The position numbers were made by a program, and so were the translations under genes. A stretch of DNA of 64,000 bases from Paraburkholderia fungorum (GTDB lineage: Bacteria; Pseudomonadota; Gammaproteobacteria; Burkholderiales; Burkholderiaceae). The stretch's first letter is position 1. Each line of letters starts with the position of its first letter. Shown here piece by piece: positions 1 through 64,000 of this stretch. The stretch lies in the NCBI RefSeq assembly GCF_900099835.1, contig NZ_FNKP01000002.1, forward strand, positions 2,480,001 to 2,544,000. The letters are read 5' to 3'. The notes below the pieces were generated by a model. The model did no database searches. It worked only from the letters and a program-made list of their open reading frames with translations, and had not been told where the DNA came from.

Positions 1-171
1 CGGTTGATGCTTTTCGGACGCTCCCCTATCGTGGACTCTGCCGCAGCCCGACATGACGCTTACGTGTAGAGGAAAGACATCACACTCATCTTCCAATATT
101 CAGAGGAATGCCAACAGCCTTTTTATTGTGCTTCTGTATTTGCTGTAAAGGTTTGGTAGAACGGACACGGC

Positions 172-1122
172 ATGAATATGACTCTCGTATCCCCATCAGC
201 AACTCCACGCAACCCACACCCGATCTCACCGGCGGCTCCAGTTCCCAAGGTCCGGCTTTACGTCGACCGGCCTCAGGGAGATAACTGGTTTGTGCACGTG
301 GGCTATATCAAGGATCGGGGACGATGGCGAACCGAACCCCATGCTCACCCCGCATACGGTCAGGTGATATTCGTGCGTACCGGCCGTGGGACGATCAATC
401 TGGAAGGAAGAGGCGTTCCATTCGAGGGACCCTGCGCGTTGCTATTGCCGCCTGATTGCGTTCACGGTCTCGACTACGAGATCGATGTCGAACGATGGGT
501 CGTCACGATCGAACTGGGATATCTGGCGAGGATCAATACCCGGCTTCACGAGTTCATCGCACTGTGGAGAACGCCGCGCATGATTCCTCTGCCGGATCAT
601 GACGAGGCGGCTGCCGGGCTCTACCGCAACATCTCGGCTCTGAAACAGGAAGCCGAGTCCGACGCGATGGGTCACTGGATCGGAGCCGAAGCGCGGTTGA
701 CGAATTTGCAACTCATGCTTGTCCGGCAGACACGTCTTGAGGAAGATTTAGTCGAAAACGCAAAGGGGAGCGATGTCCGCAAAGCGGAGCGATTTCGCAA
801 GCTGATCGACGAACATTTTCGGGAAAATCTGTCGCTGAAAGACTACGCGTCAAAAATGGGGATGTCTTTGACTCAACTCCGGGCGGTGTGCGCGGCAGTC
901 TCAGAACAGAGTCCAAGAAAAATGATTCATGCGCGCATCATGACGGAGGCAAAGCGGGATCTCATTTTTGGAGACATGTCGGTTTCGCAGATTGCATTCC
1001 GTCTTGGTTTTGCAGATGCCGCCTATTTCACGCATTTTTTCCGTCGGGAAACAGGTCAGGCACCGTCCGAGTTTCGTCTCGCATCGCGACGGCAGACATC
1101 TTCTGATCTACTTGTCACGTAG
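172..1122 (+). CDS. AraC-family transcriptional regulator with cupin sensor domain
   Basis: A 316-residue DNA-binding regulator. The N-terminal part (about residues 25-130) reads as an AraC-type cupin, with a His-rich stretch (EPHAHPAYGQVIFVRTGRG) and a proline-rich beta segment ending in PPDCVHGL. The C-terminal third (about 205-300) holds the two helix-turn-helix units of the AraC family, the second recognisable as MSVSQIAFRLGFADAAYFTHFFRRE cut short at AYFTHFF, followed by the usual G-x-x-P-S-x-F-R ending. It resembles the PobR-like AraC group that senses small aromatic acids, but the ligand cannot be read from sequence. Nothing upstream in the window is coding, so its target may lie outside. 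It is convergent with the lipoprotein hydrolase and separated from it by a terminator. Confidence 0.88.
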   Translation: MNMTLVSPSATPRNPHPISPAAPVPKVRLYVDRPQGDNWFVHVGYIKDRGRWRTEPHAHPAYGQVIFVRTGRGTINLEGRGVPFEGPCALLLPPDCVHGLDYEIDVERWVVTIELGYLARINTRLHEFIALWRTPRMIPLPDHDEAAAGLYRNISALKQEAESDAMGHWIGAEARLTNLQLMLVRQTRLEEDLVENAKGSDVRKAERFRKLIDEHFRENLSLKDYASKMGMSLTQLRAVCAAVSEQSPRKMIHARIMTEAKRDLIFGDMSVSQIAFRLGFADAAYFTHFFRRETGQAPSEFRLASRRQTSSDLLVT

Positions 1123-1202
1123 AAGCAATGGCATTTCTCTAGACCAGAAAAGTAGCTTGCCGGATGTGGTGGCGCCGCGCCACAGTACTTTTGGAAACAA
1201 AA

Positions 1203-1249
1203 AGCGGCGTCCAAAATCCACACTGGACTTGAACGCCGCTAATTTTTTA
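1203..1249. terminator. Bidirectional intrinsic terminator
   Basis: An 8-bp perfect stem (agcggcgt at 1203-1210 with acgccgct at 1233-1240) contains an inner GTCCA/TGGAC pairing and is followed by six T residues at 1243-1248. On the minus strand the stem is followed by a T-run as well (complement of the A-run before 1203). It sits between two convergent genes and can serve both. Confidence 0.8.
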
Positions 1250-1292
1250 CTTCTTCCTGGTTGGTGACTTTTACAACGTTACAGTAATCAGC

Positions 1293-3062
1293 TTAGTAAC
1301 TGATGCTGTTGTAACCATCGGTGCCGAGTCCGTTCGCATACGATCCGCTGAGATTCAGCTTGCCGCGAGCCACCTCGCTTTGCCTCGTCTGACTCAGCAG
1401 CCAGTCGTAGCTGGAAGTAATGCCGTTGGCGTACACCCACGTCATTTTATGGCTGCCGTTAGCCAGCGCATCCCAGTAGATGCCCAATTTCGTGGACGTC
1501 GCCAACAGATTGCTCAGCAGCGTGTTTTCTTCCGTTTCGGACGTGGTCGTCGGGTCCCAGCTTGCATACGGAATGGTGACGCCGGCAAGACTGGTGAAGA
1601 GCGTTTGTGTCTGATTCCAGTAGCCGGTGGCTGTGGCGTCGCCGGTCATGTTGGTGGCGAGAATGTTGTCGTCGGAAATCGAGTAGTACCAGTTCTGCCA
1701 GTTCGGGTTGGTGATAATCGTTCCGTCAGTTGGGTACGTGAAGTACGATTTGCCGTTATAGCTGGCGCTCTTGTTGTAGTTGTTGCCCCATTGCGACGCG
1801 ATTGCCCAGATGCCCGCGAAGTAGTTGTCGCGCTGGGCTGCCATATCCAGTAACTGCATGCCGCCCATCGACTGACCGGACGCGTAGATGCGATTGGTGT
1901 CGATGTTATAGGTGGACGTAATGTAGTCCATCAGTTGCCAGGTGGCGGGGAGATATTCGTTGCCCGTCAGGTTATCGGCCACGCTTTGACCCGAGTTAGG
2001 TATCTGCGGAATGACGACGATCAGTCCCGCGTAACCTTGAGCCTTGGCCAGTGCCTGCACTCTGTCTGAAGCATAGTTCGCCGCTTCCTGCGCTTCGGTC
2101 AGGCTGATAAGCGGATCGTCGCCCAGGCCGCCCGCATCTTCGATATGCAGTACAACCATGTACTTCTTGCTTGCATCGTAATCGGCGGGAACGAAGAGGC
2201 TGTACTTCAGACTGACGTCATGGTACTGGCCGTCATACTCGCTGAAGCAATGAGTAGCCTGAAACGGAGTTCCCGCCACCATCGAAAGTATGGTTGCATT
2301 GGGATAAGTGATGGCAACGCCATTAGACGTCGTACCCGAATAGGAAGGCGTCACCGCGTCTGTATAAAGCTTATATCCCGTGATGCCGTTTATCACGTAA
2401 GACGTGTCGTCCAGAACCGTGTCCAGGTACACGGAGTTATCGCTGCCGTCGGGAGCGAAGTTATAGTAATAGTCTGACACGTAGTTACTTTTCACCGTCG
2501 TGCTGGGGCTAATGGTCACGTCGTCGGCGAGTGTGATGGCTGCTTTCTGTTCTATTCCTCCAGCCACGCCGGCTCTCCAGTAAGGAACAGCGTCCGCCAG
2601 CAGATAATTGGTGTTGAGTTCGATGATCACGTAATTGCCGCTTGCGGCACCCGTGTGATTCGTCGAATCAATCGTCGGCGTGGAGTTCACATAGACGTAG
2701 GCAGGCGCGCCGGGCGTACCGGTTTGTTGTGCAAAGGCCGGATACGCGCCATTCAAACCATTCCGGGTGGCCGCGGCGGAATCATCGTAGTTCTGCGCAA
2801 GATTGGCGTAGCTGTAGGCGTTGTAGGTGTTCAGGTTCACCGAGCCTGCTGTCAGCGTGTCCTTGTATTTGACGACGATTGCCTGAACCTTGGGGCCGTC
2901 GAGATCGACGAACGAAATCGTGGAAACACTCGATATGTCGTCGTCGGCTTTAATCGTTGAAGGTGTCAGCGAGTGACTGTCACCGCAGCCGGAAAGTGCG
3001 ATTCCGGAAATCATGCATGCGGCCAGATATCTATACTTCTTCACGTCCAGTGCAACTTTCAT
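1293..3062 (-). CDS. Lipoprotein alpha/beta hydrolase (esterase / PHB-depolymerase-like)
   Basis: A 589-residue predicted lipoprotein. The N-terminus has a short basic region, a hydrophobic core and a lipobox ending LSGC, so it should be anchored on the outside of the inner membrane or in the outer membrane. The N-terminal half is rich in Thr, Ser, Asn and Tyr, like a secreted beta-domain. The C-terminal half is an alpha/beta hydrolase with the nucleophile elbow GQSMGGMQ and a late GSHKMTW histidine, as in feruloyl esterases, PHB depolymerases and S9-type peptidases. I prefer the ATG at 3062 to the one nine bases upstream because GGAG lies nine bases before it, while the upstream ATG abuts the GGAG. 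The substrate is unknown; neighbours suggest polysaccharide or ester breakdown. Confidence 0.78.
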   Translation of the reverse strand: MKVALDVKKYRYLAACMISGIALSGCGDSHSLTPSTIKADDDISSVSTISFVDLDGPKVQAIVVKYKDTLTAGSVNLNTYNAYSYANLAQNYDDSAAATRNGLNGAYPAFAQQTGTPGAPAYVYVNSTPTIDSTNHTGAASGNYVIIELNTNYLLADAVPYWRAGVAGGIEQKAAITLADDVTISPSTTVKSNYVSDYYYNFAPDGSDNSVYLDTVLDDTSYVINGITGYKLYTDAVTPSYSGTTSNGVAITYPNATILSMVAGTPFQATHCFSEYDGQYHDVSLKYSLFVPADYDASKKYMVVLHIEDAGGLGDDPLISLTEAQEAANYASDRVQALAKAQGYAGLIVVIPQIPNSGQSVADNLTGNEYLPATWQLMDYITSTYNIDTNRIYASGQSMGGMQLLDMAAQRDNYFAGIWAIASQWGNNYNKSASYNGKSYFTYPTDGTIITNPNWQNWYYSISDDNILATNMTGDATATGYWNQTQTLFTSLAGVTIPYASWDPTTTSETEENTLLSNLLATSTKLGIYWDALANGSHKMTWVYANGITSSYDWLLSQTRQSEVARGKLNLSGSYANGLGTDGYNSISY

Positions 3063-3474
3063 TGAGATCATCTCCAGAATTATTTTAATGAACCATCGCC
3101 CGCGACCCGCTATCGTCGAAGGATTTTTATTTCTACGTGAATACTAGCTTCGAGATAACTTTCTTCGCGTTACGAAAAAGTCATCTTCGCTGGCACTTTT
3201 TGTTGGGCTGATGGTTTTCCCGAACGCTCGGGGTCGCGCAAAAAACGAAGTGACCAATAGCCCGGTCGCGTGGCAGACTGGGCGTCAATCAGCTGGAGAT
3301 GAAGCAGGAATTCTGGAGATGGTTCGACCGTCCGCAAGCCGCTTGTTCGTCAACATGGCGCACCAACCTGGCGAATTGCCGACGCCAGGCCACAACTTTC
3401 GTTGAATACCCAATTCCCGGTTAACTGCACAGATCTACATTCATGAACTATCTATTCCATAAGGCCAGTGCAGC
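3063..3474. other. Intergenic region, 412 bases, between divergent hydrolase genes
   Basis: This must hold the promoters of the lipoprotein hydrolase and the SGNH hydrolase. The part next to the lipoprotein gene is AT-rich. A 41-codon plus-strand ORF (ATG at 3299, stop at 3422-3424, beginning MKQEFWRWFDRPQAA) lies inside and resembles no family I know. I see no convincing repeat or operator. Confidence 0.4.
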
Positions 3475-4272
3475 ATGAAGCTTTCGCAACAAAATGCTTA
3501 CTACGTTGCCCTTGGCAGTTCATTCGCGGCTGGTCTCGGACTCGGTCCTCGCGCGCCAGGAAGTCCGATAGTTTCGCAGCGCAGCCAGAACGGTTACCCA
3601 CAGCAACTCGCTCGCCTTCTCGATGTGTCGTCGTTTGCCGATATGACTTCTTCCGGCTCGACCGTTCATCAGGTGTTGAACGGCGGCCAGTGGTATATAG
3701 GCCCGCAGGTGGATGCACTCGGTCCCGACACCCGTCTCGTCACGCTCACTGCCGGCGGCAACGATGTCGGATATATCGGCGATCTCATGTTTTCGGCTTA
3801 CCGGAATCGTAGAGGTGTACTTGGCTTTCTATGCCGGCTTCTCTGGAAAGGCCCGAAGTCTCTTGACCAGCGAGACTTCGACGCGCTCGATACAAACATG
3901 CGTGCAACCCTTGCCGAGATACGTCGCAGGTCGCCGAACGCACTGATCATCGTCGCGACGTATCCAACCCTGCTCTCAACCAATGCGCGGTGCCAGGAAC
4001 TCGGGCTGACCGATGATCAGATCAAACTCATGTTGCCCGTCGGCGAGAAGCTGGCCGAAATAACCCGTATTGCCGCCGTCGATGCCGGGGCGACGATCGT
4101 GGACATGGCTGCATTGTCGGCTGATCACGATGTATGCGGAAACGAACCGTGGGTGAACGGCGCCTTTCCGAAAATCGGGACCGCATTCCATCCGACATTC
4201 GCTGGCGCGCAGGCAATGGCGCAGGCTATTTTCAGTCGAATTCAAGAGGTTAGCGGCGCACTGGTCTCTTGA
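3475..4272 (+). CDS. SGNH/GDSL-family hydrolase
   Basis: A 265-residue hydrolase of the SGNH superfamily (esterases, lipases, acyl-sugar deacetylases). Block I is YVALGSSFAAG near the N-terminus, with Ser16 as the expected nucleophile in place of the GDS serine. Block III is TAGGNDVGY, giving the conserved Gly and Asn of the oxyanion hole, and block V is FHPTFAGAQAMA, giving the catalytic His. The arrangement matches SEST-like actinobacterial and proteobacterial esterases of about 260 residues. No signal peptide is visible, so it may act in the cytoplasm or be exported by another route. It lies 600 bases before the GH92 pair on the same strand and could deacylate released glycans, but that link is inference. 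Confidence 0.85.
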   Translation: MKLSQQNAYYVALGSSFAAGLGLGPRAPGSPIVSQRSQNGYPQQLARLLDVSSFADMTSSGSTVHQVLNGGQWYIGPQVDALGPDTRLVTLTAGGNDVGYIGDLMFSAYRNRRGVLGFLCRLLWKGPKSLDQRDFDALDTNMRATLAEIRRRSPNALIIVATYPTLLSTNARCQELGLTDDQIKLMLPVGEKLAEITRIAAVDAGATIVDMAALSADHDVCGNEPWVNGAFPKIGTAFHPTFAGAQAMAQAIFSRIQEVSGALVS

Positions 4273-4891
4273 TGTTCACGGAAGTTTGCGGAAACACAGT
4301 GCATTCGAATTCCGAGGCAAATTCAAAACGATCCGATGGTCTCGAAGGCTGCCGCTTGTCCATTCACCCGCCAATCCGCATAAATATTTCAATACGACAA
4401 CGGCATTTAAACCTATAAAAGTCAATAAATTTAAAACACATTTACAAATATCATTTGCCAAATCATAATTTTATAAATTAAAAAATCTCAGTCCATTTGT
4501 TTAGCAAATTGAATAAACATAACCTGATGCCACGACACCGTTGACACAGGATATTTCATCCGTCTAGACTCGCAGCACATCTTCAGTTGATCGGAAATTC
4601 ATAAGAAATGTTTAGGATATTTACTAAACAATGCCGATAAAAACCGGACATGCAATAAATCAGTCCGTTTAGAAATATGCGCAATATATACCGTTCTCAT
4701 TTCCATCCTGGTTAATCGGATGTGACATGACACGCGCGTTGCACTGAAGCCCGTCACTGAATTATCCCTAAGCGACATTGAAAAATTCGACAGCTTCAAA
4801 GGCGTGGAGATTGTTCGGACAAACAGCAGCGGCATCGAATAGGGAGCGCACAGACGCCCCCGCATAGCCGTATGCACAGGAGACGAAGACA
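4273..4891. other. Long intergenic region, 619 bases, with an AT-rich core
   Basis: Between the SGNH hydrolase and the first GH92 gene. About 4370-4700 is markedly AT-rich compared with everything around it, with runs such as taaaaaatc and ataattttataaatt. Short ORFs here have no ribosome binding site and odd composition, so I do not call them. It probably contains the promoter and control region of the GH92 genes; AT-rich DNA of this kind is also where H-NS-like proteins bind. Confidence 0.4.
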
Positions 4892-7225
4892 GTGAAAACA
4901 GTTCGTGCACAGGCACTGTGTGCGTTCGTCGCGGCGCTGCTGACAGCATGTGGCGGCGGCACGGATAGCCACGGTACAGGCAGCGAAAATAGCAATACGG
5001 CCTCGGCCGGCGCCGCCGCACCGGCCACACCGCCATCGCCTGCCTCGGCCGCCCAGGACCTGCCGCTCACACAGTACGTCGATCCGTTGATCGGCACGCT
5101 CGCCAGCACCTCGCCCAACCCGGTGCCGGCGGGCCAGGCCGGTAGCGTGATCCCCGCTGCGGGTTTGCCGGACGGAATGGTGCAATGGTCGCCCGACACG
5201 AACACGACGCCCGCCCCATCGACCAGTCAGGAACCGGGATCGCCCGCAGGCTACTACTACGACCTGAACACGATCCAGGGTTTCAGCCTGATGCACATGA
5301 GTGGCGCGGGCTGCGGCGGCAACGGCGGCGAATTCCCCATCATGCCGACCACCGACGCGGCGCAACGGGTCCCGAGCTTCAGTCACGCGAATGAGCACGC
5401 GGCCCCCGGCTACTACTCCGTCGCGCTCGACAATGGCATCAAGGTCGAATTGACGGCGACACTGCGCACCGGCTTCGGCCAGTTCACCTACCCCGCCGGG
5501 CAACCGTCGATTCTCGTGCTGGACACGACCCGAACCAACACGAGATCCAGCACGACCGGCACAGTCTCCCGCGTGTCGGCAACGGAGCTGTCAGGCTCGA
5601 CGATCAGCCAGGGCTTCTGCAATCACACCACCCCGGTCACGGTCTATTTCGATGCAGTGTTCGACCAGCCGTTTGCGTCGGCATCGTCGATTGGCAACGG
5701 CGTCGCGCAGTTGAAATTCGCGACCGGTGCAACCGTGCGGATGAAGATCGGCATCTCGTTCGTGAGCGCGGCGAATGCGAAGCTCAATCTCACCGCCGAG
5801 AACGACGCATGGGATTTCGACGCGACCCGCAAAGCCGCCGACGCCGCGTGGAACCAGCGCCTGAACGCAATCCAGGTGAACGGCGGCAGCCACGACGATA
5901 AGGTCAAGTTCTACACGGCGCTCTATCACACTCAGTGGTCGCCCAGTGTGTTTAGCGACGTCAACGGACAGTACATCGGGTTCGACAACACGACCCATAG
6001 CGTGGCGGCCGGGCAAGGCGCCCAGTACACGAACTTCTCAGGCTGGGACATCTACCGGTCGCTGATTCCGATGAAGGCGCTGCTATTTCCGCAGCAAACA
6101 AGCGACATGATGCAGTCGCTGATCAACGACGCCGATCAGTGCGGCGCGATTCCGCGCTGGGTCAACTACAACGTCGAGACGGGTGTGATGCCCGGCGATT
6201 CGGGCTCCCTGATGGTGGCCGGCGCGTATGCATTCGGCGCCAGGAACTTCGACACGCAGAGCGCGCTCGCGCACATGATGACCGTCGCCAATGTCCCCGG
6301 CACGAAATGTCAGATCGATACGACAGCCGAAGGGCGCGGCAGCTATCTGAAGTACCACTACATGACGGCCGACGAAAACGGTTGGGGACCGGCATCGTCC
6401 ACACTCGAATACGCGAGCACCGACTTCGCGATGTCGCAATTCGCCGCTGCGCTCGGCAACACGGCCTTTCAGCAAGTGGAACTGGGGCGTTCCGCGTACT
6501 GGGAAAATCTGCTCGACACCGCCTCCACGCCGCCATTTATCACCGCGCGCGACGACAGCGGCAACTGGCTGTCGGCGGCCGATAACAGCGAATACGTCGA
6601 AGGCAACGCCGAACAGTACACGTGGATGGTCCCGCACGACGTCGGCGGCCTCTTCACGAAACTGGGCGGAAACACCGTCGTGCTGAAGCGGCTCGACACG
6701 TTTTTCTCGCAACTGAATGCGGGCACGACGCTGCCGAACTTCTACATGGGCAACGAGCCGACGTTCACCGTGCCCTGGCTCTACAACTGGGCGGGCTCGC
6801 CGTCAGGCACGCAGAACATTGTCCAGAAGATCATGACGACCGTCTTCAGCACGAAGCCCGACGGCTTGCCGGGTAACGACGATCTCGGCGCAGTGTCCGG
6901 CTGGTATGTGTGGGGCGCATTGGGTCTGTACCCGGAGATTCCGGGTGTCGGCGGACTCACGATCGGCAGCCCGCAATTCGAGTCCATCACCGTGCGGCTC
7001 GGACACGGCAAGACCTTGCAGATCAATGCGCCGGGCGCGCCGGCGTCGAACTATGTGCAGAGCCTCAGCGTGAACGGCACCGATCAGCCGGGCACATGGC
7101 TTTCGCTCGATGCGCTCGCGAACGGCGCAACGATGAATTTCACCATGGGTCGCGCGCCCTCCACGTGGGGAACGCAAACCTCGAACGCGCCACCGTCCTT
7201 TGATGCCCCTGCGGGTTCGTTGTAA
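4892..7225 (+). CDS. GH92-family alpha-mannosidase, lipoprotein
   Basis: A 777-residue glycoside hydrolase family 92 enzyme; this family is made up mostly of Ca-dependent exo-alpha-mannosidases. The GTG start is preceded by AGGAG nine bases upstream. The N-terminus is a lipoprotein signal with lipobox LTAC. A Ser/Ala/Pro-rich linker leads to the N-terminal beta-sandwich (YVDPLIGT near residue 65, HMSGAGC) and then the alpha-helical barrel, with the family-typical GWDIYRS, YMGNEP and GLPGNDDLGAVSGWYVWG. The Glu of GNEP and the Asp pair of GNDD are the conserved acidic residues expected at the active site. It probably trims alpha-mannosides outside the cytoplasm. It shares architecture with the next gene, 95 bases downstream, and the two look like an old tandem duplication. 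Confidence 0.92.
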   Translation: MKTVRAQALCAFVAALLTACGGGTDSHGTGSENSNTASAGAAAPATPPSPASAAQDLPLTQYVDPLIGTLASTSPNPVPAGQAGSVIPAAGLPDGMVQWSPDTNTTPAPSTSQEPGSPAGYYYDLNTIQGFSLMHMSGAGCGGNGGEFPIMPTTDAAQRVPSFSHANEHAAPGYYSVALDNGIKVELTATLRTGFGQFTYPAGQPSILVLDTTRTNTRSSTTGTVSRVSATELSGSTISQGFCNHTTPVTVYFDAVFDQPFASASSIGNGVAQLKFATGATVRMKIGISFVSAANAKLNLTAENDAWDFDATRKAADAAWNQRLNAIQVNGGSHDDKVKFYTALYHTQWSPSVFSDVNGQYIGFDNTTHSVAAGQGAQYTNFSGWDIYRSLIPMKALLFPQQTSDMMQSLINDADQCGAIPRWVNYNVETGVMPGDSGSLMVAGAYAFGARNFDTQSALAHMMTVANVPGTKCQIDTTAEGRGSYLKYHYMTADENGWGPASSTLEYASTDFAMSQFAAALGNTAFQQVELGRSAYWENLLDTASTPPFITARDDSGNWLSAADNSEYVEGNAEQYTWMVPHDVGGLFTKLGGNTVVLKRLDTFFSQLNAGTTLPNFYMGNEPTFTVPWLYNWAGSPSGTQNIVQKIMTTVFSTKPDGLPGNDDLGAVSGWYVWGALGLYPEIPGVGGLTIGSPQFESITVRLGHGKTLQINAPGAPASNYVQSLSVNGTDQPGTWLSLDALANGATMNFTMGRAPSTWGTQTSNAPPSFDAPAGSL

Positions 7226-7320
7226 AGCATGCCGTCGGGATGATGAGGAGCCCGACGGTTGCAGTCCAGGTTTCATGATGACATCGCTCGATGCATCCAA
7301 TAAAAAAGAAGGAGATACGC

Positions 7321-9981
7321 ATGAAGAATCTGCTGAAGCTCGCCGTGGTCCTGACGAGCGTCGCGGCGCTCGCGGGCTGTGGTGGCGACGATCATCCATC
7401 GCAAAGTACGCAGGCGGGAGGCGATTCGGCCACGACGCCGGGCGATACCGGTACGTCTGGCACCACGCCGCCTGTGGTCGAGCAGCGCGTGAACCTGCCG
7501 TTGACGCGCTACGTCAATATTTTCATCGGCACGCAGGTGGCGACGACAGGCGGCGGCTTTTCGGGTAACACGACACCCGGCGCGCAGACGCCGTTCGGCA
7601 TGGTCAGCTTCGGTCCCGACACGGCATCTGCGCCGCCCGGCGGATATGCGTACACCGACTCGACGATCAGCTTCTTCAGCCTGACCCACCTGAGCGGCCC
7701 GGGATGCGGCGGCCAGGGCGGCGGCGGCGGCCTGCTCCCCTCCATTTCGTCCGCTCAGATCGATCCGGCTAATCAGGGTAAAAATATCGTCATCGGCGAC
7801 GGCTCCGGCGACTTCGATCACGCGAACGAATCCGCGCAACCCGGCTATTACAAGGTCACGAGCAACGCCGGCGTCACGAGCGAACTGACGGCTACGGCTC
7901 GCACCGGCATGGCACGCTTCACCTATCCTGCGAGCGCCCGATCCAATGCCGTGCTCGTCGTCGATGCAACGGTGTCCACCGACCAGCACAGCAGCGGAAC
8001 CCGCCCTGGCTCGATCACGCTGGACGCCGCCAACCGGACCGTTTCAGGCACGAGCATCGTCGGGGCATTTTGCGGCGGCACGTGGAACAAGCCGGTCTAT
8101 TTCTACGCGCAATTCGACACGCCTCTGACGTCGGCATCGTCGGGCAAGAACGGTGTGGCGATTCTGCAATTCGACCTGTCGGCGAGTAAAACGAACGCTG
8201 TTCTGTATAAGGTCGGCATCTCTTCCGTCAGCGTGGCCAATGCGAAGGCCAATCTCATCGCCGAGAACTCGGGGTGGGATTTCGATGCAGCGAAGGCCGC
8301 TGCGGATAGCACGTGGGAAAACAGTTTGAACGCCATCCAGGTGGATCTCGCCGATCCGCAGAAGATGGCCGGACTGAGCGCGTCACAGCAAACCGTCGCG
8401 CAAAAAAATCTGACGCTGTTTTATTCGGCCTTCTATCGCTCCTTCAGCGGGCCGACGATCTACAGCGACGTGAACGGCGACTATCGCAGCATGAAGCAGA
8501 CCGCGCTGAGCGAGAACGACGGCAATTCGTTCCCGGCCAGAGCCACAGCAAACATCGCCAGCGACGACGCGTTCCAGGACGGCAACGGCAAGACCGTCGT
8601 GCCTGCCGCGCACTATTCCGGCTTTTCGATCTGGGACACGTACCGTTCTCTCACGCAACTGCAGGCGCTGCTCTTCCCCACCATTTCCAGCGATACGGTG
8701 CAGTCGCTGATTGCCGATGCGAAGCAATGCGGCGCGCTTCCTCATTGGGTCGACGGCAGCGACGATACGAAGCCGATGGAAGGCAATCACGCGCCAAGTC
8801 TCGTTGCAGGCGCTTATGCGTTTGGCGCGCGGAACTTCGATACGGCAACGGCGCGAACTTATATGATCAGTAGTCAGACAGATCCGGTCAGCAGTTGCAA
8901 CAATATGCTGAGCGTCGGACGCGTATCGACCAGCAACGACGCGAGCGTGATTCCCAACTGGCTCGATAAGGGATATATCGCAACGGCCACGCCGTCGAGC
9001 AGTCCGTTCCATACCTCGTCGGTGACGATTGAAATGACCACGGCGGATCGTTCGGTCGGCGCGTTTCTGTCTTACCTGCCTACCGCGAGTTCGGACCAGA
9101 CGGCAATCAACGGTTTCTTCCAGCGATCCGGCAACTGGAAAAATATCCTCAACTCACAAACGAAGACGCTTCAGGCGCTGAATTCGGCGGGCAGCTTCAC
9201 GACCAATGCCGATCTGGGCTGCAACTCCGCGTGTCCTGGCACGCTGTTTCACGAAGGCACGGAGCCGCAGTACTTCTGGAATCTCGATCATGACTATACG
9301 GCGCTGATTGCGGCGATCGGCGGTAATAGTGCCGCTACCGCACGCCTGGACACCCTGTTCGGTATCGACAGAAGCGCAGGCTTTCCGCCGTCGTCGGCGC
9401 CGCCGGTCAGCGCGTTGAACGGCGGCATGAACAGCAACCAGTTTTATATCGGCAACGAACCCGGGCTGGTGGACCCGTGGGCTTATAACTGGACCGGGTC
9501 GCCGCAATCGACGCAGTACATCATTCCGCAGATCATGCAGCAGACGTTCCTGGTTTCGCCAGGAGGCCTGCCGGGCAATGACGATCTGGGTGCGACATCG
9601 ACGTGGTATGTGTGGGCATCGCTGGGACTTTATCCGGTGGTGCCATCCGCACCGGGCCTGGCGATTTCGACACCGCAGTTTTCCGGAATCACGGTATGGC
9701 TCGGCAACGGCAAGAAGCTGCGTATCGAGAGCGATCGGCAGGCGATGCTGGACAACGTTCCTTATGTGAAGGAACTCAAGCTGAACGGTCAAACGTATAA
9801 CGGCTCGTGGCTGCCGGTCGCCCAGATCGCCAATGGCGGCACGCTCTCCTACACGCTGTCTACCGCACCGACTACGTGGGGCGCATCCGCCGATCTCACG
9901 CCGCCTTCGGGACCCAACGCGGATTACACCCGAAGTGTTGCGGCTCTCCCCAGCTCTTCGGCGGCAGCGTCGGCCCAGTAG
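7321..9981 (+). CDS. GH92-family alpha-mannosidase, lipoprotein (second copy)
   Basis: An 886-residue GH92 protein. The start at 7321 is chosen because AAGGAG lies just before it and the residues from there form a proper lipoprotein signal (MKNLLKLAVVLTSV, lipobox LAGC); the ATG 30 bases upstream has neither. The same domain order as its neighbour is seen: YVNIFIGT, HLSGPGCGGQGGGGG, WDTYRSLTQ, YIGNEPG and GLPGNDDLGATSTWYVW. It is about 110 residues longer, mainly through insertions in the helical domain. The C-terminus ends in a Ser/Ala-rich tail. Divergence between the copies suggests different linkage preference. A strong hairpin follows the stop. Confidence 0.92.
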   Translation: MKNLLKLAVVLTSVAALAGCGGDDHPSQSTQAGGDSATTPGDTGTSGTTPPVVEQRVNLPLTRYVNIFIGTQVATTGGGFSGNTTPGAQTPFGMVSFGPDTASAPPGGYAYTDSTISFFSLTHLSGPGCGGQGGGGGLLPSISSAQIDPANQGKNIVIGDGSGDFDHANESAQPGYYKVTSNAGVTSELTATARTGMARFTYPASARSNAVLVVDATVSTDQHSSGTRPGSITLDAANRTVSGTSIVGAFCGGTWNKPVYFYAQFDTPLTSASSGKNGVAILQFDLSASKTNAVLYKVGISSVSVANAKANLIAENSGWDFDAAKAAADSTWENSLNAIQVDLADPQKMAGLSASQQTVAQKNLTLFYSAFYRSFSGPTIYSDVNGDYRSMKQTALSENDGNSFPARATANIASDDAFQDGNGKTVVPAAHYSGFSIWDTYRSLTQLQALLFPTISSDTVQSLIADAKQCGALPHWVDGSDDTKPMEGNHAPSLVAGAYAFGARNFDTATARTYMISSQTDPVSSCNNMLSVGRVSTSNDASVIPNWLDKGYIATATPSSSPFHTSSVTIEMTTADRSVGAFLSYLPTASSDQTAINGFFQRSGNWKNILNSQTKTLQALNSAGSFTTNADLGCNSACPGTLFHEGTEPQYFWNLDHDYTALIAAIGGNSAATARLDTLFGIDRSAGFPPSSAPPVSALNGGMNSNQFYIGNEPGLVDPWAYNWTGSPQSTQYIIPQIMQQTFLVSPGGLPGNDDLGATSTWYVWASLGLYPVVPSAPGLAISTPQFSGITVWLGNGKKLRIESDRQAMLDNVPYVKELKLNGQTYNGSWLPVAQIANGGTLSYTLSTAPTTWGASADLTPPSGPNADYTRSVAALPSSSAAASAQ

Positions 9982-9989
9982 TGTCGATA

Positions 9990-10017
9990 GCCTCCCCGGC
10001 CGTGTTGCCGGGGAGGC
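9990..10017. terminator. GC-rich hairpin between convergent genes
   Basis: A perfect 11-bp stem (gcctccccggc / gccggggaggc) with a 6-base loop directly follows the second GH92 stop. There is no U-tract on the plus-strand side, so it is a plausible but not classical terminator; the TetR gene converges from the other side. Confidence 0.6.
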
Positions 10018-10053
10018 AACTTCAAAAAAATGGGCTTACTCTCACCCCACGCG

Positions 10054-10767
10054 CTAATCCAGCGCACCCACCTCACGCCCACGACCAATCCGCTCGAAGA
10101 TCGCGCCGCGCGGTTCCGGACAATCGGCAATCGGCGCATAGGCGAGCGCGCGCGCTTCTTCCGCGGGAATGCCGAACGCCTGCATCAGAGCGCACATCGA
10201 CTGCTCGGTGTAATCGGCCGGGGCATCTTCGGATAGCAGGGTTTCAATGCCATAGCGGATCGAACCCAGTGCGATATCACGGGCCACGACCACGTCGGCG
10301 ACCTTGAAACGCCCCTCTTCCAATCCGAGTTGCAGATCTCGCGTCAGGTATTCGTCGAGCAGACGCCCGCGCGATCCGCGCTTGGTGCCGACGCGCGTAA
10401 TGAACGCCCCCCACAGCGGATAGCGCGACGCCATGCGCATATACAACCGCGAGCCGATCACGACGCGCTGAGCTGGATCTGCGATTCCGCGCACCAGCGG
10501 ATCGATGACCGCCAGCACCTCGTCGCTGCTCTCGCCGGCCACCGCCGACAGCAGGTCCGCGGTCGTGCGGAAGTAGTTGTAGAACGTGCCCCGCGCGACT
10601 CCGGCAGCAGCGATGAAGTCGTCGATCATCGGCGCGTCCGGGCCCTTCTCCGCGAACACCACGAGCGCGCTTTCAAGCAGGCGGTTACGCGTCTTCTCCC
10701 GACGCATGGCGCCGACACGCGTGCGATGGTCTTCGACCGGTGGTAGCTCTTCCATTGTGTTTTCCAT
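10054..10767 (-). CDS. TetR-family transcriptional repressor
   Basis: A 237-residue TetR-type regulator. The N-terminal helix-turn-helix is clear: RNRLLESALVVFAEKG followed by MIDDFIAAAGVARGTFYNYF. The ORF is open much further upstream, but that extension lies antisense over the FAH gene, so I start at the ATG at 10767 (MENTMEELPP). It is divergent from the aromatic-degradation genes that begin at 10924, and two matching inverted repeats lie in the 156-base gap. By TetR-family precedent it would repress that operon and itself and be released by an aromatic compound or a CoA/ring-cleavage intermediate. Confidence 0.88.
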   Translation of the reverse strand: MENTMEELPPVEDHRTRVGAMRREKTRNRLLESALVVFAEKGPDAPMIDDFIAAAGVARGTFYNYFRTTADLLSAVAGESSDEVLAVIDPLVRGIADPAQRVVIGSRLYMRMASRYPLWGAFITRVGTKRGSRGRLLDEYLTRDLQLGLEEGRFKVADVVVARDIALGSIRYGIETLLSEDAPADYTEQSMCALMQAFGIPAEEARALAYAPIADCPEPRGAIFERIGRGREVGALD

Positions 10768-10824
10768 TGATTCAACCCGAATTTTACCAGCAGCCGCATG
10801 CGGGTTTATCCCGAGCTTTTTCAC

Positions 10825-10842
10825 GTTGACGAATGTGTCAAC
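10825..10842. promoter_or_regulatory. Candidate TetR operator 1
   Basis: A perfect 6-6-6 inverted repeat, GTTGAC-gaatgt-GTCAAC, lies between the divergent TetR and FAH genes. It shares the core TGAC-N6-GTCA with the second site, whose centre is 33 bases away, about three helical turns. Confidence 0.6.
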
Positions 10843-10856
10843 TCTACTAGAATACG

Positions 10857-10876
10857 AAATGACAAATTCGTCATTT
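10857..10876. promoter_or_regulatory. Candidate TetR operator 2
   Basis: A perfect 7-6-7 inverted repeat, AAATGAC-aaattc-GTCATTT, 48 bases before the FAH start. Same TGAC-N6-GTCA core as operator 1, which makes chance unlikely. Confidence 0.6.
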
Positions 10877-10923
10877 TGATTGTGGTGCGTTGAATCAGGC
10901 ACGAAAATCTTCAGGAGACAGCT

Positions 10924-11772
10924 ATGCGGTTCATCAGTTTCGAGCAGGATGGAAAAGCGGTACTCGGTATCCGCGACGGTGAGCAGGTGCGCGTAATCGG
11001 CCATGAAACGCTCGAATCGCTGCTTGCACGGGGTGTGAATCTGCGCGACTACGCAGCACAGCACGCCAGTGACGAGAAAGTCGCGGTCAAGGATCTGAAG
11101 TTCCTGCCGCCGTTGCAACGGCCGCCGAAGATCATCTGCGTCGGCCTGAACTTCGCGGATCACACGTCGGAAAGCAAGTATGCGCAGCCCGACTATCCCA
11201 CGCTGTTTTTCCGCGTCAACACGAGCCTGATTGCTCACGATCAGCCGATGGTGCGTCCGGCCGTGGCTGACTCCGAAGGCCTCGATTTCGAAGGCGAAAT
11301 CGCGGTGGTGATCGGCAAGGGCGGCCGGCATATTTCGAAGGAAAACGCGCTTTCTCACGTGGCCGGCTACTCGGTGTTCAATGACGGTTCGGTGCGCGAG
11401 TATCAATTCAAAACGCCGCAATGGACAGTCGGCAAAAACTTCGACGGCACCGGCGCATTCGGCCCCGACCTTGTCACCGCAGACGAGTTGCCGCCGGGGG
11501 TAAAAGGCTTGCGCCTTGAAACGCGTCTGAACGGCGAAGTCGTGCAATCGGCCAGCACCGACGAAATGGTCTTCGACGTGGAGAGCCTGATCAGCATCAT
11601 CAGCGAAGCGATCACCCTGGAAGCGGGCGACGTCATCGTGTCCGGCACGCCGTCGGGTATCGGCTGGGCGCGCACGCCGAAACTGCTGATGAAAGCCGGC
11701 GACGTGTGCGAAGTGAGCGTCGAAAAAATCGGCACGTTGAAGAACGTGATCGTAGACGAAGTCAAAGCGTAA
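10924..11772 (+). CDS. Fumarylacetoacetate hydrolase (FAH) family protein
   Basis: A 282-residue member of the FAH superfamily, Mg-dependent enzymes that hydrolyse, decarboxylate or isomerise ring-cleavage products such as acylpyruvates. AGGAG precedes the ATG at good spacing. The short N-terminal domain is followed by the catalytic fold from KIICVGLNFADH onward; EGEIAVVIGKGG carries the metal-binding Glu residues and the C-terminal VIVSGTPSGIGWAR is a family signature. First gene of a cluster with an extradiol-type dioxygenase and an MhpA-type hydroxylase, so it is the likely hydrolase or isomerase acting after ring cleavage. The exact substrate cannot be set from sequence. Confidence 0.9.
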   Translation: MRFISFEQDGKAVLGIRDGEQVRVIGHETLESLLARGVNLRDYAAQHASDEKVAVKDLKFLPPLQRPPKIICVGLNFADHTSESKYAQPDYPTLFFRVNTSLIAHDQPMVRPAVADSEGLDFEGEIAVVIGKGGRHISKENALSHVAGYSVFNDGSVREYQFKTPQWTVGKNFDGTGAFGPDLVTADELPPGVKGLRLETRLNGEVVQSASTDEMVFDVESLISIISEAITLEAGDVIVSGTPSGIGWARTPKLLMKAGDVCEVSVEKIGTLKNVIVDEVKA

Positions 11773-11856
11773 ATAACGTCCGTTGTATCTGCCCGGGAAT
11801 ACCGGGCAGGCAAGCGGCCTCAGAGCCCGCGCAACACATCATCAATGGAGACGACC

Positions 11857-12801
11857 ATGGCTGATCCAGCAAATGTGCGTACCGTCGCAAGTGTTCATTC
11901 AATCGATCACTTCGCGCTGAACGTTCCTTCCCTCGACGAGGCCGAACGCTTCTTCGGCGCATTCGGACTCGACGTGACCTCGTGCGGCAACGAAGCGCGC
12001 GAACTCGAACTGCGGGCCGCCGACGGCCATCGTTGGGCGCGAGTGCTGCCCGCGTCCAGAAAATCGCTCGCCTATCTGAGCTTCAACTGCTTCGAAGCAG
12101 ACTTCGCCGCCATCGCGGCTCAGGTGCGGGCAAGCGCGGCGCAGATCGTCGACGGCCCTGCAGGCAATCGCGCCGGACTCTGGTTTCACGATCCCGATGG
12201 CAACCTGATTCAGGTAAAGATCGGCCCCAAAACCAGTCCGTCGGCAAAGACGCCCTGCGTCGTCACCGGCAGCGCCGCCGACCAACGCGGCTCGCATACG
12301 CGATCCTCTGCAACGCAGGTCAAACCACGCCGCCTTTCGCATGTTCTGCTGTTCACGCCCGATGTGCTCCGCGCGCTCGATTTCTACGCGAACGCCATCG
12401 GCTTGCGTCTGTCGGACAAGTCGATCGACATCATTGCGTTCACGCACGCGCCGCACGGCAGCGACCACCATCTGGTCGCCTTTGCGAAGAGCAACGCGCG
12501 CGGCTGGCATCACGCCGCGTGGGACGTGGAGAACGTCAACATGGTCGGCGAAGGCGCGTCGCAAATGCAGGCGGCCGGCTTCGGCAAGGGCTGGGGCACC
12601 GGCCGCCACGTGCTGGGATCGAACTACTTCCACTACGTCCAGGACCCGTGGGGTTCGTTCTGTGAATACTCGGCGGATATCGATTTCGTCTCGGCCGGGC
12701 ACGCATGGCCAGCAGGTGATTTTCCGCCGGAAGACTCGCTCTATCTGTGGGGGCCGCAGGTACCGGATGACTTCGTGCACAACTACGAAGCGTCGCGCTG
12801 A
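11857..12801 (+). CDS. VOC-family extradiol ring-cleavage dioxygenase
   Basis: A 314-residue two-module vicinal-oxygen-chelate protein, the layout of type I extradiol dioxygenases such as the 2,3-dihydroxybiphenyl/catechol 2,3-dioxygenases. Module 1 starts at SIDHFALNVPSLDEAERFF, module 2 at RLSHVLLFTPDVLRALDFY. The second module supplies the expected Fe(II) triad: His in LSHVLLF, His in GWHHAAWDV and Glu in GSFCEYSAD. I start at 11857 because GGAG lies six bases before it; the in-frame ATG 12 bases upstream overlaps that site. It sits 84 bases after the FAH gene and probably cleaves the dihydroxylated ring made by the hydroxylase encoded downstream. Confidence 0.88.
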   Translation: MADPANVRTVASVHSIDHFALNVPSLDEAERFFGAFGLDVTSCGNEARELELRAADGHRWARVLPASRKSLAYLSFNCFEADFAAIAAQVRASAAQIVDGPAGNRAGLWFHDPDGNLIQVKIGPKTSPSAKTPCVVTGSAADQRGSHTRSSATQVKPRRLSHVLLFTPDVLRALDFYANAIGLRLSDKSIDIIAFTHAPHGSDHHLVAFAKSNARGWHHAAWDVENVNMVGEGASQMQAAGFGKGWGTGRHVLGSNYFHYVQDPWGSFCEYSADIDFVSAGHAWPAGDFPPEDSLYLWGPQVPDDFVHNYEASR

Positions 12802-12941
12802 TTTACCGTCCCGACCGGTCATCCGGTCGATGAAGTAAGGCCCAAGGGCCAAGTGTCCTTTCGTTCGTTTTCTTGATCGCATGGCAGCCAGATCGACTGG
12901 CGCCAGGGAAAAACTCGCTCTCTTTTAGCAGGTGAACTCAA

Positions 12942-14576
12942 ATGACTGACCAGAATATTCTTGATGTCGTCATCGTCGGATACGGACCTGTCGGTCAATC
13001 ACTGGCGATTCATCTCGGCGAACGCGGCTACCGCGTCGCGGTGTTCGATCGCTGGCCCGCGCTGTATCCGTTGCCGCGCGCCGTGTTCCACGATCACGAA
13101 ATCCGCCGCGTCTTTCACGCGATGGGTATCGGTCAAGAAGTCGAAAAGATCTCGCAACCTTCAGCGATGTATCAATGGTTCAACGCGGACTGGAAGACAC
13201 TGGTCGAAATCGACTGGTCGGCGGAATCGATCAGCGATGGCCCGGTCGGCTACCTGTTCAACCAGCCGTCGCTCGAAGCGCTGTTCGACAGCAAGGCGAA
13301 GTCGCTGCCCAGCGTCTGCGTGCAACAGGGTTGGGAAGCGACGGCGCTGCATCAGCACGCCGACTGCTGCGAAGTGACGTTGCGCCAGGGATCGATGATC
13401 GAAAGCGTGTGGACGCCGACCGGCGAAACGCAAACCGTACGCGCGCGCTACGTGATCGGCGCGGACGGCGCGAACAGCTTCGTGCGCAAATCGGCGGGCA
13501 TCGCTTTCGAAGACCTGGGCTTTCAGGAAGACTGGCTCGTGATCGATCTGAAGCCGAATGAGGGCGTCAAACTCGATGTGCCGGACATCGGCCAATGGTG
13601 CAATCCCGCGAGGCCGACGACGATGGTGCCCGGCGGCCCCGGCTATCGGCGCTGGGAATTCATGCGCCTGCCGCACGAAACGCTCGACGAATTGCAGAAG
13701 CCGGAGAAGGTCTGGGAGCTACTGAAGCCGTGGGTCACGCCCGACGATGCGACGCTGGTGCGCTACGCGGTCTACACATTCCGCTCCCTGCTTGCGCAGA
13801 ACTGGCATAGCGGCCGCGTCGTGCTCGCCGGCGATGCAGCACATCAGATGCCGCCGTTCATGGGCCAGGGCATGTGTTCCGGCCTGCGCGACGCATGGAA
13901 TCTCGCGTGGCGTCTTGATCTGATCCTGAAGGGAATCGCGCCATCGGGTCTGCTGGAAAGCTATACGCCGGAGCGTCGGCCGCAAGTGCGTGCGGTGATC
14001 GATGCGTCGATTGCAATGGGCCAGGTGGTGTGCATTTCCGATCCTGAAGAAGCCGCGCGCCGCGACGCCGCGTATCTCGCGGGCAATGTGCCGCCGCTGC
14101 CGCCCTTCCCCGGCCTCGCCGATGGCGTGATCTGCAGGCAGAAGAATTTTTCCGTCGATACCGTTGCCGGGTTGCTGAGCGTGCACAGCCAGATCGAGAA
14201 CGACGGCGAGGAAATGCGCTTCGACAATGTACTGCCGAACGGCTTTCACGTCATCGCAATCGATGCGGACCCCGAGTCGCATCTGGACGCCGTTGCGCAG
14301 GCGTCGCTCGCACGCATCGGGGCGCGGACTATCGGCATCACTACGGACATCGGCAAGGCGGTGGCGGGCCGCGTGCTGCTGGACAGGCGCGCCAAATATC
14401 AGCGCTTCTTCAACGAGCACGGTGTGAAGGCCGTGATCGTGCGGCCCGATTACTATGTGTTCGGTGCGGTGAAAAAGCTTGCCGACTTGCCCGCTCTCGT
14501 CGCGGATCTCGCGTCGCAATTGGGCGTCGAAGTCGAAGTTGAAATCGACGCAGGGCAAGAAGCCGCCACGGCTTGA
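12942..14576 (+). CDS. FAD-dependent aromatic hydroxylase, MhpA-like
   Basis: A 544-residue class A flavoprotein monooxygenase, close in layout to 3-(3-hydroxyphenyl)propionate hydroxylase (MhpA). It should use NAD(P)H and O2 to hydroxylate a phenolic ring, creating the catechol that an extradiol enzyme can open. Visible motifs: the FAD Rossmann loop VIVGYGPVGQSLAIHL at the N-terminus, the DG motif VIGADGANSFVRK around residue 175, and the GD motif VLAGDAAHQMPPFMGQGM around residue 297. The C-terminal thioredoxin-like domain of the family is present (residues about 420-535). AGGTGA precedes the ATG. Last gene of the TetR-controlled cluster. Confidence 0.9.
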   Translation: MTDQNILDVVIVGYGPVGQSLAIHLGERGYRVAVFDRWPALYPLPRAVFHDHEIRRVFHAMGIGQEVEKISQPSAMYQWFNADWKTLVEIDWSAESISDGPVGYLFNQPSLEALFDSKAKSLPSVCVQQGWEATALHQHADCCEVTLRQGSMIESVWTPTGETQTVRARYVIGADGANSFVRKSAGIAFEDLGFQEDWLVIDLKPNEGVKLDVPDIGQWCNPARPTTMVPGGPGYRRWEFMRLPHETLDELQKPEKVWELLKPWVTPDDATLVRYAVYTFRSLLAQNWHSGRVVLAGDAAHQMPPFMGQGMCSGLRDAWNLAWRLDLILKGIAPSGLLESYTPERRPQVRAVIDASIAMGQVVCISDPEEAARRDAAYLAGNVPPLPPFPGLADGVICRQKNFSVDTVAGLLSVHSQIENDGEEMRFDNVLPNGFHVIAIDADPESHLDAVAQASLARIGARTIGITTDIGKAVAGRVLLDRRAKYQRFFNEHGVKAVIVRPDYYVFGAVKKLADLPALVADLASQLGVEVEVEIDAGQEAATA

Positions 14577-14591
14577 TGCAAGCCCTGGTCA

Positions 14592-14649
14592 CTCGAGCGA
14601 CAGCACAATCGTTGTCGCTCGAGCTGCTTGAGCCGCTTTAAAAGCGGCA
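14592..14649. terminator. Double hairpin between convergent genes
   Basis: Two adjacent palindromes: an 11-bp perfect stem (ctcgagcgaca at 14592-14602 with its complement at 14613-14623) and an 8-bp stem GCCGCTTT/AAAGCGGC at 14632-14649. They lie between the convergent hydroxylase and NTF2-like genes and likely end both transcripts. Confidence 0.65.
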
Positions 14650-14675
14650 TCGCACCATGCGGATGAATCAGCCTC

Positions 14676-15248
14676 TTACGCGGCAAGCCAACGTTGTCCG
14701 CCCGCTTTCATTTCGCGCTCCAGCTCGCTCCCGCGAGTCGCGAAGACACGCTGCACAGGAAAGCCGCCTTTTTCCAGCAGATAGGCCAATGCAGCGTATT
14801 CACGCGGATATTTCGCTACCACGTCCCGGTCGATTTCCACGGGACCGCGAGGGAAAGTAAACGTCCCCATGTCATAAACGCTCTGCCGTTTAACCAGTTT
14901 CCACAAGCCGTCGCGTTTTTCGACCAGATCGTAAAAACGGTTGTGCGTCTCGCAGCCCAGATCCAGCCGAACGTTATCCGCGATGATCACTGCGTTCGTT
15001 TCCACGATCGCCTTGCTGCCGTTGAAACTCACCACAGGCGTGCCGATCAGATGCTTGGTTCGGAGATCCGACGCACCCATCTTGATGGACCCCGCGATGA
15101 AATCGGCAAATGGTCCTTCGAACCACGTCACCTCGATCACGCCGTCGGGATGAAACAGGCCGCGTAGCTGATCCCACTCGCCGAGGTCGCGATGCATCCA
15201 GCCCGTGATCAGGTCGGTAATCTGCATACGGTCTTCAAGGGTTTGCAT
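14676..15248 (-). CDS. NTF2-like / SnoaL-fold family protein
   Basis: A 190-residue protein of the nuclear-transport-factor-2-like superfamily. The opening MQTLEDRMQITDLITGWMH and the later LRGLFHPDGVIEVTWFEG are typical of the SnoaL-like polyketide cyclase / ring-hydroxylating dioxygenase beta-subunit-like group. I start at 15248 because AAAGGA lies upstream; the open frame extends 21 codons further without a site. Such proteins are often small dehydratases, isomerases or accessory proteins in aromatic degradation, which fits the cluster it faces. It is divergent from a LysR regulator, its likely controller. Confidence 0.75.
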   Translation of the reverse strand: MQTLEDRMQITDLITGWMHRDLGEWDQLRGLFHPDGVIEVTWFEGPFADFIAGSIKMGASDLRTKHLIGTPVVSFNGSKAIVETNAVIIADNVRLDLGCETHNRFYDLVEKRDGLWKLVKRQSVYDMGTFTFPRGPVEIDRDVVAKYPREYAALAYLLEKGGFPVQRVFATRGSELEREMKAGGQRWLAA

Positions 15249-15322
15249 GATGAATTTTCCTTTCGTGGTTAGGGCGCGAAGCGTGCGCATGGCTTCAAGA
15301 ATCGTCCACAATGACTGCTAAA

Positions 15323-15335
15323 TCAAATAGATTGA
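15323..15335. promoter_or_regulatory. Candidate LysR box
   Basis: TCAA-ATAGA-TTGA, a perfect 4-5-4 inverted repeat that also fits the LysR pattern T-N11-A. It lies midway between the divergent NTF2-like and LysR genes. Confidence 0.5.
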
Positions 15336-15373
15336 AATGAACGATTGATCATAAAAACTGATTGCCGAGGTCG

Positions 15374-16279
15374 ATGATGGATTTACGCCACCTGCGCTAC
15401 TTTCTTGCAGTTGCCGAAGAGGGCCATTTCGGACGCGCCGCGCGCCGCCTGAACATCGTCCAGCCCGCGTTGAGCATGCAGATTCGCGCGCTGGAAGAAG
15501 AGTTGGGCGGCCCGCTGTTCCTGCGCACCAGCCGCCGGGTCGAACTCACGGAAGCCGGCTTGCTGCTGCGTGAAGAGGCGCGTCGCACGCTCGATCAGGC
15601 GGAACACACGCGGCTCACCGTACAGCGCGCGATACGCGGCGAGACTGGCAGCGTCAGGGTGGGCTTCGCGGGCAACGCCGTGTTCAGCGGCAAACTGATC
15701 CACGATTTGCGGGCGTTTCATCGCACGTATCCTGACGCGGATCTGATCGTGCGGGAAATGGCCCCGCAATTGCAGGCGAACGCCGTCGTCGCGGGTCAGC
15801 TGGATATCGGCTACACGCCCGATCCGGGCATCGCTCGCGACGAGCGCCTGATCTACGAGTCGATCGGCGCATGGCGAATTCTGGTCGCGCTGCCGGGGGA
15901 TCATCCACTGGTCGGCAGGAAACGCCTGACTGCCCGCATGCTGAAAGCCGCGCCCCTGATTGTCTATGCCGCTCAGGACGCCGATGAAAGCCTCGTTCAC
16001 GCGTTGCGCCAGGTGCTCGACGGCCCGCCAGAGGTCACCTATCAGGCTGCCAGCACGCTGAGCGTCCTCGCGCTCGTGGCGTCGGGACTCGGCATTGCGC
16101 TCGTGCCCGAACCGATCGCGCAGATAACGCTCCCGGGCGTGGTCTACAAACCGCTCGATCTGCCTGGATTGTCGATGGACCTGATGAGAATCAGTCGCGT
16201 GGATGAAAGCTCGGGGGCGGTGCGCGCTTTTTTGACGTTAGCCCGTCAACGCGGCAAACGCAGCCGGGCCGATGAGTAG
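15374..16279 (+). CDS. LysR-family transcriptional regulator
   Basis: About 301 residues. The N-terminal winged helix is textbook LysR: MDLRHLRYFLAVAEEGHFGR, ARRLNIVQPALSMQIRALEE. The rest is a periplasmic-binding-protein-like effector domain. The start is either of two adjacent ATG codons at 15374/15377 after CGAGG; a TTG at 15362 is less likely. This subgroup, with the MDLRHLRYF opening, includes CatR/BenM-like regulators of aromatic catabolism, in keeping with the neighbours, though the effector is unknown. It probably controls the divergent NTF2-like gene and possibly the hydroxylase cluster. Confidence 0.9.
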   Translation: MMDLRHLRYFLAVAEEGHFGRAARRLNIVQPALSMQIRALEEELGGPLFLRTSRRVELTEAGLLLREEARRTLDQAEHTRLTVQRAIRGETGSVRVGFAGNAVFSGKLIHDLRAFHRTYPDADLIVREMAPQLQANAVVAGQLDIGYTPDPGIARDERLIYESIGAWRILVALPGDHPLVGRKRLTARMLKAAPLIVYAAQDADESLVHALRQVLDGPPEVTYQAASTLSVLALVASGLGIALVPEPIAQITLPGVVYKPLDLPGLSMDLMRISRVDESSGAVRAFLTLARQRGKRSRADE

Positions 16280-16439
16280 ACGGTGATTGGCGGTGTGTTC
16301 ATCGTTGGGTCTGTTTGATGATCGCTTCGCCGCCGGGCCAGCGGAGCTGGACTAGCCGGCCTTGCGAGAGCGCTGCGACGCATCTCCCTATCCACACAAA
16401 AACTTGACGCCGCTCATCGAGCGCCCTACTGTTCACCAT

Positions 16440-16775
16440 ATGGCGAAGTCTCCAGTCAGTCAACTCGATCGTACGTTTTCCGCCCTCGTGGACCCCACGC
16501 GGCGGGCCATTCTCGCGCGGCTGGAGCGTGAGCCCGGCCTGTCGGTGACGGATATCGCGCGTCCGCTGCCGCTCAAGCTGCCGGCGGTGATGAAGCATCT
16601 CGACGTGCTCAGCGATGCCGGCCTGATCGCGCGCACGAAGAGCGGCCGGACCGTATCGGTCGAACTCGTCGCCGCTCCGATGCAGGAGGCAATGGCGTGG
16701 CTCACGCGCTATGAGCGCTTCTGGTCCGCGAGTCTCGACCGGCTCGCCGACTTTGTCGAAGGAGAAGACGAATGA
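16440..16775 (+). CDS. ArsR-family transcriptional regulator
   Basis: A 111-residue winged-helix repressor of the ArsR type, without the CxC metal site. Recognition helix region: LPAVMKHLDVLSDAGLIAR; N-terminal LDRTFSALVDPTRRAILARL is the standard family opening. I start at 16440 (MAKSPVSQ), which gives normal family length; the frame is open 26 codons upstream with no sign of a start. Its stop overlaps the next start by four bases (ATGA), so the two are translated together. ArsR plus AHSA1 pairs are common in proteobacteria. Confidence 0.88.
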   Translation: MAKSPVSQLDRTFSALVDPTRRAILARLEREPGLSVTDIARPLPLKLPAVMKHLDVLSDAGLIARTKSGRTVSVELVAAPMQEAMAWLTRYERFWSASLDRLADFVEGEDE

Positions 16776-17233
16776 GCGAAAGCAAGCCCAGTCTGACGAT
16801 CGTGCGGTATTTGAAGGCGTCCCCAGCGAAGGTCTACGCGGCCTGGACGCGTCCCGAGTTGATGACGCGCTGGTGGGGTCCCGATGCCGGACCGGTGCTG
16901 AGCGCCGAAGCCGATCCGCGCGTGGGCGGCAGTTTTCGCGTGGTGTTCCAGACTCTGGACGGCGAAACGCACGACTGCCGCGGCGAATACCGGCAGGTCG
17001 AGGCTGATCGCAAACTCGTCTTTACATGGGAGTGGGTCACGCTGCCGGAGCGGCGCTCTCTCGTGACGATCCAGTTGCGCCCGATCGATACAGGCACCGA
17101 GATGACATTCACGCATGCGCAGTTTTTCGACGAGGCGGCTCGCGATGGTCATCGGGTTGGCTGGAGCGGCGCGTTCGAAAAGCTGGAGGCTTTTGTTGCC
17201 GGGTGGGAAAGCAATGATGGGCTGGTGAACTGA
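16772..17233 (+). CDS. SRPBCC-superfamily protein (AHSA1 type)
   Basis: A 153-residue START/Bet v1-like protein of the AHSA1 (activator of Hsp90 ATPase homologue 1-like) family. The opening IVRYLKASPAKVYAAWTRPE, the TRWWGPDA segment and the closing GHRVGWSGAFEKLEAF are diagnostic. The fold makes a hydrophobic cavity for a small ligand; biochemical role of the bacterial members is mostly unknown. Translationally coupled to the ArsR regulator, which may sense the same ligand. Confidence 0.88.
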   Translation: MSESKPSLTIVRYLKASPAKVYAAWTRPELMTRWWGPDAGPVLSAEADPRVGGSFRVVFQTLDGETHDCRGEYRQVEADRKLVFTWEWVTLPERRSLVTIQLRPIDTGTEMTFTHAQFFDEAARDGHRVGWSGAFEKLEAFVAGWESNDGLVN

Positions 17234-17518
17234 ACGACCCAGGCGGCAACCTGTTTCGAGCGTGGCGTCAGTCGTCAAATATACCAGGCAGTACCAATAT
17301 CATATCGACGAGTATAAAAAAATCGCTGACCCTTCCCGCAAGATCAGGCCGTCCGCGTGTCGCCACGCTGGGCACCGACGAAAAACGCGACGCAAAACGG
17401 CGCGTTGAGCGCCGCGTGGCACGCGTCCACACGCGAGCTACGCGGCATATATGTCGTCAGTTGGACATCTGCCGCCGCTAAAGTAGTTCGATCACGACAT
17501 CCACCACGGAGTGAGACG

Positions 17519-18568
17519 ATGGGACAGATCAACTACAGTTGCCTGAAAGGAAAAATCGACCGTTTCAAGCCCGCGCCAGCCGGTAATCCTCATCTGTGGA
17601 TGCTGATCGACGCAGGCTCCGACTCGTTCTTCGCCACGGTCAATATCCAGTCGTCGAAAGACGCGCCGGGTTCGCCCGTCGCCGAGACCTATCTCAACTT
17701 TCTCGTCGACGACGATTATCGTCACCCGATCGTCGATCATCTGCGCGAATTGCAGCCGGGTCTGAAGCAGCAGCAACGAACCTATGCGGCAGGCGCGCTC
17801 GACTACATCAAAGGCAATCTGTTCGATCCGCGCAAAATGCGTGTTCTGCCGAGTCAGAGTGCGGGTAGCGACAGCCTGATCGGCCGCTTGCAGGCGTTGT
17901 TCGGTCTCGCACGGGATCAGAACGACGACATCGTCATCGTCGGCAGTCAGTTCGCTACTTCACACGGTCAGACCAACGCCGTGTTCGGCGAGACGCCAGC
18001 ATTCGGCATCGACAACACGCATATGGCCCAGGGCGATCCGCCCGACATCGACGCGAAGCTCCACGAAAACGGCACGTGGCATGACGGCGCGATTTTTCTT
18101 TTCAGCACCACCACCGACCGCGTCACCGCGATCTTTCTCGCGTTCCAGACGCAGGCCTGGCAGACCGATGCCCACGGCCAGGCGCTGGACGGCACCACCG
18201 GTTTCGAAGCGCCACGCTACGACCTGACGGGCGGCAAATTGGGCAATCCGCTTCCCGCGCCCGCGCCGCTTGCCGAGTTGACCTCGCTCAACCGTCTCGC
18301 CGACGGCAGCAGCCAGCTCGTTGTCGCGAACATGTCGACACAGCCGCTGGATCTTTCCGGCTGGAAGGTCACGACGCCCGACGCGTCACTCGATCTGTCC
18401 GCAACAACCATCGCGCCGGGCCAGCCGCTGTCGGTCACGCTGCAAAGCGGGTTCGTTGTCGATACGGGCGGCATTCTCTCGCTACTCGATGCGCGTGGAT
18501 TGCGGGTCGACGGAGTGGCATACCCTGGCGGTCCCGCTACCGGATGGAGTACGAGCTTCGCGACGTGA
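17519..18568 (+). CDS. DUF2278 (YukJ-like) family protein with lamin-tail-like C-terminus
   Basis: A 349-residue protein. The first 225 residues match the DUF2278/YukJ family pattern: start GQINYSCLKGKIDRFKP, then FFATVNIQSS, FDPRKMRVLP, and GTWHDGAIFLF. The last 100 residues (from LTSLNRLADGSSQLVVANM) look like a small beta-sandwich of the lamin-tail type. GGAG precedes the ATG at 17519; an open frame further upstream lacks support. Function is unknown; no signal peptide. It is convergent with the Rieske-P450 gene with only 14 bases between stops. Confidence 0.75.
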   Translation: MGQINYSCLKGKIDRFKPAPAGNPHLWMLIDAGSDSFFATVNIQSSKDAPGSPVAETYLNFLVDDDYRHPIVDHLRELQPGLKQQQRTYAAGALDYIKGNLFDPRKMRVLPSQSAGSDSLIGRLQALFGLARDQNDDIVIVGSQFATSHGQTNAVFGETPAFGIDNTHMAQGDPPDIDAKLHENGTWHDGAIFLFSTTTDRVTAIFLAFQTQAWQTDAHGQALDGTTGFEAPRYDLTGGKLGNPLPAPAPLAELTSLNRLADGSSQLVVANMSTQPLDLSGWKVTTPDASLDLSATTIAPGQPLSVTLQSGFVVDTGGILSLLDARGLRVDGVAYPGGPATGWSTSFAT

Positions 18569-18582
18569 ACGAGCGATATCGC

Positions 18583-20388
18583 TCAATGCCGCGCGGTGAA
18601 ATCGACACGCAGATTGCGCGGCATCATCGAAAACGAGAACACCTCCTCCACCGGGCTCGCGCCTGCGGATTCCGACAGATGGAAGTTCCGGCAGATCATC
18701 GCAACGGCGGAGCGTATTTCGAGCAGCGCAAGGCTGCGCCCGGGGCACAGGCGAGGCCCGGACCCGAACGGCACGAAACCGGCACGATGGCGCGCGGCGG
18801 CATCGTCGCCGGAGAGCCAGCGTTCGGGAGCGAACGAGTCGCCCCCGGCAGCGGCAGCGCTTGCGTCCACCAGCGCCGAATGACGCATCAGCAGCATGAT
18901 GACGGTCCCCACCGGCACCTCGACGTCGCCGATCATCACGTCGCGATTGCCTTCGAGAGCCAGAAGCGGAGCAACCGGCTTGAGCCGCATGGTTTCGTTG
19001 GCGACGGCGTCGAGAAACGCAAGCCGGTCGGTATCGCCGAATTCTTCGACGAAGGCCGCCTGCCCCAACAGCGAGTCGACCTCGTCCTGCATGCGCCGCT
19101 GGACCGCGGGGTAGCGGCACATGAAATCGGTCATCCAGGCGATCGTGTTCGCCGTCGTATCTTCTCCGGCCAGAAGTATCGTAAATACGTTAGCAAACAC
19201 CTCGTCGTCGGTTAATGGCGCCACGCCGTCTTCCTGAGCGACGATCAGGGCTTCCAGAAAGTTGGCCGGACGCAATGCCAGTTCGTGTGAGCGCGCCATA
19301 CGCGCACGACTGTCGCTAATGAATCCGCCGACGATCTCGCGAAGCGCCTTCACTGCGCGATCGAGTTCCCTGTCGTCGGAGAGCTTGAAATAGTGCCAAT
19401 AGGGAAACGGCGAATTGATCCGGCGGTTGAGCATTGGAAACATCCATTCGAGATGCCGCTGGATCACATCGCCTTCGCACTCCAGTGTGTTCATGTCGTA
19501 GCCGAGGGCGATATTCGTCGTCACGTCGACGGTATAGCGCATCAGGTCCTTCTGGATATCCACCGTCCGGTGTTCACGCGCCGCTTTGTCGAGGCGTGCT
19601 TTGAGGCGCGCGGTCACTTTGCACATCGTCGGAAAAAAGCTTCGCAGATGAGCCGGGTTCAACGCCTGCGCGACCAGCGAGCGCTGCCTGCGCCACGCGT
19701 CGCCTTCGGCTGAGAACACGCCGTTCATCCCGACCTCCTTCGAGATATTTTCGATCGCGTTCCAGCGCCTGTAGGTTTTCGGCCGGTCACGCAGGATCTG
19801 ATTCACCAGCTCGGGATCGGCGATCACGACGAACGGGCGATGCATCAGCTTGTACGTATAAATTGGCCCGAACTCGCGGCACCACTCCTCCAGCGTGAGA
19901 TGCAATTTCGTGGGATGCAGTTGAAGCAGGTTGCCCAGAAGCGGAATTCCCTTGGGGCCGGGAAGCTGTTCCAGCGAACGGACCGCGTGCGGCGCGGTCG
20001 GCGGCGGCGTACCTGCGCTTGCGTGCGTGGCTTTCCACTTAAGCAACTCATCCCTATCGACCCGCACGTCGGCGCCGTCGAGCAGCGTACCGAACTTTTG
20101 CAGACGCATACCGCCATGACCCTGCGTGCAACCCGACCCGCATTCGAACTGCCAGCCATGTCCCCGACAGGTCAGCACGCCATCGCGGATCGATCCTTCC
20201 GACAACAGCGTGCCCTGGTGAGGACACCGGCCTTCGAAAACGGTGATTGCATCCGCGTGCCTGATCACGACGAGTTCGACGCCTTCGGCCTGCGCCGCGG
20301 TGACGCTGTCTTCGACAAGCTCGGGCATCCGGGCCACGACGATTGTTTCGTGGTGACGCGGATTGCCTATACCAGTGCTTACTTCCAT
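18583..20388 (-). CDS. Rieske [2Fe-2S] - cytochrome P450 fusion protein
   Basis: A 601-residue fusion. The N-terminal 110 residues are a Rieske domain with Cys55-x-His57 and Cys74-x-x-His77 (CPHQG, CRGHGW; 16 residues between pairs), followed by a Pro/Ala linker. From LPGPKGIPLLGNL the rest is a full cytochrome P450: oxygen-binding helix LLAGEDTTAN, ExxR as ETMRLKP, and heme loop FGSGPRLCPG with Cys548. AAGGAG six bases before the ATG at 20388 settles the start, 11 codons inside the longest frame. The order with PPGP-type opening and the HLTLEEW segment recall class II P450s acting on fatty or terpenoid substrates. A built-in Rieske centre could be an electron entry point, bypassing a separate ferredoxin. 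Divergent from a fatty-acid desaturase. Confidence 0.9.
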   Translation of the reverse strand: MEVSTGIGNPRHHETIVVARMPELVEDSVTAAQAEGVELVVIRHADAITVFEGRCPHQGTLLSEGSIRDGVLTCRGHGWQFECGSGCTQGHGGMRLQKFGTLLDGADVRVDRDELLKWKATHASAGTPPPTAPHAVRSLEQLPGPKGIPLLGNLLQLHPTKLHLTLEEWCREFGPIYTYKLMHRPFVVIADPELVNQILRDRPKTYRRWNAIENISKEVGMNGVFSAEGDAWRRQRSLVAQALNPAHLRSFFPTMCKVTARLKARLDKAAREHRTVDIQKDLMRYTVDVTTNIALGYDMNTLECEGDVIQRHLEWMFPMLNRRINSPFPYWHYFKLSDDRELDRAVKALREIVGGFISDSRARMARSHELALRPANFLEALIVAQEDGVAPLTDDEVFANVFTILLAGEDTTANTIAWMTDFMCRYPAVQRRMQDEVDSLLGQAAFVEEFGDTDRLAFLDAVANETMRLKPVAPLLALEGNRDVMIGDVEVPVGTVIMLLMRHSALVDASAAAAGGDSFAPERWLSGDDAAARHRAGFVPFGSGPRLCPGRSLALLEIRSAVAMICRNFHLSESAGASPVEEVFSFSMMPRNLRVDFTARH

Positions 20389-20795
20389 TGCCCGCTCCTT
20401 CGCGCGTGCATCCTCGGCCACAGACGTTACGCGTCAGAAAATGTCGGTTCAGGAACAGCGGTACGACCAGGTACGATCGCGCGTCACGTGCCATGCCGCA
20501 ACGAGATTCAACGAACAATGATAGGTGCTATGGCGTCGCCGACAAGCTCTGCGTCGAGCGGCCGGGTGGCCGTTCATAGTCATTCTCGGCCGCATCGAAA
20601 AACAGCATGCGGGCAAGCAGGGAAAGTTGCGGAAAGGTTCGGGTGAGCGCAGCGGTTTGGCGGTGCAACAACCGCGGCACAGGGTTGTGCGCGTCTGCGC
20701 CTGTCTGTGCCGTGGCGTATGGCGGAATCAGCCGTCACATTGTCACGATGCGTTGCTAATGTCTGCGGCGAAAAATCATTCTCGACGGGACCACG
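20389..20795. other. Intergenic region, 407 bases, between P450 fusion and desaturase
   Basis: It must contain the two divergent promoters. I find no ORF with a plausible start signal and no strong inverted repeat. The half nearer the desaturase is less GC-rich. Confidence 0.35.
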
Positions 20796-21791
20796 ATGGA
20801 CTTACAGACATCCGCGAAGACGTTTTCAAACACGCCGAACGCGGAGCACGCGCCACACATCCGGCAGCGCATCGCGATTGATCTAAGGGCTAACCTGATC
20901 CTGTTGTGTGCGGTCGCAGTTTCCATTGTGCTGCTGTTCATCGTATGGCCGTATCTGCTGACACGCTACGGCGCCGCGGCTCTATGGCTCGCGTTACCTC
21001 TGGTTCTATCCGCGCCGACTCACTGGGGCCTGATCCACGAGGCGATTCATGGCCAGTTGCTCGGCACACGACGACTCAATGAGTTGCTTGGCCGCTCGCT
21101 CGCCATCGCCTACTGGCTGCCTTTCGATGCAGTGCGTTTCGGTCATCTGATGCATCATCGATTTACGCGTGAACCGTACGATCAACCGGATGTGCACCAC
21201 CTCGCAACGAACCGGATCGCGGCGCGACTGGCCTACACCTTGCGTCTGCTGGGCGGACTCTATGTAGCGGAACTTGCCATTCCGCTTCTGGCTTTTCTGC
21301 CACCCGCATTCGCGGCGCGAATAGTCGCGCGGAGCATCGGCGCCGATGGTCCGTCGGGTAGCGATGTGCAACGTCTGTTCGTCGGCTTCGCGACTAACGT
21401 GGATCGGCGTCGCCGTATCCGGCGCGACTGGATACTTTCGCTTTGCGTGCACGTGCTGGCGTTGCATCTTTATGGCAAGTGGTGGCCCGCGCTTGTCGCG
21501 ACGATGTATCTGCGGGGCGTGTGGCTTTCGCTCGCCGACAACCTGCCACACTACGACGTCTCGCTCGACGAACCTCAACGCGCGCGGAATTTCAGTGTTC
21601 CTGCCCTCTGGCGCCCGATATTGATGAATCATCATTTGCATCAGTTGCATCACCGTTATCCGACGCTGCCCTGGACTGCGCTTCCAGCGCTCTCACGCGA
21701 TAACGCGCAGCCGCCATCGTCAGCAGATTCGGGGGCGTCGTACTTTGGCGCGGCACTCCGGCAATTTCTACGCTTCGGCAAGGTGCGTTAA
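20796..21791 (+). CDS. Membrane fatty-acid desaturase / hydroxylase family protein
   Basis: A 331-residue integral membrane protein with the three histidine boxes of the FA_desaturase superfamily: HEAIH (around residue 83), HLMHH (around 113) and HHLHQLHH (around 278). Hydrophobic segments flank them, e.g. LILLCAVAVSIVLLFIVWPY. The boxes bind a di-iron centre that removes hydrogen from, or hydroxylates, lipid chains using O2 and electrons from a ferredoxin or Rieske-type donor. It is divergent from the Rieske-P450 gene; the two may modify the same lipid. Confidence 0.85.
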   Translation: MDLQTSAKTFSNTPNAEHAPHIRQRIAIDLRANLILLCAVAVSIVLLFIVWPYLLTRYGAAALWLALPLVLSAPTHWGLIHEAIHGQLLGTRRLNELLGRSLAIAYWLPFDAVRFGHLMHHRFTREPYDQPDVHHLATNRIAARLAYTLRLLGGLYVAELAIPLLAFLPPAFAARIVARSIGADGPSGSDVQRLFVGFATNVDRRRRIRRDWILSLCVHVLALHLYGKWWPALVATMYLRGVWLSLADNLPHYDVSLDEPQRARNFSVPALWRPILMNHHLHQLHHRYPTLPWTALPALSRDNAQPPSSADSGASYFGAALRQFLRFGKVR

Positions 21792-21954
21792 CCGGACTTC
21801 AGGTACGCGATAAAAAACCGTTCAAACCCGTGGAAAAGACGCGACGAACAGGCTCTTTTTCTTCCCCGTCAAAATTCGCATTCGGTACACTACGAACCAC
21901 AACCAGGGCACCCCCGCCTCTCAAATCGTATAGAGAAAGATTACCGGAGCGCAC

Positions 21955-22335
21955 TTGAGGAAACGAGCCACTGTTATCTGTCGACGAGGCCAGCGAATTC
22001 TGCTGGTCGCAAGACGTCAATCGAAATGGGCGTTGCCGGGTGGCATCCTCAAGCACGGTGAGCATCTGTCGGCGGCCGCGCTGCGCGAGCTTAAAGAGGA
22101 GACACGCCTTTCGGGCAAGTCGGCGAAATATCTCTTCCAATATCGCGGTGCGCAGAAACACCATCACGTTTTTTCCTGCGATGTCTCGAAGCGGGCCAAA
22201 GCTCGTGCGAGCAACGAAATTGCAAGATGCCGCTGGGTTCATCTCGAGGACATCGCCCGCCTGACGACCAGCGCGCCGACGAAAGTCATCGTCAAGGCGC
22301 TCAGCGAAAAACGCTCCGGTTCCCGGGGGAAGTAA
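21955..22335 (+). CDS. Nudix hydrolase with TTG start
   Basis: A 126-residue Nudix protein. The Nudix box GGILKHGEHLSAAALRELKE continues EETRL; the usual Gly before the last hydrophobic residue is Arg, a tolerated change. The family hydrolyses nucleoside diphosphates linked to another moiety. GGAG lies six bases before the TTG codon and no ATG is available in frame early enough, so a TTG start is likely. WALPGG just before the box suggests an NTP pyrophosphohydrolase type, but substrate is open. Confidence 0.82.
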   Translation: MRKRATVICRRGQRILLVARRQSKWALPGGILKHGEHLSAAALRELKEETRLSGKSAKYLFQYRGAQKHHHVFSCDVSKRAKARASNEIARCRWVHLEDIARLTTSAPTKVIVKALSEKRSGSRGK

Positions 22336-22399
22336 CGCGGCAATGCAACGACCGGCTTCGATAATTAACTACGAGATCCGTAGCCGGTCGATCTGAACA

Positions 22400-22725
22400 G
22401 CGGGCAACGCGCCTCGCGCATCGTCGGATGCAATTCGAGCAGCAGCACGACGAAGCACCGCAAATGGCCGCGCTATATCCCGTCGTCTACTCCGCCTGGT
22501 TCCCCGCAAGCCGCGACATCGGCGCGCTCGACACACCGATTGCGATCGCGACGAAACAGGGTTTTAATGGGGACGCGGTTCGCGCCTCACTGTTTTCCAC
22601 CGACGACAAGACATAGACAAGCTCGACGCAGCCCGTGAGCGGGCGGCCACGCTCGTCGACGACAAGCCGATCAGCGGCGTGCAAACGCCAGTGGTCTTCT
22701 TCCATGCGCTGCGTTCAGCAGCATT
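22400..22725 (+). pseudogene. Decayed DsbA-like (thioredoxin-fold) remnant, frameshifted
   Basis: No intact gene fits this 400-base gap, but two reading frames together look like the C-terminal half of a DsbA-family thiol-disulfide protein. Frame 1 (22428-22613) reads AALYPVVYSAWF, then TPIAIATKQGFNGDAVRASL, and hits a stop after FSTDDKT. The next frame resumes as IDKLDAARERAATLVDDKPI followed by SGVQTPVVFF, the cis-Pro loop region of DsbA, and runs to the start of the next gene. The N-terminal CxxC half is missing. The likeness is by eye only, so the family call is tentative; the frame shift itself is seen. Confidence 0.4.
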
Positions 22726-22736
22726 GAGGAGCCAGC

Positions 22737-23885
22737 ATGAGCACTCTGAAGAAACCTCGCGCCGTCGTGATCGGCGGCTCGCTGGGCGGCCTGGTCACCG
22801 CCGCCACGATGCGAGCGGCCGGCTGGCAGGTCGACGTGTTCGAAGCTTCGCCGAACCAGCTTGAAAGCCGCGGCGGCGGTGTCGTGCTGCAACCGGACGT
22901 GCTAGGCGCATTGCAGTTTGCCGGTGTCGCGCTGCCCGATCCGCCGGGCGTGCCATCGGGCGATCGCATCTATCTGGACCGCGAGGACAATCGCGTGCAG
23001 GAAATGTACATGCCGCAAACGCAGACTTCGTGGAGCCTGCTTTACCGCGCGATGAAAAACGCGCTGCCGCAACAGCACCTGCATGCAGGCGAAACCTTCG
23101 TCGATTTTCGCGTGGATGGCGAGCAGATCGTCGCGCTGTTCGAAAGCGGACGCAGCGAGCAGGCGGATCTGCTGATCGGCGCCGACGGCATCCGCTCGAC
23201 GCTGCGGGAGCGTCTGCTGCCCGGCATCTTCCCCGTCTACGCGGGCTACGTAGCGTGGCGCGGACTTGTCGACGAACCCGCTTTGCCGATGCACGCGGCC
23301 GACACCTTGCGCGAGCGCTTTTCGTTTCAGGAAGGCGACGGCCATTCGGGACTCGCCTATCTGATTCCGGGCGAAGACGACTCGACCGTAGCCGGTGAGC
23401 GTCGCTGGAACTGGGTCTGGTATCGCAAATACAGCCGCGAGGCAGTCGGTCAGTTACTGGTTGACCGGGATGGCGTTCAGCGCTCGTTCTCGTTGCCGCC
23501 AGGCTCGACTAAAAGCGCCGATATCGCGCAGCTTCGCGACGACGCAACGACTATGATGGGGCCGACATTCCGCGCACTGGTCGATGCCACCGTCGAGCCG
23601 TTCATGCAGCCCATTGTCGATCTGCTCGTACCGAAGATGGTGTTTGGCCGGGCGCTGCTGCTCGGCGACGCGGCTTCGGTTCCGCGTCCGCACACGGCGG
23701 GCAGCACGGCCAAGGCGGCGGCCAATGCGCACGCGTTGGCGCTCGCGTTGCTGTCGGCGCAAAGAAACGGCGAAACAATCGACTCTGCGCTCGCTGAATG
23801 GGAAACCCGTCAACTGCTGCGCGGAAAACAGATGACCGCTCTGGGCATTTTGCTCGGCGACCGGATGATGAAGATCGTCCGCTGA
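22737..23885 (+). CDS. FAD-dependent monooxygenase (2,6-dihydroxypyridine 3-hydroxylase-like)
   Basis: A 382-residue class A flavin monooxygenase. AGGAG precedes the ATG. The FAD loop is AVVIGGSLGGLVTAATM, the DG motif LIGADGIRSTLRERL and the GD motif LLGDAASVPRPHTAGSTAKA. The PHTAGS form of the GD motif and the overall length match 2,6-dihydroxypyridine 3-monooxygenase and related heterocycle hydroxylases. It stands alone: the upstream gene is a remnant and the downstream one unrelated. Confidence 0.86.
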   Translation: MSTLKKPRAVVIGGSLGGLVTAATMRAAGWQVDVFEASPNQLESRGGGVVLQPDVLGALQFAGVALPDPPGVPSGDRIYLDREDNRVQEMYMPQTQTSWSLLYRAMKNALPQQHLHAGETFVDFRVDGEQIVALFESGRSEQADLLIGADGIRSTLRERLLPGIFPVYAGYVAWRGLVDEPALPMHAADTLRERFSFQEGDGHSGLAYLIPGEDDSTVAGERRWNWVWYRKYSREAVGQLLVDRDGVQRSFSLPPGSTKSADIAQLRDDATTMMGPTFRALVDATVEPFMQPIVDLLVPKMVFGRALLLGDAASVPRPHTAGSTAKAAANAHALALALLSAQRNGETIDSALAEWETRQLLRGKQMTALGILLGDRMMKIVR

Positions 23886-24046
23886 TTCACGCGCGCCTGT
23901 TTTCAACCCGGACAAGTCGCCACCGGGCTTCTGCAAGGATGGTCCGTATAATTATCGAACGAAGCGCCCGTCAAACAGCGCGCGGTGGCGGTGCATTGTA
24001 CGAATGGCCGCCATCGGCAGATAACAATTTAATAACGTATCAAACC

Positions 24047-24709
24047 ATGAATCGCATCGAGAAAGCCTGGTTGAGATTTCGCAGCATCCCCAAGACCCTC
24101 TATTTCAATTTTCGCTATTTGCCCTTCTCACAGGCGATAAAGTTGCCGTTTGCTGTCTCCAGCAATACGTACCTGCTCTTGACGAAAGGCAAGGTGCACA
24201 TCAATGCGCCGCTGACACGCGGCATGATCCAGATCGGTTTCGGCGAGGTCTACACATTCGATCAACATCGTTCACGGACAATGTGGTGTGTCGATGGAGA
24301 AGTCACCTTTGAAGGAACCGCCCATATCGGCCACGGCTCCCGGATACACGTGGGAGGCGAACTCGTATTGGGCAATAACTTTGTGATGACAGCCGAGAGC
24401 CAGATTATCTGTAATCGTCAGATAAAGTTTGGATCGGACGTACTGATTTCGTGGGAGTGCATGTTCATGGACAACGACTTCCACAAGATCATGGTCGATC
24501 GGCAAGTCGTGAACGATGCCCGGCCGATACTAGTCGGAAATCACGTGTGGTTCGGATGCCGCTGCACCGTCCTTAAAGGCTCTGAAATTGGCGACAACAT
24601 CGTCGTGGCGGCGACTAGCACGGTGACAGGAAAACACCGTCAGCCGAACACAATCATTGGGGGGATGCCATTGGCGGTGCTCAAGGAATCGATTGAGTGG
24701 GAAGCGTGA
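24047..24709 (+). CDS. Left-handed beta-helix acyltransferase (hexapeptide family)
   Basis: A 220-residue protein with hexapeptide repeats forming a left-handed beta helix: HIGHGSRIHVGGELVLG, then ILVGNHVWFGCRCTVLKG and SEIGDNIVVAATSTVTG. The layout is that of O-acetyltransferases of capsule or exopolysaccharide genes, which use acetyl-CoA. I start at the ATG at 24047 (MNRIEKAW); upstream frame overlaps the monooxygenase gene. The gene is less GC-rich than its neighbours and has no partner sugar genes nearby, hinting at separate acquisition. Confidence 0.8.
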   Translation: MNRIEKAWLRFRSIPKTLYFNFRYLPFSQAIKLPFAVSSNTYLLLTKGKVHINAPLTRGMIQIGFGEVYTFDQHRSRTMWCVDGEVTFEGTAHIGHGSRIHVGGELVLGNNFVMTAESQIICNRQIKFGSDVLISWECMFMDNDFHKIMVDRQVVNDARPILVGNHVWFGCRCTVLKGSEIGDNIVVAATSTVTGKHRQPNTIIGGMPLAVLKESIEWEA

Positions 24710-24848
24710 AGCGATCGGGCAGTGAACATATGCAAGATCAATGTTGGGTGAAGACTTGCAAGGTCGATGGCCTGCCCCCTAATTGAACTACCCGCGAATC
24801 CAGATCAGGCATCGCAACCTTGATTGACGGTAACGCAACCCAAACGAA

Positions 24849-25505
24849 TCACTCAACCGGATGAACGTCGTCACACCGCTGCCGCAACGAAGGCGAATGC
24901 CGCAGCATGCCGAGGCATGCATCCGCGAGATATTCCGCGTCTCTTGGAAGGACGATCGCCCCCTCGTCAAGCAGCCAGTCCCGCAGCACGCCGCCGATAA
25001 AAGCAGGCACCACCCCTGACGCCCGCACCGTGTCCAGGTCAGGCGGCAATTGCCCTCTCGCAATCGCGTTACGCAATGCAAGTTCCAGTTGCTCCCGTCC
25101 GTTGCGCGCGGCGTTTCGTTGCCGATCGAAGACGAGATCCATGTCGCGGGTGTGCTCGCACTTCGTGAACAGCACGTCGAACACGCGTCGGCTGTGCGGC
25201 TCGACCACCGCCTTGCCGAGGCAGAAAACCAGAAGCCGCCGGATCGTACCAAGCGGGTCCGGCTCGACGGGATCGACCGATGCCGCGACCAGCATCTCCA
25301 TCGGCAGCATCACGCGATTCGTCACCGCGATAAACAGTTGGCCCTTGTTGCGGAAATGCCCGTAAATCGCGCCGCGCGTGAAGCCCGCGCGCGCCGCCAC
25401 ATCTTCCAGCGACGTGTGCGCGACGCCACGCTCGGCGAATACCCGCTCGGCCGCGTCGAGAATCTGATTGCGCGTTTCCTGCGCCTGTTGCCGTGTTTTT
25501 CTCAT
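24849..25505 (-). CDS. TetR-family repressor of the RND efflux operon (AcrR/AmrR-like)
   Basis: A 218-residue TetR regulator. The opening MRKTRQQAQETRNQILDAA and the recognition part EDVAARAGFTRGAIYGHFRN are those of AcrR/TtgR/AmrR-type efflux repressors; the C-terminal half matches the TetR_C AcrR-type ligand domain. The start at 25505 is set by this family opening; the longer frame overlaps the RND gene. It lies 61 bases after the pump gene on the same strand, as the last gene of the operon, so it is presumably self-limiting: expressed with the pump and repressing it until a drug binds. Confidence 0.88.
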   Translation of the reverse strand: MRKTRQQAQETRNQILDAAERVFAERGVAHTSLEDVAARAGFTRGAIYGHFRNKGQLFIAVTNRVMLPMEMLVAASVDPVEPDPLGTIRRLLVFCLGKAVVEPHSRRVFDVLFTKCEHTRDMDLVFDRQRNAARNGREQLELALRNAIARGQLPPDLDTVRASGVVPAFIGGVLRDWLLDEGAIVLPRDAEYLADACLGMLRHSPSLRQRCDDVHPVE

Positions 25506-25566
25506 CTGTCGCTGCGCCGCTGCGTGACTCGCCGACCACGCGCCGCGTCCGGCGCGCTCCGGTTCG

Positions 25567-28500
25567 TCAGGCCGGTGTGCCCTCCCCAGCAGGGCTTGCG
25601 CTGCCCGCGCCGCCGCTCGCGCTGCCGCCTGGACCGCCGCTGTGTCCACCATCGCCGCCAGGTTTGCCACCGTCGTGCGGATCGTGACCGCCATCGCCGT
25701 CGTCATCGTGATGCGGCATCTTCTTCGATACCTCGTCGAGCTTGTCGCCCAGCAGTTGCCGCACGACCACATAGAACACAGGAATCAGCAGCAAACCGAA
25801 CGCAGTCGCAAACAGCATCCCGCCGATCACACCGGTGCCGATTTCATGACGCGACGCCGCGCCCGCCCCCGAAGAAATCACCAGCGGAAAAACGCCAAGG
25901 ATAAAAGCCGCCGACGTCATCAAAATTGGACGCAATCTCAGCCGTGCAGCAGTCATTACCGCATCGCGTAACGTCATGCCTTTTTGCTGCCCCTCGACGG
26001 CGAACTCGACGATCAGAATCGCGTTCTTCGCCGCAAGACCGATCACAGTGACAAGACCGATCTTGAAGTAGATATCGTTAGGCACACTGAACGACAGACA
26101 GAACACCAGCATGCCGAGCATCCCAAGCGGCACCACCAGCAGCACCGCAGCGGGAATCGACCAGCTTTCATAAAGTGCGGCGAGGCACAGGAACACCACG
26201 ACGATCGACAGCATCAGCAAGGTCGTCGCCGATGAACCCGACAGCAACTCCTGGAACGACTGCCCGGTCCAGTCCGCCGCGAAACCGGTCGGCAACTGCC
26301 GGTCGACGATGTTCTGCAACACGTCGATCGCCTGTCCGGTCGAATATCCCGCCGCAGAGTTGCCGACAATTTCAATCGCCGAATAGCCGTTGTAGCGCGG
26401 CAGCACAGTCGGCCCGAAGGTCCAGTTGGCATTCACCACGCTGGAAAGCGGCACCATGTTGTACGGGCTGATCGAGGTATTCGCGGGAGATGGGTCCACG
26501 GGCGTCGTGAAGCCGTTCGCCGAGGTCGTGGTGGCCGACGACTGGCTCGCGGTCGTACCGGTGCCAGTGCCGGTGCTGTTGGTGAAGAGGCTCGGTGTGT
26601 ACAGATGCTGGAACGCGTTGATATCCATGCGGAAGGGGGCGTCCGCCTGAATATAAACACGCTTGACCCGACCGCCGTAAGTGAACTGGTTCACATAAAA
26701 CGGCGCAAGCTGCATCTGCAGCGTGTCGTACACATCGGTCAGCGACAGGCCCATCGCCTCGGCCTGCGCACGATCCACGGCGACGTCCAGTTGCGGCGCG
26801 CTCGGCAGCGAGTTAGGGCGAATCCCGAACAGCGCGGGACTCTTCGCCGCCGCCATCAATAACGTGCCCTGTGCCTGGGCGAGTTCCTCGCGTGTCTGTC
26901 CGGCGCGCGCCTGCAGATACATGTCGATGCCGCCGAACTGGCTAAGACCGCGAATGGTCGGCAGATTCACCGCGAAAATCTGCGCATCGGAAATGCCGTG
27001 CAAGATGCCATTGATCTGCGGAATCAACTGCATCGCGGTGCGGGATCGTTTGTCCCAGTCCGCGAGTTTGATGAACGACATACCCACGTTTTCGCTGGTG
27101 CCGACGAAGCTGAAGCCCTCCGGCTGGAAAATGCCCACGATGTCCTTGCCGACCGCGCTGTTCAGCAGCGTGGTGCGCACTTCCTCCATGACGTGATTGG
27201 TCCGTTGCAGTGTCGAGCCGGGCGGCAGGTTGATCAGCGCGAGCACGAAGCCCTGATCTTCGTCAGGCACGAAGCTGGTCGGCAGTTTGGTGTAGAGGAA
27301 GCCGGTCAGCACCACGACCAGCACGAAGACCACCATCCAGCGCGGCGCGTGAGTCACGGCTTTGGCCGCATGTCCGAGATATTTTTTCGAAGTCCAGTCA
27401 AAGGTCCGGTCGAACCAGCGATAGATCACATTCTTCTTTTTCTCGTGCTCGGGCTTGAGGATCGCCGCGCACAGCGAAGGCGTGAACGACATCGCGAGGA
27501 ATGCGGAAAAGCCCATCGACACCGCGATCGTCAGCGCAAACTGCGCGTAGATGATGCCGGTCGCGCCCGGCTGCAGCGCGGACGGAATGAACACCGCCGA
27601 CAACACCACCGTGATCGCGATGATGGCGCCCGTAATCTGCCCCATCGCCTTGCGCGTCGCCGCGCGCGGCTCAAGGTGCTCTTCGGACATGATCCGTTCG
27701 ACGTTTTCGATCACCACGATGGCGTCGTCGACCACGATACCGATGGCCAGCACCATGCCGAACAGCGTCAACTGATTGAGCGTGTAATGCAGCGCCGAAA
27801 GGCCGATGAAAGTCCCCAGCAGCGCGACCGGAATCACCAGGGTCGGAATGATCGTGGCTCGCAGGTTCTGCAGGAAAATCAGCATGACAAAGAACACCAG
27901 CACAATTGCTTCGACGAGCGTGCGGATCACGTCGATGATCGACGCGGTGATGAACGGCGTGGTGTCGTAAGGCACGCTCCACGTGACGCCTTGCGGCAGG
28001 TCGCGCGCGAGGATCGCCATCTCCGCCTTGACCGCCTTCGCAACCGACAACGCGTTCGCCCCCGGCAGCAGGAACACCGCCATGCCGCCCGCCGGCTTGC
28101 CGTTATAGACCGGCGCAAAACCATACGTCTGCGAGCCGAACGAAATGCGCGCCACGTCGCTCAGCTTGACCACGGTGCCGTTGCTGTTCGCGACGAGAAT
28201 GATGTCCTGGAACTGCTTGAGCGACGAGAAAAGGCGGTCGCCGGTCACCGTCGCCGTGAACACCTGGCCTTTGATCGCGGGGTCCGCCCCGAGCGAACCG
28301 GCTGCGAATTGCGCATTCTGCCCGCTCACCGCATTGAGCACCTGGGTGGTCGACAGCCCGTAGCTTTGCAGCTTGTCGGGGTCGAGCCAGATACGCATCG
28401 CGTATTCCGAGCCGAGCAGCGTCGTATTGCCGACCCCGCTCACGCGGCCGATGTTCGGCTGGATCTGCGACGCGAGAATGTCGCTCAGACGGCCTGCATC

Positions 28501-28947
28501 GATCGCGGGATTGCTGGATTGCAGCGCGACGAACATCAGGATGTCCGGGCTCGCCTTCGCCACCACCACGCCCTGCTGCGTGACCTGCGTCGGCAACAGC
28601 GGCTCGGCCAGCGTGACCTTGTTCTGCACCTGCACCTGCGCGATGTCGGGGTTCGTGCCCGTCGAGAACGTGAGGGTGATCGTCGTCTGGCCGTTCGAAC
28701 TCGACGACGAGCTGAAGTACAGCAGATTGTCGATGCCGGTGAGTTGCTGCTCGATCACCTGGGTCACCGTCGATTCCATCGTCTGCGCGCTCGCCCCCGG
28801 ATAGTTCGCGGTGACGGTCACCTCCGGTGGCGCAATGTCCGGGTACGAGTCGATCCCCATGCTGTGCACCGAGATGATGCCGAACAGACAGATCAGGATC
28901 GCGATGACCCACGCGAAGACGGGACGGTTGATGAAAAAATTCGGCAT
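25567..28947 (-). CDS. RND multidrug efflux pump, HAE1 family
   Basis: A 1126-residue inner-membrane drug/proton antiporter of the AcrB/MexB type. It opens MPNFFINRPVFAWVIAI, has the proton-relay Asp pair in TM4 (GIVVDDAIVVIENV) and the usual TM11-12 end. It works as a trimer with the fusion protein and outer-membrane channel encoded upstream. Two oddities: a Thr/Ser/Gly-rich insertion around residues 785-825, at the place that in AcrB precedes MVPFSAF, and a C-terminal tail of about 50 residues rich in Gly, His and Asp (HHDDDGDGGHDPHDGG). Normal members have about 1040-1060 residues. GGGGA precedes the start; nine bases separate it from the fusion protein gene. Confidence 0.95.
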   Translation of the reverse strand: MPNFFINRPVFAWVIAILICLFGIISVHSMGIDSYPDIAPPEVTVTANYPGASAQTMESTVTQVIEQQLTGIDNLLYFSSSSSSNGQTTITLTFSTGTNPDIAQVQVQNKVTLAEPLLPTQVTQQGVVVAKASPDILMFVALQSSNPAIDAGRLSDILASQIQPNIGRVSGVGNTTLLGSEYAMRIWLDPDKLQSYGLSTTQVLNAVSGQNAQFAAGSLGADPAIKGQVFTATVTGDRLFSSLKQFQDIILVANSNGTVVKLSDVARISFGSQTYGFAPVYNGKPAGGMAVFLLPGANALSVAKAVKAEMAILARDLPQGVTWSVPYDTTPFITASIIDVIRTLVEAIVLVFFVMLIFLQNLRATIIPTLVIPVALLGTFIGLSALHYTLNQLTLFGMVLAIGIVVDDAIVVIENVERIMSEEHLEPRAATRKAMGQITGAIIAITVVLSAVFIPSALQPGATGIIYAQFALTIAVSMGFSAFLAMSFTPSLCAAILKPEHEKKKNVIYRWFDRTFDWTSKKYLGHAAKAVTHAPRWMVVFVLVVVLTGFLYTKLPTSFVPDEDQGFVLALINLPPGSTLQRTNHVMEEVRTTLLNSAVGKDIVGIFQPEGFSFVGTSENVGMSFIKLADWDKRSRTAMQLIPQINGILHGISDAQIFAVNLPTIRGLSQFGGIDMYLQARAGQTREELAQAQGTLLMAAAKSPALFGIRPNSLPSAPQLDVAVDRAQAEAMGLSLTDVYDTLQMQLAPFYVNQFTYGGRVKRVYIQADAPFRMDINAFQHLYTPSLFTNSTGTGTGTTASQSSATTTSANGFTTPVDPSPANTSISPYNMVPLSSVVNANWTFGPTVLPRYNGYSAIEIVGNSAAGYSTGQAIDVLQNIVDRQLPTGFAADWTGQSFQELLSGSSATTLLMLSIVVVFLCLAALYESWSIPAAVLLVVPLGMLGMLVFCLSFSVPNDIYFKIGLVTVIGLAAKNAILIVEFAVEGQQKGMTLRDAVMTAARLRLRPILMTSAAFILGVFPLVISSGAGAASRHEIGTGVIGGMLFATAFGLLLIPVFYVVVRQLLGDKLDEVSKKMPHHDDDGDGGHDPHDGGKPGGDGGHSGGPGGSASGGAGSASPAGEGTPA

Positions 28948-28956
28948 GGCGGTCCC

Positions 28957-30213
28957 CTACTCCGCCTTGCTGGCCGGAGCCGGGGTTGAGGCTTGAGCCG
29001 GTGCCGATACCGATGCAGCCGAATCCGCTGCTGCCGCTGGACTCGACGCGGCCGCCGCATCCGAAGCCGCCCCCGGCGGCTGCCACGCGACGGTTTTCAC
29101 CGGCGCGCCTTCCTTCGCCATCTGCACGCCCGTCACGATGATTTCATCGCCGTCCGCGAGTCCGTGCGTCACGATCCAGTTGTTGCCCAGGCTGTCGTGC
29201 GTCTCGACGTCCTTGCGCGCGACCTTGCCGTCCGCACCGACCACGTACACAAATCCGCCGACGGTATCGCGCTGCAACGCCTGTTGCGGCACCAGGAACA
29301 CATTGTTCTGACGACCGAAATCGACGATCAGGGTCACGTACATGCCGGGCAGCAGACGCCGCTGCGCGTTCACGATGAGCGCCCGCATATTGATCGCGCC
29401 GGTCGCCGCATTCACCGACACGTCGGAGAAATCGAGCGTGCCCGCCGTGCCGTATTGCGTATTGTTGGGCAGCCTGATCCGCACCGCCGTCTGCTTCTGC
29501 TGCTGCAATTCGACCGCGCCGTTGCTCTGCAACTGTTGCAGCGTCGCCAGATCGGACGAGCTGATCGTGAAGTTCACGTACATCCGGTCGATCTGCTGGA
29601 CCGTGGTCAGCAACGTACCGTTGCCGCCGGTGTCGGTGGTGCTAGTGCCGACCACCGCGCCCGCCGTCGCCTGCTGCTGTCCGGCGATGCCGCTGATCGG
29701 CGAGGTCACGCGCGTGTAGTTCAGCGCGATCCGCGCGGTCTCGACTGCCGCCTGGTCGGCCTTCACTTTCGCTGCGGCGCTGCGCTCGGCGGCATCGGAG
29801 TTGTCGACGGTCTGTTGCGACACCGAGCCGACCGGCAGCAACTTGCGGTTGCGGGCGGCAGTGATGCGGTCGTTGGTGTAAGTAGCCTGGTCTTGCGCTA
29901 GCAGCGCGAGGTCGTTATCGAGTTGCGCGCGATAAAACGCCGGATCGATCTCGAACAGCAACTGACCCGCTTTCACCTGCGAGCCTTCGGTGTAGGTCCG
30001 TCGCAGCAGCACGCCCGACACGCGCGCCGTGACGTTCGCGCTGTAGTACGCCGACAGCCGGCCGGCGAACTGGCGTTCCAACGGCGCCGACTGCGACTGC
30101 ACCTTGAACGTCGCGACCTGCGGCGGCGGAGGCGGCGGCGCACTTTTCGAGCAGGCGGCGAGCGCGATCAGACACAGGTACGACAGCGACGCGCGCTGAA
30201 GGCGTGACTTCAT
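28957..30213 (-). CDS. RND membrane fusion protein (periplasmic adaptor lipoprotein)
   Basis: A 418-residue AcrA/MexA-type adaptor. The N-terminus is a lipoprotein signal with lipobox LAAC followed by a poly-proline run. The biotinyl-lipoyl and hairpin segments are clear (AGQLLFEIDPAFYRAQL; ALNYTRVTSPISGIAG), then the beta-barrel. The last 45 residues are Ala/Ser/Pro-rich low-complexity sequence, longer than usual. GGAG precedes the ATG. It bridges the pump and the outer-membrane factor. Confidence 0.94.
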   Translation of the reverse strand: MKSRLQRASLSYLCLIALAACSKSAPPPPPPQVATFKVQSQSAPLERQFAGRLSAYYSANVTARVSGVLLRRTYTEGSQVKAGQLLFEIDPAFYRAQLDNDLALLAQDQATYTNDRITAARNRKLLPVGSVSQQTVDNSDAAERSAAAKVKADQAAVETARIALNYTRVTSPISGIAGQQQATAGAVVGTSTTDTGGNGTLLTTVQQIDRMYVNFTISSSDLATLQQLQSNGAVELQQQKQTAVRIRLPNNTQYGTAGTLDFSDVSVNAATGAINMRALIVNAQRRLLPGMYVTLIVDFGRQNNVFLVPQQALQRDTVGGFVYVVGADGKVARKDVETHDSLGNNWIVTHGLADGDEIIVTGVQMAKEGAPVKTVAWQPPGAASDAAAASSPAAAADSAASVSAPAQASTPAPASKAE

Positions 30214-30288
30214 GAGAACTCCGTTCTTGCTTGAGGCCGGCGTCCGCAGACTACGCGTTTTGCCGGATCGTACGAAACTGCATGCGAG

Positions 30289-31866
30289 TCAGTCCGCGGA
30301 CGGCTGCGCGGCGGGCTGGGCGACTGCGCCCGGAGCGGGCGTTGAAGCAGGCATGGAGGCGGCAGACGGCGCCGATGCCACGGCGTCATCGCGTTGCCAT
30401 CCACCGCCCAGATTCTTGACGAGAAGCACGTTGCTTTCGGCGAGCTGCGCCTGCGTGTCGCGCAGACTTTCCTCGGCCTGGATCAACGTCAACCGTTGCG
30501 TCAGCACGTTCTGCTCGCTGGCCGCACCGGCGTTGAATTGCGCCTGCTGGCTGGCGAACAGCCGGTTGCTGCTGTCGTACACGCTGGCGAATGCGCTGGC
30601 CTGCGCGCGCAGATGATTCATCGACGAGAGGCTGTCTTCCACGCTCTGGAATGCGGTCAGCACCGTGTTCCGGTAGTTCGCGACGTCTTCGTCGTAAGTT
30701 GCGCGCGCTCCGTGTACCGCCGCCGTGCGCTCGCCGCCGTCGAACAGCGTGGCCGCGAGATCGGGGCCGAGGGTCCAGAAGCGGCTCGGTAACGAAAAGA
30801 GATGCGCGAACGTGTTGTGCGCGAAGCCGCCCTCGGCGGATAGCGTCAGGGTCGGGAAATACGCGGCTTCGGCGACGCCGATGCTCGCGTTGGCCGCCGC
30901 CGCCGTGCGTTCGGCGCTCACCACGTCGTAGCGCCGTTCCAGCAGTTGCGACGGCAGTGCCGACGGCACATCGGGCGAAACGAACTGGTAGTTCGGATCG
31001 GGCGCGATGGCGAACGACTCCGGCGGCGTGCCGGTCAGCACCGCGATTGCGTGTTCGTTCTGCTCGCGCGAGATTTCGCTTGTCTGCAGATCGGCGATCA
31101 CGATCTGCAGATTCTCCTGCGCGTTGAGCACGTCGTCGCCGGATGCGAAGCCTTCCTTGAAGCCGGTCTGCGTCATCGCGAGAATGCGGCCGTAGAGGTC
31201 CTGCTGCTCCTTCAGCATGCGGATGTTGACGTCCGCCTGACGCAACTGGAAATAGTCGGTCGCAACGCTCGCCGCAATCGAAATGCGCTCGCCCGCGAGT
31301 TGCGCATCCGATGCCTGGGCGTTCGCTTGCGACGCCTGAATCTGGCGCCGTATCTGTCCCCACAGGTCCAGCTCCCAACTGACGGTGCCACTGGCAATCA
31401 CGCTGTTGCTCGGCGGGCTGGACGTGCCCGAGCTGATGCCTTCGAGTCCCGCGAGATTGCCGCCCGAGCGTGCCCCGGACAACCCGGCCGTGACGACGGG
31501 GAACAGGCCCGCGCGATTCGATTCGACGGTGGCGAGCGCGACCCGGTAGGCGGCTTCGGCGGCGGCAATCGACTGGTTGGCCTGCAATGCCTGCTCGACG
31601 AGACCGTTGAGCTTGTCGTCGCCGTACATGCGCCACCAGGTGCTGGAGATCGCGGCTTGCGGATTCGCCTGCGCGCGCTGCCAGTCCACCCCCTCCTTGA
31701 ATCCTTCGGGTATCTGGACTTCGGGCTTGCGATAGTCCGGCCCGACCATGCATGCAGCCAGCGAAGTGGCCATGACGAGCGCCATTGCACACCTGATCAC
31801 GCGCCGCGATTGAGAGCGTGTATTACCTTCGTAAGCGAGTTCCAAGGTCTGCGAATTACTCTGCAC
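30289..31866 (-). CDS. Outer-membrane efflux lipoprotein, NodT/OprM family
   Basis: A 525-residue TolC-superfamily channel of the NodT type. The lipobox is LAAC followed by MVGPDYRKPEV, the family's signature opening. Two repeats of the outer-membrane efflux domain follow (SWELDLWGQIRRQIQASQA; TLGPDLAATLFDGGERTAAV). The GTG at 31866 with AGGGGAA upstream is my choice of start; the ATG at 31953 would add an odd extension in AT-rich promoter-like DNA. The tail is Ala/Pro-rich. First gene of the operon, which is the reverse of the more common order with this gene last. Confidence 0.92.
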   Translation of the reverse strand: MQSNSQTLELAYEGNTRSQSRRVIRCAMALVMATSLAACMVGPDYRKPEVQIPEGFKEGVDWQRAQANPQAAISSTWWRMYGDDKLNGLVEQALQANQSIAAAEAAYRVALATVESNRAGLFPVVTAGLSGARSGGNLAGLEGISSGTSSPPSNSVIASGTVSWELDLWGQIRRQIQASQANAQASDAQLAGERISIAASVATDYFQLRQADVNIRMLKEQQDLYGRILAMTQTGFKEGFASGDDVLNAQENLQIVIADLQTSEISREQNEHAIAVLTGTPPESFAIAPDPNYQFVSPDVPSALPSQLLERRYDVVSAERTAAAANASIGVAEAAYFPTLTLSAEGGFAHNTFAHLFSLPSRFWTLGPDLAATLFDGGERTAAVHGARATYDEDVANYRNTVLTAFQSVEDSLSSMNHLRAQASAFASVYDSSNRLFASQQAQFNAGAASEQNVLTQRLTLIQAEESLRDTQAQLAESNVLLVKNLGGGWQRDDAVASAPSAASMPASTPAPGAVAQPAAQPSAD

Positions 31867-32012
31867 GCAATTCCCCTGTTCACCGGAACGGTAGTACGGC
31901 ACGAGAGACGAAAAATACCCTGTATATTTAACTACCTTAAAAATAAATATCAATCTCGATTGTGATTACAAACCATAACCGGTCAGGCCATTTCCGCCAC
32001 ACCTGCCGATAA

Positions 32013-32026
32013 GTGATCAGAATCAC
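32013..32026. promoter_or_regulatory. Candidate operator of the RND operon
   Basis: GTGAT-caga-ATCAC, a perfect 5-4-5 inverted repeat that extends imperfectly on both sides (AAGTGAT/ATCACCT). It lies in the AT-rich gap between the efflux operon and the divergent GST gene, where the TetR repressor or another regulator would bind. Confidence 0.45.
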
Positions 32027-32103
32027 CTATTTATTTATGGCATTACTACAACGAGCCGGGTACCACGTTACGCAAACCCGCCTTTCAAAATGGAACGCAC
32101 TGA

Positions 32104-32748
32104 ATGACAATTAGCCTTCATACATGGAATACGCCTAACGGCCGGAAGATCAGCGTCGCGCTCGAAGAAATGAATCTGCCGTACACCGTCAAGCCGGTGA
32201 ACATCTCGAAGGGCGAACAGCACGAAGCCGATTTTCTGCGCATCAGCCCGAACAACCGCATTCCGGCCATCGTCGATTCCGATGGACCCGACGGCCGTCC
32301 GATCAGCGTGTTCGAATCGGGCGCGATTCTGCTCTACCTCGGCGAAAAAACCGGCAGGTTTTTGCCGACGAATTTGCGCGAGCGGGTGCCGGTCATCGAA
32401 TGGCTGATGTGGCAAATGGGCGGCTTCGGCCCGATGCCGGGACAAGTGCATCACTTCCGCACGGTCGAGCCCGAGGCTGACCGGCGTTACGGGCTCAAGC
32501 GCTATTCGGACGAAACGCGGCGCCTTTATGGCGTGCTGGATCGGCGGCTCGCCGATGTCGAATTTGTCGCCGGCGAGCTATCCGTCGCGGATTTTGCGAT
32601 TCTCGGCTGGGCGTGGCGGCACGAGCGCCATCAGGTTTCGCTCGACGACTTCCCGAACGTCAAGCGATGGTATGCGACCCTGTTCGAGCGCCCCGGCGTG
32701 CAACGCGGGTTTTCGGTTGCGCTGGACAATAAGGGACCCGCGGTGTGA
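32104..32748 (+). CDS. Glutathione S-transferase, nu-class (YfcG/Ure2-like)
   Basis: A 214-residue GST. The opening LHTWNTPNGRKISVALEEM and the YTVKPVNISKGEQH stretch match the YfcG/YghU nu-class, which has glutathione-dependent disulfide reductase activity and binds glutathione through Thr/Asn of TPNG rather than a catalytic Tyr. The thioredoxin fold ends with SGAILLYLGEKTG, and a helical C-domain follows. Divergent from the efflux operon; a shared response to toxic compounds is plausible. Confidence 0.9.
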   Translation: MTISLHTWNTPNGRKISVALEEMNLPYTVKPVNISKGEQHEADFLRISPNNRIPAIVDSDGPDGRPISVFESGAILLYLGEKTGRFLPTNLRERVPVIEWLMWQMGGFGPMPGQVHHFRTVEPEADRRYGLKRYSDETRRLYGVLDRRLADVEFVAGELSVADFAILGWAWRHERHQVSLDDFPNVKRWYATLFERPGVQRGFSVALDNKGPAV

Positions 32749-33199
32749 AATCCGCAGATGGCCGGTGCGATATTGGACCGTGTTCGTCGTCACCGGCATC
32801 GTTTTCTTCACAACCGACCCCTTGCCAATCCGATCAAGACCGGGAATCCGGGAAAACCGGTTCTAATGAAATAGCAATCGACAATTCCCGGGTTCAACGG
32901 GAAAACGATATAAATCAGGTGAATTTTTTTATATCACCCCGCGAGAATGCAATGCTGTCAATGCAAGAGCAAACGGAATTCGTGCTCTCGCATCCGTATA
33001 GGGTTTGGTATCTACTGATAGCTTCCAGCAACATATATCGGATCGGTATATCTACTGCGCGGCAAACAATATGTGGTGTTTCTGTCAATGGCCTTATGAG
33101 CAGCATATCCCGTCGGCGCTGAATCAGTTAAAGAGCAAATATGTGCCATTACCAGCGATCAAATCTGTCAGGGCGGCGGTCTTTTCAATCACTCGCCGT
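32749..33199. other. Intergenic region, 451 bases
   Basis: Relatively AT-rich. Short ORFs are present but lack ribosome binding sites and recognisable content. I see no repeat, RNA gene or operator with confidence. Confidence 0.35.
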
Positions 33200-33616
33200 C
33201 TACCCCGTCATGCGAGCCAGCGTGCGCGCCTTTTCGCCGCGCGGTGTGAAGAAGGCCAGCGCGGCCGCCGCGATGAACAACGCGGGCACGTCGCCTGCCA
33301 GATGGCCGACGTGACTCGCGCCGTCCATCTCCACGCCGAACGACTGCACGGCCATGATCGCGCCATGCACGATGCTCGACCACACAGTGAACCAGATCAG
33401 GCTCAGATGCCGCAGCGGATCGCGCGACGCCATCAGCAGGAATACGCCAAGCGTCGCGTAGATGCCCACGATCATCAACGGATAGTCGGAATGACCGCTG
33501 TGCCACGCCCAGCCGGACGGCCACAGGATCATCAGCGGCCAGAACCCGAACACGGCGATCAGTCCCACAACGATCAGAACGATGCGCAAGGCGGCGAGTC
33601 GCCGGGTGTCGTTCAT
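33200..33616 (-). CDS. Small inner-membrane protein, DUF6632-like
   Basis: A 138-residue membrane protein with four hydrophobic segments (ALRIVLIVVGLIAVFGFWPL; YPLMIVGIYATLGVFLLMA; LIWFTVWSSIVHGAIMAV; ALFIAAAALAFF). The start at 33616 has GGGAG upstream; the longest frame begins 27 codons earlier without support. The HLSLIWFTVWSS and HGAIMAVQ parts match a small family seen in soil bacteria with no known function. Stands alone. Confidence 0.75.
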   Translation of the reverse strand: MNDTRRLAALRIVLIVVGLIAVFGFWPLMILWPSGWAWHSGHSDYPLMIVGIYATLGVFLLMASRDPLRHLSLIWFTVWSSIVHGAIMAVQSFGVEMDGASHVGHLAGDVPALFIAAAALAFFTPRGEKARTLARMTG

Positions 33617-34050
33617 GGCAGTCTCCCTGGAGGGCAGGCGTGTCGCATACAACACGATTTTCCGCATGATGCAGCCATTATCCGTACTTTCGATCACGGA
33701 GATCCAACGGCATGGGCCGCGCTATAACGTGCGCTAACCCCATGTGCACGCGCCGTTAAATTTCCGTCAGCTGGATCTGAGCTTCTGGCCCAATCGGGGG
33801 GGGCGTCGCGCGAACACCACTGATTGTTAAAGACCTCAAAGCCGACCCCGCTGACGTATTCGGCCCAGCACGAAGCCTGCTAAACTCGGGCAATGGATGT
33901 CAAGGCATCCAGATAATGGCGGCGTGGCAGTGTATTCGGGGGAAAACGCTGACCCAACCGCACCGCACCATAGCGGATGTGGACCGCCTCCTTGCTTGTC
34001 GTCGCCTCGAGATCAGGCGCGGGCGTTGGCCCGCAAATAAGGTGTTGCTC

Positions 34051-35247
34051 GTGCCAAGTACTAAAAAAATCTACTCTTTGCCGCGTGGCCGACTGGCCCA
34101 ATGGCTGGCGGCTCCTGGACAGGAAACACCGTTCGAGATTCGCGTCGCACTGGTCGGCACGCTGTTCGGCACACTACCCATTTTCTTCGGCGGCGTATTC
34201 AACACGATCGCGGTTGCGTGGGTTCTCGCGCACCGGCATCCCACCTGGCCGTTCCGTTTATGGCTCGGCGCGGAAATCGCGGTCTGCGTGGTGCGCCTGT
34301 GTGTGCTCGCCATCGCCCGGAACCGCGCGGCGCAGGCCAGAACGACGCCCACCGACCTCTACATCCTGCTGGCTCCGCTGTGGGGCATCACGGTCGGCTA
34401 TGGCGCATTTGTCAGCGCGGTCAGCGGCGACTGGGTTGCCGCGACGCTGTCGTTCCTGTCGGCGGCCGCGATGGTCGGCGGCATCTGTTTCCGCAATTTC
34501 GCTGCGCCGCGCCTCGTCGCGGTGATGATCTTCTGTTCGCTCGGGCCGTGCTGTCTCGGCGCGTTGCTCGCGGGCGAACCCGTGCTTCTTCTCACGCTTT
34601 TGCAGATTCCGTTCTACATGTTTGCAATGAGCGTCGCCGCGAAGCGCCTTAACGGCATGCTCATTTCGACGATGAAAGCCGAGCGCGAGAACAGTCACCG
34701 TGCACGCCACGACGCGCTCACCGGACTGCTCAACCGTGAGGGGCTGTTCAAGGCAACAGGGCCGCACGACGTGCCGCCTGTCCGCGCGGGGATGACGCTT
34801 CTCTATCTCGATCTCGACGGCTTCAAGCCGGTCAACGATGCTCACGGCCACGAAGCGGGCGACAAGCTGCTGATTCAGGTCGCGAGACGTTTGCGGGCGC
34901 TCGCGAGTGAACACGCGCTGGTCGCACGAATGGGCGGCGACGAATTCGTGATCGTCGACCGTATCGGGGAAGGCCAAGCTCCGCAAGATCTGGCAGCGGC
35001 GATTGCGCGCACGATCGAGCAGCCTTTCGAGCTGTCGCCGGGTCTCGTCGTAACCATCGGGGCAAGCGTCGGCATTGCAAACGTAAGCGCGGAGGACACG
35101 AATATCGACGCCGTGCTGCGCCTGGCCGATACCGCGATGTACGACGCGAAGCGCAACAAGAAGAACGGGCAGAAGCGCGATCAGCGAAAGCCGGAGTCCG
35201 ACAGTGTCGCCGACGACGTGGGCTTATCGTCGCAAGAAGCCGGTTGA
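34051..35247 (+). CDS. Membrane diguanylate cyclase (GGDEF)
   Basis: About 398 residues from a GTG start at 34051, which has AAGG upstream; the ATG at 33916 would add 45 residues of non-membrane sequence. Five or six transmembrane segments fill residues 25-190 and act as a sensor, then a short coiled stretch leads to HDALTGLLNREG and the catalytic motif ARMGGDEFVIVD. An intact GGDEF should make cyclic di-GMP from GTP. The inhibitory RxxD site five residues before GGDEF is absent (SEHA there), so product feedback may be weak. No EAL domain. The gene is solitary. Confidence 0.9.
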   Translation: MPSTKKIYSLPRGRLAQWLAAPGQETPFEIRVALVGTLFGTLPIFFGGVFNTIAVAWVLAHRHPTWPFRLWLGAEIAVCVVRLCVLAIARNRAAQARTTPTDLYILLAPLWGITVGYGAFVSAVSGDWVAATLSFLSAAAMVGGICFRNFAAPRLVAVMIFCSLGPCCLGALLAGEPVLLLTLLQIPFYMFAMSVAAKRLNGMLISTMKAERENSHRARHDALTGLLNREGLFKATGPHDVPPVRAGMTLLYLDLDGFKPVNDAHGHEAGDKLLIQVARRLRALASEHALVARMGGDEFVIVDRIGEGQAPQDLAAAIARTIEQPFELSPGLVVTIGASVGIANVSAEDTNIDAVLRLADTAMYDAKRNKKNGQKRDQRKPESDSVADDVGLSSQEAG

Positions 35248-35273
35248 GCGCACAGGCTTGCGCTGCGTATCGT

Positions 35274-35732
35274 CTAATCCACCTCTTTCAACAGGTCACG
35301 CAGATCGATGCCGTTCTTCGCATGGGTCAGCAACTCGTCCGGCACCGGGCCCTGGCGCGTCAGATCGACAAGCGCCTGATTAAGGTTCACGTGCGGTCTC
35401 ATTAGCGCTTCATAGGTGGCGAACGCTTGCGCCGGCTTCTGCCAATGCCGGACCAGTTCGCGAGTGCGCTCCTCGGTGCGTTCGATTTCGTTGCCGTCGT
35501 CGTCAAGCATCGACATCCCCTTTAGACGCGTGCGTAATGCGCGGGCGTCGTCGAGCAATCCCATCGCCTGTACCACGTCCAGCGCGACACCGCGAATGTC
35601 GCCAACCTGGCCGCCCCGGCGAAATTCGGAAGCACGTTCGACCAGTGTCACGCCGAATCCCGCTCGATCCAGCCAATAGGCCAGAGCAAGCCCGGCGACA
35701 CCAGCACCTGAAATCAGGACGTTTCCATTCAT
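35274..35732 (-). pseudogene. FAD-dependent monooxygenase with large internal deletion
   Basis: A 152-residue open frame that joins the first about 90 residues of a class A flavin monooxygenase to its last about 60. The start is intact (NVLISGAGVAGLALAYWLD; GGQVGDIRGVALDVVQAMGL), but after EIERTEERT the sequence jumps to RELVRHWQKPAQAFATYEAL and the C-terminal helix. The substrate domain, DG motif and GD motif, some 230 residues of a normal near 400, are missing in frame. It cannot form a working flavin site. The frame is still open, so the deletion may be recent. Confidence 0.75.
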
Positions 35733-35796
35733 GCGTGGCCTCGTCGAGGATTACCGGTGGGAGACAGAGACGTAACTAAAGACGCGGCGCTTCCAC

Positions 35797-36687
35797 TCAC
35801 GACGCGACGCGCTTCAGTGCTACCACCTCACGTCGCGGCGGCGCGCCGAACATGCGCGAGTACTCGCGGCTAAACTGCGATGCGCTTTCATAACCGACCT
35901 GAAACGCGGCTGTTTCCACGTTCGTCGAATCAGCCGTCATCAAGCGGCGCGCTTCAATCAGGCGAAGCTGCTTCTGGTATTGCAGCGGCGTCATCGACGT
36001 AATCGCCTTGAATTCCCGATGAAATGCCGAAGCGCTCATCTGCGCCGTGCGCGCCAGATCTTCAATACTCACCGATTCGGTGAAGCGCTCACGTAGCGAG
36101 TGAATCGCATTCATCACGCGCTGCGAATGACTGCCTGCCAGCGCGAGACGCGCAATCTCGCCGCCGCTCGGGCCGCTCAGAAGCCAATAGCTGATCTCGC
36201 GCATCAGCAACGGATAGATCATCGGAATAGCTTGCGGCGTATCGACGAGCCGCACCATGCGCAGCGCGCAATCGGCCAATGGCCCGTCGAAATTGGCAAC
36301 GAATACCGCCGAACGCGCGGCCATGTCCGGGTCGGGCAGCGTCTTCAAGGCTTCCACAACTTCACGCATGATCGACAGATTCAATTCGATGACGATGCCG
36401 AGAAATGGCTTATCCGGACTAGCCTCGATAACACGGCCAAACGCAGGCGTCTCGATACTCACAACGAGTGCCTGCCCCGCCTTGTAATCGAAACGTCGAT
36501 TGCCGAAGGTCGTGGCTTTTGCCCCTTGTACGACGATGCAGAGCGCAGGTTTGTGAATCAGGTGATTCGGCCGCGTCTCCAGACTCGAACGAAGAATCGT
36601 CAGACCTTCAACCGTTGTGACATACGGGTTGTCGCCGCTCTGCGCGTCGGTATAGCGGGTGACGGCATCGATTAGCGCGTCGAGCAT
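35797..36687 (-). CDS. AraC-family transcriptional regulator
   Basis: A 296-residue regulator with an AraC_N (cupin-type) domain (residues about 25-160, HLIHKPALCIVVQGAKATTF) and two C-terminal helix-turn-helix units (SIEDLARTAQMSASAFHREF; AAFQVGYESASQFSREYSRM cut there). GAGG precedes the ATG. This subgroup usually sits next to and activates oxidoreductase genes; here the SDR gene is divergent 141 bases away and is its likely target. Confidence 0.9.
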   Translation of the reverse strand: MLDALIDAVTRYTDAQSGDNPYVTTVEGLTILRSSLETRPNHLIHKPALCIVVQGAKATTFGNRRFDYKAGQALVVSIETPAFGRVIEASPDKPFLGIVIELNLSIMREVVEALKTLPDPDMAARSAVFVANFDGPLADCALRMVRLVDTPQAIPMIYPLLMREISYWLLSGPSGGEIARLALAGSHSQRVMNAIHSLRERFTESVSIEDLARTAQMSASAFHREFKAITSMTPLQYQKQLRLIEARRLMTADSTNVETAAFQVGYESASQFSREYSRMFGAPPRREVVALKRVAS

Positions 36688-36828
36688 GGCTTGGCCTCAA
36701 GTGTGGATCGCGTGGACGTTATAGGTCAGCGGACAGGATTAGGCAAGAAACAGGCGAGTTCCGGCATTCACTCCCCATGACGCAAAAGCTATCTTTTCTT
36801 CACGCCAAACTAACTCATGGAGCACGCA

Positions 36829-37608
36829 ATGCCTACCGATATCACATCAACGTCAAGCCCGAAAATTGCAATCGTTACCGGCGGTAGCCGCGGCCTTGGC
36901 CGCAATACCGTGCTGAATCTCGCTAAACGCGGAGTCGACAGCATTATCACGTACCACTCGAATCGTGCCGAAGCCGATCAGGTCATTGCGTCGGTCGAAG
37001 CAGCGGGACGCCGCGCAGTCGCGCTTCGTCTGGACGTCGGCGATACCGCCTCCTTCGATCAGTTCGTGCAAGATGTGCAGCGCGCGCTGGGCGAGCTGGG
37101 CGCCTCGCGCTTCGACTACCTCGTCAACAATGCAGGCACGTCGCTGCACAATGCATTCGACAGTACAACCGAAGACGAACTTGACACCGTCTATCGGGTT
37201 CATTTCAAAGGCGTGTTCTTCGTCACGCAGAAGCTGTTGCCATTCATCAACGATGGCGGCCGGATCGTCAATATTTCGTCGGGGCTGGCGCGCTTTGCGT
37301 TTCCGGGGTCATCCGCGTATGCATCGATGAAAGGTGCTGTCGAAGTGCTGACCCGTTACATGGCGAAGGAACTCGGTGCACGAGGCATCGCCGTGAATAC
37401 GGTTGCGCCAGGGGCAATCGCTACCGATTTCAGCGGCGGTATGGTGCGCGACAACCCGGAGGTGAACAAACGTGTAGCGGACATGACAGCGCTTGGCCGC
37501 GTTGGCGAGCCGGACGATATTGGACCAATGATTGCCGCATTGCTGTCGGACGATAACCGGTGGATCAACGGGCAACGCATTGAAGTATCGGGTGGAATGG
37601 TTCTTTAA
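36829..37608 (+). CDS. Short-chain dehydrogenase/reductase
   Basis: A 259-residue classical SDR. NAD(P)-binding TGGSRGLGRNT near the N-terminus, NNAG in the fourth strand, catalytic Ser in NISSGLA and the YASMKGA active-site Tyr-x3-Lys. The start at 36829 has GGAG six bases before it, while the ATG at 36817 overlaps that site. It ends with the usual GQRIEVSGGMVL. Cofactor-preference clue: a basic residue after the glycine motif suggests NADPH. Substrate unknown. Confidence 0.92.
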   Translation: MPTDITSTSSPKIAIVTGGSRGLGRNTVLNLAKRGVDSIITYHSNRAEADQVIASVEAAGRRAVALRLDVGDTASFDQFVQDVQRALGELGASRFDYLVNNAGTSLHNAFDSTTEDELDTVYRVHFKGVFFVTQKLLPFINDGGRIVNISSGLARFAFPGSSAYASMKGAVEVLTRYMAKELGARGIAVNTVAPGAIATDFSGGMVRDNPEVNKRVADMTALGRVGEPDDIGPMIAALLSDDNRWINGQRIEVSGGMVL

Positions 37609-37642
37609 AGACGTTTGCGAGCAGTAGAAAAAATGCAGTGAA

Positions 37643-37685
37643 CAGTGGGCGCTTTTGATTCACAAGAAGCGCCCACTGCTTTTTC
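37643..37685. terminator. Intrinsic terminator between convergent genes
   Basis: A perfect 12-bp stem (cagtgggcgctt at 37643-37654 with its complement at 37667-37678), a 12-base loop and a following run of five T. It ends the SDR transcript; an A-run on the other side may let it serve the convergent VOC gene too. Confidence 0.85.
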
Positions 37686-37697
37686 AGGTCGATATCT

Positions 37698-38102
37698 TTA
37701 CAGGTCGAAGGTACCGCGATATTGCTCGTCGGCATCCGAGCGCGTATTGATTTCGACCAGAACGCCACCCGGCACTTCACAGAAAAATCGCGAGCCACGT
37801 TCGTGTTTGAATACGTCGGTTTTCATTGCGACGCCAGCCGCGAACATCTTTTGATAAAGCGCGCGAACCTCGTCGAGAGATTGCAGTTCGAAACCAATGT
37901 GGAAATTGTGCGGCCATTCGACCGGGTGAGCCGCAGCGTCATCGATCACGATGTCGAAGCCAGGGCGCTTCAGAAACCAGCTTGTGCCGCGTCCCGCAAC
38001 AGTGCAGCCAAGGTGCTGTTCGAAGAACGTGGCGGTGGCGCTCACATCGGACGAGGGGAAACTCAGGTGATTGAGCTTCATGGTCGTGGTGATTTCAGTC
38101 AT
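37698..38102 (-). CDS. VOC-family (glyoxalase/bleomycin-resistance fold) protein
   Basis: A 134-residue single-module VOC protein. The opening MKLNHLSFPSSDVSATATFF and closing FFCEVPGGVLVEI frame the paired beta-alpha-beta-beta-beta units; His in LNHLSF and Glu in LVEI are likely metal ligands. GGAG precedes the ATG. It would work as a dimer. Substrate could be a toxic aldehyde adduct, an antibiotic or a ring compound; nothing nearby decides. Confidence 0.82.
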   Translation of the reverse strand: MTEITTTMKLNHLSFPSSDVSATATFFEQHLGCTVAGRGTSWFLKRPGFDIVIDDAAAHPVEWPHNFHIGFELQSLDEVRALYQKMFAAGVAMKTDVFKHERGSRFFCEVPGGVLVEINTRSDADEQYRGTFDL

Positions 38103-38362
38103 GTCGATCTCCGTTGATGCGGATCGCTCCTTGCGTTCCGTCCAGAGAATGTTACGAGTAAACGCTCATATTCAATACTCGCATCAAGGTGATGACGTTA
38201 GGCGGCTTCAGCGCCCGTGGAGTGGGCGCTATAGCGCGGTCGGCTTTTTTTCGCGCATGGCTTGCTCGCATTTGACGGCGATGGAATCGATATTCCGATT
38301 CGTTGGTTTGAACGCCGCGCTCAGTTTCCTACACTTTTAGCTCTTCCTATAGGAGCGAGACC

Positions 38363-39358
38363 GTGAGTTCTTCCGCCGAAACGAATCTGGACACGTCATT
38401 TGAAAACCTTCGTATCCGGCGCGTTGCTGGATTGATTGGCGGAGAAGTTCAGGACATCAGGCTCTCTCCCAATCTGGACGATGCCGCCATCGACACGCTG
38501 CATCGCGCGCTGGTGAAATACAAGGTACTGTTCTTTCGCGATCAGTCGCATCTGGACGACGCAGCGCATCAGGCCTTTGGCGCACGTTTCGGCGATACGA
38601 TCGCGCACCCTACCGTACCCTCGCCGGAAGGCACAAAGCTGTTTGAACTGGATGCATCCAAAGGTGGCGGCCGTGCGGATTCGTGGCATACAGACGTCAC
38701 CTTTATCGATGCGTTTCCGAAGATCTCCATTCTGCGTGGCGTCAAGATTCCGGCATATGGCGGCGATACGGTCTGGGCGAATACGGCTGTCGCGTACGAG
38801 CGCCTGCCCGACGATCTGAAGCGCCTCGCAGAGTCGCTCTGGGCCGTGCACACCAACGATTACGACTACGGTGCCGAACGCGTTGCGGGCACGGATTCGC
38901 AATCCGCCGCGTCACGTCTGTCGCATCATCAGAACGTGTTTGTTTCGGCCGTCTATGAAGCGGAACACCCGCTCGTCCACGTGCATCCGGTATCGGGTGA
39001 AAAAGCCCTGTTGCTCGGCCATTTCATCAAACGCATCGTGGGTCTGTCGAGCTCGGAGTCGGCTCGCATCTTCGAGATTCTGCAAAACCGCGTGATTCGC
39101 CTTGAAAACACGGTGCGTTGGCAATGGCGTCAGAACGATGTCGCGATCTGGGACAATCGCGCTACCCAGCACTACGCGGTCAACGATTACGGCACGCAGG
39201 AGCGTCTTGTACGTCGCGTCACCATTGCGGGAGAGCGCGCGGTTTCCGTCGATGGGCAACGCAGCCGCACGCTTCGTCATCCGCAACAGCAGCCTCAAGC
39301 GGATTCGAACGAGCGGTCGCAACCGGCTCTTCGTGAAGCTATTGCTTCTGCTGCGTGA
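38363..39358 (+). CDS. TauD/TfdA-family alpha-ketoglutarate dioxygenase
   Basis: A 331-residue Fe(II)/2-oxoglutarate-dependent dioxygenase. The GTG start has AGGAG seven bases upstream. The iron-binding facial triad is visible: SWHTDVTF gives His and Asp, and NRATQHYAVNDYG the distal His; RLVRRVTIAG holds the Arg that binds 2-oxoglutarate. The layout is close to TauD and to alkylsulfatase AtsK, which free sulfite or sulfate from organosulfur compounds, though no sulfur-transport genes sit nearby. The last 40 residues are a polar tail not found in the core family. Confidence 0.88.
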   Translation: MSSSAETNLDTSFENLRIRRVAGLIGGEVQDIRLSPNLDDAAIDTLHRALVKYKVLFFRDQSHLDDAAHQAFGARFGDTIAHPTVPSPEGTKLFELDASKGGGRADSWHTDVTFIDAFPKISILRGVKIPAYGGDTVWANTAVAYERLPDDLKRLAESLWAVHTNDYDYGAERVAGTDSQSAASRLSHHQNVFVSAVYEAEHPLVHVHPVSGEKALLLGHFIKRIVGLSSSESARIFEILQNRVIRLENTVRWQWRQNDVAIWDNRATQHYAVNDYGTQERLVRRVTIAGERAVSVDGQRSRTLRHPQQQPQADSNERSQPALREAIASAA

Positions 39359-39463
39359 ACCTGTGGGCGATGACAAACAGCCGCGCACGACTTGATAGCG
39401 CGTGCAGAAAACGCGCATCTATTCGATGCAACAAGTGGTATTCGTTTGAATTGATTCGACTGG

Positions 39464-39496
39464 CGATGGTGGTTGAGCTTTCGCTCACCACCATCG
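39464..39496. terminator. Hairpin between convergent genes
   Basis: A 14-bp stem with one bulged T (cgatggtggttgagc / gctcaccaccatcg) and a TTTC loop, between the convergent dioxygenase and RcnB genes. No T-run follows, so its role as terminator is likely but not certain. Confidence 0.6.
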
Positions 39497-39510
39497 CGTG
39501 AGAATTCCGG

Positions 39511-39918
39511 TTAATGACCGGAAAGCAGAACGTTTGCGATGACGCCAGTTGCAATGGCGGCGAGAACGTAATCGCCATTCACGCCGACCCACTGGTAACC
39601 ACGCGGCGGCTGATGCAACCCATGTCCGCGCCAGTCGTCGACCACGTAATTGCGGTCGCGATATTCTTGCGGCAGCCGCTCGCCTTTATGCCAGTCGTTG
39701 TGAGGAACGGGCCCACCCGGGCGGTCGATCGATGCTTCGCGAGGCGCAGGTCCGTGACCGCCTCCATGCTGCGGGCCGCCGTGACTCGGGCCAGGCCCTC
39801 CGTGCGACTGCGGACCGCCATGCCCGCCATGGTTATCGTCGTGCTGTTGCGCGAATGCGGCAACAGAGGTGCCCAGTAATGAAACGACCAGAAGCGGTAC
39901 GATGTTCCTCGACTTCAT
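39511..39918 (-). CDS. RcnB-family periplasmic protein
   Basis: A 135-residue exported protein. The signal peptide (MKSRNIVPLLVVSLLGTSVA, cleaved near AFA-QQ) leads to a His/Gly/Pro-rich segment (GGHGGPQSHGGPGPSHGG) that may bind metal, then the RcnB domain DRNYVVDDWRGHGLHQPP and GYQWVGVNGDYVLAAIATG. RcnB in E. coli helps balance nickel and cobalt in the periplasm. I start at 39918 because the upstream extension has no signal peptide. Confidence 0.85.
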   Translation of the reverse strand: MKSRNIVPLLVVSLLGTSVAAFAQQHDDNHGGHGGPQSHGGPGPSHGGPQHGGGHGPAPREASIDRPGGPVPHNDWHKGERLPQEYRDRNYVVDDWRGHGLHQPPRGYQWVGVNGDYVLAAIATGVIANVLLSGH

Positions 39919-39988
39919 GTGTGTATCCCATGAAAAATGATGCGGTAACAGTGAGGAGGTTGGCGATCCATGCCAAGCCTCCACTCGA

Positions 39989-40573
39989 TCATGCCAGTCC
40001 TTCGTGCTTCAAAGCAAGTTGAACGGCCGGCCTTGCCCGCATACGCTGCGCGAAATCAACGAGTACCTGCGGTGCGTCGAGTCCGACCTTATCGGCCCAG
40101 AGTAACATGGTGAACAGATAAGCATCCGCCACGCTTACATCGTTGCCGAATAGATAGTCGCCCTTCATCTGGCTGCCAATCAGTTTGAAACGTTGGCCGA
40201 TTTTCTCGCGCGCCGCTGCCGCTTCCGCGTCGGAACTCGGTTTGAAAATCCGCCCAAACTGTTTGTGTATTTCAGTCGAGATGAACGCGAGCATTTCAAG
40301 CAATCTCAATCTGCCCGACTCGCCATGCGGCGCGAGCGATGCACCGTGTTGCGCAATCCACGAAAGAATCGCCACGTTTTCCGTCAGTATCTGGCCATCG
40401 TCCATTTCGAGCGTCGGAACATAGCCCTTCGGATTGATTTCCTCAAACTTTTGCCCGGTCTCGGTCAGTTTCGTCTTCAGGTCGACGCGAACCCGGTCGA
40501 ACGTCATACCGGCTTCATGCATGGCGATATGGTCGGCGAGACTGCACGCGCCCGGTGAATAAAAGAGCTTCAT
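39989..40573 (-). CDS. Glutathione S-transferase, beta class
   Basis: A 194-residue GST beginning MKLFYSPGACSLADHIAM, where Cys10 is the catalytic cysteine of beta-class bacterial GSTs. The glutathione-binding NPKGYVPTLEMDDG and TENVAILSWIA follow, then a helical domain. GGAG precedes the ATG at 40573. It detoxifies electrophiles and may reduce mixed disulfides. The LysR gene lies just upstream on the same strand, 91 bases from this start. Confidence 0.92.
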   Translation of the reverse strand: MKLFYSPGACSLADHIAMHEAGMTFDRVRVDLKTKLTETGQKFEEINPKGYVPTLEMDDGQILTENVAILSWIAQHGASLAPHGESGRLRLLEMLAFISTEIHKQFGRIFKPSSDAEAAAAREKIGQRFKLIGSQMKGDYLFGNDVSVADAYLFTMLLWADKVGLDAPQVLVDFAQRMRARPAVQLALKHEGLA

Positions 40574-40664
40574 GACAGGTGTCTCCTTTCGTTCAGGTGG
40601 ATAACCCATTCATTGCAGCAAGGGCTATGCCGAGACGCGAACAGCGTTGCTTTCAGTGTCTTCC

Positions 40665-41603
40665 TTATGCTGCAACGTGAATGTGAAGTTCTCGCGCGTA
40701 AGCGTCGAGCTTCGTTCCAACGTGAGTCTTCAATGTTTCGACGAAGTGTTTGATCTTTGCATCTACGAATTGCCGCGATAAATACACCGCGTACACATTC
40801 CGCGCGTAAGTGTGGAAATCCGGCAGCACCCGAACCAGTCTGCCCGCGCGCAATTCCTCGACGGCGGAAAAGCCCGCCAGCAGACCAATGCCGGCACCCG
40901 CGCGCAAAGCAACGGACATCGCCTCCATGTCGTTCACGCCAAAGTGCGGACCTGTGGGGCGAAATGTGACACTTTCTGCCGCACTCTGAAGATGCCATTC
41001 GTCAGGTGCATAGTCGACGGTGGCTAGCAACACGCAGTTGTGGTCGACGAGTTCTTCCGGTCGCGTGGGTGCGGGATGTTCGGCGAGATAGTCGGGCGAA
41101 GCAACCAGCACACACTGGCTCGCGCCTATTTTCTGGCTCACGTAGGCCGAATCCGGCAGCGTGCGAGCGATAACGACCGACAGGTCGAGCTGATCTTCGA
41201 GCAGATTCGGCATGCGTTGCGACAACATCAGGTCGACGGTGACTTCCGGAAATTCCTTGCGATACGCGAGCACCGCTTCAGTCAGATGCGTGCGTCCGAG
41301 ACCGGGCACCGAATGCACTCTGAGCCTGCCGCGCGGCTCCAGCATCGCATCGCGCGCCTCGGCTTCGGCATGTTCAAGATCGGCGAGAATCTCCGTGCAA
41401 CGATCATAGAAACGCCTGCCCGCATCCGTGACCGACAAACGCCGGGTAGACCGTTGCAGCAGACGCGTATTGAGCGCCTCTTCCAGTGTCGACACAGCGC
41501 GTGAAACGTTTCCAACGGTCGAATCCAGATGATTCGCGACCGCGGTGAAACTGCCCATCTCGACCACTCGCGCGAATACCGACATGTTGTAAAACTTGTC
41601 CAT
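40665..41603 (-). CDS. LysR-family transcriptional regulator
   Basis: A 312-residue LysR protein; MDKFYNMSVFARVVEMGSF with LDSTVGNVSRAVSTLEEALN is the helix-turn-helix, followed by a full effector domain. GGGAG precedes the ATG. It belongs to the large DhcR/CrgA-like group that mostly acts beside reductase or GST genes. It is divergent from the aldehyde dehydrogenase operon and upstream of the GST, either of which may be its target. Confidence 0.9.
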   Translation of the reverse strand: MDKFYNMSVFARVVEMGSFTAVANHLDSTVGNVSRAVSTLEEALNTRLLQRSTRRLSVTDAGRRFYDRCTEILADLEHAEAEARDAMLEPRGRLRVHSVPGLGRTHLTEAVLAYRKEFPEVTVDLMLSQRMPNLLEDQLDLSVVIARTLPDSAYVSQKIGASQCVLVASPDYLAEHPAPTRPEELVDHNCVLLATVDYAPDEWHLQSAAESVTFRPTGPHFGVNDMEAMSVALRAGAGIGLLAGFSAVEELRAGRLVRVLPDFHTYARNVYAVYLSRQFVDAKIKHFVETLKTHVGTKLDAYARELHIHVAA

Positions 41604-42023
41604 TGCAACGCTCCCGTCGTTCTTTCATTTTTCTTTCATTCGCGTGACACGTCTGCGGAAGCACTGCTTCCGTATGACGGCGCCCTTTCGACCGCCGCCC
41701 GGCTCGAGCCTGCATTGCCAATGCGGATGATGCGTGGAAAGCCTGCATGATGAATCTGACAGTTTCCTGTCGTCAAGCATTCAACATGAACGGCGCGGCG
41801 GAAGCCAGATTTTTGCCACCGGCAAGCGCGGGCCGCTGGATTTTACTGTTCAGAAGAAAAATGATTTGCAGTGGTCCGTCTTAAACGGCTTGCCGTTCCT
41901 CCCTAGACTTCGTTCCGTAGCCCGGCACCCAGTGCAGAACGGCAACCGGCAGTGATCGAAGTACCTGTCACCCGCCGATTCACCGAGCCGAATCAATCGG
42001 ATAACTAATGGAGGCAAACAGTC
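41604..42023. other. Intergenic region, 420 bases, LysR / aldehyde dehydrogenase
   Basis: It holds the two divergent promoters. One inverted repeat, GATTC-N8-GAATC at 41977-41994, lies just before the dehydrogenase ribosome binding site and could be a regulator site. No gene is supported here. Confidence 0.35.
41977..41994. promoter_or_regulatory. Inverted repeat before the aldehyde dehydrogenase operon
   Basis: GATTC-accgagcc-GAATC, a perfect 5-8-5 repeat about 30 bases before the start codon. Its spacing does not fit T-N11-A cleanly, so the binding protein is uncertain. Confidence 0.3.
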
Positions 42024-43460
42024 ATGAACGCAACTTACGACAAGCTCTATCTTTTCATCGACGGCGAGTGGATCGGCGGCGACGCCCGCGAAACGGTGCC
42101 GGTCATCAATCCGGCGACACAGGTCGAACTCGGCCGCGTGCCTCTCGCCACCGCCGCCGATCTCGATCACGCGCTCAACGTTTCGCAACGGGCATTCGAC
42201 GTGTGGCGCAACACCGTCCCCAACGAACGTGCGCGCATCCTCAAACGCGCAGCCGATCTGATGCGCGAACGCGCCGAGCGCACGGCCACCCTGATGACCC
42301 TCGAAGAAGGCAAGCCGCTTGCCGAGAGCCGCGACGAAGTCCTGCGCGCCGCCGATTATTTCGAATGGTTCGCAGAAGAAGCACGCCGTATCGACGGTCG
42401 CGTAGTGCCTTCGAATCGCCCTGGCGTGCAGCAACTCGTCAAACGTCAGGCAATCGGCCCGGTCGCGGCATTCACCCCGTGGAACTTCCCCGCCATCACG
42501 CCGGCACGCAAGCTATCCGCCGCGCTCGCGGCAGGCTGCAGCGTCATCATCAAACCGGGCGAGGAAAGCCCCGCCACGGCCCTCGCACTGGCCCGGGCTC
42601 TCGATGATGCCGGATTGCCGAAGGGCGTCCTGCAAGTGGTCTTCGGCGTGCCCGATGCGGTCTCCCGACAACTGATCGCGTCGCCGGTCATTCGCAAGGT
42701 CACATTCACCGGTTCGGTGCCTATCGGACGCCTGCTGTCCGCACGTGCCGCCGAAGGCGTGAAGCCGATCACCCTCGAACTGGGCGGCCACGGTCCGGTG
42801 CTCGTATTCGAAGACGCCGATGTCGAAAAAGCCGCCGTCGATGGCGCGGCGAATCGCTTTCGCGGCACCGGCCAGGTTTGCATTTCGTCGACCCGCTTCC
42901 TGATTCAACGCGGCGTATATGACGAATTCGTGGAGCGTTTCGTCAGCGCTGCCGAAGCACTCGTTGTTGGAGACGGCATGCAGCCTGGCACGCAGGTCGG
43001 CCCGCTCGCCAATCCGCGGCAACTTGCAAAGATGGAAGAACTCGTCGCCGACGCTGTGGCTCACGGCGCACGCGTACTGACAGGCGGCAAACGTATCGAA
43101 GGTCAGGGTTATTTTTTCGAGCCGACCGTGCTTGCCGACGTGCCGATGGACGCCCGCGTCATGCACGAAGAACCGTTCGGCCCGATCGCGATCCTGATGC
43201 CATTCGACACGCTCAAGGATGGTCTCGCCGAAGCCAACCGCCTGCCGTACGGGTTATCCGCGTATGCGTTCACCAGCAATGCGCGCACGGCGATTGACGT
43301 GGCCGACGGCCTGGAAGCCGGCATGATCGGCATCAACCAGTACCGCATCATCGCTACCGAGCTGCCGTTCGGCGGAATGAAAGAAAGCGGCCATGGTTCG
43401 GAAGGCGGCGCTGAAGGCATCGAGTACTACCTCACCCACAAATTCATCAGCCAGGTTTAA
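42024..43460 (+). CDS. NAD(P)-dependent aldehyde dehydrogenase (succinate-semialdehyde dehydrogenase-like)
   Basis: A 478-residue aldehyde dehydrogenase. GGAGG precedes the ATG. Cofactor-site AAFTPWNFPAITPARKL, FTGSVPIGRLL, general base Glu in TLELGGHGPVLVFEDAD and the catalytic Cys in GTGQVCISSTRF (about residue 287) are all in place. The overall pattern (KPLAESRDEV, ELPFGGMKESGHG) is that of the GabD-like group. It oxidises an aldehyde to the acid. First of three tightly packed genes. Confidence 0.92.
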   Translation: MNATYDKLYLFIDGEWIGGDARETVPVINPATQVELGRVPLATAADLDHALNVSQRAFDVWRNTVPNERARILKRAADLMRERAERTATLMTLEEGKPLAESRDEVLRAADYFEWFAEEARRIDGRVVPSNRPGVQQLVKRQAIGPVAAFTPWNFPAITPARKLSAALAAGCSVIIKPGEESPATALALARALDDAGLPKGVLQVVFGVPDAVSRQLIASPVIRKVTFTGSVPIGRLLSARAAEGVKPITLELGGHGPVLVFEDADVEKAAVDGAANRFRGTGQVCISSTRFLIQRGVYDEFVERFVSAAEALVVGDGMQPGTQVGPLANPRQLAKMEELVADAVAHGARVLTGGKRIEGQGYFFEPTVLADVPMDARVMHEEPFGPIAILMPFDTLKDGLAEANRLPYGLSAYAFTSNARTAIDVADGLEAGMIGINQYRIIATELPFGGMKESGHGSEGGAEGIEYYLTHKFISQV

Positions 43461-43473
43461 CAGGAACGCCATC

Positions 43474-43812
43474 ATGTCCCACTCCGAATTTCACAGCCCG
43501 CGCGAAGCCGCGCGCGCTTTTACGCCGAAACTTTCCGAGTTCGTCGACACGGTTCTGTTTCCGCAAATCTGGGCCGACGCCGATCTGTCGTTACGTGATC
43601 GCAGTCTGATTACTGTCGCCACACTGGTCGCGCTTGGCAAGACTGATGAACTGCCCGCACATCTGCGTCGCGCGATCGACAACGGAGTCACACGCGTCGA
43701 GCTTAGCGGCCTGATCACCCACCTCGCGTTTTATGCAGGATTTCCAGCAGCAATTTCAGCGTCGGCCGTTGCCAACACAACGCTCGGCGAAACGAAGGAG
43801 CAGTCAGTATGA
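43474..43812 (+). CDS. Carboxymuconolactone decarboxylase-family protein
   Basis: A 112-residue small alpha-helical CMD protein. RDRSLITVATLVALGKTDEL and GLITHLAFYAGFPAAISA are the family core. It lacks the CxxC of the AhpD peroxidase branch, so a lyase, hydratase or unknown role is more likely than peroxide reduction. The start at 43474 has AGGA upstream and follows the dehydrogenase stop by 13 bases; the earlier start in frame lies inside that gene. It overlaps the next gene by four bases (ATGA). Confidence 0.86.
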   Translation: MSHSEFHSPREAARAFTPKLSEFVDTVLFPQIWADADLSLRDRSLITVATLVALGKTDELPAHLRRAIDNGVTRVELSGLITHLAFYAGFPAAISASAVANTTLGETKEQSV

Positions 43813-44810
43813 AAGCAATTACATTCAACTCGTTTGGCGAAGCCGATGTACTCGAACTTCACGATGCGCCAGCGCCGGAGTTGCGTCCCGCCGACCTGCT
43901 CGTCTGCGTTCATGCCGCCGGCGTGAACCGGGCGGATCTCACGCACCGGCGAGGCGGCTACGGGCGGCCGAACTTCGGCGACTCGACGATCATGGGACTC
44001 GAAATCGCGGGCGAAGTTATCGAAACCGGCAGTGAAACTCAAGGCTTCAAGGTGGGCGACCGCGTGATGGGCGTCGTCGGCGGCGGAGCCTACGCGGAAA
44101 TCGCGCGCATCGATTACAGAATGGCGATGCCGGTTCCTGAATCGCTCGACTACGTGCATGCCGCCGCGATACCCGAAGTATTCGTCACCGCACATGAGGC
44201 GATGATGCATCTCGGCCGATTGAAACGCGGCGACTCGGTGCTGATTCACGCGGCTGCGGGCGGCGTCGGTTCGGCCGCCGTTCAGCTTGCTTATGCAACC
44301 GGCGCGTCGATTTTCGCCACGGCCGACGGCAACAAGCTGGAGCGTGTAGTGCAATTGGGAGCAGACGTGGTGATTGATTATCGCAAGCAGGATTTCGCGG
44401 AAGTGATCGCCAAAGCGACCGATGGGCGAGGCGTGGACGTGGTCATCGATTTTGTCGGCGCCCCGTATTTCAAGAGCAATATTGCATCGCTCGCGAATGG
44501 CGGCCGACTCGTTCAGGTCGGCATTCTTGGCGGTGGAGGCACCGTCAGCGTCGAGTTGGAACAGATTCTGTACAAGCACCTGCAGATTCTCGGCACGGTG
44601 ATGAAATCACGGCCGCAAGCGGAAAAGCACGACATGGTGAAGCGTTTTCGCGAACATTGGCTGGAACGCTTTGATGGTGGCGCGCGTCTTGAGCCGGTGG
44701 TCGATTCCACGTACCCGCTCGCGCGTGCCGCCGATGCTCATCGACGGATGGAGTCGGCGGCGAATGTCGGCAAGATCATTCTGACGATGGATGTAGCGAG
44801 CGTGTCGTAG
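43809..44810 (+). CDS. Zinc-independent quinone oxidoreductase (MDR superfamily)
   Basis: A 333-residue NADPH:quinone reductase of the zeta-crystallin/PIG3 type. The GroES-like N-domain starts MKAITFNSFGEADVLEL, and the Rossmann domain has AAAGGVGSAAVQLAYATGA. The zinc-binding Cys cluster of alcohol dehydrogenases is missing, as expected. It reduces quinones or enones with NADPH. Translationally coupled to the CMD gene. With the aldehyde dehydrogenase it forms a three-gene redox operon under the divergent LysR. Confidence 0.92.
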   Translation: MKAITFNSFGEADVLELHDAPAPELRPADLLVCVHAAGVNRADLTHRRGGYGRPNFGDSTIMGLEIAGEVIETGSETQGFKVGDRVMGVVGGGAYAEIARIDYRMAMPVPESLDYVHAAAIPEVFVTAHEAMMHLGRLKRGDSVLIHAAAGGVGSAAVQLAYATGASIFATADGNKLERVVQLGADVVIDYRKQDFAEVIAKATDGRGVDVVIDFVGAPYFKSNIASLANGGRLVQVGILGGGGTVSVELEQILYKHLQILGTVMKSRPQAEKHDMVKRFREHWLERFDGGARLEPVVDSTYPLARAADAHRRMESAANVGKIILTMDVASVS

Positions 44811-44823
44811 CGGACTGAACGAT

Positions 44824-44854
44824 GCGAAGCGGACCGCGCCGATATCCGCTTCGC
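44824..44854. terminator. Hairpin between convergent oxidoreductase and hmuV
   Basis: A perfect 10-bp stem, gcgaagcgga / tccgcttcgc, with an 11-base loop, starting 13 bases after the oxidoreductase stop and touching the last base of the hmuV stop codon. No U-tract. Confidence 0.55.
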
Positions 44855-45684
44855 TATCGGGATGCCGGAATCAGATACGGCGTCCCGTCCAGATCGTCAT
44901 GGACTACTCGCACCGCAAGCCCGAAACACTGCTCGATTACCGTTTCGCTGACTACTTCTTGCGGCGCACCTTCCGCGATCAGCCTGCCGTCTGCAAGAAA
45001 AATCATCCGGTCTGCGTAACGCGCTGCCAGGTTGCAATCGTGTGCAATCGCCAATGCACCGATGCCCCAGCTATGCGTCAACTCCTTCACCGTCGCGAAC
45101 AGTTTGTGCTGATGAACGAGATCGAGCGCAGCGGTCGGCTCGTCGAGCAGTAGAAATCGCGTGGATCTCTCTTGCGAATCGGCATCGTCGGAAAGCCACA
45201 GTTGCGCGAGCGTCCTGGCGAATTGTGCCCGCGCCAGTTCGCCGCCGGATAGCGTTGTTATATCGCGTGTTTTAAGGTGCGTGATGCCGGCCAAACCCAG
45301 CACGTCGTCAATAACGATCTGCTCGCCTACGCTGCTGCGTACACGTGATAAATGCGGATACCGTCCAATCGAAACGAGCTCTTCGACACGAATCGGAAAA
45401 CTATTCTGGAACGTTTGCGACAGCACCGCGCGAGTCCGGGCAAGCTGGTCAGAGCTGATGACATTGATCGGCTTGTCGTTCAGCAGCGTGGTCCCGCTGT
45501 AGCCGAAAAAATTTCGCACCGACGGCGCGTTGAAATCGCCTGCGAGCGCCTTGAGCAACGTGCTTTTGCCCGCGCCGTTACGGCCCAGCACCACGGTGAA
45601 TTCGCCGGGTCGGACGGCAAGCGACACATTGTCGATCACCGTGCGATCGCCGTATCTGACGTACACATTCTTTACTTCGAGCAT
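44854..45684 (-). CDS. hmuV: Heme ABC transporter ATP-binding protein
   Basis: A 276-residue ABC ATPase of the FecE/HmuV type. Walker A GRNGAGKST, signature LSGGELARAQFARTL, Walker B RFLLLDEPTAALD and the switch His after IAHDCNLAARYADRM are all seen. It powers heme import across the inner membrane with HmuU. GAGAG precedes the start. Last gene of the minus-strand hmu operon, 39 bases after hmuU. Confidence 0.93.
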   Translation of the reverse strand: MLEVKNVYVRYGDRTVIDNVSLAVRPGEFTVVLGRNGAGKSTLLKALAGDFNAPSVRNFFGYSGTTLLNDKPINVISSDQLARTRAVLSQTFQNSFPIRVEELVSIGRYPHLSRVRSSVGEQIVIDDVLGLAGITHLKTRDITTLSGGELARAQFARTLAQLWLSDDADSQERSTRFLLLDEPTAALDLVHQHKLFATVKELTHSWGIGALAIAHDCNLAARYADRMIFLADGRLIAEGAPQEVVSETVIEQCFGLAVRVVHDDLDGTPYLIPASR

Positions 45685-45723
45685 TCGCGTTCTCTCAACA
45701 AAATCCCGTTCGATTCGAGCACG

Positions 45724-46875
45724 TCACGCACCAAGCCTCTCGCGATTGCGAAGAATCAGCGCGAGGAAAAACGGACCGCCTATCAATGCAGTGAGGATGC
45801 CGAGCGGCACTTCGGCGGGCGCGGCAATCGTACGCGCGGCCAGATCGGACAGAACGGTTAGCGATGCGCCGAACAACATCGATCCTGGTAGAACCCAGCG
45901 TTGATCCGGGCCGCAAACGAGGCGCACACAATGCGGCGCAACGAGACCGATAAAGCCGATCTGTCCGGTACACGAGACGATCGCGCCGACGCTCAACGCA
46001 GCCGCAATCAACACGACGCGTTTGACTCGCTGCACAGGCACGCCGAGATGATGCGCTTCCATTTCGCCAAGCTGCATCACATTGAGCGCGCGACTGCATT
46101 TTCCGATCAGCGCCGCGCTCAGTGCGACCAGCGGCAGCAGAATCAGGATCGTGCGCCACTGCACGCCCGCGAGACTGCCGAGGCTCCAGAACGTCAGCGA
46201 ACGCAGTTGCGAATCCGATGCGACATACGTCATTACGCCGATCGTTGCACCTGCAAGCGCGTTCAGCGCGATGCCCGACAACAACAGCACGGGCAAGCTC
46301 AAGCGCCCTCGCCGCGCGGACAAACGGTAGACCAGTGCGGTAACGACGAGCGCCCCAGCAAATGCAGCGAACGCGGTCACGCCATCGCCCGCGAATCCAT
46401 AGCGCGACAATAGCCACGGCGCACAGACGATCGCGAGCGATGCCCCGAGCGCGGCCCCACTCGATATGCCGATCAAACCCGGATCGGCGAGCGGATTGCG
46501 CAGCAGTGCCTGCAACGCGCTGCCCGCCGCGCCGAACCCGGCGCCGACGATCAGCGCGAGCACGACGCGCGGCAGGCGGATCGACAGTAGAACGGCACGC
46601 GCCTGGTCGAGTATCGTCGGGTCCACGCCGAGTGCGCCGGGCCGCCACAGGGCCGCTAATAGCGTCGTGGGCGCTATCCGGTACGCACCGAGACAGATTG
46701 CGGCAACGCTCGACACGCATAGCAGCGCGCCCAGCGCAATCATCACGCTAAGCGGATTGCGTGCGCCGTTCGATCTGAAACCGGCGAACAGCGTGAAAAC
46801 AGCCCGTGGTCTACGCGATTTCATGATGCCCGGCGATGGTCCGCCTCCGACACGCGAGATTTTTTCGATGCTCAT
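45724..46875 (-). CDS. hmuU: Heme ABC transporter permease
   Basis: A 383-residue FecCD-family permease, with the family's PLADPGLIGISSGAALGA segment, TGQIGFIGLVAPHCVRL coupling region, and about ten hydrophobic segments. It forms the membrane channel for heme with HmuV. The N-terminal start is unsure: I use the ATG at 46875, but one at 46824 (MKSRRPRA) would give a length more usual for the family. No strong ribosome binding site is seen at either. Confidence 0.9.
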   Translation of the reverse strand: MSIEKISRVGGGPSPGIMKSRRPRAVFTLFAGFRSNGARNPLSVMIALGALLCVSSVAAICLGAYRIAPTTLLAALWRPGALGVDPTILDQARAVLLSIRLPRVVLALIVGAGFGAAGSALQALLRNPLADPGLIGISSGAALGASLAIVCAPWLLSRYGFAGDGVTAFAAFAGALVVTALVYRLSARRGRLSLPVLLLSGIALNALAGATIGVMTYVASDSQLRSLTFWSLGSLAGVQWRTILILLPLVALSAALIGKCSRALNVMQLGEMEAHHLGVPVQRVKRVVLIAAALSVGAIVSCTGQIGFIGLVAPHCVRLVCGPDQRWVLPGSMLFGASLTVLSDLAARTIAAPAEVPLGILTALIGGPFFLALILRNRERLGA

Positions 46876-46939
46876 GGCACTTCGCAAATAAAGGTTCGTC
46901 GCGAGCAGCTTGCATGCGGCGATGTGCAGACCAAGGCGT

Positions 46940-47851
46940 TCACGCCGCCGACACGAGTTGCCGGTTCAGCGCCATAACAGCCTCCGGTAAGCGCGGACCG
47001 AAGCCGAGCAGGAACAATGTGTCGAGCGAGACGATTCGCGAATTTCTGCCTGCGGGTGTCGATGCGAAACCCGGCGTGCCGAGAATCGCCGCCGCTCCGC
47101 CCGATACGGCGAGGGTGTCGTCGGTGGTCAGCACGACATCGGGCGCGGCGGCGATCAACGCTTCCGGCGAGAGGCTGCGATAACCATCGAAACCCTGAAT
47201 GGCATTGCGCGCTCCGGCGTAACTGATCATCGCGTCGGCGGCGGTGTGTTGCCCCGCGACCATCGGTTGACTACCCGAAGGATTCAGCAGAAACAGCACA
47301 CGCAGCGGTTGCGCGCGGCTCGCAAGCGGTGAGGCGGCGACGTTTTTTATCGCGTTGTCCCACTCGGCATCGACACGTTTGCGCAATGCCGCGCCATCTT
47401 CCATCGCGCCGAGTTCGCGCGCGACGCCGTCGATTTTTTTCCGCAGCGAATCCACGTTATGTGTTTCCGTGAACGACACGACGTTGACGCCTGTTTGCCG
47501 GATCTGCTGCAGCACACCTGGCGGCCCCGCTTCGGCGGAGGTCAGAATCAGATCGGGATGCATCGACAGCACACCTTCCGCCGATAACGTTCGCTGATAG
47601 CCGACCTTCGGCAGTTTCAGCACGGCAGCGGGAAACGTGCACGATGTATCGGTGGCGACGAGCATCGTGCTTTTGTCGAGCGCATACACGATCTCGGCCA
47701 GCGCACCGCCGATCACGATCACACGATTTGGCGCAGCGGTCTTTGTTATTGCCATCGCCATTCGCGAATTCAGCCCGGCCATACCGACTACCGCCGCGAC
47801 GCCGCCGACCACGATGCGGCGTCGATGAATGTCGAAGCCGCGCCGGCTCAT
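46940..47851 (-). CDS. hmuT: Periplasmic heme-binding protein
   Basis: A 303-residue class III solute-binding protein (HmuT/BtuF-like). The N-terminus has a twin-arginine-like signal (MSRRGFDIHRRRIVVGGVAA) with a long hydrophobic core. Mature-domain features are RVIVIGGALAEIVYALDK, the linker helix and the second-lobe APDVVLTTDDTLA. The start overlaps the hmuS stop by four bases (ATGA), which fixes it. It takes heme from the outer-membrane receptor to HmuUV. Confidence 0.92.
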   Translation of the reverse strand: MSRRGFDIHRRRIVVGGVAAVVGMAGLNSRMAMAITKTAAPNRVIVIGGALAEIVYALDKSTMLVATDTSCTFPAAVLKLPKVGYQRTLSAEGVLSMHPDLILTSAEAGPPGVLQQIRQTGVNVVSFTETHNVDSLRKKIDGVARELGAMEDGAALRKRVDAEWDNAIKNVAASPLASRAQPLRVLFLLNPSGSQPMVAGQHTAADAMISYAGARNAIQGFDGYRSLSPEALIAAAPDVVLTTDDTLAVSGGAAAILGTPGFASTPAGRNSRIVSLDTLFLLGFGPRLPEAVMALNRQLVSAA

Positions 47852-48960
47852 GCGGTCACCTCGGCAATGTTCTCCATAACCGGCGCGATGTTTGCAATCA
47901 GTTCTCGCCATCCTGCGAGTTCCGGCGAACCCGGTTTGCGCGCGCCGAACAGCATCGCAATGCTATCGCCTTTGCAGTCGAATAATTCAAGCGACGTCAC
48001 GATGCCATCGCTGGTCGGCTTGCGGACCACCCACGCGCTATCGATCAGATCGGTGCGCAAATGCAGATTGAAACCGGGGTCGAGCACATTGAGCCACGGA
48101 CCCATCGCCTGGATCGTCTTCACAGGTCCAGTATGAATCTGGATCATGCCGTGATTGCCAACGAACACCATGATCGGCAATTCAGTTTGCGCGGCCTGAT
48201 TCAATACCGTTGCGATCGCGTCGTTCGCGACGCGCTGCGCGTAACGCGACTCGGCAAGACGCAGCGCCTGAGTACGTGCAAGCCTGAACTTGCGCAACAA
48301 GCCGAAGAACTGATGCGTGTCGGTCATTGCATGCCATGCGGCGTGAAACGCTTGCACGTCGATGTCCTCGTCGGGCGTCGGCACCGGCGCAGCAGGCGCG
48401 GCGGTCACCGTCATTCCCGCCGTCTGCTCCACATGTGCCCAGCGTTCGACAAATGCCGCGTAGGCTGCGTGATCGCTGTGCTCGCGCAGATAAACCTTGT
48501 GGGTAGCGTGGCCTTGCGCGTCGAAGAACTGCAAACTCTTCAGCGTGCCGCGCGGCGTGACGTCGGTGACAGCAAAACCGGCTGCCCATTTGCTGTAGAA
48601 AATCCGCAGATCGATCGGATCGCCGAGTGCAATGCCGGTCGGCCCCTCATGGCTCATATTGGCGAACTGGCCATCTTTCTCGTGCACGGCGGCGTCGTTG
48701 CGCGTCAGCGCCATCACCGAGCCGAGCATCGGCACCTCTTCAAACAGCTCGATAAAACGCGTGTCGAGTCGCACGACGTGTTCGCCGACAAATGCGGCAA
48801 GCACCTCGCCTTCGCTGATACCGAGCGCAAACGCGGCTTCGCGGTTACGCAGTTTCTGCTCGGCCTTGATACGCACAAAATCGTTGCGCAATTGTTCGAG
48901 CGATTCCGGTTGGGTCGTATAGCTGTTCTTCACGATTGTCATTGGATTGGATAGCTTCAT
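47848..48960 (-). CDS. hmuS: Hemin-degrading/heme-trafficking factor
   Basis: A 370-residue cytoplasmic protein of the HmuS/HemS/ShuS family with two similar halves. The family openings are seen in both: QKLRNREAAFALGISEGEVLAA (first half, shortened to RNREAAFALGISEGEV) and FGLLRKFRLARTQALRL with VGNHGMIQIHTGPV in the second. It binds heme after import and helps release iron. The start is at 48960 or the in-frame ATG at 48942; neither has a strong ribosome binding site. Confidence 0.92.
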   Translation of the reverse strand: MKLSNPMTIVKNSYTTQPESLEQLRNDFVRIKAEQKLRNREAAFALGISEGEVLAAFVGEHVVRLDTRFIELFEEVPMLGSVMALTRNDAAVHEKDGQFANMSHEGPTGIALGDPIDLRIFYSKWAAGFAVTDVTPRGTLKSLQFFDAQGHATHKVYLREHSDHAAYAAFVERWAHVEQTAGMTVTAAPAAPVPTPDEDIDVQAFHAAWHAMTDTHQFFGLLRKFRLARTQALRLAESRYAQRVANDAIATVLNQAAQTELPIMVFVGNHGMIQIHTGPVKTIQAMGPWLNVLDPGFNLHLRTDLIDSAWVVRKPTSDGIVTSLELFDCKGDSIAMLFGARKPGSPELAGWRELIANIAPVMENIAEVTA

Positions 48961-49095
48961 GCTGAAAGTTGGGAAAGTCCGGCACGCTGTCACTAATGCG
49001 TCGTGCCGGACTCGCGAATCATCCGGATTCGATTCGTCAATCACGCGATGCAGGGCGATGCACTCGCGCTGAGATTGCGAAGAACCCGACGCCGG

Positions 49096-51432
49096 TCAGA
49101 AGTCGATCTTCATACCGACGTTGAAGTTACGGCCCGGCGCGGTGAGAGCCGAAATCTTCGCGTAGCCGTCGCTATCGGCAAGGCCTCGCACGTCATTCCA
49201 GATCCAGTACTTGCGATCGAACAGGTTATCGATACCGGCTGTCACGCTGACGTGTTTGGTGATTTTGTAGCCTGCGTGCAGGTCGAAAATCGTGTACGAC
49301 GGGGTCGAGTAGTACGACGCGCTCGACATCTGGTCCTTGTCTTTGCGCGAGTTGTACGTCATGTCCACGCCCGCAAACCAACGGTCGCCGCCGGTGTAAC
49401 GAATGCCCAACACCACCGCCAGCGGCGGAATCGTATCGAGTCCGGTCGTCTTGCCGTCTTCGGTTTCCGTGCCTTTGATATAGGCAAAACCGCCCTTCAC
49501 TTCGATCGAATCGCTGACGATCCAGTCGGCCTTGCCTTCAAAGCCATGAATCGACGCCTTCGTGAAGTTCACGTACTGAACCGTGTACGGATTCGTCGCG
49601 GACGACGTGCTGCCGCCGATAACCTTGGTGTCGATGAAGTTGTTGTAGCGCCCAGCGAACGCAGCTCCGCTGTAGTTCAGGATGCCGGTACCAACTCCGA
49701 GTTGGCCGCGAAAACCTGCTTCAATCGAATTACTGGTTTCCGGCTTCAGATTCGGATTGCCTACCTGCTGATAGTAGAGACCGTACGAGCCCGCAGGGTT
49801 ATAGAAGCTGTTGACCTGATACGCGCTAGGCGCACGGAAACCTCGTGCATATTGCACATACGGAATGAATGCCGGCGACACCTGATACAGCAACGCCAGT
49901 CGCGGCGAAATTGCATTGCCGTTCGAGCCGGTCGTCGGCTTGGTCGAACTTGCGCTCACTTCCTCGTACGTTGCGTCGGGATGCGGCGTCATCTTGTAGT
50001 AATCGAAGCGCACGCCCGGCACGAAACTCAGCTTGTTCCAACGGATTTCATCCTGGGTGTACACGCCGAGGTTGATTTGCGAGGTCTTCGGGAATGCTTC
50101 CGGATAACCGTCTGTCGGCGTGCTCCACTCCGAGCCCGCTGAACTGCTGGTGCTGTAGTGCGACAGGCTGGCATCGAAGCCATATGTCACGCTATGCGAC
50201 AACGGACCGGTCCTGAACGCGCTCTCCGCGACGACGCTGCCGCCGAAGATGTTGTCGCCGTATTCGTTGGTTCGAGTTCGGCTGCTTTCCGCGCCAGCCG
50301 AATTTACGCCATCGATCAACAGAGACTGACGTGTCTGCGCATTACGGTAGTACACCGAAGCTTTAAGTTGCTGCATCCACGGATTGGTGTCGTCGTGATG
50401 ATCGTATTCGAGCTTCACGCGGTTGCTGGTCACCTGGTTGACGGTGTTGTACACGTCCGCCGAGTAGCCGCTCCACGTATAGCCGCCGTTCAATTGCGTG
50501 AGGCCGTCACTTGAATTGGCGTTATTCAGCGTTTCCGCAGTCAATTTCAGCTGATCGCGTGGCGTGAGGTTGAACACCAGTTTGCCGAGCGCACTGCGAT
50601 TGTTGTACGTCAGCGGATCAGGGGTCGAACGGTTCGCGCCCAGCACGTTGCTGTCGCCCTTGTTGTCGGTCTCGTGACCGTGACGGCCGCTCAGCACGAG
50701 CATGCCTTGAATCCGGTCGTTGCCGAACGCGGCAGTCGCGGTAGATCCCCAACTACGGTCCGTTGAATCGTAGCCCGCTTTCACCGAAAAATAGGTGGGC
50801 TTGTTGTAGATCGACAGCAGATCGGCCGGGTCTTTGGTGACGAAATTGACCGCGCCGGTCAGGCCGTCGCTGCCATATAGCACCGACGCAGGTCCACGCA
50901 GCACTTCGATACGTTGATAGAGATCGGTGTTCAGATAGTCGCCACGACCGGCCGAACCTGAGCCGAATGCATACGATTGCGGCAAAGGAATGCCGTCTTC
51001 CAGCATCAGAACCTGATTGCCTTCGAGGCCGCGAATGTTGATGCCTTCGTTACCCGCGCGTCCCGACGAGCCGGTAATGCCCGCCGGACGATACGCCTGG
51101 CGACGCACTTCGACGCCCGGCTCATAGCGCAACGCGTCCTTGATGTCCTTCGCGTTGTTATCGTCGATGTCGTCGCTGGTAATCACCGAGACCGTTGCCG
51201 CCGTGCGATTCAGATCGACTTTGCCAACCCGGTTCGCGGTCATGCTGATCGTTTTCAACTGACGGTCCGCCTGGATCGCGGTCGGTGCCGATGCGGCGGG
51301 CGCGCTCGCCGCGACCGGTGCGTCGGCTTTAGCCTGTAACTCCGCTGCGTACGCGCCGCCGTTTTGCGCTACACAAATATCCGCCAGCAACGCCGGCACG
51401 ACAATCTTGAACAAACATCTGTTTATGTACAT
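49096..51432 (-). CDS. hmuR: TonB-dependent heme/hemoglobin receptor
   Basis: A 778-residue outer-membrane receptor. A signal peptide and an Ala/Pro-rich linker lead to the plug (VSVITSDDIDDNNAKDIKD; GNEGINIRGLEGNQVLMLED; VEVLRGPASVLYG read as IEVLRGPASVLYGSDGLTG) and a beta-barrel ending in aromatic Phe (NFNVGMKIDF). The TonB box region lies near LKTISMTANR. The overall type is TonB-hemoglobin/transferrin/lactoferrin receptor. GGGGAAAG precedes the ATG. First gene of the hmu operon; a Fur-like site lies upstream. No tonB-exbBD genes are in the window. Confidence 0.93.
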   Translation of the reverse strand: MYINRCLFKIVVPALLADICVAQNGGAYAAELQAKADAPVAASAPAASAPTAIQADRQLKTISMTANRVGKVDLNRTAATVSVITSDDIDDNNAKDIKDALRYEPGVEVRRQAYRPAGITGSSGRAGNEGINIRGLEGNQVLMLEDGIPLPQSYAFGSGSAGRGDYLNTDLYQRIEVLRGPASVLYGSDGLTGAVNFVTKDPADLLSIYNKPTYFSVKAGYDSTDRSWGSTATAAFGNDRIQGMLVLSGRHGHETDNKGDSNVLGANRSTPDPLTYNNRSALGKLVFNLTPRDQLKLTAETLNNANSSDGLTQLNGGYTWSGYSADVYNTVNQVTSNRVKLEYDHHDDTNPWMQQLKASVYYRNAQTRQSLLIDGVNSAGAESSRTRTNEYGDNIFGGSVVAESAFRTGPLSHSVTYGFDASLSHYSTSSSAGSEWSTPTDGYPEAFPKTSQINLGVYTQDEIRWNKLSFVPGVRFDYYKMTPHPDATYEEVSASSTKPTTGSNGNAISPRLALLYQVSPAFIPYVQYARGFRAPSAYQVNSFYNPAGSYGLYYQQVGNPNLKPETSNSIEAGFRGQLGVGTGILNYSGAAFAGRYNNFIDTKVIGGSTSSATNPYTVQYVNFTKASIHGFEGKADWIVSDSIEVKGGFAYIKGTETEDGKTTGLDTIPPLAVVLGIRYTGGDRWFAGVDMTYNSRKDKDQMSSASYYSTPSYTIFDLHAGYKITKHVSVTAGIDNLFDRKYWIWNDVRGLADSDGYAKISALTAPGRNFNVGMKIDF

Positions 51433-51881
51433 TTATTCTTTCCCCGTCCGCGGTGTCATGCGCCCTTCGCATGACTCACCTGCGCAATCTAGAGTCGAAT
51501 TGTAATGTTTGAATGCGAATCATTGCTATTTGCGTTTACTGAATTAGATTACGGATTGTTTCAATCGGGCTTTCTAAATGATTGGAAGATGTTGATATGA
51601 CGGCGAAAAATGGCCGACGAGGACCAGATCGCGCCGGCAAGAAAGGGACTTCCCGGCATCACTTGTAACTAGTTTTTTGGCGCGCGCTGTAAGCAAGATA
51701 CGCAGAGAGTGCGGTCTGGGGCATGACGTGGACGTGCATGAGACTGACCGTTAGTTGCGCATTTGTACGAAACTCGCACTGGATTTATTCATCACGAGGC
51801 GATCCTGCGGGACCGCCAAAGAAATCGATTTCGACGAAACGGTTGCGCGACATATAAATTCGCGGTCGCCAACCGCCCTGG
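51433..51881. other. Intergenic region, 449 bases, upstream of the hmu operon
   Basis: Holds the hmu promoter on the minus strand and the end of the flavoreductase operon. A moderate Fur-like site is at 51509-51527. AT-rich around 51500-51600. No sigma-factor or other gene is supported here. Confidence 0.4.
51509..51527. promoter_or_regulatory. Weak Fur-box candidate upstream of hmuR
   Basis: The sequence ttgaatgcgAATCATTgct keeps seven of seven bases of the AATCATT half of the Fur consensus but only some of the other half, about 11 of 19 overall. Its position, about 80 bases before the heme receptor gene, fits. Confidence 0.4.
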
Positions 51882-53516
51882 TCAATAAACATCGCGCCGA
51901 TATCGCCCCGCCTCGCGCAGTGAGTCCACTCGCGCTTCGCCGATAACATCGACCAAAGCAGCCTGCACCGTCTGCGCCATTCGTTGCGCGCTACCACATA
52001 CGTAGATCGATGCGCCGCCCTCAACCCATTGCTGCACATGCCCGGCCGCACCGCGGATTGCATCGTGCACGTAGCGATATTCACCGCCATCGCGCGACCA
52101 CACCTGGTCCAGTCGCTCAAGCACACCAGCAGCCCTCCAATGCGCAATTTCGTCCGCGTGAAACGTATCGTGCGCGGCGCTGCGTTCACCAAAAATCAGC
52201 CAGTTTCGACGATGACCACACTCGGCCCGATGCTTCAGATGCGCACGCAAACCCGCGAGTCCCGTCCCCGCACCGATGAGGATCAGCGGACGATCATCCG
52301 ATGGCGCGTGAAAGCCACGATTCGTGCGCACGCGCACGCTGATCGATGCGTCGGGTGGAGCATGCCGCGTCAGCCAGCCCGAAGCGAGTCCGAGACCGAT
52401 ACCTTCACTGGACGACGCATCGGGATAACGCGCCTGCCTCACAAGCAATTCGAGCCGACCATCAGCCGGCAATGACGAGATCGAGTACTTTCGCGAAGGT
52501 AACGGCTCGCATGAATCGACGATGACCTGAGGCGACTGCCCGCGCAACACGTCGACTTTTACCGGCAACGTGCGTGTTGAAATTGCTTCGGATAGCTTGA
52601 TTATTTTTCTATCGCAATCGACAGCCGTGTCGCCGTCCAGACACAGCATGCGCAGCCATGCCGCTACAACAGCTTCTGGATGTTGCGGACGAATTTCTGC
52701 GATATCACCAGGTTGCCAGTTCAGTGCGGCTGGATCGTCGGGTTTGAGACAGACATGAAACGCCGGATTGCCGGCGCTACCGGGATTAAGCAAATTTCGC
52801 TGATCAAGAATCCAGCGCGTGCCCGAAAGGGGCGTAAGTACTTCGTCGCCACCTTCAAACGCCGACGAGGAGAGACGCTCATGCCACAACCGCAATGCGG
52901 CCGGGTCGCCATTATTCACTTCGATCAGGTCGAACAGCGACTGCGCGCGACGATCGCGCAGCCAACGATCAACCATGTGACCGAACGCGCAAAAATCGCG
53001 ATAATTCCGGTCGCCTAATGCAAGCACCGCATAATGCAACGTCTGCAGCGACTGCGCCGCGCCAGCGCTCATCACCTTGCGCACGAAGCTCACGGCGTTG
53101 TCGGGCGCATCGCCCTCTCCAGTCGTGCTGACAATGAACAAGGCCTGGTTATATCGCATGAGCGCATCGAAGCCGAGTGTGTCGAGCGATTCCAACTGAA
53201 CGACACGGCCTGCGCGCCGAAACAGTTGCGCAGTCTGTACGGCGAGTTGTTCGGCGAACCCGGTCTGGCTCGCGTATGCGACCAATACAACCGTGTTGTC
53301 AGCATTGCCGCGCACGGTGTTCGCCCCAACCTGACGCGAACGTCGACGATGGGCACGGAGCACGCCAACGCACATCGCCAGATAAGCGACGATCACGCCG
53401 CCCGCCATCGCAAGTCGCGTCTCGCCGAAATACGCCATGCCCGCGCCGATCAAACTCAACGCGGACCAGATTAATGTGGATCGGAAACCGTCCGGACGGA
53501 ACACACGCAACGTCAC
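51882..53516 (-). CDS. Membrane-anchored flavodoxin / FNR-type flavoreductase (sulfite reductase flavoprotein-like)
   Basis: A 544-residue diflavin reductase. Two N-terminal membrane segments (STLIWSALSLIGAGMAYFG; MAGGVIVAYLAMCVGVL) anchor it; then a flavodoxin-like FMN domain (VVLVAYASQTGFAEQLAVQT; ALGDRNYRDF), an FAD domain with RKYSISSLP and an NADPH site LILIGAGTGLAGLRAHL ending GSAQRMAQTVQAAL. The GTG start at 53516 overlaps the apbE stop (GTGA). It should pass electrons from NADPH through FAD and FMN to a membrane partner, probably the PepSY protein of the same operon. Confidence 0.88.
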   Translation of the reverse strand: MTLRVFRPDGFRSTLIWSALSLIGAGMAYFGETRLAMAGGVIVAYLAMCVGVLRAHRRRSRQVGANTVRGNADNTVVLVAYASQTGFAEQLAVQTAQLFRRAGRVVQLESLDTLGFDALMRYNQALFIVSTTGEGDAPDNAVSFVRKVMSAGAAQSLQTLHYAVLALGDRNYRDFCAFGHMVDRWLRDRRAQSLFDLIEVNNGDPAALRLWHERLSSSAFEGGDEVLTPLSGTRWILDQRNLLNPGSAGNPAFHVCLKPDDPAALNWQPGDIAEIRPQHPEAVVAAWLRMLCLDGDTAVDCDRKIIKLSEAISTRTLPVKVDVLRGQSPQVIVDSCEPLPSRKYSISSLPADGRLELLVRQARYPDASSSEGIGLGLASGWLTRHAPPDASISVRVRTNRGFHAPSDDRPLILIGAGTGLAGLRAHLKHRAECGHRRNWLIFGERSAAHDTFHADEIAHWRAAGVLERLDQVWSRDGGEYRYVHDAIRGAAGHVQQWVEGGASIYVCGSAQRMAQTVQAALVDVIGEARVDSLREAGRYRRDVY

Positions 53517-54637
53517 TCGAGCATCGCCGCATAGGCGGGACTGACGGCCTCGCCGAAACCATCGGCGGTGCGCGTCACACAGCGTGCGGCAATCCGTTCC
53601 CGATGCGCGAGCGCCATACCCGCATCCGGGCCGAGCACCATCAAGGCGGTCGATAACGCGTCGGCAAGCATGCATTCGCGATGCACCACCGTGACGGACG
53701 CCAACGCATGGTTCGCCGGATGGCCGGTGCGTGGATCGATGGTATGCGCGTAATGACGCTGTGCATCGCGGTCGACGAAATAACGGCGGTAGTCGCCCGA
53801 CGTCGCCACGGAAAGACCATGCAGTGCGATCAGATCATGCGTCGGCAGTGTATTACGAGAGTCATGAAGCACGTCGACATGCAGCGGCGTTTCAATTTCG
53901 ACCCACCACGGCATGCCGTCCGGCTTCACGCCTTCACCGCGCAATTCGCCACCAATTTCGACCAGATGATGACCGATGCCGACGTGCGTCAATGCTTCGC
54001 TAACGGCATCGACCGCATAACCTTTGGCGATCGCACACAAATCGAGCGACGCGTGACCGGGTTGCAGAACGCGCAGTGTCGAGCGATCCAGTTCGATGCG
54101 CGACCACCCGCAATAGCGCCGGATCGCCTCTACTTCAGCCGCAGATGGAGCGTATTCACGTCGCCCTGCCGGACCGAATCCCCACAAATTGATTAGTGGT
54201 CCAGCGCAAGGATCAAATGCACCACCGGTGAGACGTGCAACCTTCAACGCCGTTTCGACGACATCGAAGCATGCGTCAGACAACGTCACCCAGCTTCCCG
54301 CTGGGGCGCAATTGAAACGACTTATGTCAGAGTCATCGCGCCAGTTGCTCATCCCGGCGATGACCGAGTCGAGCACCGCGCGGATCGTCGCATCAATCGC
54401 TTCATCATGATTGCGTTGCAGGTCAATTGCCGCGACCCCGGATTCGCCCGCAGGAACCACGCATTGCACGCTCCACGTCGTGCCCATTGTGTCACCGCAC
54501 AATCCTGCCACACGCCCTGTCACGCCTGCGGTGATCCCGGCGCACAACAGTTGCGAAGGTACGAGAACGCGTCGCGCGACTTCGGCAGCAATGAATTTTG
54601 CACCTTCGGTACGTGAAGTCGCGGGACTCGTGGTCAT
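53513..54637 (-). CDS. apbE: FAD:protein FMN transferase
   Basis: A 374-residue ApbE-family enzyme, which attaches FMN from FAD to a Thr/Ser of target proteins. Family features are DTMGTTWSVQ, the Asp-rich FDPCAGPLINLWGFG, DLCAIAKGYAVDAV, VEIGGELRG, HTIDPRTGHPA and LADALSTALMVLG. Magnesium ligands are in this last group. An odd feature is the N-terminus: no clear signal peptide or lipobox, although targets in other systems lie outside the membrane. Its likely target is the DUF2271 protein two genes upstream. Start at 54637 is preferred over a TTG that abuts the previous stop. Confidence 0.92.
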   Translation of the reverse strand: MTTSPATSRTEGAKFIAAEVARRVLVPSQLLCAGITAGVTGRVAGLCGDTMGTTWSVQCVVPAGESGVAAIDLQRNHDEAIDATIRAVLDSVIAGMSNWRDDSDISRFNCAPAGSWVTLSDACFDVVETALKVARLTGGAFDPCAGPLINLWGFGPAGRREYAPSAAEVEAIRRYCGWSRIELDRSTLRVLQPGHASLDLCAIAKGYAVDAVSEALTHVGIGHHLVEIGGELRGEGVKPDGMPWWVEIETPLHVDVLHDSRNTLPTHDLIALHGLSVATSGDYRRYFVDRDAQRHYAHTIDPRTGHPANHALASVTVVHRECMLADALSTALMVLGPDAGMALAHRERIAARCVTRTADGFGEAVSPAYAAMLE

Positions 54638-54652
54638 GCTTTCGTCCGGCAA

Positions 54653-55477
54653 TTACTGCGGCAGAACTTCAAACGTCGCGGCGTAATTCACGCGACGCGA
54701 CTTCGCATTTTTTATCGTGGTCTGCGAGTCTTGCACGCTGGCTTCCATCCAGTACATTCCCGCCGACGGCCATTTCACGTTGAAGCGTCCATCGGCATCG
54801 GTCGTCACAGTCGTCTCGCCGACCTGATCGCGATAACGAACGCCACCCGGCACAACTTCAACCTTCACGTTAGACGCGGGCTTGCCATCCAGCAGCAAAC
54901 GAAAGCTCGCGTCGCCGTTTGCCACGAGATCGTTCGGATGCGTGACAGGCGTCATTTCAAGGCCGCGCCCCGTAGTTTTCAGCGCAGTCGTGGTCGGCTT
55001 GCCGCGCGTCACAAACGATTCGACACGCGCTTCCGTCTGCGTAATCTGAAGATCCTGCGCGTCTGCGGGCACTTCTTTCGCCAGGCTCTGTTCGTTGCCA
55101 CGCCAGCGACGTGTCTCACCATTGAGCTTGTAACTCGCGACCAGTCCGTGATTCTCGACGGCAATCTTGTACGTACCCTCCTGCGTCAGATGCACGTCGA
55201 ACACGCTGCGATAGCGGCCCGTATTTGCGTTATCGACCTTCACCGGGTTGCCGTCCGGCCCAGTGACGACGAGGCCGTCGAGACGCAGTGGAAAGTGATC
55301 GAAGTAGAACAGATCGTTGGAGACAGCCGCATCCACGGTGACCCACGGATCGTTGCCCGACATAACCGTCGCCGACGGCAGCAACCACATGCGATGAGCG
55401 TGAGCGGCGAGCGGGGCAAGCGCCGAGATCGCCAATACGGACACGACCGACAGTTTCTTCAGGGAGAGTTTCATCAT
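54653..55477 (-). CDS. DUF4198 periplasmic protein
   Basis: A 274-residue exported protein. Signal peptide MMKLSLKKLSVVSVLAISAL cleaved near AHA, then HRMWLLPSATVMSGNDPWVT, the DUF4198 signature, with a start shared with NikM-like nickel-uptake accessory proteins. The C-terminal part (from PNDLVANGDASFRLLLDGKP) is a carboxypeptidase-regulatory-like beta-sandwich. His after the signal could bind metal. It may deliver or hold a metal for the flavinylated partner. The role in iron systems is not established. GGTG precedes the ATG. Confidence 0.85.
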   Translation of the reverse strand: MMKLSLKKLSVVSVLAISALAPLAAHAHRMWLLPSATVMSGNDPWVTVDAAVSNDLFYFDHFPLRLDGLVVTGPDGNPVKVDNANTGRYRSVFDVHLTQEGTYKIAVENHGLVASYKLNGETRRWRGNEQSLAKEVPADAQDLQITQTEARVESFVTRGKPTTTALKTTGRGLEMTPVTHPNDLVANGDASFRLLLDGKPASNVKVEVVPGGVRYRDQVGETTVTTDADGRFNVKWPSAGMYWMEASVQDSQTTIKNAKSRRVNYAATFEVLPQ

Positions 55478-55595
55478 GGCACCTATACAGCGATAAGAAT
55501 CTGGCGAAATCGCACCGGGGCACATGCACGCGGCGAAAAAAGCGCGGCCGATGCGGCTTGCGCACTACGCGCACGTTGTCCGGTTCGAATCGGAA

Positions 55596-56120
55596 TCAGG
55601 GTTTGACGGTCAGCATCACGGAACCGAGTTCGTGATCGCCCTTCGCCTGCAATGTTTTCGCCGATGCAGGCGGCCATGTGAACGGCACGCGCACGAGTTC
55701 ACGACCGCCGACTTCGCGCGCGGTCTCCACCACCAGTTGATATTCGCCGGCCGGCAACTTGCCGAGCGGCGCTTTGCCATCGGCGAAAGTGATTGCCTGT
55801 TCGCCGGGCGCGCGTGTCGCACCCGACACGCCGTCAGCGGGCATCGTCATATCGCGGCCTGCCTTACGCCACCATTGACGCATGTCCTTCAGCCATTTCG
55901 CGCCCTCGCCGTCTTTCTTCTTCTGGTCGTACCACACCGCCAGCGTCGTCACGGGTGTCTGATCCGCCTTCTCGATCCACATCGATAGATAAGGCTTGTG
56001 GTACTCCGCGACGTCGAGGTGCGGAATGTCGACCGTAACGTTCATTTCAGCCGCGGCAGCAGCACCGGCCAGCGGCGCTGTAACCAGGCCCGTCAGCGTG
56101 ACGGCGAGCAATCGACGCAT
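55596..56120 (-). CDS. DUF2271 protein with ApbE flavinylation motif
   Basis: A 174-residue exported protein. The signal peptide (MRRLLAVTLTGLVTAPLAGA, cut near AAA-AE) is followed by a beta-sandwich typical of DUF2271 (VDIPHLDVAEYHKPYLSMWI; TLAVWYDQKK). Residues 96-102 read DGVSGAT, the D-x-x-S/T-G-A-T motif at which ApbE links FMN to the Thr in NqrC, RnfG and FMN_bind proteins; Thr102 would be the site. GAAAGG precedes the ATG at 56120; the longer frame is not exported. I take it as the flavin-carrying electron-transfer protein of the operon. Confidence 0.85.
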   Translation of the reverse strand: MRRLLAVTLTGLVTAPLAGAAAAAEMNVTVDIPHLDVAEYHKPYLSMWIEKADQTPVTTLAVWYDQKKKDGEGAKWLKDMRQWWRKAGRDMTMPADGVSGATRAPGEQAITFADGKAPLGKLPAGEYQLVVETAREVGGRELVRVPFTWPPASAKTLQAKGDHELGSVMLTVKP

Positions 56121-56145
56121 TGCAAACCTTTCAGAGATTGAATAG

Positions 56146-56796
56146 TTAGTGAATGAAGATGATCGCGAGCAACAGCGGTATGACGATCCCCAATCCAACG
56201 AGTGGCCAGGTTGCGCCGCGATTGCGCGCGTGCAGTTTCAGAAGAAACAGCCCGGTGATGCTGAAAACAAGGCATGCGAGCGCGAACACGTCGAGAAAGA
56301 GACTCCATGCACCGCCCGTGTTGCGTCCTTTGTGCAAATCGTTCAGATAGGAAATCCAGCCGCGCGTGGTCAGTTCGTATTGCATGTCGCCCTTCGAAAG
56401 ATCCACGCTGACCCAGCCATCGCCGCCTGGCCTGGGAAGCGCGATATAGACTTCGTCGCCCGACCATTCGGCTGTGCGGCCCTGCGTATCGATACCAAGT
56501 TGACGGTCCAGAAACGTGCTTAATTCAGCGGGAATCCCGGCTTTCTCCCGATTAGGAATCCGACTTATTGCATGCGCCATTCCGTCCGGAAGATGCACGC
56601 TATGCCGCTTGACGACCGGATGCGCCTCGATGCTGCCCGCGTGATTCAACGTGAGGCCCGTGACCGCGAACAGCATCATGCCGATCAGGCAGACTGCCGA
56701 GCTGATCCAGTGCCACCGGTGTAGATGCCGAAGCCAGAATGCCCGGCGCTGCGGTGCTTTGGCAGGCGCCATGCCCCCGTTGAGTTGAGTTTCCAT
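56146..56796 (-). CDS. PepSY-associated transmembrane protein
   Basis: A 216-residue inner-membrane protein of the PepSY_TM type. An N-terminal membrane helix (WISSAVCLIGMMLFAVTGL) is preceded by His residues in LRHLHRWHW, then a periplasmic PepSY-like segment (DGWVSVDLSKGDMQYELTT), and two C-terminal helices (LFLDVFALACLVFSITGLFL; GLGIVIPLLLAIIFIH). Histidines at LHRWHW, LNHAG and NDLHKG could hold heme, so it may carry electrons across the membrane. First gene of its operon; a strong Fur box lies 53-71 bases upstream of the start codon. Confidence 0.87.
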   Translation of the reverse strand: METQLNGGMAPAKAPQRRAFWLRHLHRWHWISSAVCLIGMMLFAVTGLTLNHAGSIEAHPVVKRHSVHLPDGMAHAISRIPNREKAGIPAELSTFLDRQLGIDTQGRTAEWSGDEVYIALPRPGGDGWVSVDLSKGDMQYELTTRGWISYLNDLHKGRNTGGAWSLFLDVFALACLVFSITGLFLLKLHARNRGATWPLVGLGIVIPLLLAIIFIH

Positions 56797-56848
56797 TGTC
56801 CCGTTGCTTATACGACCTGCCTGCCGCGAATGTCTTTGCTTAGCGGTG

Positions 56849-56867
56849 AATGATAATTGTTATCATT
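56849..56867. promoter_or_regulatory. Fur box upstream of the PepSY/DUF2271/ApbE operon
   Basis: AATGATAA-TTG-TTATCATT, a perfect 8-3-8 inverted repeat that agrees closely with the Fur consensus (GATAATGATAATCATTATC). Position, just upstream of the minus-strand PepSY gene, predicts iron repression of the whole operon. Confidence 0.85.
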
Positions 56868-56943
56868 TTCACGGACAAGATTGTAAGGTTACGGAATGTT
56901 TCAACCAAGTAATTTGTAGGGAAACTGCCAACGCCGGCGTACT

Positions 56944-57444
56944 TCAGTCCGAAGACTTGACACCTTCGCGCTGCGCCGACGCACGAAATGCGTCGACGAG
57001 TTTGTCGACGATATGGTTGAGCGCCGTATGTTCGTCGTGACTGAGCACCGATAACAATTCGGCTTCCAGCGCCTGCCCGAGTTCGTCGCTGGCCGCGCGC
57101 GTGCGCTTGCCTGCCGGCGTAGGCCACAACTGGAAATGACGCGCGTCGTCGGGATGAATGGTCCGGCGCACCTGTTTGCGCTCGATCAGATCCGCCATCA
57201 CCTTGGACAGCAGCGTCTTTTCAATCAGCGTTTGCTCCTTCACAGCCGTCGCCGTAATTCCGGGCGCGTCGCAAATGATCCTCAGCACACGCAGCGAGCG
57301 CACATCGAGACCGCACGCCGGCTTGTACACAGCATTGGCGCGGCTGATCATCTCGGTCCTGATCAGGTCCAGCTTGAACGTCAGGAAATGCGCAAACTTC
57401 ATGTCTTCGGTGACAACGCTGCTTTTCGGCTTGGCTGGTGACAT
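56944..57444 (-). CDS. MarR-family transcriptional regulator
   Basis: A 166-residue winged-helix protein. Features of the MarR fold are SLRVLRIICDAPGITATAVK, EKTLLSKVMADLIERKQVRR with the wing TIHPDDARHFQLWPTPAGKR. It lies between the PepSY operon and the divergent M20 amidohydrolase; a perfect inverted repeat in the gap to the M20 gene is its probable operator. Hence it likely responds to an acylated amino acid or related compound, not iron. Confidence 0.88.
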   Translation of the reverse strand: MSPAKPKSSVVTEDMKFAHFLTFKLDLIRTEMISRANAVYKPACGLDVRSLRVLRIICDAPGITATAVKEQTLIEKTLLSKVMADLIERKQVRRTIHPDDARHFQLWPTPAGKRTRAASDELGQALEAELLSVLSHDEHTALNHIVDKLVDAFRASAQREGVKSSD

Positions 57445-57571
57445 ACCGGCTCGTATTTCCCAGATCGGAAGAGGTGACTAGAGTCGCCCACACACCTCAC
57501 GACGAGGTGTTCGGGACAGAACAGATGATAGACGAAACTTTTTTGTCGCACTAACGTGTCCGTAAAATCAC

Positions 57572-57590
57572 TAGTTGAAACTTGCAACTA
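57572..57590. promoter_or_regulatory. Candidate MarR operator
   Basis: TAGTTG-aaacttg-CAACTA, a perfect 6-7-6 inverted repeat, typical of MarR sites in size, between the MarR gene and the divergent amidohydrolase (82 bases before its ATG). Confidence 0.6.
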
Positions 57591-57671
57591 TTGAAGTATC
57601 TTCCTGAAACTGAATCGCCCCGCTCCCGCGAACGACGGTTCTATTTTCATCATGATTCGAAGGATGCCGGC

Positions 57672-58826
57672 ATGCAGACAAATGTGGAATGGAATGCGCT
57701 CGCGGAATCGATGCGCACATGGCGACGCAATATTCATCAGCATCCCGAGTTGGGTTTTCACGAACACCGCACCGCCGAAATGGTCGCGAATCTTCTGACT
57801 GGTTGGGATATCGAAGTGCAGACGGGTGTCGGCGGCACGGGCGTGGTCGGCACTATTCGCGGCACGCAGGGCGCGGGTTTGTCGATCGGACTGCGCGCGG
57901 ACATGGACGCGTTGCCGATGCAGGAAAAGGGCACCGTTGCGCATCGTTCGAAACATGACAACGTTTTCCACGGCTGCGGCCACGACGGCCATACGTCCAT
58001 TCTGCTCGGCGTTGCGAAGCAATTGTCGGAGCATCGCGCGTTTCGCGGCACTGTCCACCTGATCTTTCAACCGGCTGAAGAAACGCTGCGCGGCGGGTCC
58101 GAGATGATTCGCGATGGTCTCTTCGAGCGTTTTCATTGCGACGAAATCTACGCGCTGCACAACAACAACGCGCTGCCCGCCGGCAAAGTCGGCGTACGTA
58201 GCGGCGCGATTCTTTCGGCGTGCGATCTCTTCAGGATTACCGTTCAGGGCGTCGGCAGCCACGCCGCGATGCCACACCGTTCAGTCGATCCGTTGATGAT
58301 CGGCGCGGCGATCGTGCAATCCATTCAGAGCATTGTCAGCCGCAATATCGATCCACTCGACACCGCCGTGGTCAGCGTCTGCAAGTTCATAGCAGGCACC
58401 GCGATCAACGTGATCCCCGACACGGCGCTACTGGAAGGGACAGTGCGCACACTGTCCGTCGCCGCGCAGGAACTGACGCTGAAACGTCTGCGCGATATCT
58501 GCGACGGCGCTGCCCGGATGTATGGATGCAGGGTCGAATTCGAACATCTTCAGAGTTCACCGCCAACCGTCAACACACCCGAACAGACTGAAATCGTTCG
58601 CGCCGCAGCGGAACACGTATTGGGCGTCGACAACGTGATTCCCGACGTGGCGCCGCTCATGGCATCAGAAGACTTCGCTTTCATGTTGCAGCAGCGGCCC
58701 GGCTCATACTTTTTCCTCGGACACGACGGCTTGACCTGCCATCATCCAGAATTCGATTTCGACGACGACACTGCACCTGCCGGCGCGGCCGTGTTCCTCG
58801 AAATCGTGCGCAGCCGGTTGGGTTGA
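57672..58826 (+). CDS. M20-family amidohydrolase (hippurate hydrolase / N-acyl amino acid deacylase)
   Basis: A 384-residue M20D metallohydrolase. Metal-binding motifs RADMDALPMQE, HGCGHDGH and QPAEET are in place, as is the C-terminal SEDFAFM. These enzymes cleave amide bonds of N-acyl or N-aromatic amino acids (hippurate, N-acetyl amino acids, auxin conjugates). The start at 57672 has AAGGA upstream; the frame is open 30 codons further without a site. It is followed 33 bases downstream by a transporter gene. Confidence 0.9.
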   Translation: MQTNVEWNALAESMRTWRRNIHQHPELGFHEHRTAEMVANLLTGWDIEVQTGVGGTGVVGTIRGTQGAGLSIGLRADMDALPMQEKGTVAHRSKHDNVFHGCGHDGHTSILLGVAKQLSEHRAFRGTVHLIFQPAEETLRGGSEMIRDGLFERFHCDEIYALHNNNALPAGKVGVRSGAILSACDLFRITVQGVGSHAAMPHRSVDPLMIGAAIVQSIQSIVSRNIDPLDTAVVSVCKFIAGTAINVIPDTALLEGTVRTLSVAAQELTLKRLRDICDGAARMYGCRVEFEHLQSSPPTVNTPEQTEIVRAAAEHVLGVDNVIPDVAPLMASEDFAFMLQQRPGSYFFLGHDGLTCHHPEFDFDDDTAPAGAAVFLEIVRSRLG

Positions 58827-58859
58827 ACGCACGCTCACCACCTCTCAAGGAGAACAGGA

Positions 58860-60179
58860 ATGTCCGCTAACCCCACGCCGTCACCGGCAATGGTGAGAAA
58901 GGTGGTGATTGCCTCCATTCTCGGCAATGCGTTCGAGTGGTTCGACTTCGCCATTTACGGGCTTTTCGCGGTGACGATCGCGAGGCTGTATTTTCCCGCC
59001 GACAACGCGCTCGCCTCGCTGATGCTCACGCTGGCGACTTTCGGCATTGGCTTCGCGGTACGTCCGCTCGGTGGCGTCTTGCTGGGGTTATACGGCGACC
59101 GGGTCGGCCGCAAGAAGGCGCTGTCGGTCACCATCGTGCTGATGGCGGTCGGCACCGGCATGATCGGTTTGCTGCCTACCTACGCCGCGATTGGCGTCGC
59201 CGCACCGATCCTGATGGTGCTCGCGCGAATGATCCAGGGCATGTCTGCGGGTGGCGAATTCAGCGGCGCGACTACGATGCTGGTGGAATTCGCTCCGGCT
59301 CATCGCCGCGGCTTTTTCGGCAGTTTTCAGATGTGCTCGCAGGCGCTGGCGTTTTCGCTAGGTGCAGCCGTCGCGTATTTGCTCACCACGCATCTCGACC
59401 CGGTGCAACTCGAAACCTGGGGGTGGCGTCTGCCGTTTCTGTTCGGCATCCTGATCGGACCAGTGGGCTGGCTGATTCGCTCAAAGGTCGACGAATCGCC
59501 GGAGTTTCTGGCCTATCGCCGTTCGGCTGCGAATGCGTCGGAGCAGGCCACACGAACGCCGTTACGCGACATTCTGCGAAAGTACCCGCGCGAGTTGATT
59601 TCGAGCACCGGCATTTGTGTGGTGGGCACTGTTTCTGCGTACGTCTTTGTGTTCTTCCTGCCGATCTTCGCTAAACAGCGCCTGGGAATTGCGACAGCCG
59701 ATGCGAATCTTTCGACATTCGTCGGCACTGCGGTCATTCTGGTGTTCTGTCCGTTGGCCGGTTATCTGTCGGATCGTTACGGACGCAAGGCGATATTGCT
59801 ACCCGGCATGCTGGGATATGGCGTCGCAGCCTGGTTTCTCTTTCATCACTTCATCAGCGCACCGTCGTTTCAGTCGCTACTGATGCTGCAAATCGGCGTG
59901 TCGTTCTTCATGAGCTTTATCTGGGCGCCCGTACCGATCGTGTTGACAGAAGTGTTCCCGGTTGGCGTGCGTTCGACTGGCGCAGCGCTGACCTACAATC
60001 TGGCAGTGTTGTTATTCGGCGGACTCGCGCCGTTCATCAACACCTGGCTGGTCAAGGTAACAGGTAGCAATGCCGCGCCGTTGTACTACGTGATGTTCAG
60101 TCTTCTGATCGGCGTGGTAAGTACGGTGCTACTGCCTGAAGCGAGTCGCGGCAGCCTGCGTGCGCGAGCGGCGTCGTAA
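58860..60179 (+). CDS. MFS transporter, metabolite:H+ symporter (MHS) family
   Basis: A 439-residue twelve-helix carrier with the MHS signature NAFEWFDFAIYGLFAVTIAR, loop GDRVGRKKALSVTIV, and the ProP/ShiA-like layout. AAGGAG precedes the ATG. It imports an organic acid or osmolyte with protons. Paired with the amidohydrolase, it probably brings in the N-acyl substrate or its product. Confidence 0.92.
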   Translation: MSANPTPSPAMVRKVVIASILGNAFEWFDFAIYGLFAVTIARLYFPADNALASLMLTLATFGIGFAVRPLGGVLLGLYGDRVGRKKALSVTIVLMAVGTGMIGLLPTYAAIGVAAPILMVLARMIQGMSAGGEFSGATTMLVEFAPAHRRGFFGSFQMCSQALAFSLGAAVAYLLTTHLDPVQLETWGWRLPFLFGILIGPVGWLIRSKVDESPEFLAYRRSAANASEQATRTPLRDILRKYPRELISSTGICVVGTVSAYVFVFFLPIFAKQRLGIATADANLSTFVGTAVILVFCPLAGYLSDRYGRKAILLPGMLGYGVAAWFLFHHFISAPSFQSLLMLQIGVSFFMSFIWAPVPIVLTEVFPVGVRSTGAALTYNLAVLLFGGLAPFINTWLVKVTGSNAAPLYYVMFSLLIGVVSTVLLPEASRGSLRARAAS

Positions 60180-60193
60180 CGAGGCGCGCCGGA

Positions 60194-60826
60194 TCACACC
60201 CGCCTGGTCGTCAGAAGCTTGATGCCCAGCACGACAAAGATCAGGCCACTGCACCGTTTCACGGCGGATAGCCAGCGGCTTGCACCGAGACGGTTGTGAA
60301 TGCCACGCACGCTGAGTGAGTAAATGGTATGCACGATCGCGACAATTTCGGCCACCGTCAGATACATGATGATGAACTGCTCCGGCAATCCGCGATCGTG
60401 TGCAATGAATTGCGGCATGAATGCGGACAGGAAAATCAATGTCTTCGGATTGCTGCCCGACACCAGTAGCGCTTCGCGGAACACTTTCCTTCTGTCCAGC
60501 GTGTACACGGGCAAGGTAGCGGGCGGCTGGCCGGTGCGCGCCTTGCCGCCTTGCAATTGCTTCACGCCGAGGTACATGAGATACGCCGCGCCGGTCACCT
60601 TCATGCCGACAAAGAGTACCGGCAATGCCGCCAGAATCGCGCCAACTCCTAACGCAACTAGCGCGACAACGACGAACTGCGCCAGCAGATTCCCCGCAAT
60701 GGTCGAGGCCGTTCCGCTGCTTCCATAACGCACCGTATTGCGGATCACGAGTAGAACATTCGGACCTGGTGAGATCGTCGTAATGAGATATGCGGTAGCG
60801 AAGAGAAGCCAGGTGTGAAATGACAT
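60194..60826 (-). CDS. LysE/RhtB-family amino-acid exporter
   Basis: A 210-residue membrane protein with six hydrophobic segments and the family opening TWLLFATAYLITTISPGPNV followed by LLVIRNTVRYG. It exports amino acids or amino-acid-like compounds. I start at 60826 (MSFHTW); the longest frame begins 19 codons upstream with non-membrane sequence. Convergent with the MHS transporter gene, with 14 bases between stops. Confidence 0.9.
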   Translation of the reverse strand: MSFHTWLLFATAYLITTISPGPNVLLVIRNTVRYGSSGTASTIAGNLLAQFVVVALVALGVGAILAALPVLFVGMKVTGAAYLMYLGVKQLQGGKARTGQPPATLPVYTLDRRKVFREALLVSGSNPKTLIFLSAFMPQFIAHDRGLPEQFIIMYLTVAEIVAIVHTIYSLSVRGIHNRLGASRWLSAVKRCSGLIFVVLGIKLLTTRRV

Positions 60827-60955
60827 TGCGCGCTCAGAGGGTTTATTTTGAAGGCTGTCGCCAATACCTCGGGATAATGCCATGAATAAAATCCCCCGGT
60901 CCCACCCTGAAGTATAAGGTCAGCAGATTCACACAATTGCCCCATGATCGCGGCC

Positions 60956-60961
60956 TATAAT
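60956..60961 (+). promoter_or_regulatory. Candidate -10 box (TATAAT)
   Basis: A perfect TATAAT about 113 bases before the BON-protein start. No good -35 at 16-18 bases is seen, so the promoter may be activator- or alternative-sigma-dependent. Confidence 0.35.
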
Positions 60962-61073
60962 CCGATCAGTTAGACTCATGGCACTCTTTGTACGGCATCG
61001 CGTTTCGCTGCCTCGCCGCCGCCGACATCACGCGACGGAGAAGCGGATTCAGAAAAACGGCAATGGAGGCATT

Positions 61074-61466
61074 GTGAAAACGAGTGGCGCAAATAGAATA
61101 ACCGGCGCGTTGGCCGCCCTGGCCATCAGCATTTGCGCGCTGGGCGCGAGTTCGGCGCAAGCGCAGACACCCAACGATGCGCCGAACGGCGCAGCTGTGT
61201 CGGGCCAGTCGATCACCACCTCATCGGTACACCGTAGAAGCGACAACGACATTGTTCGCGACGTGCGCCGCGCGCTCTCGCGAACGCCGGGACTGAATCC
61301 GTCGGGTATTCATGTGCGTTCGCGCAACGCCGCCGTGACGCTAACAGGCCGAGTACCGCAACGCTCACAGATCGCAAGAGCTAGCAGTGCCGCACGATCG
61401 GTGCGTGGCGTCAGGTCCGTTTCCAACCGGCTGACGGTGGTCACGCGAGGCGGCAACGTGCATTAA
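61074..61466 (+). CDS. BON-domain periplasmic protein
   Basis: A 130-residue exported protein from a GTG start with GGAGG four bases upstream. Signal peptide (ALAALAISICALGASSAQAQ at about residues 12-31), then one BON domain: DIVRDVRRALSRTPGLNPSG, VRSRNAAVTLTGRVPQRSQI, SVRGVRSVSNRLTVV. BON domains bind lipid membranes and are common in osmotic and envelope-stress proteins (OsmY). A longer ATG start at 60978 is possible but breaks the signal peptide. Confidence 0.85.
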   Translation: MKTSGANRITGALAALAISICALGASSAQAQTPNDAPNGAAVSGQSITTSSVHRRSDNDIVRDVRRALSRTPGLNPSGIHVRSRNAAVTLTGRVPQRSQIARASSAARSVRGVRSVSNRLTVVTRGGNVH

Positions 61467-61541
61467 CGGCACCGCGCGCACGTCGTTTCATTCATCGACT
61501 GCGCGCAATACGGCGGGTGCAGCCGTTCATCGCGACGGCCC

Positions 61542-62021
61542 TCAATCGAGTCGATCAGCAGGTATAGGCGGCGAGAAACGCAACGCGCCCGCGATACGGT
61601 TCCACGCATTGATTGCGCCGATCGCCGTCGTCAGGAACGCAATCTCCGTTTTCGAAAATTGCGTCTGCACTTCCGCGTGGTCGGCGTCGGCAACATGCCG
61701 CGAAGGCATCAAGGTCAGCGCCTCCGTCCACGCCAGCGCCGCGCGCTCGCGCGCCGAAAACAAACCGACTTCACGCCATGTCGCGACAAGATCGAGTTTG
61801 GCAGGCGTGACTCTCAGCTTGCGCGCGTAATTCAGATGATATTGAAGACAGAACGCACAGCCGTTCAGTTGCGAAGCGCGCACCTTGATCAACTCCGTCA
61901 ACGATTTTTCGAGTCCTGAGTTGTCCACCGCCTTTCCCAGCGCGGCAAGCGCGGCCAGCACATCGGGGGCTTCACGTTCGAAATCCGGCATGTCGATCAA
62001 GGCATGATGTTCCTGCGTCAT
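61542..62021 (-). CDS. AhpD-like alkylhydroperoxidase (CMD family)
   Basis: A 159-residue CMD protein with the peroxidase Cys pair in LNGCAFCLQYH, and the later LTTAIGAINAWNRIA. The pair marks the AhpD branch that reduces peroxides via a thiol relay. GGAG precedes the ATG. Divergent from a MarR regulator across a long perfect inverted repeat, a common arrangement for redox-responsive control. Confidence 0.9.
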   Translation of the reverse strand: MTQEHHALIDMPDFEREAPDVLAALAALGKAVDNSGLEKSLTELIKVRASQLNGCAFCLQYHLNYARKLRVTPAKLDLVATWREVGLFSARERAALAWTEALTLMPSRHVADADHAEVQTQFSKTEIAFLTTAIGAINAWNRIAGALRFSPPIPADRLD

Positions 62022-62044
62022 TCGCTTCTCCTTCTCAGGTAATA

Positions 62045-62082
62045 TAAGAATTCGTACATCTTCAATAATATTCGAATTCTTA
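62045..62082. promoter_or_regulatory. Candidate operator pair of the second MarR regulator
   Basis: Perfect 10-bp inverted repeat, taagaattcg at 62045-62054 and cgaattctta at 62073-62082, 18 bases apart, in the 65-base gap between the divergent CMD and MarR genes. Each arm has a GAATTC palindrome core, so each may bind one dimer. The right arm ends five bases before the MarR start codon. Confidence 0.7.
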
Positions 62083-62086
62083 CATC

Positions 62087-62569
62087 ATGAGCAAGAAGCC
62101 ACTGACGTCCCCGACGATTCCCGCAATCGGCGAAGGAAAGCGCGGAGAGCAAGGCCATATCGGTTATCTGTTGCGGCAAGCTTCCGCAGCTCATCGTATC
62201 CGCATGGAACAGGCGCTGCGGGACACGGGCATGACCGTCCCCCAGTTCCTCGTGCTGACGATGATCGCGGCCTACCCCGGTGTGTCCGGGGCCGATCTCG
62301 CACGGCTGTCGCTGCTGACGCCGCAAACCATGAGTGTCATCGTCGCGAATCTGGAACGGGACGGCATGGTGTTCCGTCAACCGCACGCGGAGCATGGACG
62401 TATTCAGCTCATCGGTATTACCGAGTCAGGCAAGAAATTCCTGTCGGGTTGTAAGGCTGCAGTCGCCGAGGCGGAGGCTGGGTTGCTCGACGGATTGTCG
62501 GCGGCCGAAGAGCGGGCGGTCCGAAAATGGCTTGTTCTGATTGCGCTTAAAACGGAGCAGATGGACTGA
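62087..62569 (+). CDS. MarR-family transcriptional regulator
   Basis: A 160-residue winged-helix regulator. GHIGYLLRQASAAHRIRMEQ, LARLSLLTPQTMSVIVANLE and GRIQLIGITESGKKFL are the MarR core. No ribosome binding site is evident; the operator runs up to the start codon, so binding would block both transcription and translation. It probably represses itself and the divergent AhpD-like gene in the absence of an oxidant or phenolic ligand. No redox Cys at the N-terminus, so OhrR-type sensing is less likely. Confidence 0.88.
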   Translation: MSKKPLTSPTIPAIGEGKRGEQGHIGYLLRQASAAHRIRMEQALRDTGMTVPQFLVLTMIAAYPGVSGADLARLSLLTPQTMSVIVANLERDGMVFRQPHAEHGRIQLIGITESGKKFLSGCKAAVAEAEAGLLDGLSAAEERAVRKWLVLIALKTEQMD

Positions 62570-63063
62570 TCGGCTTGGTATTTCAGTCGTCGCCAGACGA
62601 ACATCGGGAATCCAACGGCATCACTTGTAACCGAGGGTAAGCAATCCCGCACCGCCTCAGCGGGGTTATTGCGTCCCACCTCCCCGCAGCGCCAAGCCGC
62701 TCAAGCCGCATCGAACCCGGAACACCGTTCCAGGCATGCGCCTTCTCTTTACGCGAACACACCTCGTTACAAATCGATACCGCTCGCCGTCGATTGGCAA
62801 TCCACACTCCATCGCGAGCCGAAGATTCATACATGTGCTGAACCCAAAGTCGTGCATGCACGGTATCCGACTCAGTCCGCAAAGCCGTCCGTCAAGCCAG
62901 TCGTCAAGCTGATCAGCAAGAAATACAAGGCTGCTGCAAGGCCATTGCAAGCTCGCGTACCGCGTCGCCGCGCGGCAAGTTTTCCGCCTCAGATCAAACC
63001 GCCTGTATCTCCTGGACCCATCGTTATTTGTCCGGTCGCGTTCGCCGTATTCACGCTAACTTT
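62570..63063. other. Intergenic region, 494 bases
   Basis: Between the MarR gene and the phosphatase. A TTG-started plus-strand ORF of 134 residues (62669-63073) rich in Arg, Pro, Ala and Lys and two minus-strand frames overlap here. None has a clear start signal or a family, and I do not call them. No operator or RNA seen. Confidence 0.35.
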
Positions 63064-63918
63064 ATGTCGGTAAAAAACATGCAGAATACTTTCCTACCCG
63101 TCCGACGCTTCAAAAAGAACACCACCGGCCGTGACTTCGTCGTAGGCGATCTGCACGGTTGTTTCGCCCAGCTTCGCCAGGAACTCGAATCGCGCCAGTA
63201 CGACCCGTCGCGCGACAGGTTGTTCGCTGTCGGCGATCTCGTGGACCGAGGCCATGAATCGCCGTTCGTGCTGGACGTCGTGCGCCGCTACGGCATTCAG
63301 TCGGTGCGAGGCAATCACGAGGATGTGATCGTCCGCTGGCACCGGCATGGCGGCAAGGATTCGTCGATCCGTTGCAACGGCGGCGAGTGGCTGCTCGACA
63401 TGGCGGACGATACGCAGGCGGTGGACGACATCGTTGCGTACATGGCCGACCTTCCTTACGCAATCGAAATTGAAACAGACGACGGCCTGGTCGGGATCGT
63501 CCACGCGAATGTGCCGATGCCGTCGTGGGCGCAAATGGTCCAGGCGCTCGAACGGGAAAACCGCGACGGCCCGATTCGCCGCAAAGTGATCTGGGACAGG
63601 TCGCGATGGAAGTCACGCAGGTCGGCGGGATTCGCTTCGGTCCGGCACGTGGTGGCACAACTGTTCCGGCGGTGCGCGCCCGGATGGTGCGATCCGTCCC
63701 GCCCCGTCGAAGGCGTCGCTGCCGTGATCGTGGGACACACGCCGACACGTAAGCCCATCGTCCGCGCGAACGTCATCAACGTCGATACAGGACTCGTCTA
63801 CGGCGGCAACCTGACACTGCTCGCGCTCGATGAAATACCCATGCTTCTAAGCCGCGCGTCGCGTGGAAAGCCCGCGCCTGCCGGTTCGAAAAACTATCCG
63901 GCGGAGTCGGGTGTGTGA
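63064..63918 (+). CDS. PPP-family serine/threonine phosphatase-like metallophosphoesterase
   Basis: A 284-residue phosphoesterase with the metal-binding motifs VVGDLHGCF (GDxHG), FAVGDLVDRG (GDxVDRG) and VRGNHED (GNHE), and a later VGHTP His. The layout is that of bacteriophage lambda / PrpA-like phosphatases; it might dephosphorylate proteins, nucleotides or small metabolites. The start is either 63064 or 63079; no strong ribosome binding site at either. The C-terminal 25 residues are a polar tail. Confidence 0.85.
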   Translation: MSVKNMQNTFLPVRRFKKNTTGRDFVVGDLHGCFAQLRQELESRQYDPSRDRLFAVGDLVDRGHESPFVLDVVRRYGIQSVRGNHEDVIVRWHRHGGKDSSIRCNGGEWLLDMADDTQAVDDIVAYMADLPYAIEIETDDGLVGIVHANVPMPSWAQMVQALERENRDGPIRRKVIWDRSRWKSRRSAGFASVRHVVAQLFRRCAPGWCDPSRPVEGVAAVIVGHTPTRKPIVRANVINVDTGLVYGGNLTLLALDEIPMLLSRASRGKPAPAGSKNYPAESGV

Positions 63919-64000
63919 GTGGCTTGCGCCCATGGCGGGCACGTCGCGTGCTTCCTGTTTCCGCGGAATGAACCCGGCTATTCGACAGATAGCCACGCAA
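63919..64000. other. Right-hand edge, no gene seen
   Basis: The last 82 bases after the phosphatase stop hold no supported gene. A minus-strand frame runs off the end but has no recognisable content. Confidence 0.3.

Follow-up and report, generated by a model that had tools for sequence, protein, structure and literature searches.

A five-gene PepSY, DUF2271 and ApbE operon behind a Fur box in Paraburkholderia fungorum: a probable periplasmic ferric reductase

Background

Five adjoining genes of Paraburkholderia fungorum, encoding a PepSY-type membrane protein, a DUF2271 protein, a DUF4198 protein, an ApbE flavin transferase and a diflavin reductase, lie between a Fur box and a set of heme-uptake genes, and the question they raise is what such a gene set reduces, and with which electrons. 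The initial annotation had proposed a chain from NADPH through the reductase and PepSY-bound heme to covalent FMN on DUF2271, ending on Fe(III) or heme iron in the periplasm. Our analysis of the window (the whole 64,000-nucleotide stretch of DNA under study) and of related loci suggests, with a probability of about 0.8, that the operon encodes an assimilatory periplasmic ferric reductase and is an orthologue of a Fur-repressed PepSY-like flavinylation operon known from Caulobacter crescentus.

Table 1. Features of the operon and its surroundings (window coordinates)
Feature	Position	Strand	Remarks
Fur box TGATAATTGTTATCA	56851..56865	.	one mismatch to 7-1-7 consensus
Promoter-like -10	56855-56850		overlapped by the Fur box
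PepSY_TM_like_2 membrane protein	56146..56796	-	PF16357, E 1.1e-80; 216 aa
DUF2271 protein	55596..56120	-	PF10029, E 2.8e-51; 174 aa
Predicted ApbE target motif DGVSGAT	55835-55815		acceptor Thr codon 55817-55815
DUF4198 protein	54653..55474	-	PF10670, E 1.1e-58; 273 aa
Predicted mature N-terminal His of DUF4198	55396-55394		codon after the site AHA/H
ApbE flavin transferase	53513..54652	-	PF02424, E 1e-84; alternative ATG start 54637
Membrane-anchored diflavin reductase	51882..53516	-	flavodoxin + FAD/NADPH domains; 544 aa; GTG start
Terminator-like hairpin	51862..51876	-	just past reductase stop; such matches in the region at chance level
hmuRSTUV heme-uptake genes (outside the operon)	44854..51432	-	heme receptor above NCBIfam cut-off; hmuSTUV by weaker matches and order

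Gene content and closest known systems

Gene content and order, the Fur box, the flavinylation motif, the conserved histidines and the neighbours are all seen directly. The five genes stand on one strand where the initial annotation had placed them, and Pfam matches back its PepSY, DUF2271, DUF4198 and ApbE assignments. The reductase has the diflavin make-up of CysJ and P450 reductases, a flavodoxin domain (Flavodoxin_1, E 5e-27) joined to an FAD/NADPH-binding reductase (NAD_binding_1, E 3.4e-07; the FAD domain PF00667, FAD_binding_1, stays under the Pfam cut-off with 16.1 vs 32.3 bits); by NCBIfam it is not CysJ proper (246 bits vs a cysJ cut-off of 668 bits). A Ser-Arg pair, which we take to be a mark of NADPH enzymes, is kept in 69 of 69 reductases in the conservation count. 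The longest ApbE frame opens directly after the DUF4198 stop, the ApbE and reductase genes overlap by 4 bases, and this ApbE is the only strong match to PF02424 in the genome.

Such a gene set is already known: judged by gene content and order, it is probably an orthologue of Caulobacter crescentus CC3059-3063 (CCNA_03155-03159), where genes for a PepSY protein or 'transporter', DUF2271, DUF4198, ApbE and a 'sulfite reductase flavoprotein' follow in the same order. The Caulobacter genes are reported as Fur-repressed and induced by iron limitation, with 12- to 51-fold values in two table columns that we take to stand for iron limitation and a fur mutant, and their mutants have lower fitness in EDTA (PMC3751524, PMC12004947). 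Caulobacter is another genus, and the adjacency to hmu is a feature of the window copy. The PepSY-like system of Meheust et al. 2021 (PMC8238504), for which iron reduction was proposed, likewise combines PepSY (PF16357/PF03929), ApbE, DUF2271 and DUF4198, and such surveys of flavinylation, which the initial annotation had mentioned with caution, do name these families in detail. The system is marked by an ApbE together with a DUF2271 protein bearing a [S/T]GA[S/T] motif, by at least one target with a signal peptide and by a PepSY-like protein in the cluster; the window has the first pair with its motif, a Sec-like leader on DUF2271 (hydropathy), and a PepSY protein above the cut-off of both Pfam models.

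The DUF2271 protein is predicted to carry covalent FMN by analogy with its relative from Amantichitinum ursilacus, which is flavinylated and loses the flavin on a Thr to Ala exchange (eLife 2021, PMC8238504). It is 74% identical to the A. ursilacus protein at the locus taken from the strain of that study, and the acceptor Thr is kept in 80 of 80 relatives.

The electron chain

Ferrisiderophore reductases of the FoxB/HiuB type (PepSY_TM) resemble the window system in a PepSY-type membrane protein, conserved histidines on both membrane faces and, as proposed here, periplasmic ferrisiderophore reduction. The FoxB type, however, has two PepSY domains and at least four transmembrane helices, whereas the window protein has a single PepSY-like domain, between the first two of three predicted helices (hydropathy, AF2 model), and thus falls outside that type; the window system also adds a flavin protein and a diflavin reductase of its own. 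In FoxB two histidine pairs hold two hemes; the window protein has four or five conserved histidines, among which no pairing was seen: His29, His155 and His216 are conserved in 81 of 81 sequences, His189 in 80 and His26 in 78. At least 39 natural PepSY-DUF2271 fusions occur among the best 120 of 6215 matches to a joint PepSY and DUF2271 query; all 39 contain DGx[ST]GAT, and 38 of them have Tyr in place of His189, which speaks against a fixed heme pairing. A structure search with the PepSY model (pLDDT 80.8) gave no convincing match and did not list FoxB, which is no evidence against the likeness; single PepSY, DUF2271 and DUF4198 sequences likewise had no convincing match among solved structures.

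Much of the originally proposed chain, namely the path from NADPH through the diflavin reductase and the PepSY hemes to FMN on DUF2271 and a Fur-controlled role in iron, agrees with the published operon type (PMC8238504, PMC3751524, PMC12004947), with the Fur boxes of the relatives and with the fusions; its heme-iron end finds no support. Of the 80 related loci, 67 hold all five genes in the same order and on the same strand. One locus is devoid of an ApbE match and 10 have no reductase match nearby, besides two loci cut by contig ends, so that this diflavin reductase does not supply the electrons in every case.

Fur control and iron context

The box TGATAATTGTTATCA was identified with the 7-1-7 Fur consensus, and the near-perfect box of the initial annotation is borne out: it is the sole one of three window matches with fewer than three mismatches. 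A relaxed pattern, TGATAATNNTTATCA, has two mismatch-free sites in the 8.58 Mb genome, the second of which precedes a superoxide dismutase-like gene (by our reading of the ORF). Promoter-like matches such as the -10 under the box occur there at chance frequency (3 vs a mean of 2.5), and no known RNA element of Rfam was matched in 44000-58000. Fur-like boxes are enriched upstream of the five-gene set across genomes: 7-1-7 scores of at least 10 (of 14) were found in 59 of the 80 related loci vs 23 of 400 random windows from the same loci, although 19 of the 80 are Achromobacter with nearly identical upstream sequence, so that neither Fur nor locus counts are independent. The remaining 21 score below 10 with this simple consensus. 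The candidate box and the boxes of the relatives together indicate that the window promoter is probably controlled by Fur.

The neighbours of the related loci point to siderophores. A YbiX/PiuC dioxygenase together with a TonB receptor related to the catecholate type was found in 22 of 80 loci, and ferric-siderophore iron is hence a better guess at the substrate than heme. The hmu genes do lie directly downstream on the same strand, as first described, and their heme receptor passes the NCBIfam cut-off, an arrangement in which the chain might reduce periplasmic heme, or iron derived from it, in cooperation with the hmu system. We regard this as very improbable, because HmuS, HmuT and HmuU have no match in any of the 80 related loci, closest ones included, 72 of which exceed 15 kb and could contain the operon-hmu arrangement of the window (the others are shorter). 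The HmuR matches in 8 of these loci and the HmuV matches in 3 are weak, and their 56-77 bits are what one would expect other receptors and ATPases to give; the nearest relative, P. metrosideri, has a LysR gene in the place of hmu. Within the window, hmu is probably a separate transcription unit, since it starts 449 bases past the reductase stop, with the terminator-like hairpin in between, and no Fur-like match exceeding those of shuffles was found before hmuR. A heme role through hmu adjacency, as the initial annotation had it, was rejected on the absence of hmu from the related loci.

The metal of DUF4198

The predicted signal peptidase site leaves DUF4198 with an N-terminal histidine, and this residue, which corresponds to a metal-binding N-terminal His of the nickel-binding relative, is found in 79 of 79 relatives. 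In fold the protein comes closest to Zcp in its Cu-, Zn- or Co-bound forms (9MHI-9MHN), on which our literature search found no paper, and to a Ni-bound DUF4198 of Ideonella sakaiensis (9GCB); the DUF4198 profile reached the Zcp entries, which have another name there, with E 3e-08, and 9GCB was not listed. These folds, together with a report that the Bordetella PepSY_TM protein CrpH supports copper-dependent oxidase function (PMC13038864), would favour a chain that reduces another metal, in the handling of copper, nickel, cobalt or zinc, and a DUF4198 that carries this metal in the periplasm. The nickel site of 9GCB, however, includes a second metal-binding histidine, His18 (PMC12537917), which has no conserved counterpart in the operon proteins at the level of sequence, and no second conserved His was found in their alignment. 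A histidine at positions 12-30 occurs in 0 of 80 operon DUF4198s; a second operon set has such a residue in 7 of its 30 proteins, not always at the same place, and non-operon proteins have it in 26 of 44, a count that includes two sequences cut at the wrong His by the pattern (L118, L121) and leaves one, L126, unclassified. Nearly all operon proteins carry an Asp in the strand of the nickel-binding histidine. Fur boxes, the published Fur regulon and the PiuC or TonB-receptor neighbours all indicate iron, and a chain serving another metal appears improbable; a nickel role drawn from DUF4198 homology is weakened by the absent second His and by the Fur and PiuC context.

Where is the flavin attached?

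Most operon ApbEs seem to be leaderless while DUF2271 has a signal peptide, and so the flavin may be attached before export. By 12-residue hydropathy, 62 of 72 operon ApbEs (77 minus 5 with no recognisable core in the pattern) score below 1.8, vs 1 of 27 other ApbEs (29 minus one without a start and one, L195, beside a DUF2271 gene); the single low-scoring control (L184) probably has a wrong offset at a contig end. The window ApbE, at 1.86, is a borderline case which we judge to be without signal peptide. It groups with that of P. metrosideri beside those of A. ursilacus and Silvimonas (support 99/90), and no signal peptide was recognised in the A. ursilacus gene (L016) either, whereas Meheust et al. 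describe a 'signal peptide-truncated' A. ursilacus ApbE; we found no discussion there of leaderless ApbE in such clusters (PMC8238504). Neither the probably leaderless ApbE nor the metal-site logic of DUF4198 figured in the initial annotation.

It is a serious possibility, at somewhat less than even odds, that ApbE has an unusual export signal or a misannotated start and that flavinylation is periplasmic as in textbook systems. The window N-terminus does contain a fairly hydrophobic stretch, clear leaders occur within the same clade in six ApbEs of Luteibacter and one of Allopusillimonas, three ApbE-DUF2271 fusion proteins start with leader-like sequence, and a lipoprotein-like leader stands on the operon ApbE of one further locus (L253). 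Yet the stretch in the window protein corresponds to the [VI]L[VI]P segment of many leaderless enzymes, with Pro and Gln inside and about 25 mostly polar residues ahead of it, an in-frame stop right before the TTG start leaves no upstream room, and the low scores prevail among operon ApbEs, far above their share in the controls. Export of DUF2271 by Tat, as an answer to the puzzle, was rejected: none of 76 leaders has a Tat-like [STKNHR]RR.[FLVMI] motif, and 21 contain RR of any kind (3 of 79 leaders without anchor were left out). A literature search covering mostly papers free of subscription found no mention of an ApbE that lacks a leader while its substrate is exported, and in two sources we found cytosolic ApbEs only for a soluble fumarate reductase and trypanosomatid enzymes (PMC12052999, PMC8238504).

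Two details thus appear to go beyond what we found in print, a DUF4198 without the second histidine and operon ApbEs mostly without signal peptide. They lead to a tentative and rather doubtful proposal, in which a cytoplasmic ApbE would load FMN on the DUF2271 preprotein before Sec, which would export the flavin-loaded unfolded chain, and in which the exchange of the second His of DUF4198 for a nearly invariant Asp would have turned a nickel-type into an iron carrier.

Conclusions

In a ferric reductase of this kind, Fur would leave the promoter when iron is short. Working on the inner face of the inner membrane, the diflavin reductase would draw electrons from NADPH into its FAD and from there into its FMN. 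Histidine-bound heme in the PepSY protein, with its three helices, would take them across the membrane to the covalent FMN of DUF2271 in the periplasm, which would reduce Fe(III), most likely bound to a siderophore or chelate. The N-terminal histidine of DUF4198 probably serves to hold the metal or to pass it on. An FTR1-type importer may then admit Fe(II), since no convincing FeoB was found in the genome of the window, which has one FTR1 match. Heme binding by this PepSY protein, the direction of flow, the substrate, the role of DUF4198 and the import route are points that we infer.

The operon would represent a widespread, little-studied route of ferric iron reduction outside the cytoplasm. 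The site of flavin attachment with a leaderless transferase, and the metal of an N-terminal-His DUF4198 in an iron operon, are now testable. If flavinylation precedes Sec export, the operon would form an exception, in several families of Proteobacteria, to the need for an exported ApbE in extracytosolic flavinylation.

Gene set and published counterparts

The initial annotation had described a five-gene cluster here, a sound observation whose families are borne out by Pfam (Table). There is a four-base overlap between the ApbE stop and the reductase start, and the longest ApbE frame starts immediately after the DUF4198 stop, so that the DUF4198, ApbE and reductase genes look translationally coupled. 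The reductase resembles CysJ and P450 reductase in sequence but stays far under the CysJ cut-off; its flavodoxin and NAD-binding domains are clear in Pfam and its FAD sub-domain is weak, and a hydrophobic segment at its N-terminus should serve as a membrane anchor.

Features of the operon and its surroundings (window positions)
Feature	Position	Strand	Length	Family source
Operon, five genes	56796 to 51882	-		Pfam
PepSY_TM_like_2	first operon gene	-	216 aa	Pfam
DUF2271	second operon gene	-	174 aa	Pfam
DUF4198	third operon gene	-	273 aa	Pfam
ApbE	fourth operon gene	-	374 aa from ATG, 379 from TTG	Pfam
Diflavin reductase	fifth operon gene, GTG 53516	-	544 aa	
Fur box	56851-56865			
MarR-type regulator gene	56944-57444	-		
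hmuRSTUV	44854..51432	-		

This type of operon is already known, and earlier work gives both the five-gene model and Fur control. Caulobacter CC3059-3063 have a gene order identical to that of the window operon, with table values of 12- to 51-fold and a promoter fusion that answers to iron and Fur (PMC3751524, PMC12004947). The 2021 survey reports 3220 PepSY-like clusters, in which ApbE is frequent, 2833 with DUF2271 and 1500 with DUF4198 (PMC8238504). In the Alteromonas work, DUF4198/DUF2271 pairs adjoin iron-responsive receptors, and one DUF2271 carries a fused PepSY-type domain, another a fused ApbE-type domain; the PepSY-DUF2271 fusion is not new in itself.

Fur box and genomic neighbourhood

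The Fur box TGATAATTGTTATCA overlaps a promoter-like -10, and no other site in the window comes within two mismatches of the 7-1-7 Fur consensus. The relaxed pattern TGATAATNNTTATCA occurs twice without mismatch in the 8.58 Mb genome, once as the operon box; the other exact match (L089, G000:C3:471616-471630) precedes a gene that we read as superoxide dismutase-like. The hmu genes start 449 bases further on, behind a terminator-like hairpin of a kind that is hit at chance frequency, and no Fur match above shuffles was found before hmuR.

A PepSY search of genome contigs gave 368 relatives, of which the best 80 loci were kept and searched with the window proteins by tblastn; 67 of the 80 keep all five genes in a common order on a common strand. 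Among the 13 incomplete loci, contig ends truncate two (L018 and L040), one (L049) gave no ApbE match, and ten, mostly Sphingopyxis and all labelled alphaproteobacteria, gave no reductase match, L076 lacking DUF2271 and DUF4198 matches as well. Alphaproteobacterial loci L064, L067, L070, L074, L078 and L083-L086 have PepSY, DUF2271, DUF4198 and ApbE with no matching diflavin reductase nearby; their electron donor must come from elsewhere.

The initial annotation had named co-occurrence of the gene set with Fur boxes and heme or siderophore genes as a check. The best 7-1-7 match ahead of PepSY (maximum score 14) reaches at least 10 in 59 of 80 related loci versus 23 of 400 random windows from the same loci, and since 19 of the loci are Achromobacter with nearly identical boxes, the independent cases are fewer than counted. 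HmuS, HmuT and HmuU were matched in none of the 80 loci, HmuR in eight and HmuV in three (56-77 bits). The closest relative, P. metrosideri (L008, PepSY 85%), has a LysR gene where hmu stands in the window. In contrast to hmu, 22 of the 80 loci have both a YbiX/PiuC Fe(II) dioxygenase and a TonB receptor. The pair taken as reference, that of L038, exceeds the NCBIfam cut-offs for Fe2+-dependent dioxygenase and catecholate siderophore receptor Fiu; receptors of the other PiuC loci are 29-69% identical to that of L038, the catecholate typing being that of L038 alone. The MarR-type gene upstream of the operon has a 92% identical counterpart in the same position in P. metrosideri and no match in the other 79 of 80 loci.

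Elsewhere in the P. fungorum genome, a second, distant PepSY gene directly adjoins one of two piuC copies and a TonB-receptor-like ORF; the second iron locus (L203, G000:C2:2797675-2799059) comprises in succession the receptor-like ORF, the PiuC/YbiX dioxygenase and a PepSY protein of short length. FTR1 has one match. The FeoB_N model has eight, the best at 50 bits, which we read from frame length as other GTPases, and it yields no convincing FeoB. Within the genus the operon is patchy, because DUF2271 was matched in only four of 34 other sampled genomes, at lower scores, and the two of these matches that were read lie outside the operon context, yet other Paraburkholderia entries have orthologues. 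Those two (L002, L003) belong to another DUF2271 subtype, whose neighbours are a response regulator and a small exported protein.

Probable electron path

Across 81 PepSY sequences His29, His155 and His216 are invariant, while His189 is kept in 80 and His26 in 78. The predicted model (pLDDT 80.8) has three helices, 13-51, 163-190 and 196-215, and the PepSY-like domain lies between helices 1 and 2; assuming that the N-terminus is inside, His29 and His189 would be placed on the inner side and His155 and His216 on the outer. Two bis-His hemes, as described for the PepSY-type ferrisiderophore reductase FoxB, are a fair inference by analogy; no His pairing is seen in the window PepSY, and FoxB is not among the matches listed in a fold search with the model.

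Among the 120 matches listed, of 6215 to a PepSY plus DUF2271 query, 39 are natural fusions in which the end of PepSY helix 3 is joined to the start of mature DUF2271. The junction puts the DUF2271 flavin domain at the PepSY end, where it is the likely next electron carrier. His189 is replaced by Tyr in 38 of the 39 fusions, which tells against a fixed heme pairing, and DGx[ST]GAT is present in all 39. The fusions lie among P0246-P0296 and P0357, and in the six whose junction was inspected AHA closes the third helix directly ahead of mature DUF2271; that helix might serve as a leader and be cleaved there. In the operon DUF2271 the acceptor Thr is conserved in 80 of 80, and strict [ST]GA[ST] is found in 69 of 79 relatives, the remaining ten having a variant flavinylation motif, DGx[ST]S[PA]T or DGVTGPT (L042, L044, L046, L047, L058, L066, L071, L079, L080 and L086, each with apbE).

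The N-terminus of ApbE

To judge from its N-terminal sequence, the operon ApbE is probably leaderless. The hydrophobicity score of the stretch ahead of the catalytic core reaches the line of 1.8 in 10 of 72 operon ApbEs versus 26 of the 27 control ApbEs, and the medians are 1.22 and 2.61; seven of the ten, six from Luteibacter and one from Allopusillimonas, look by our judgement like real leaders. In the same loci 77 of 79 DUF4198 proteins and only 54 of 76 DUF2271 proteins reach the line, so the score misses some true leaders. The window ApbE scores 1.86, just above the line. The stretch concerned is a [VI]L[VI]P segment with some 25 residues, most of them polar, ahead of it, and we judged it to be no leader. 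A tree of 96 ApbEs unites the operon enzymes in one supported group of 74 rows, among them the control L195, which adjoins DUF2271. The Luteibacter enzymes fall within a single sub-clade of this group, and the nearest supported neighbours of the window ApbE, P. metrosideri, then A. ursilacus and Silvimonas, all score below 1.8. Apart from the operon ApbE, the genome has a single PF02424 match, a weak one (27.2 bits in all), and its 317-aa frame has no leader in the ORF.

Export of the operon ApbE, rather than a cytoplasmic location, would accord with the leader-like N-termini of three ApbE-DUF2271 fusions and of the operon ApbE of L253. Most ApbEs are exported according to a review, which also gives cytosolic ones, with soluble fumarate reductase as target (PMC12052999). 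The published A. ursilacus ApbE construct is named signal peptide-truncated, whereas the apbE frame of the A. ursilacus locus L016, which starts five codons past an in-frame stop, shows no signal peptide. Co-expression of the truncated A. ursilacus proteins in E. coli is reported to have given flavinylated DUF2271 (PMC8238504), so flavinylation can take place without export. According to that survey, a gene needed a leader or lipidation site to enter the first count, and clusters were later retained if at least one target gene had either. In the literature searched we found no mention of the missing ApbE leader or of the absence of a second His from the operon DUF4198. Of the whole system it is the probably leaderless ApbE that deserves a test.
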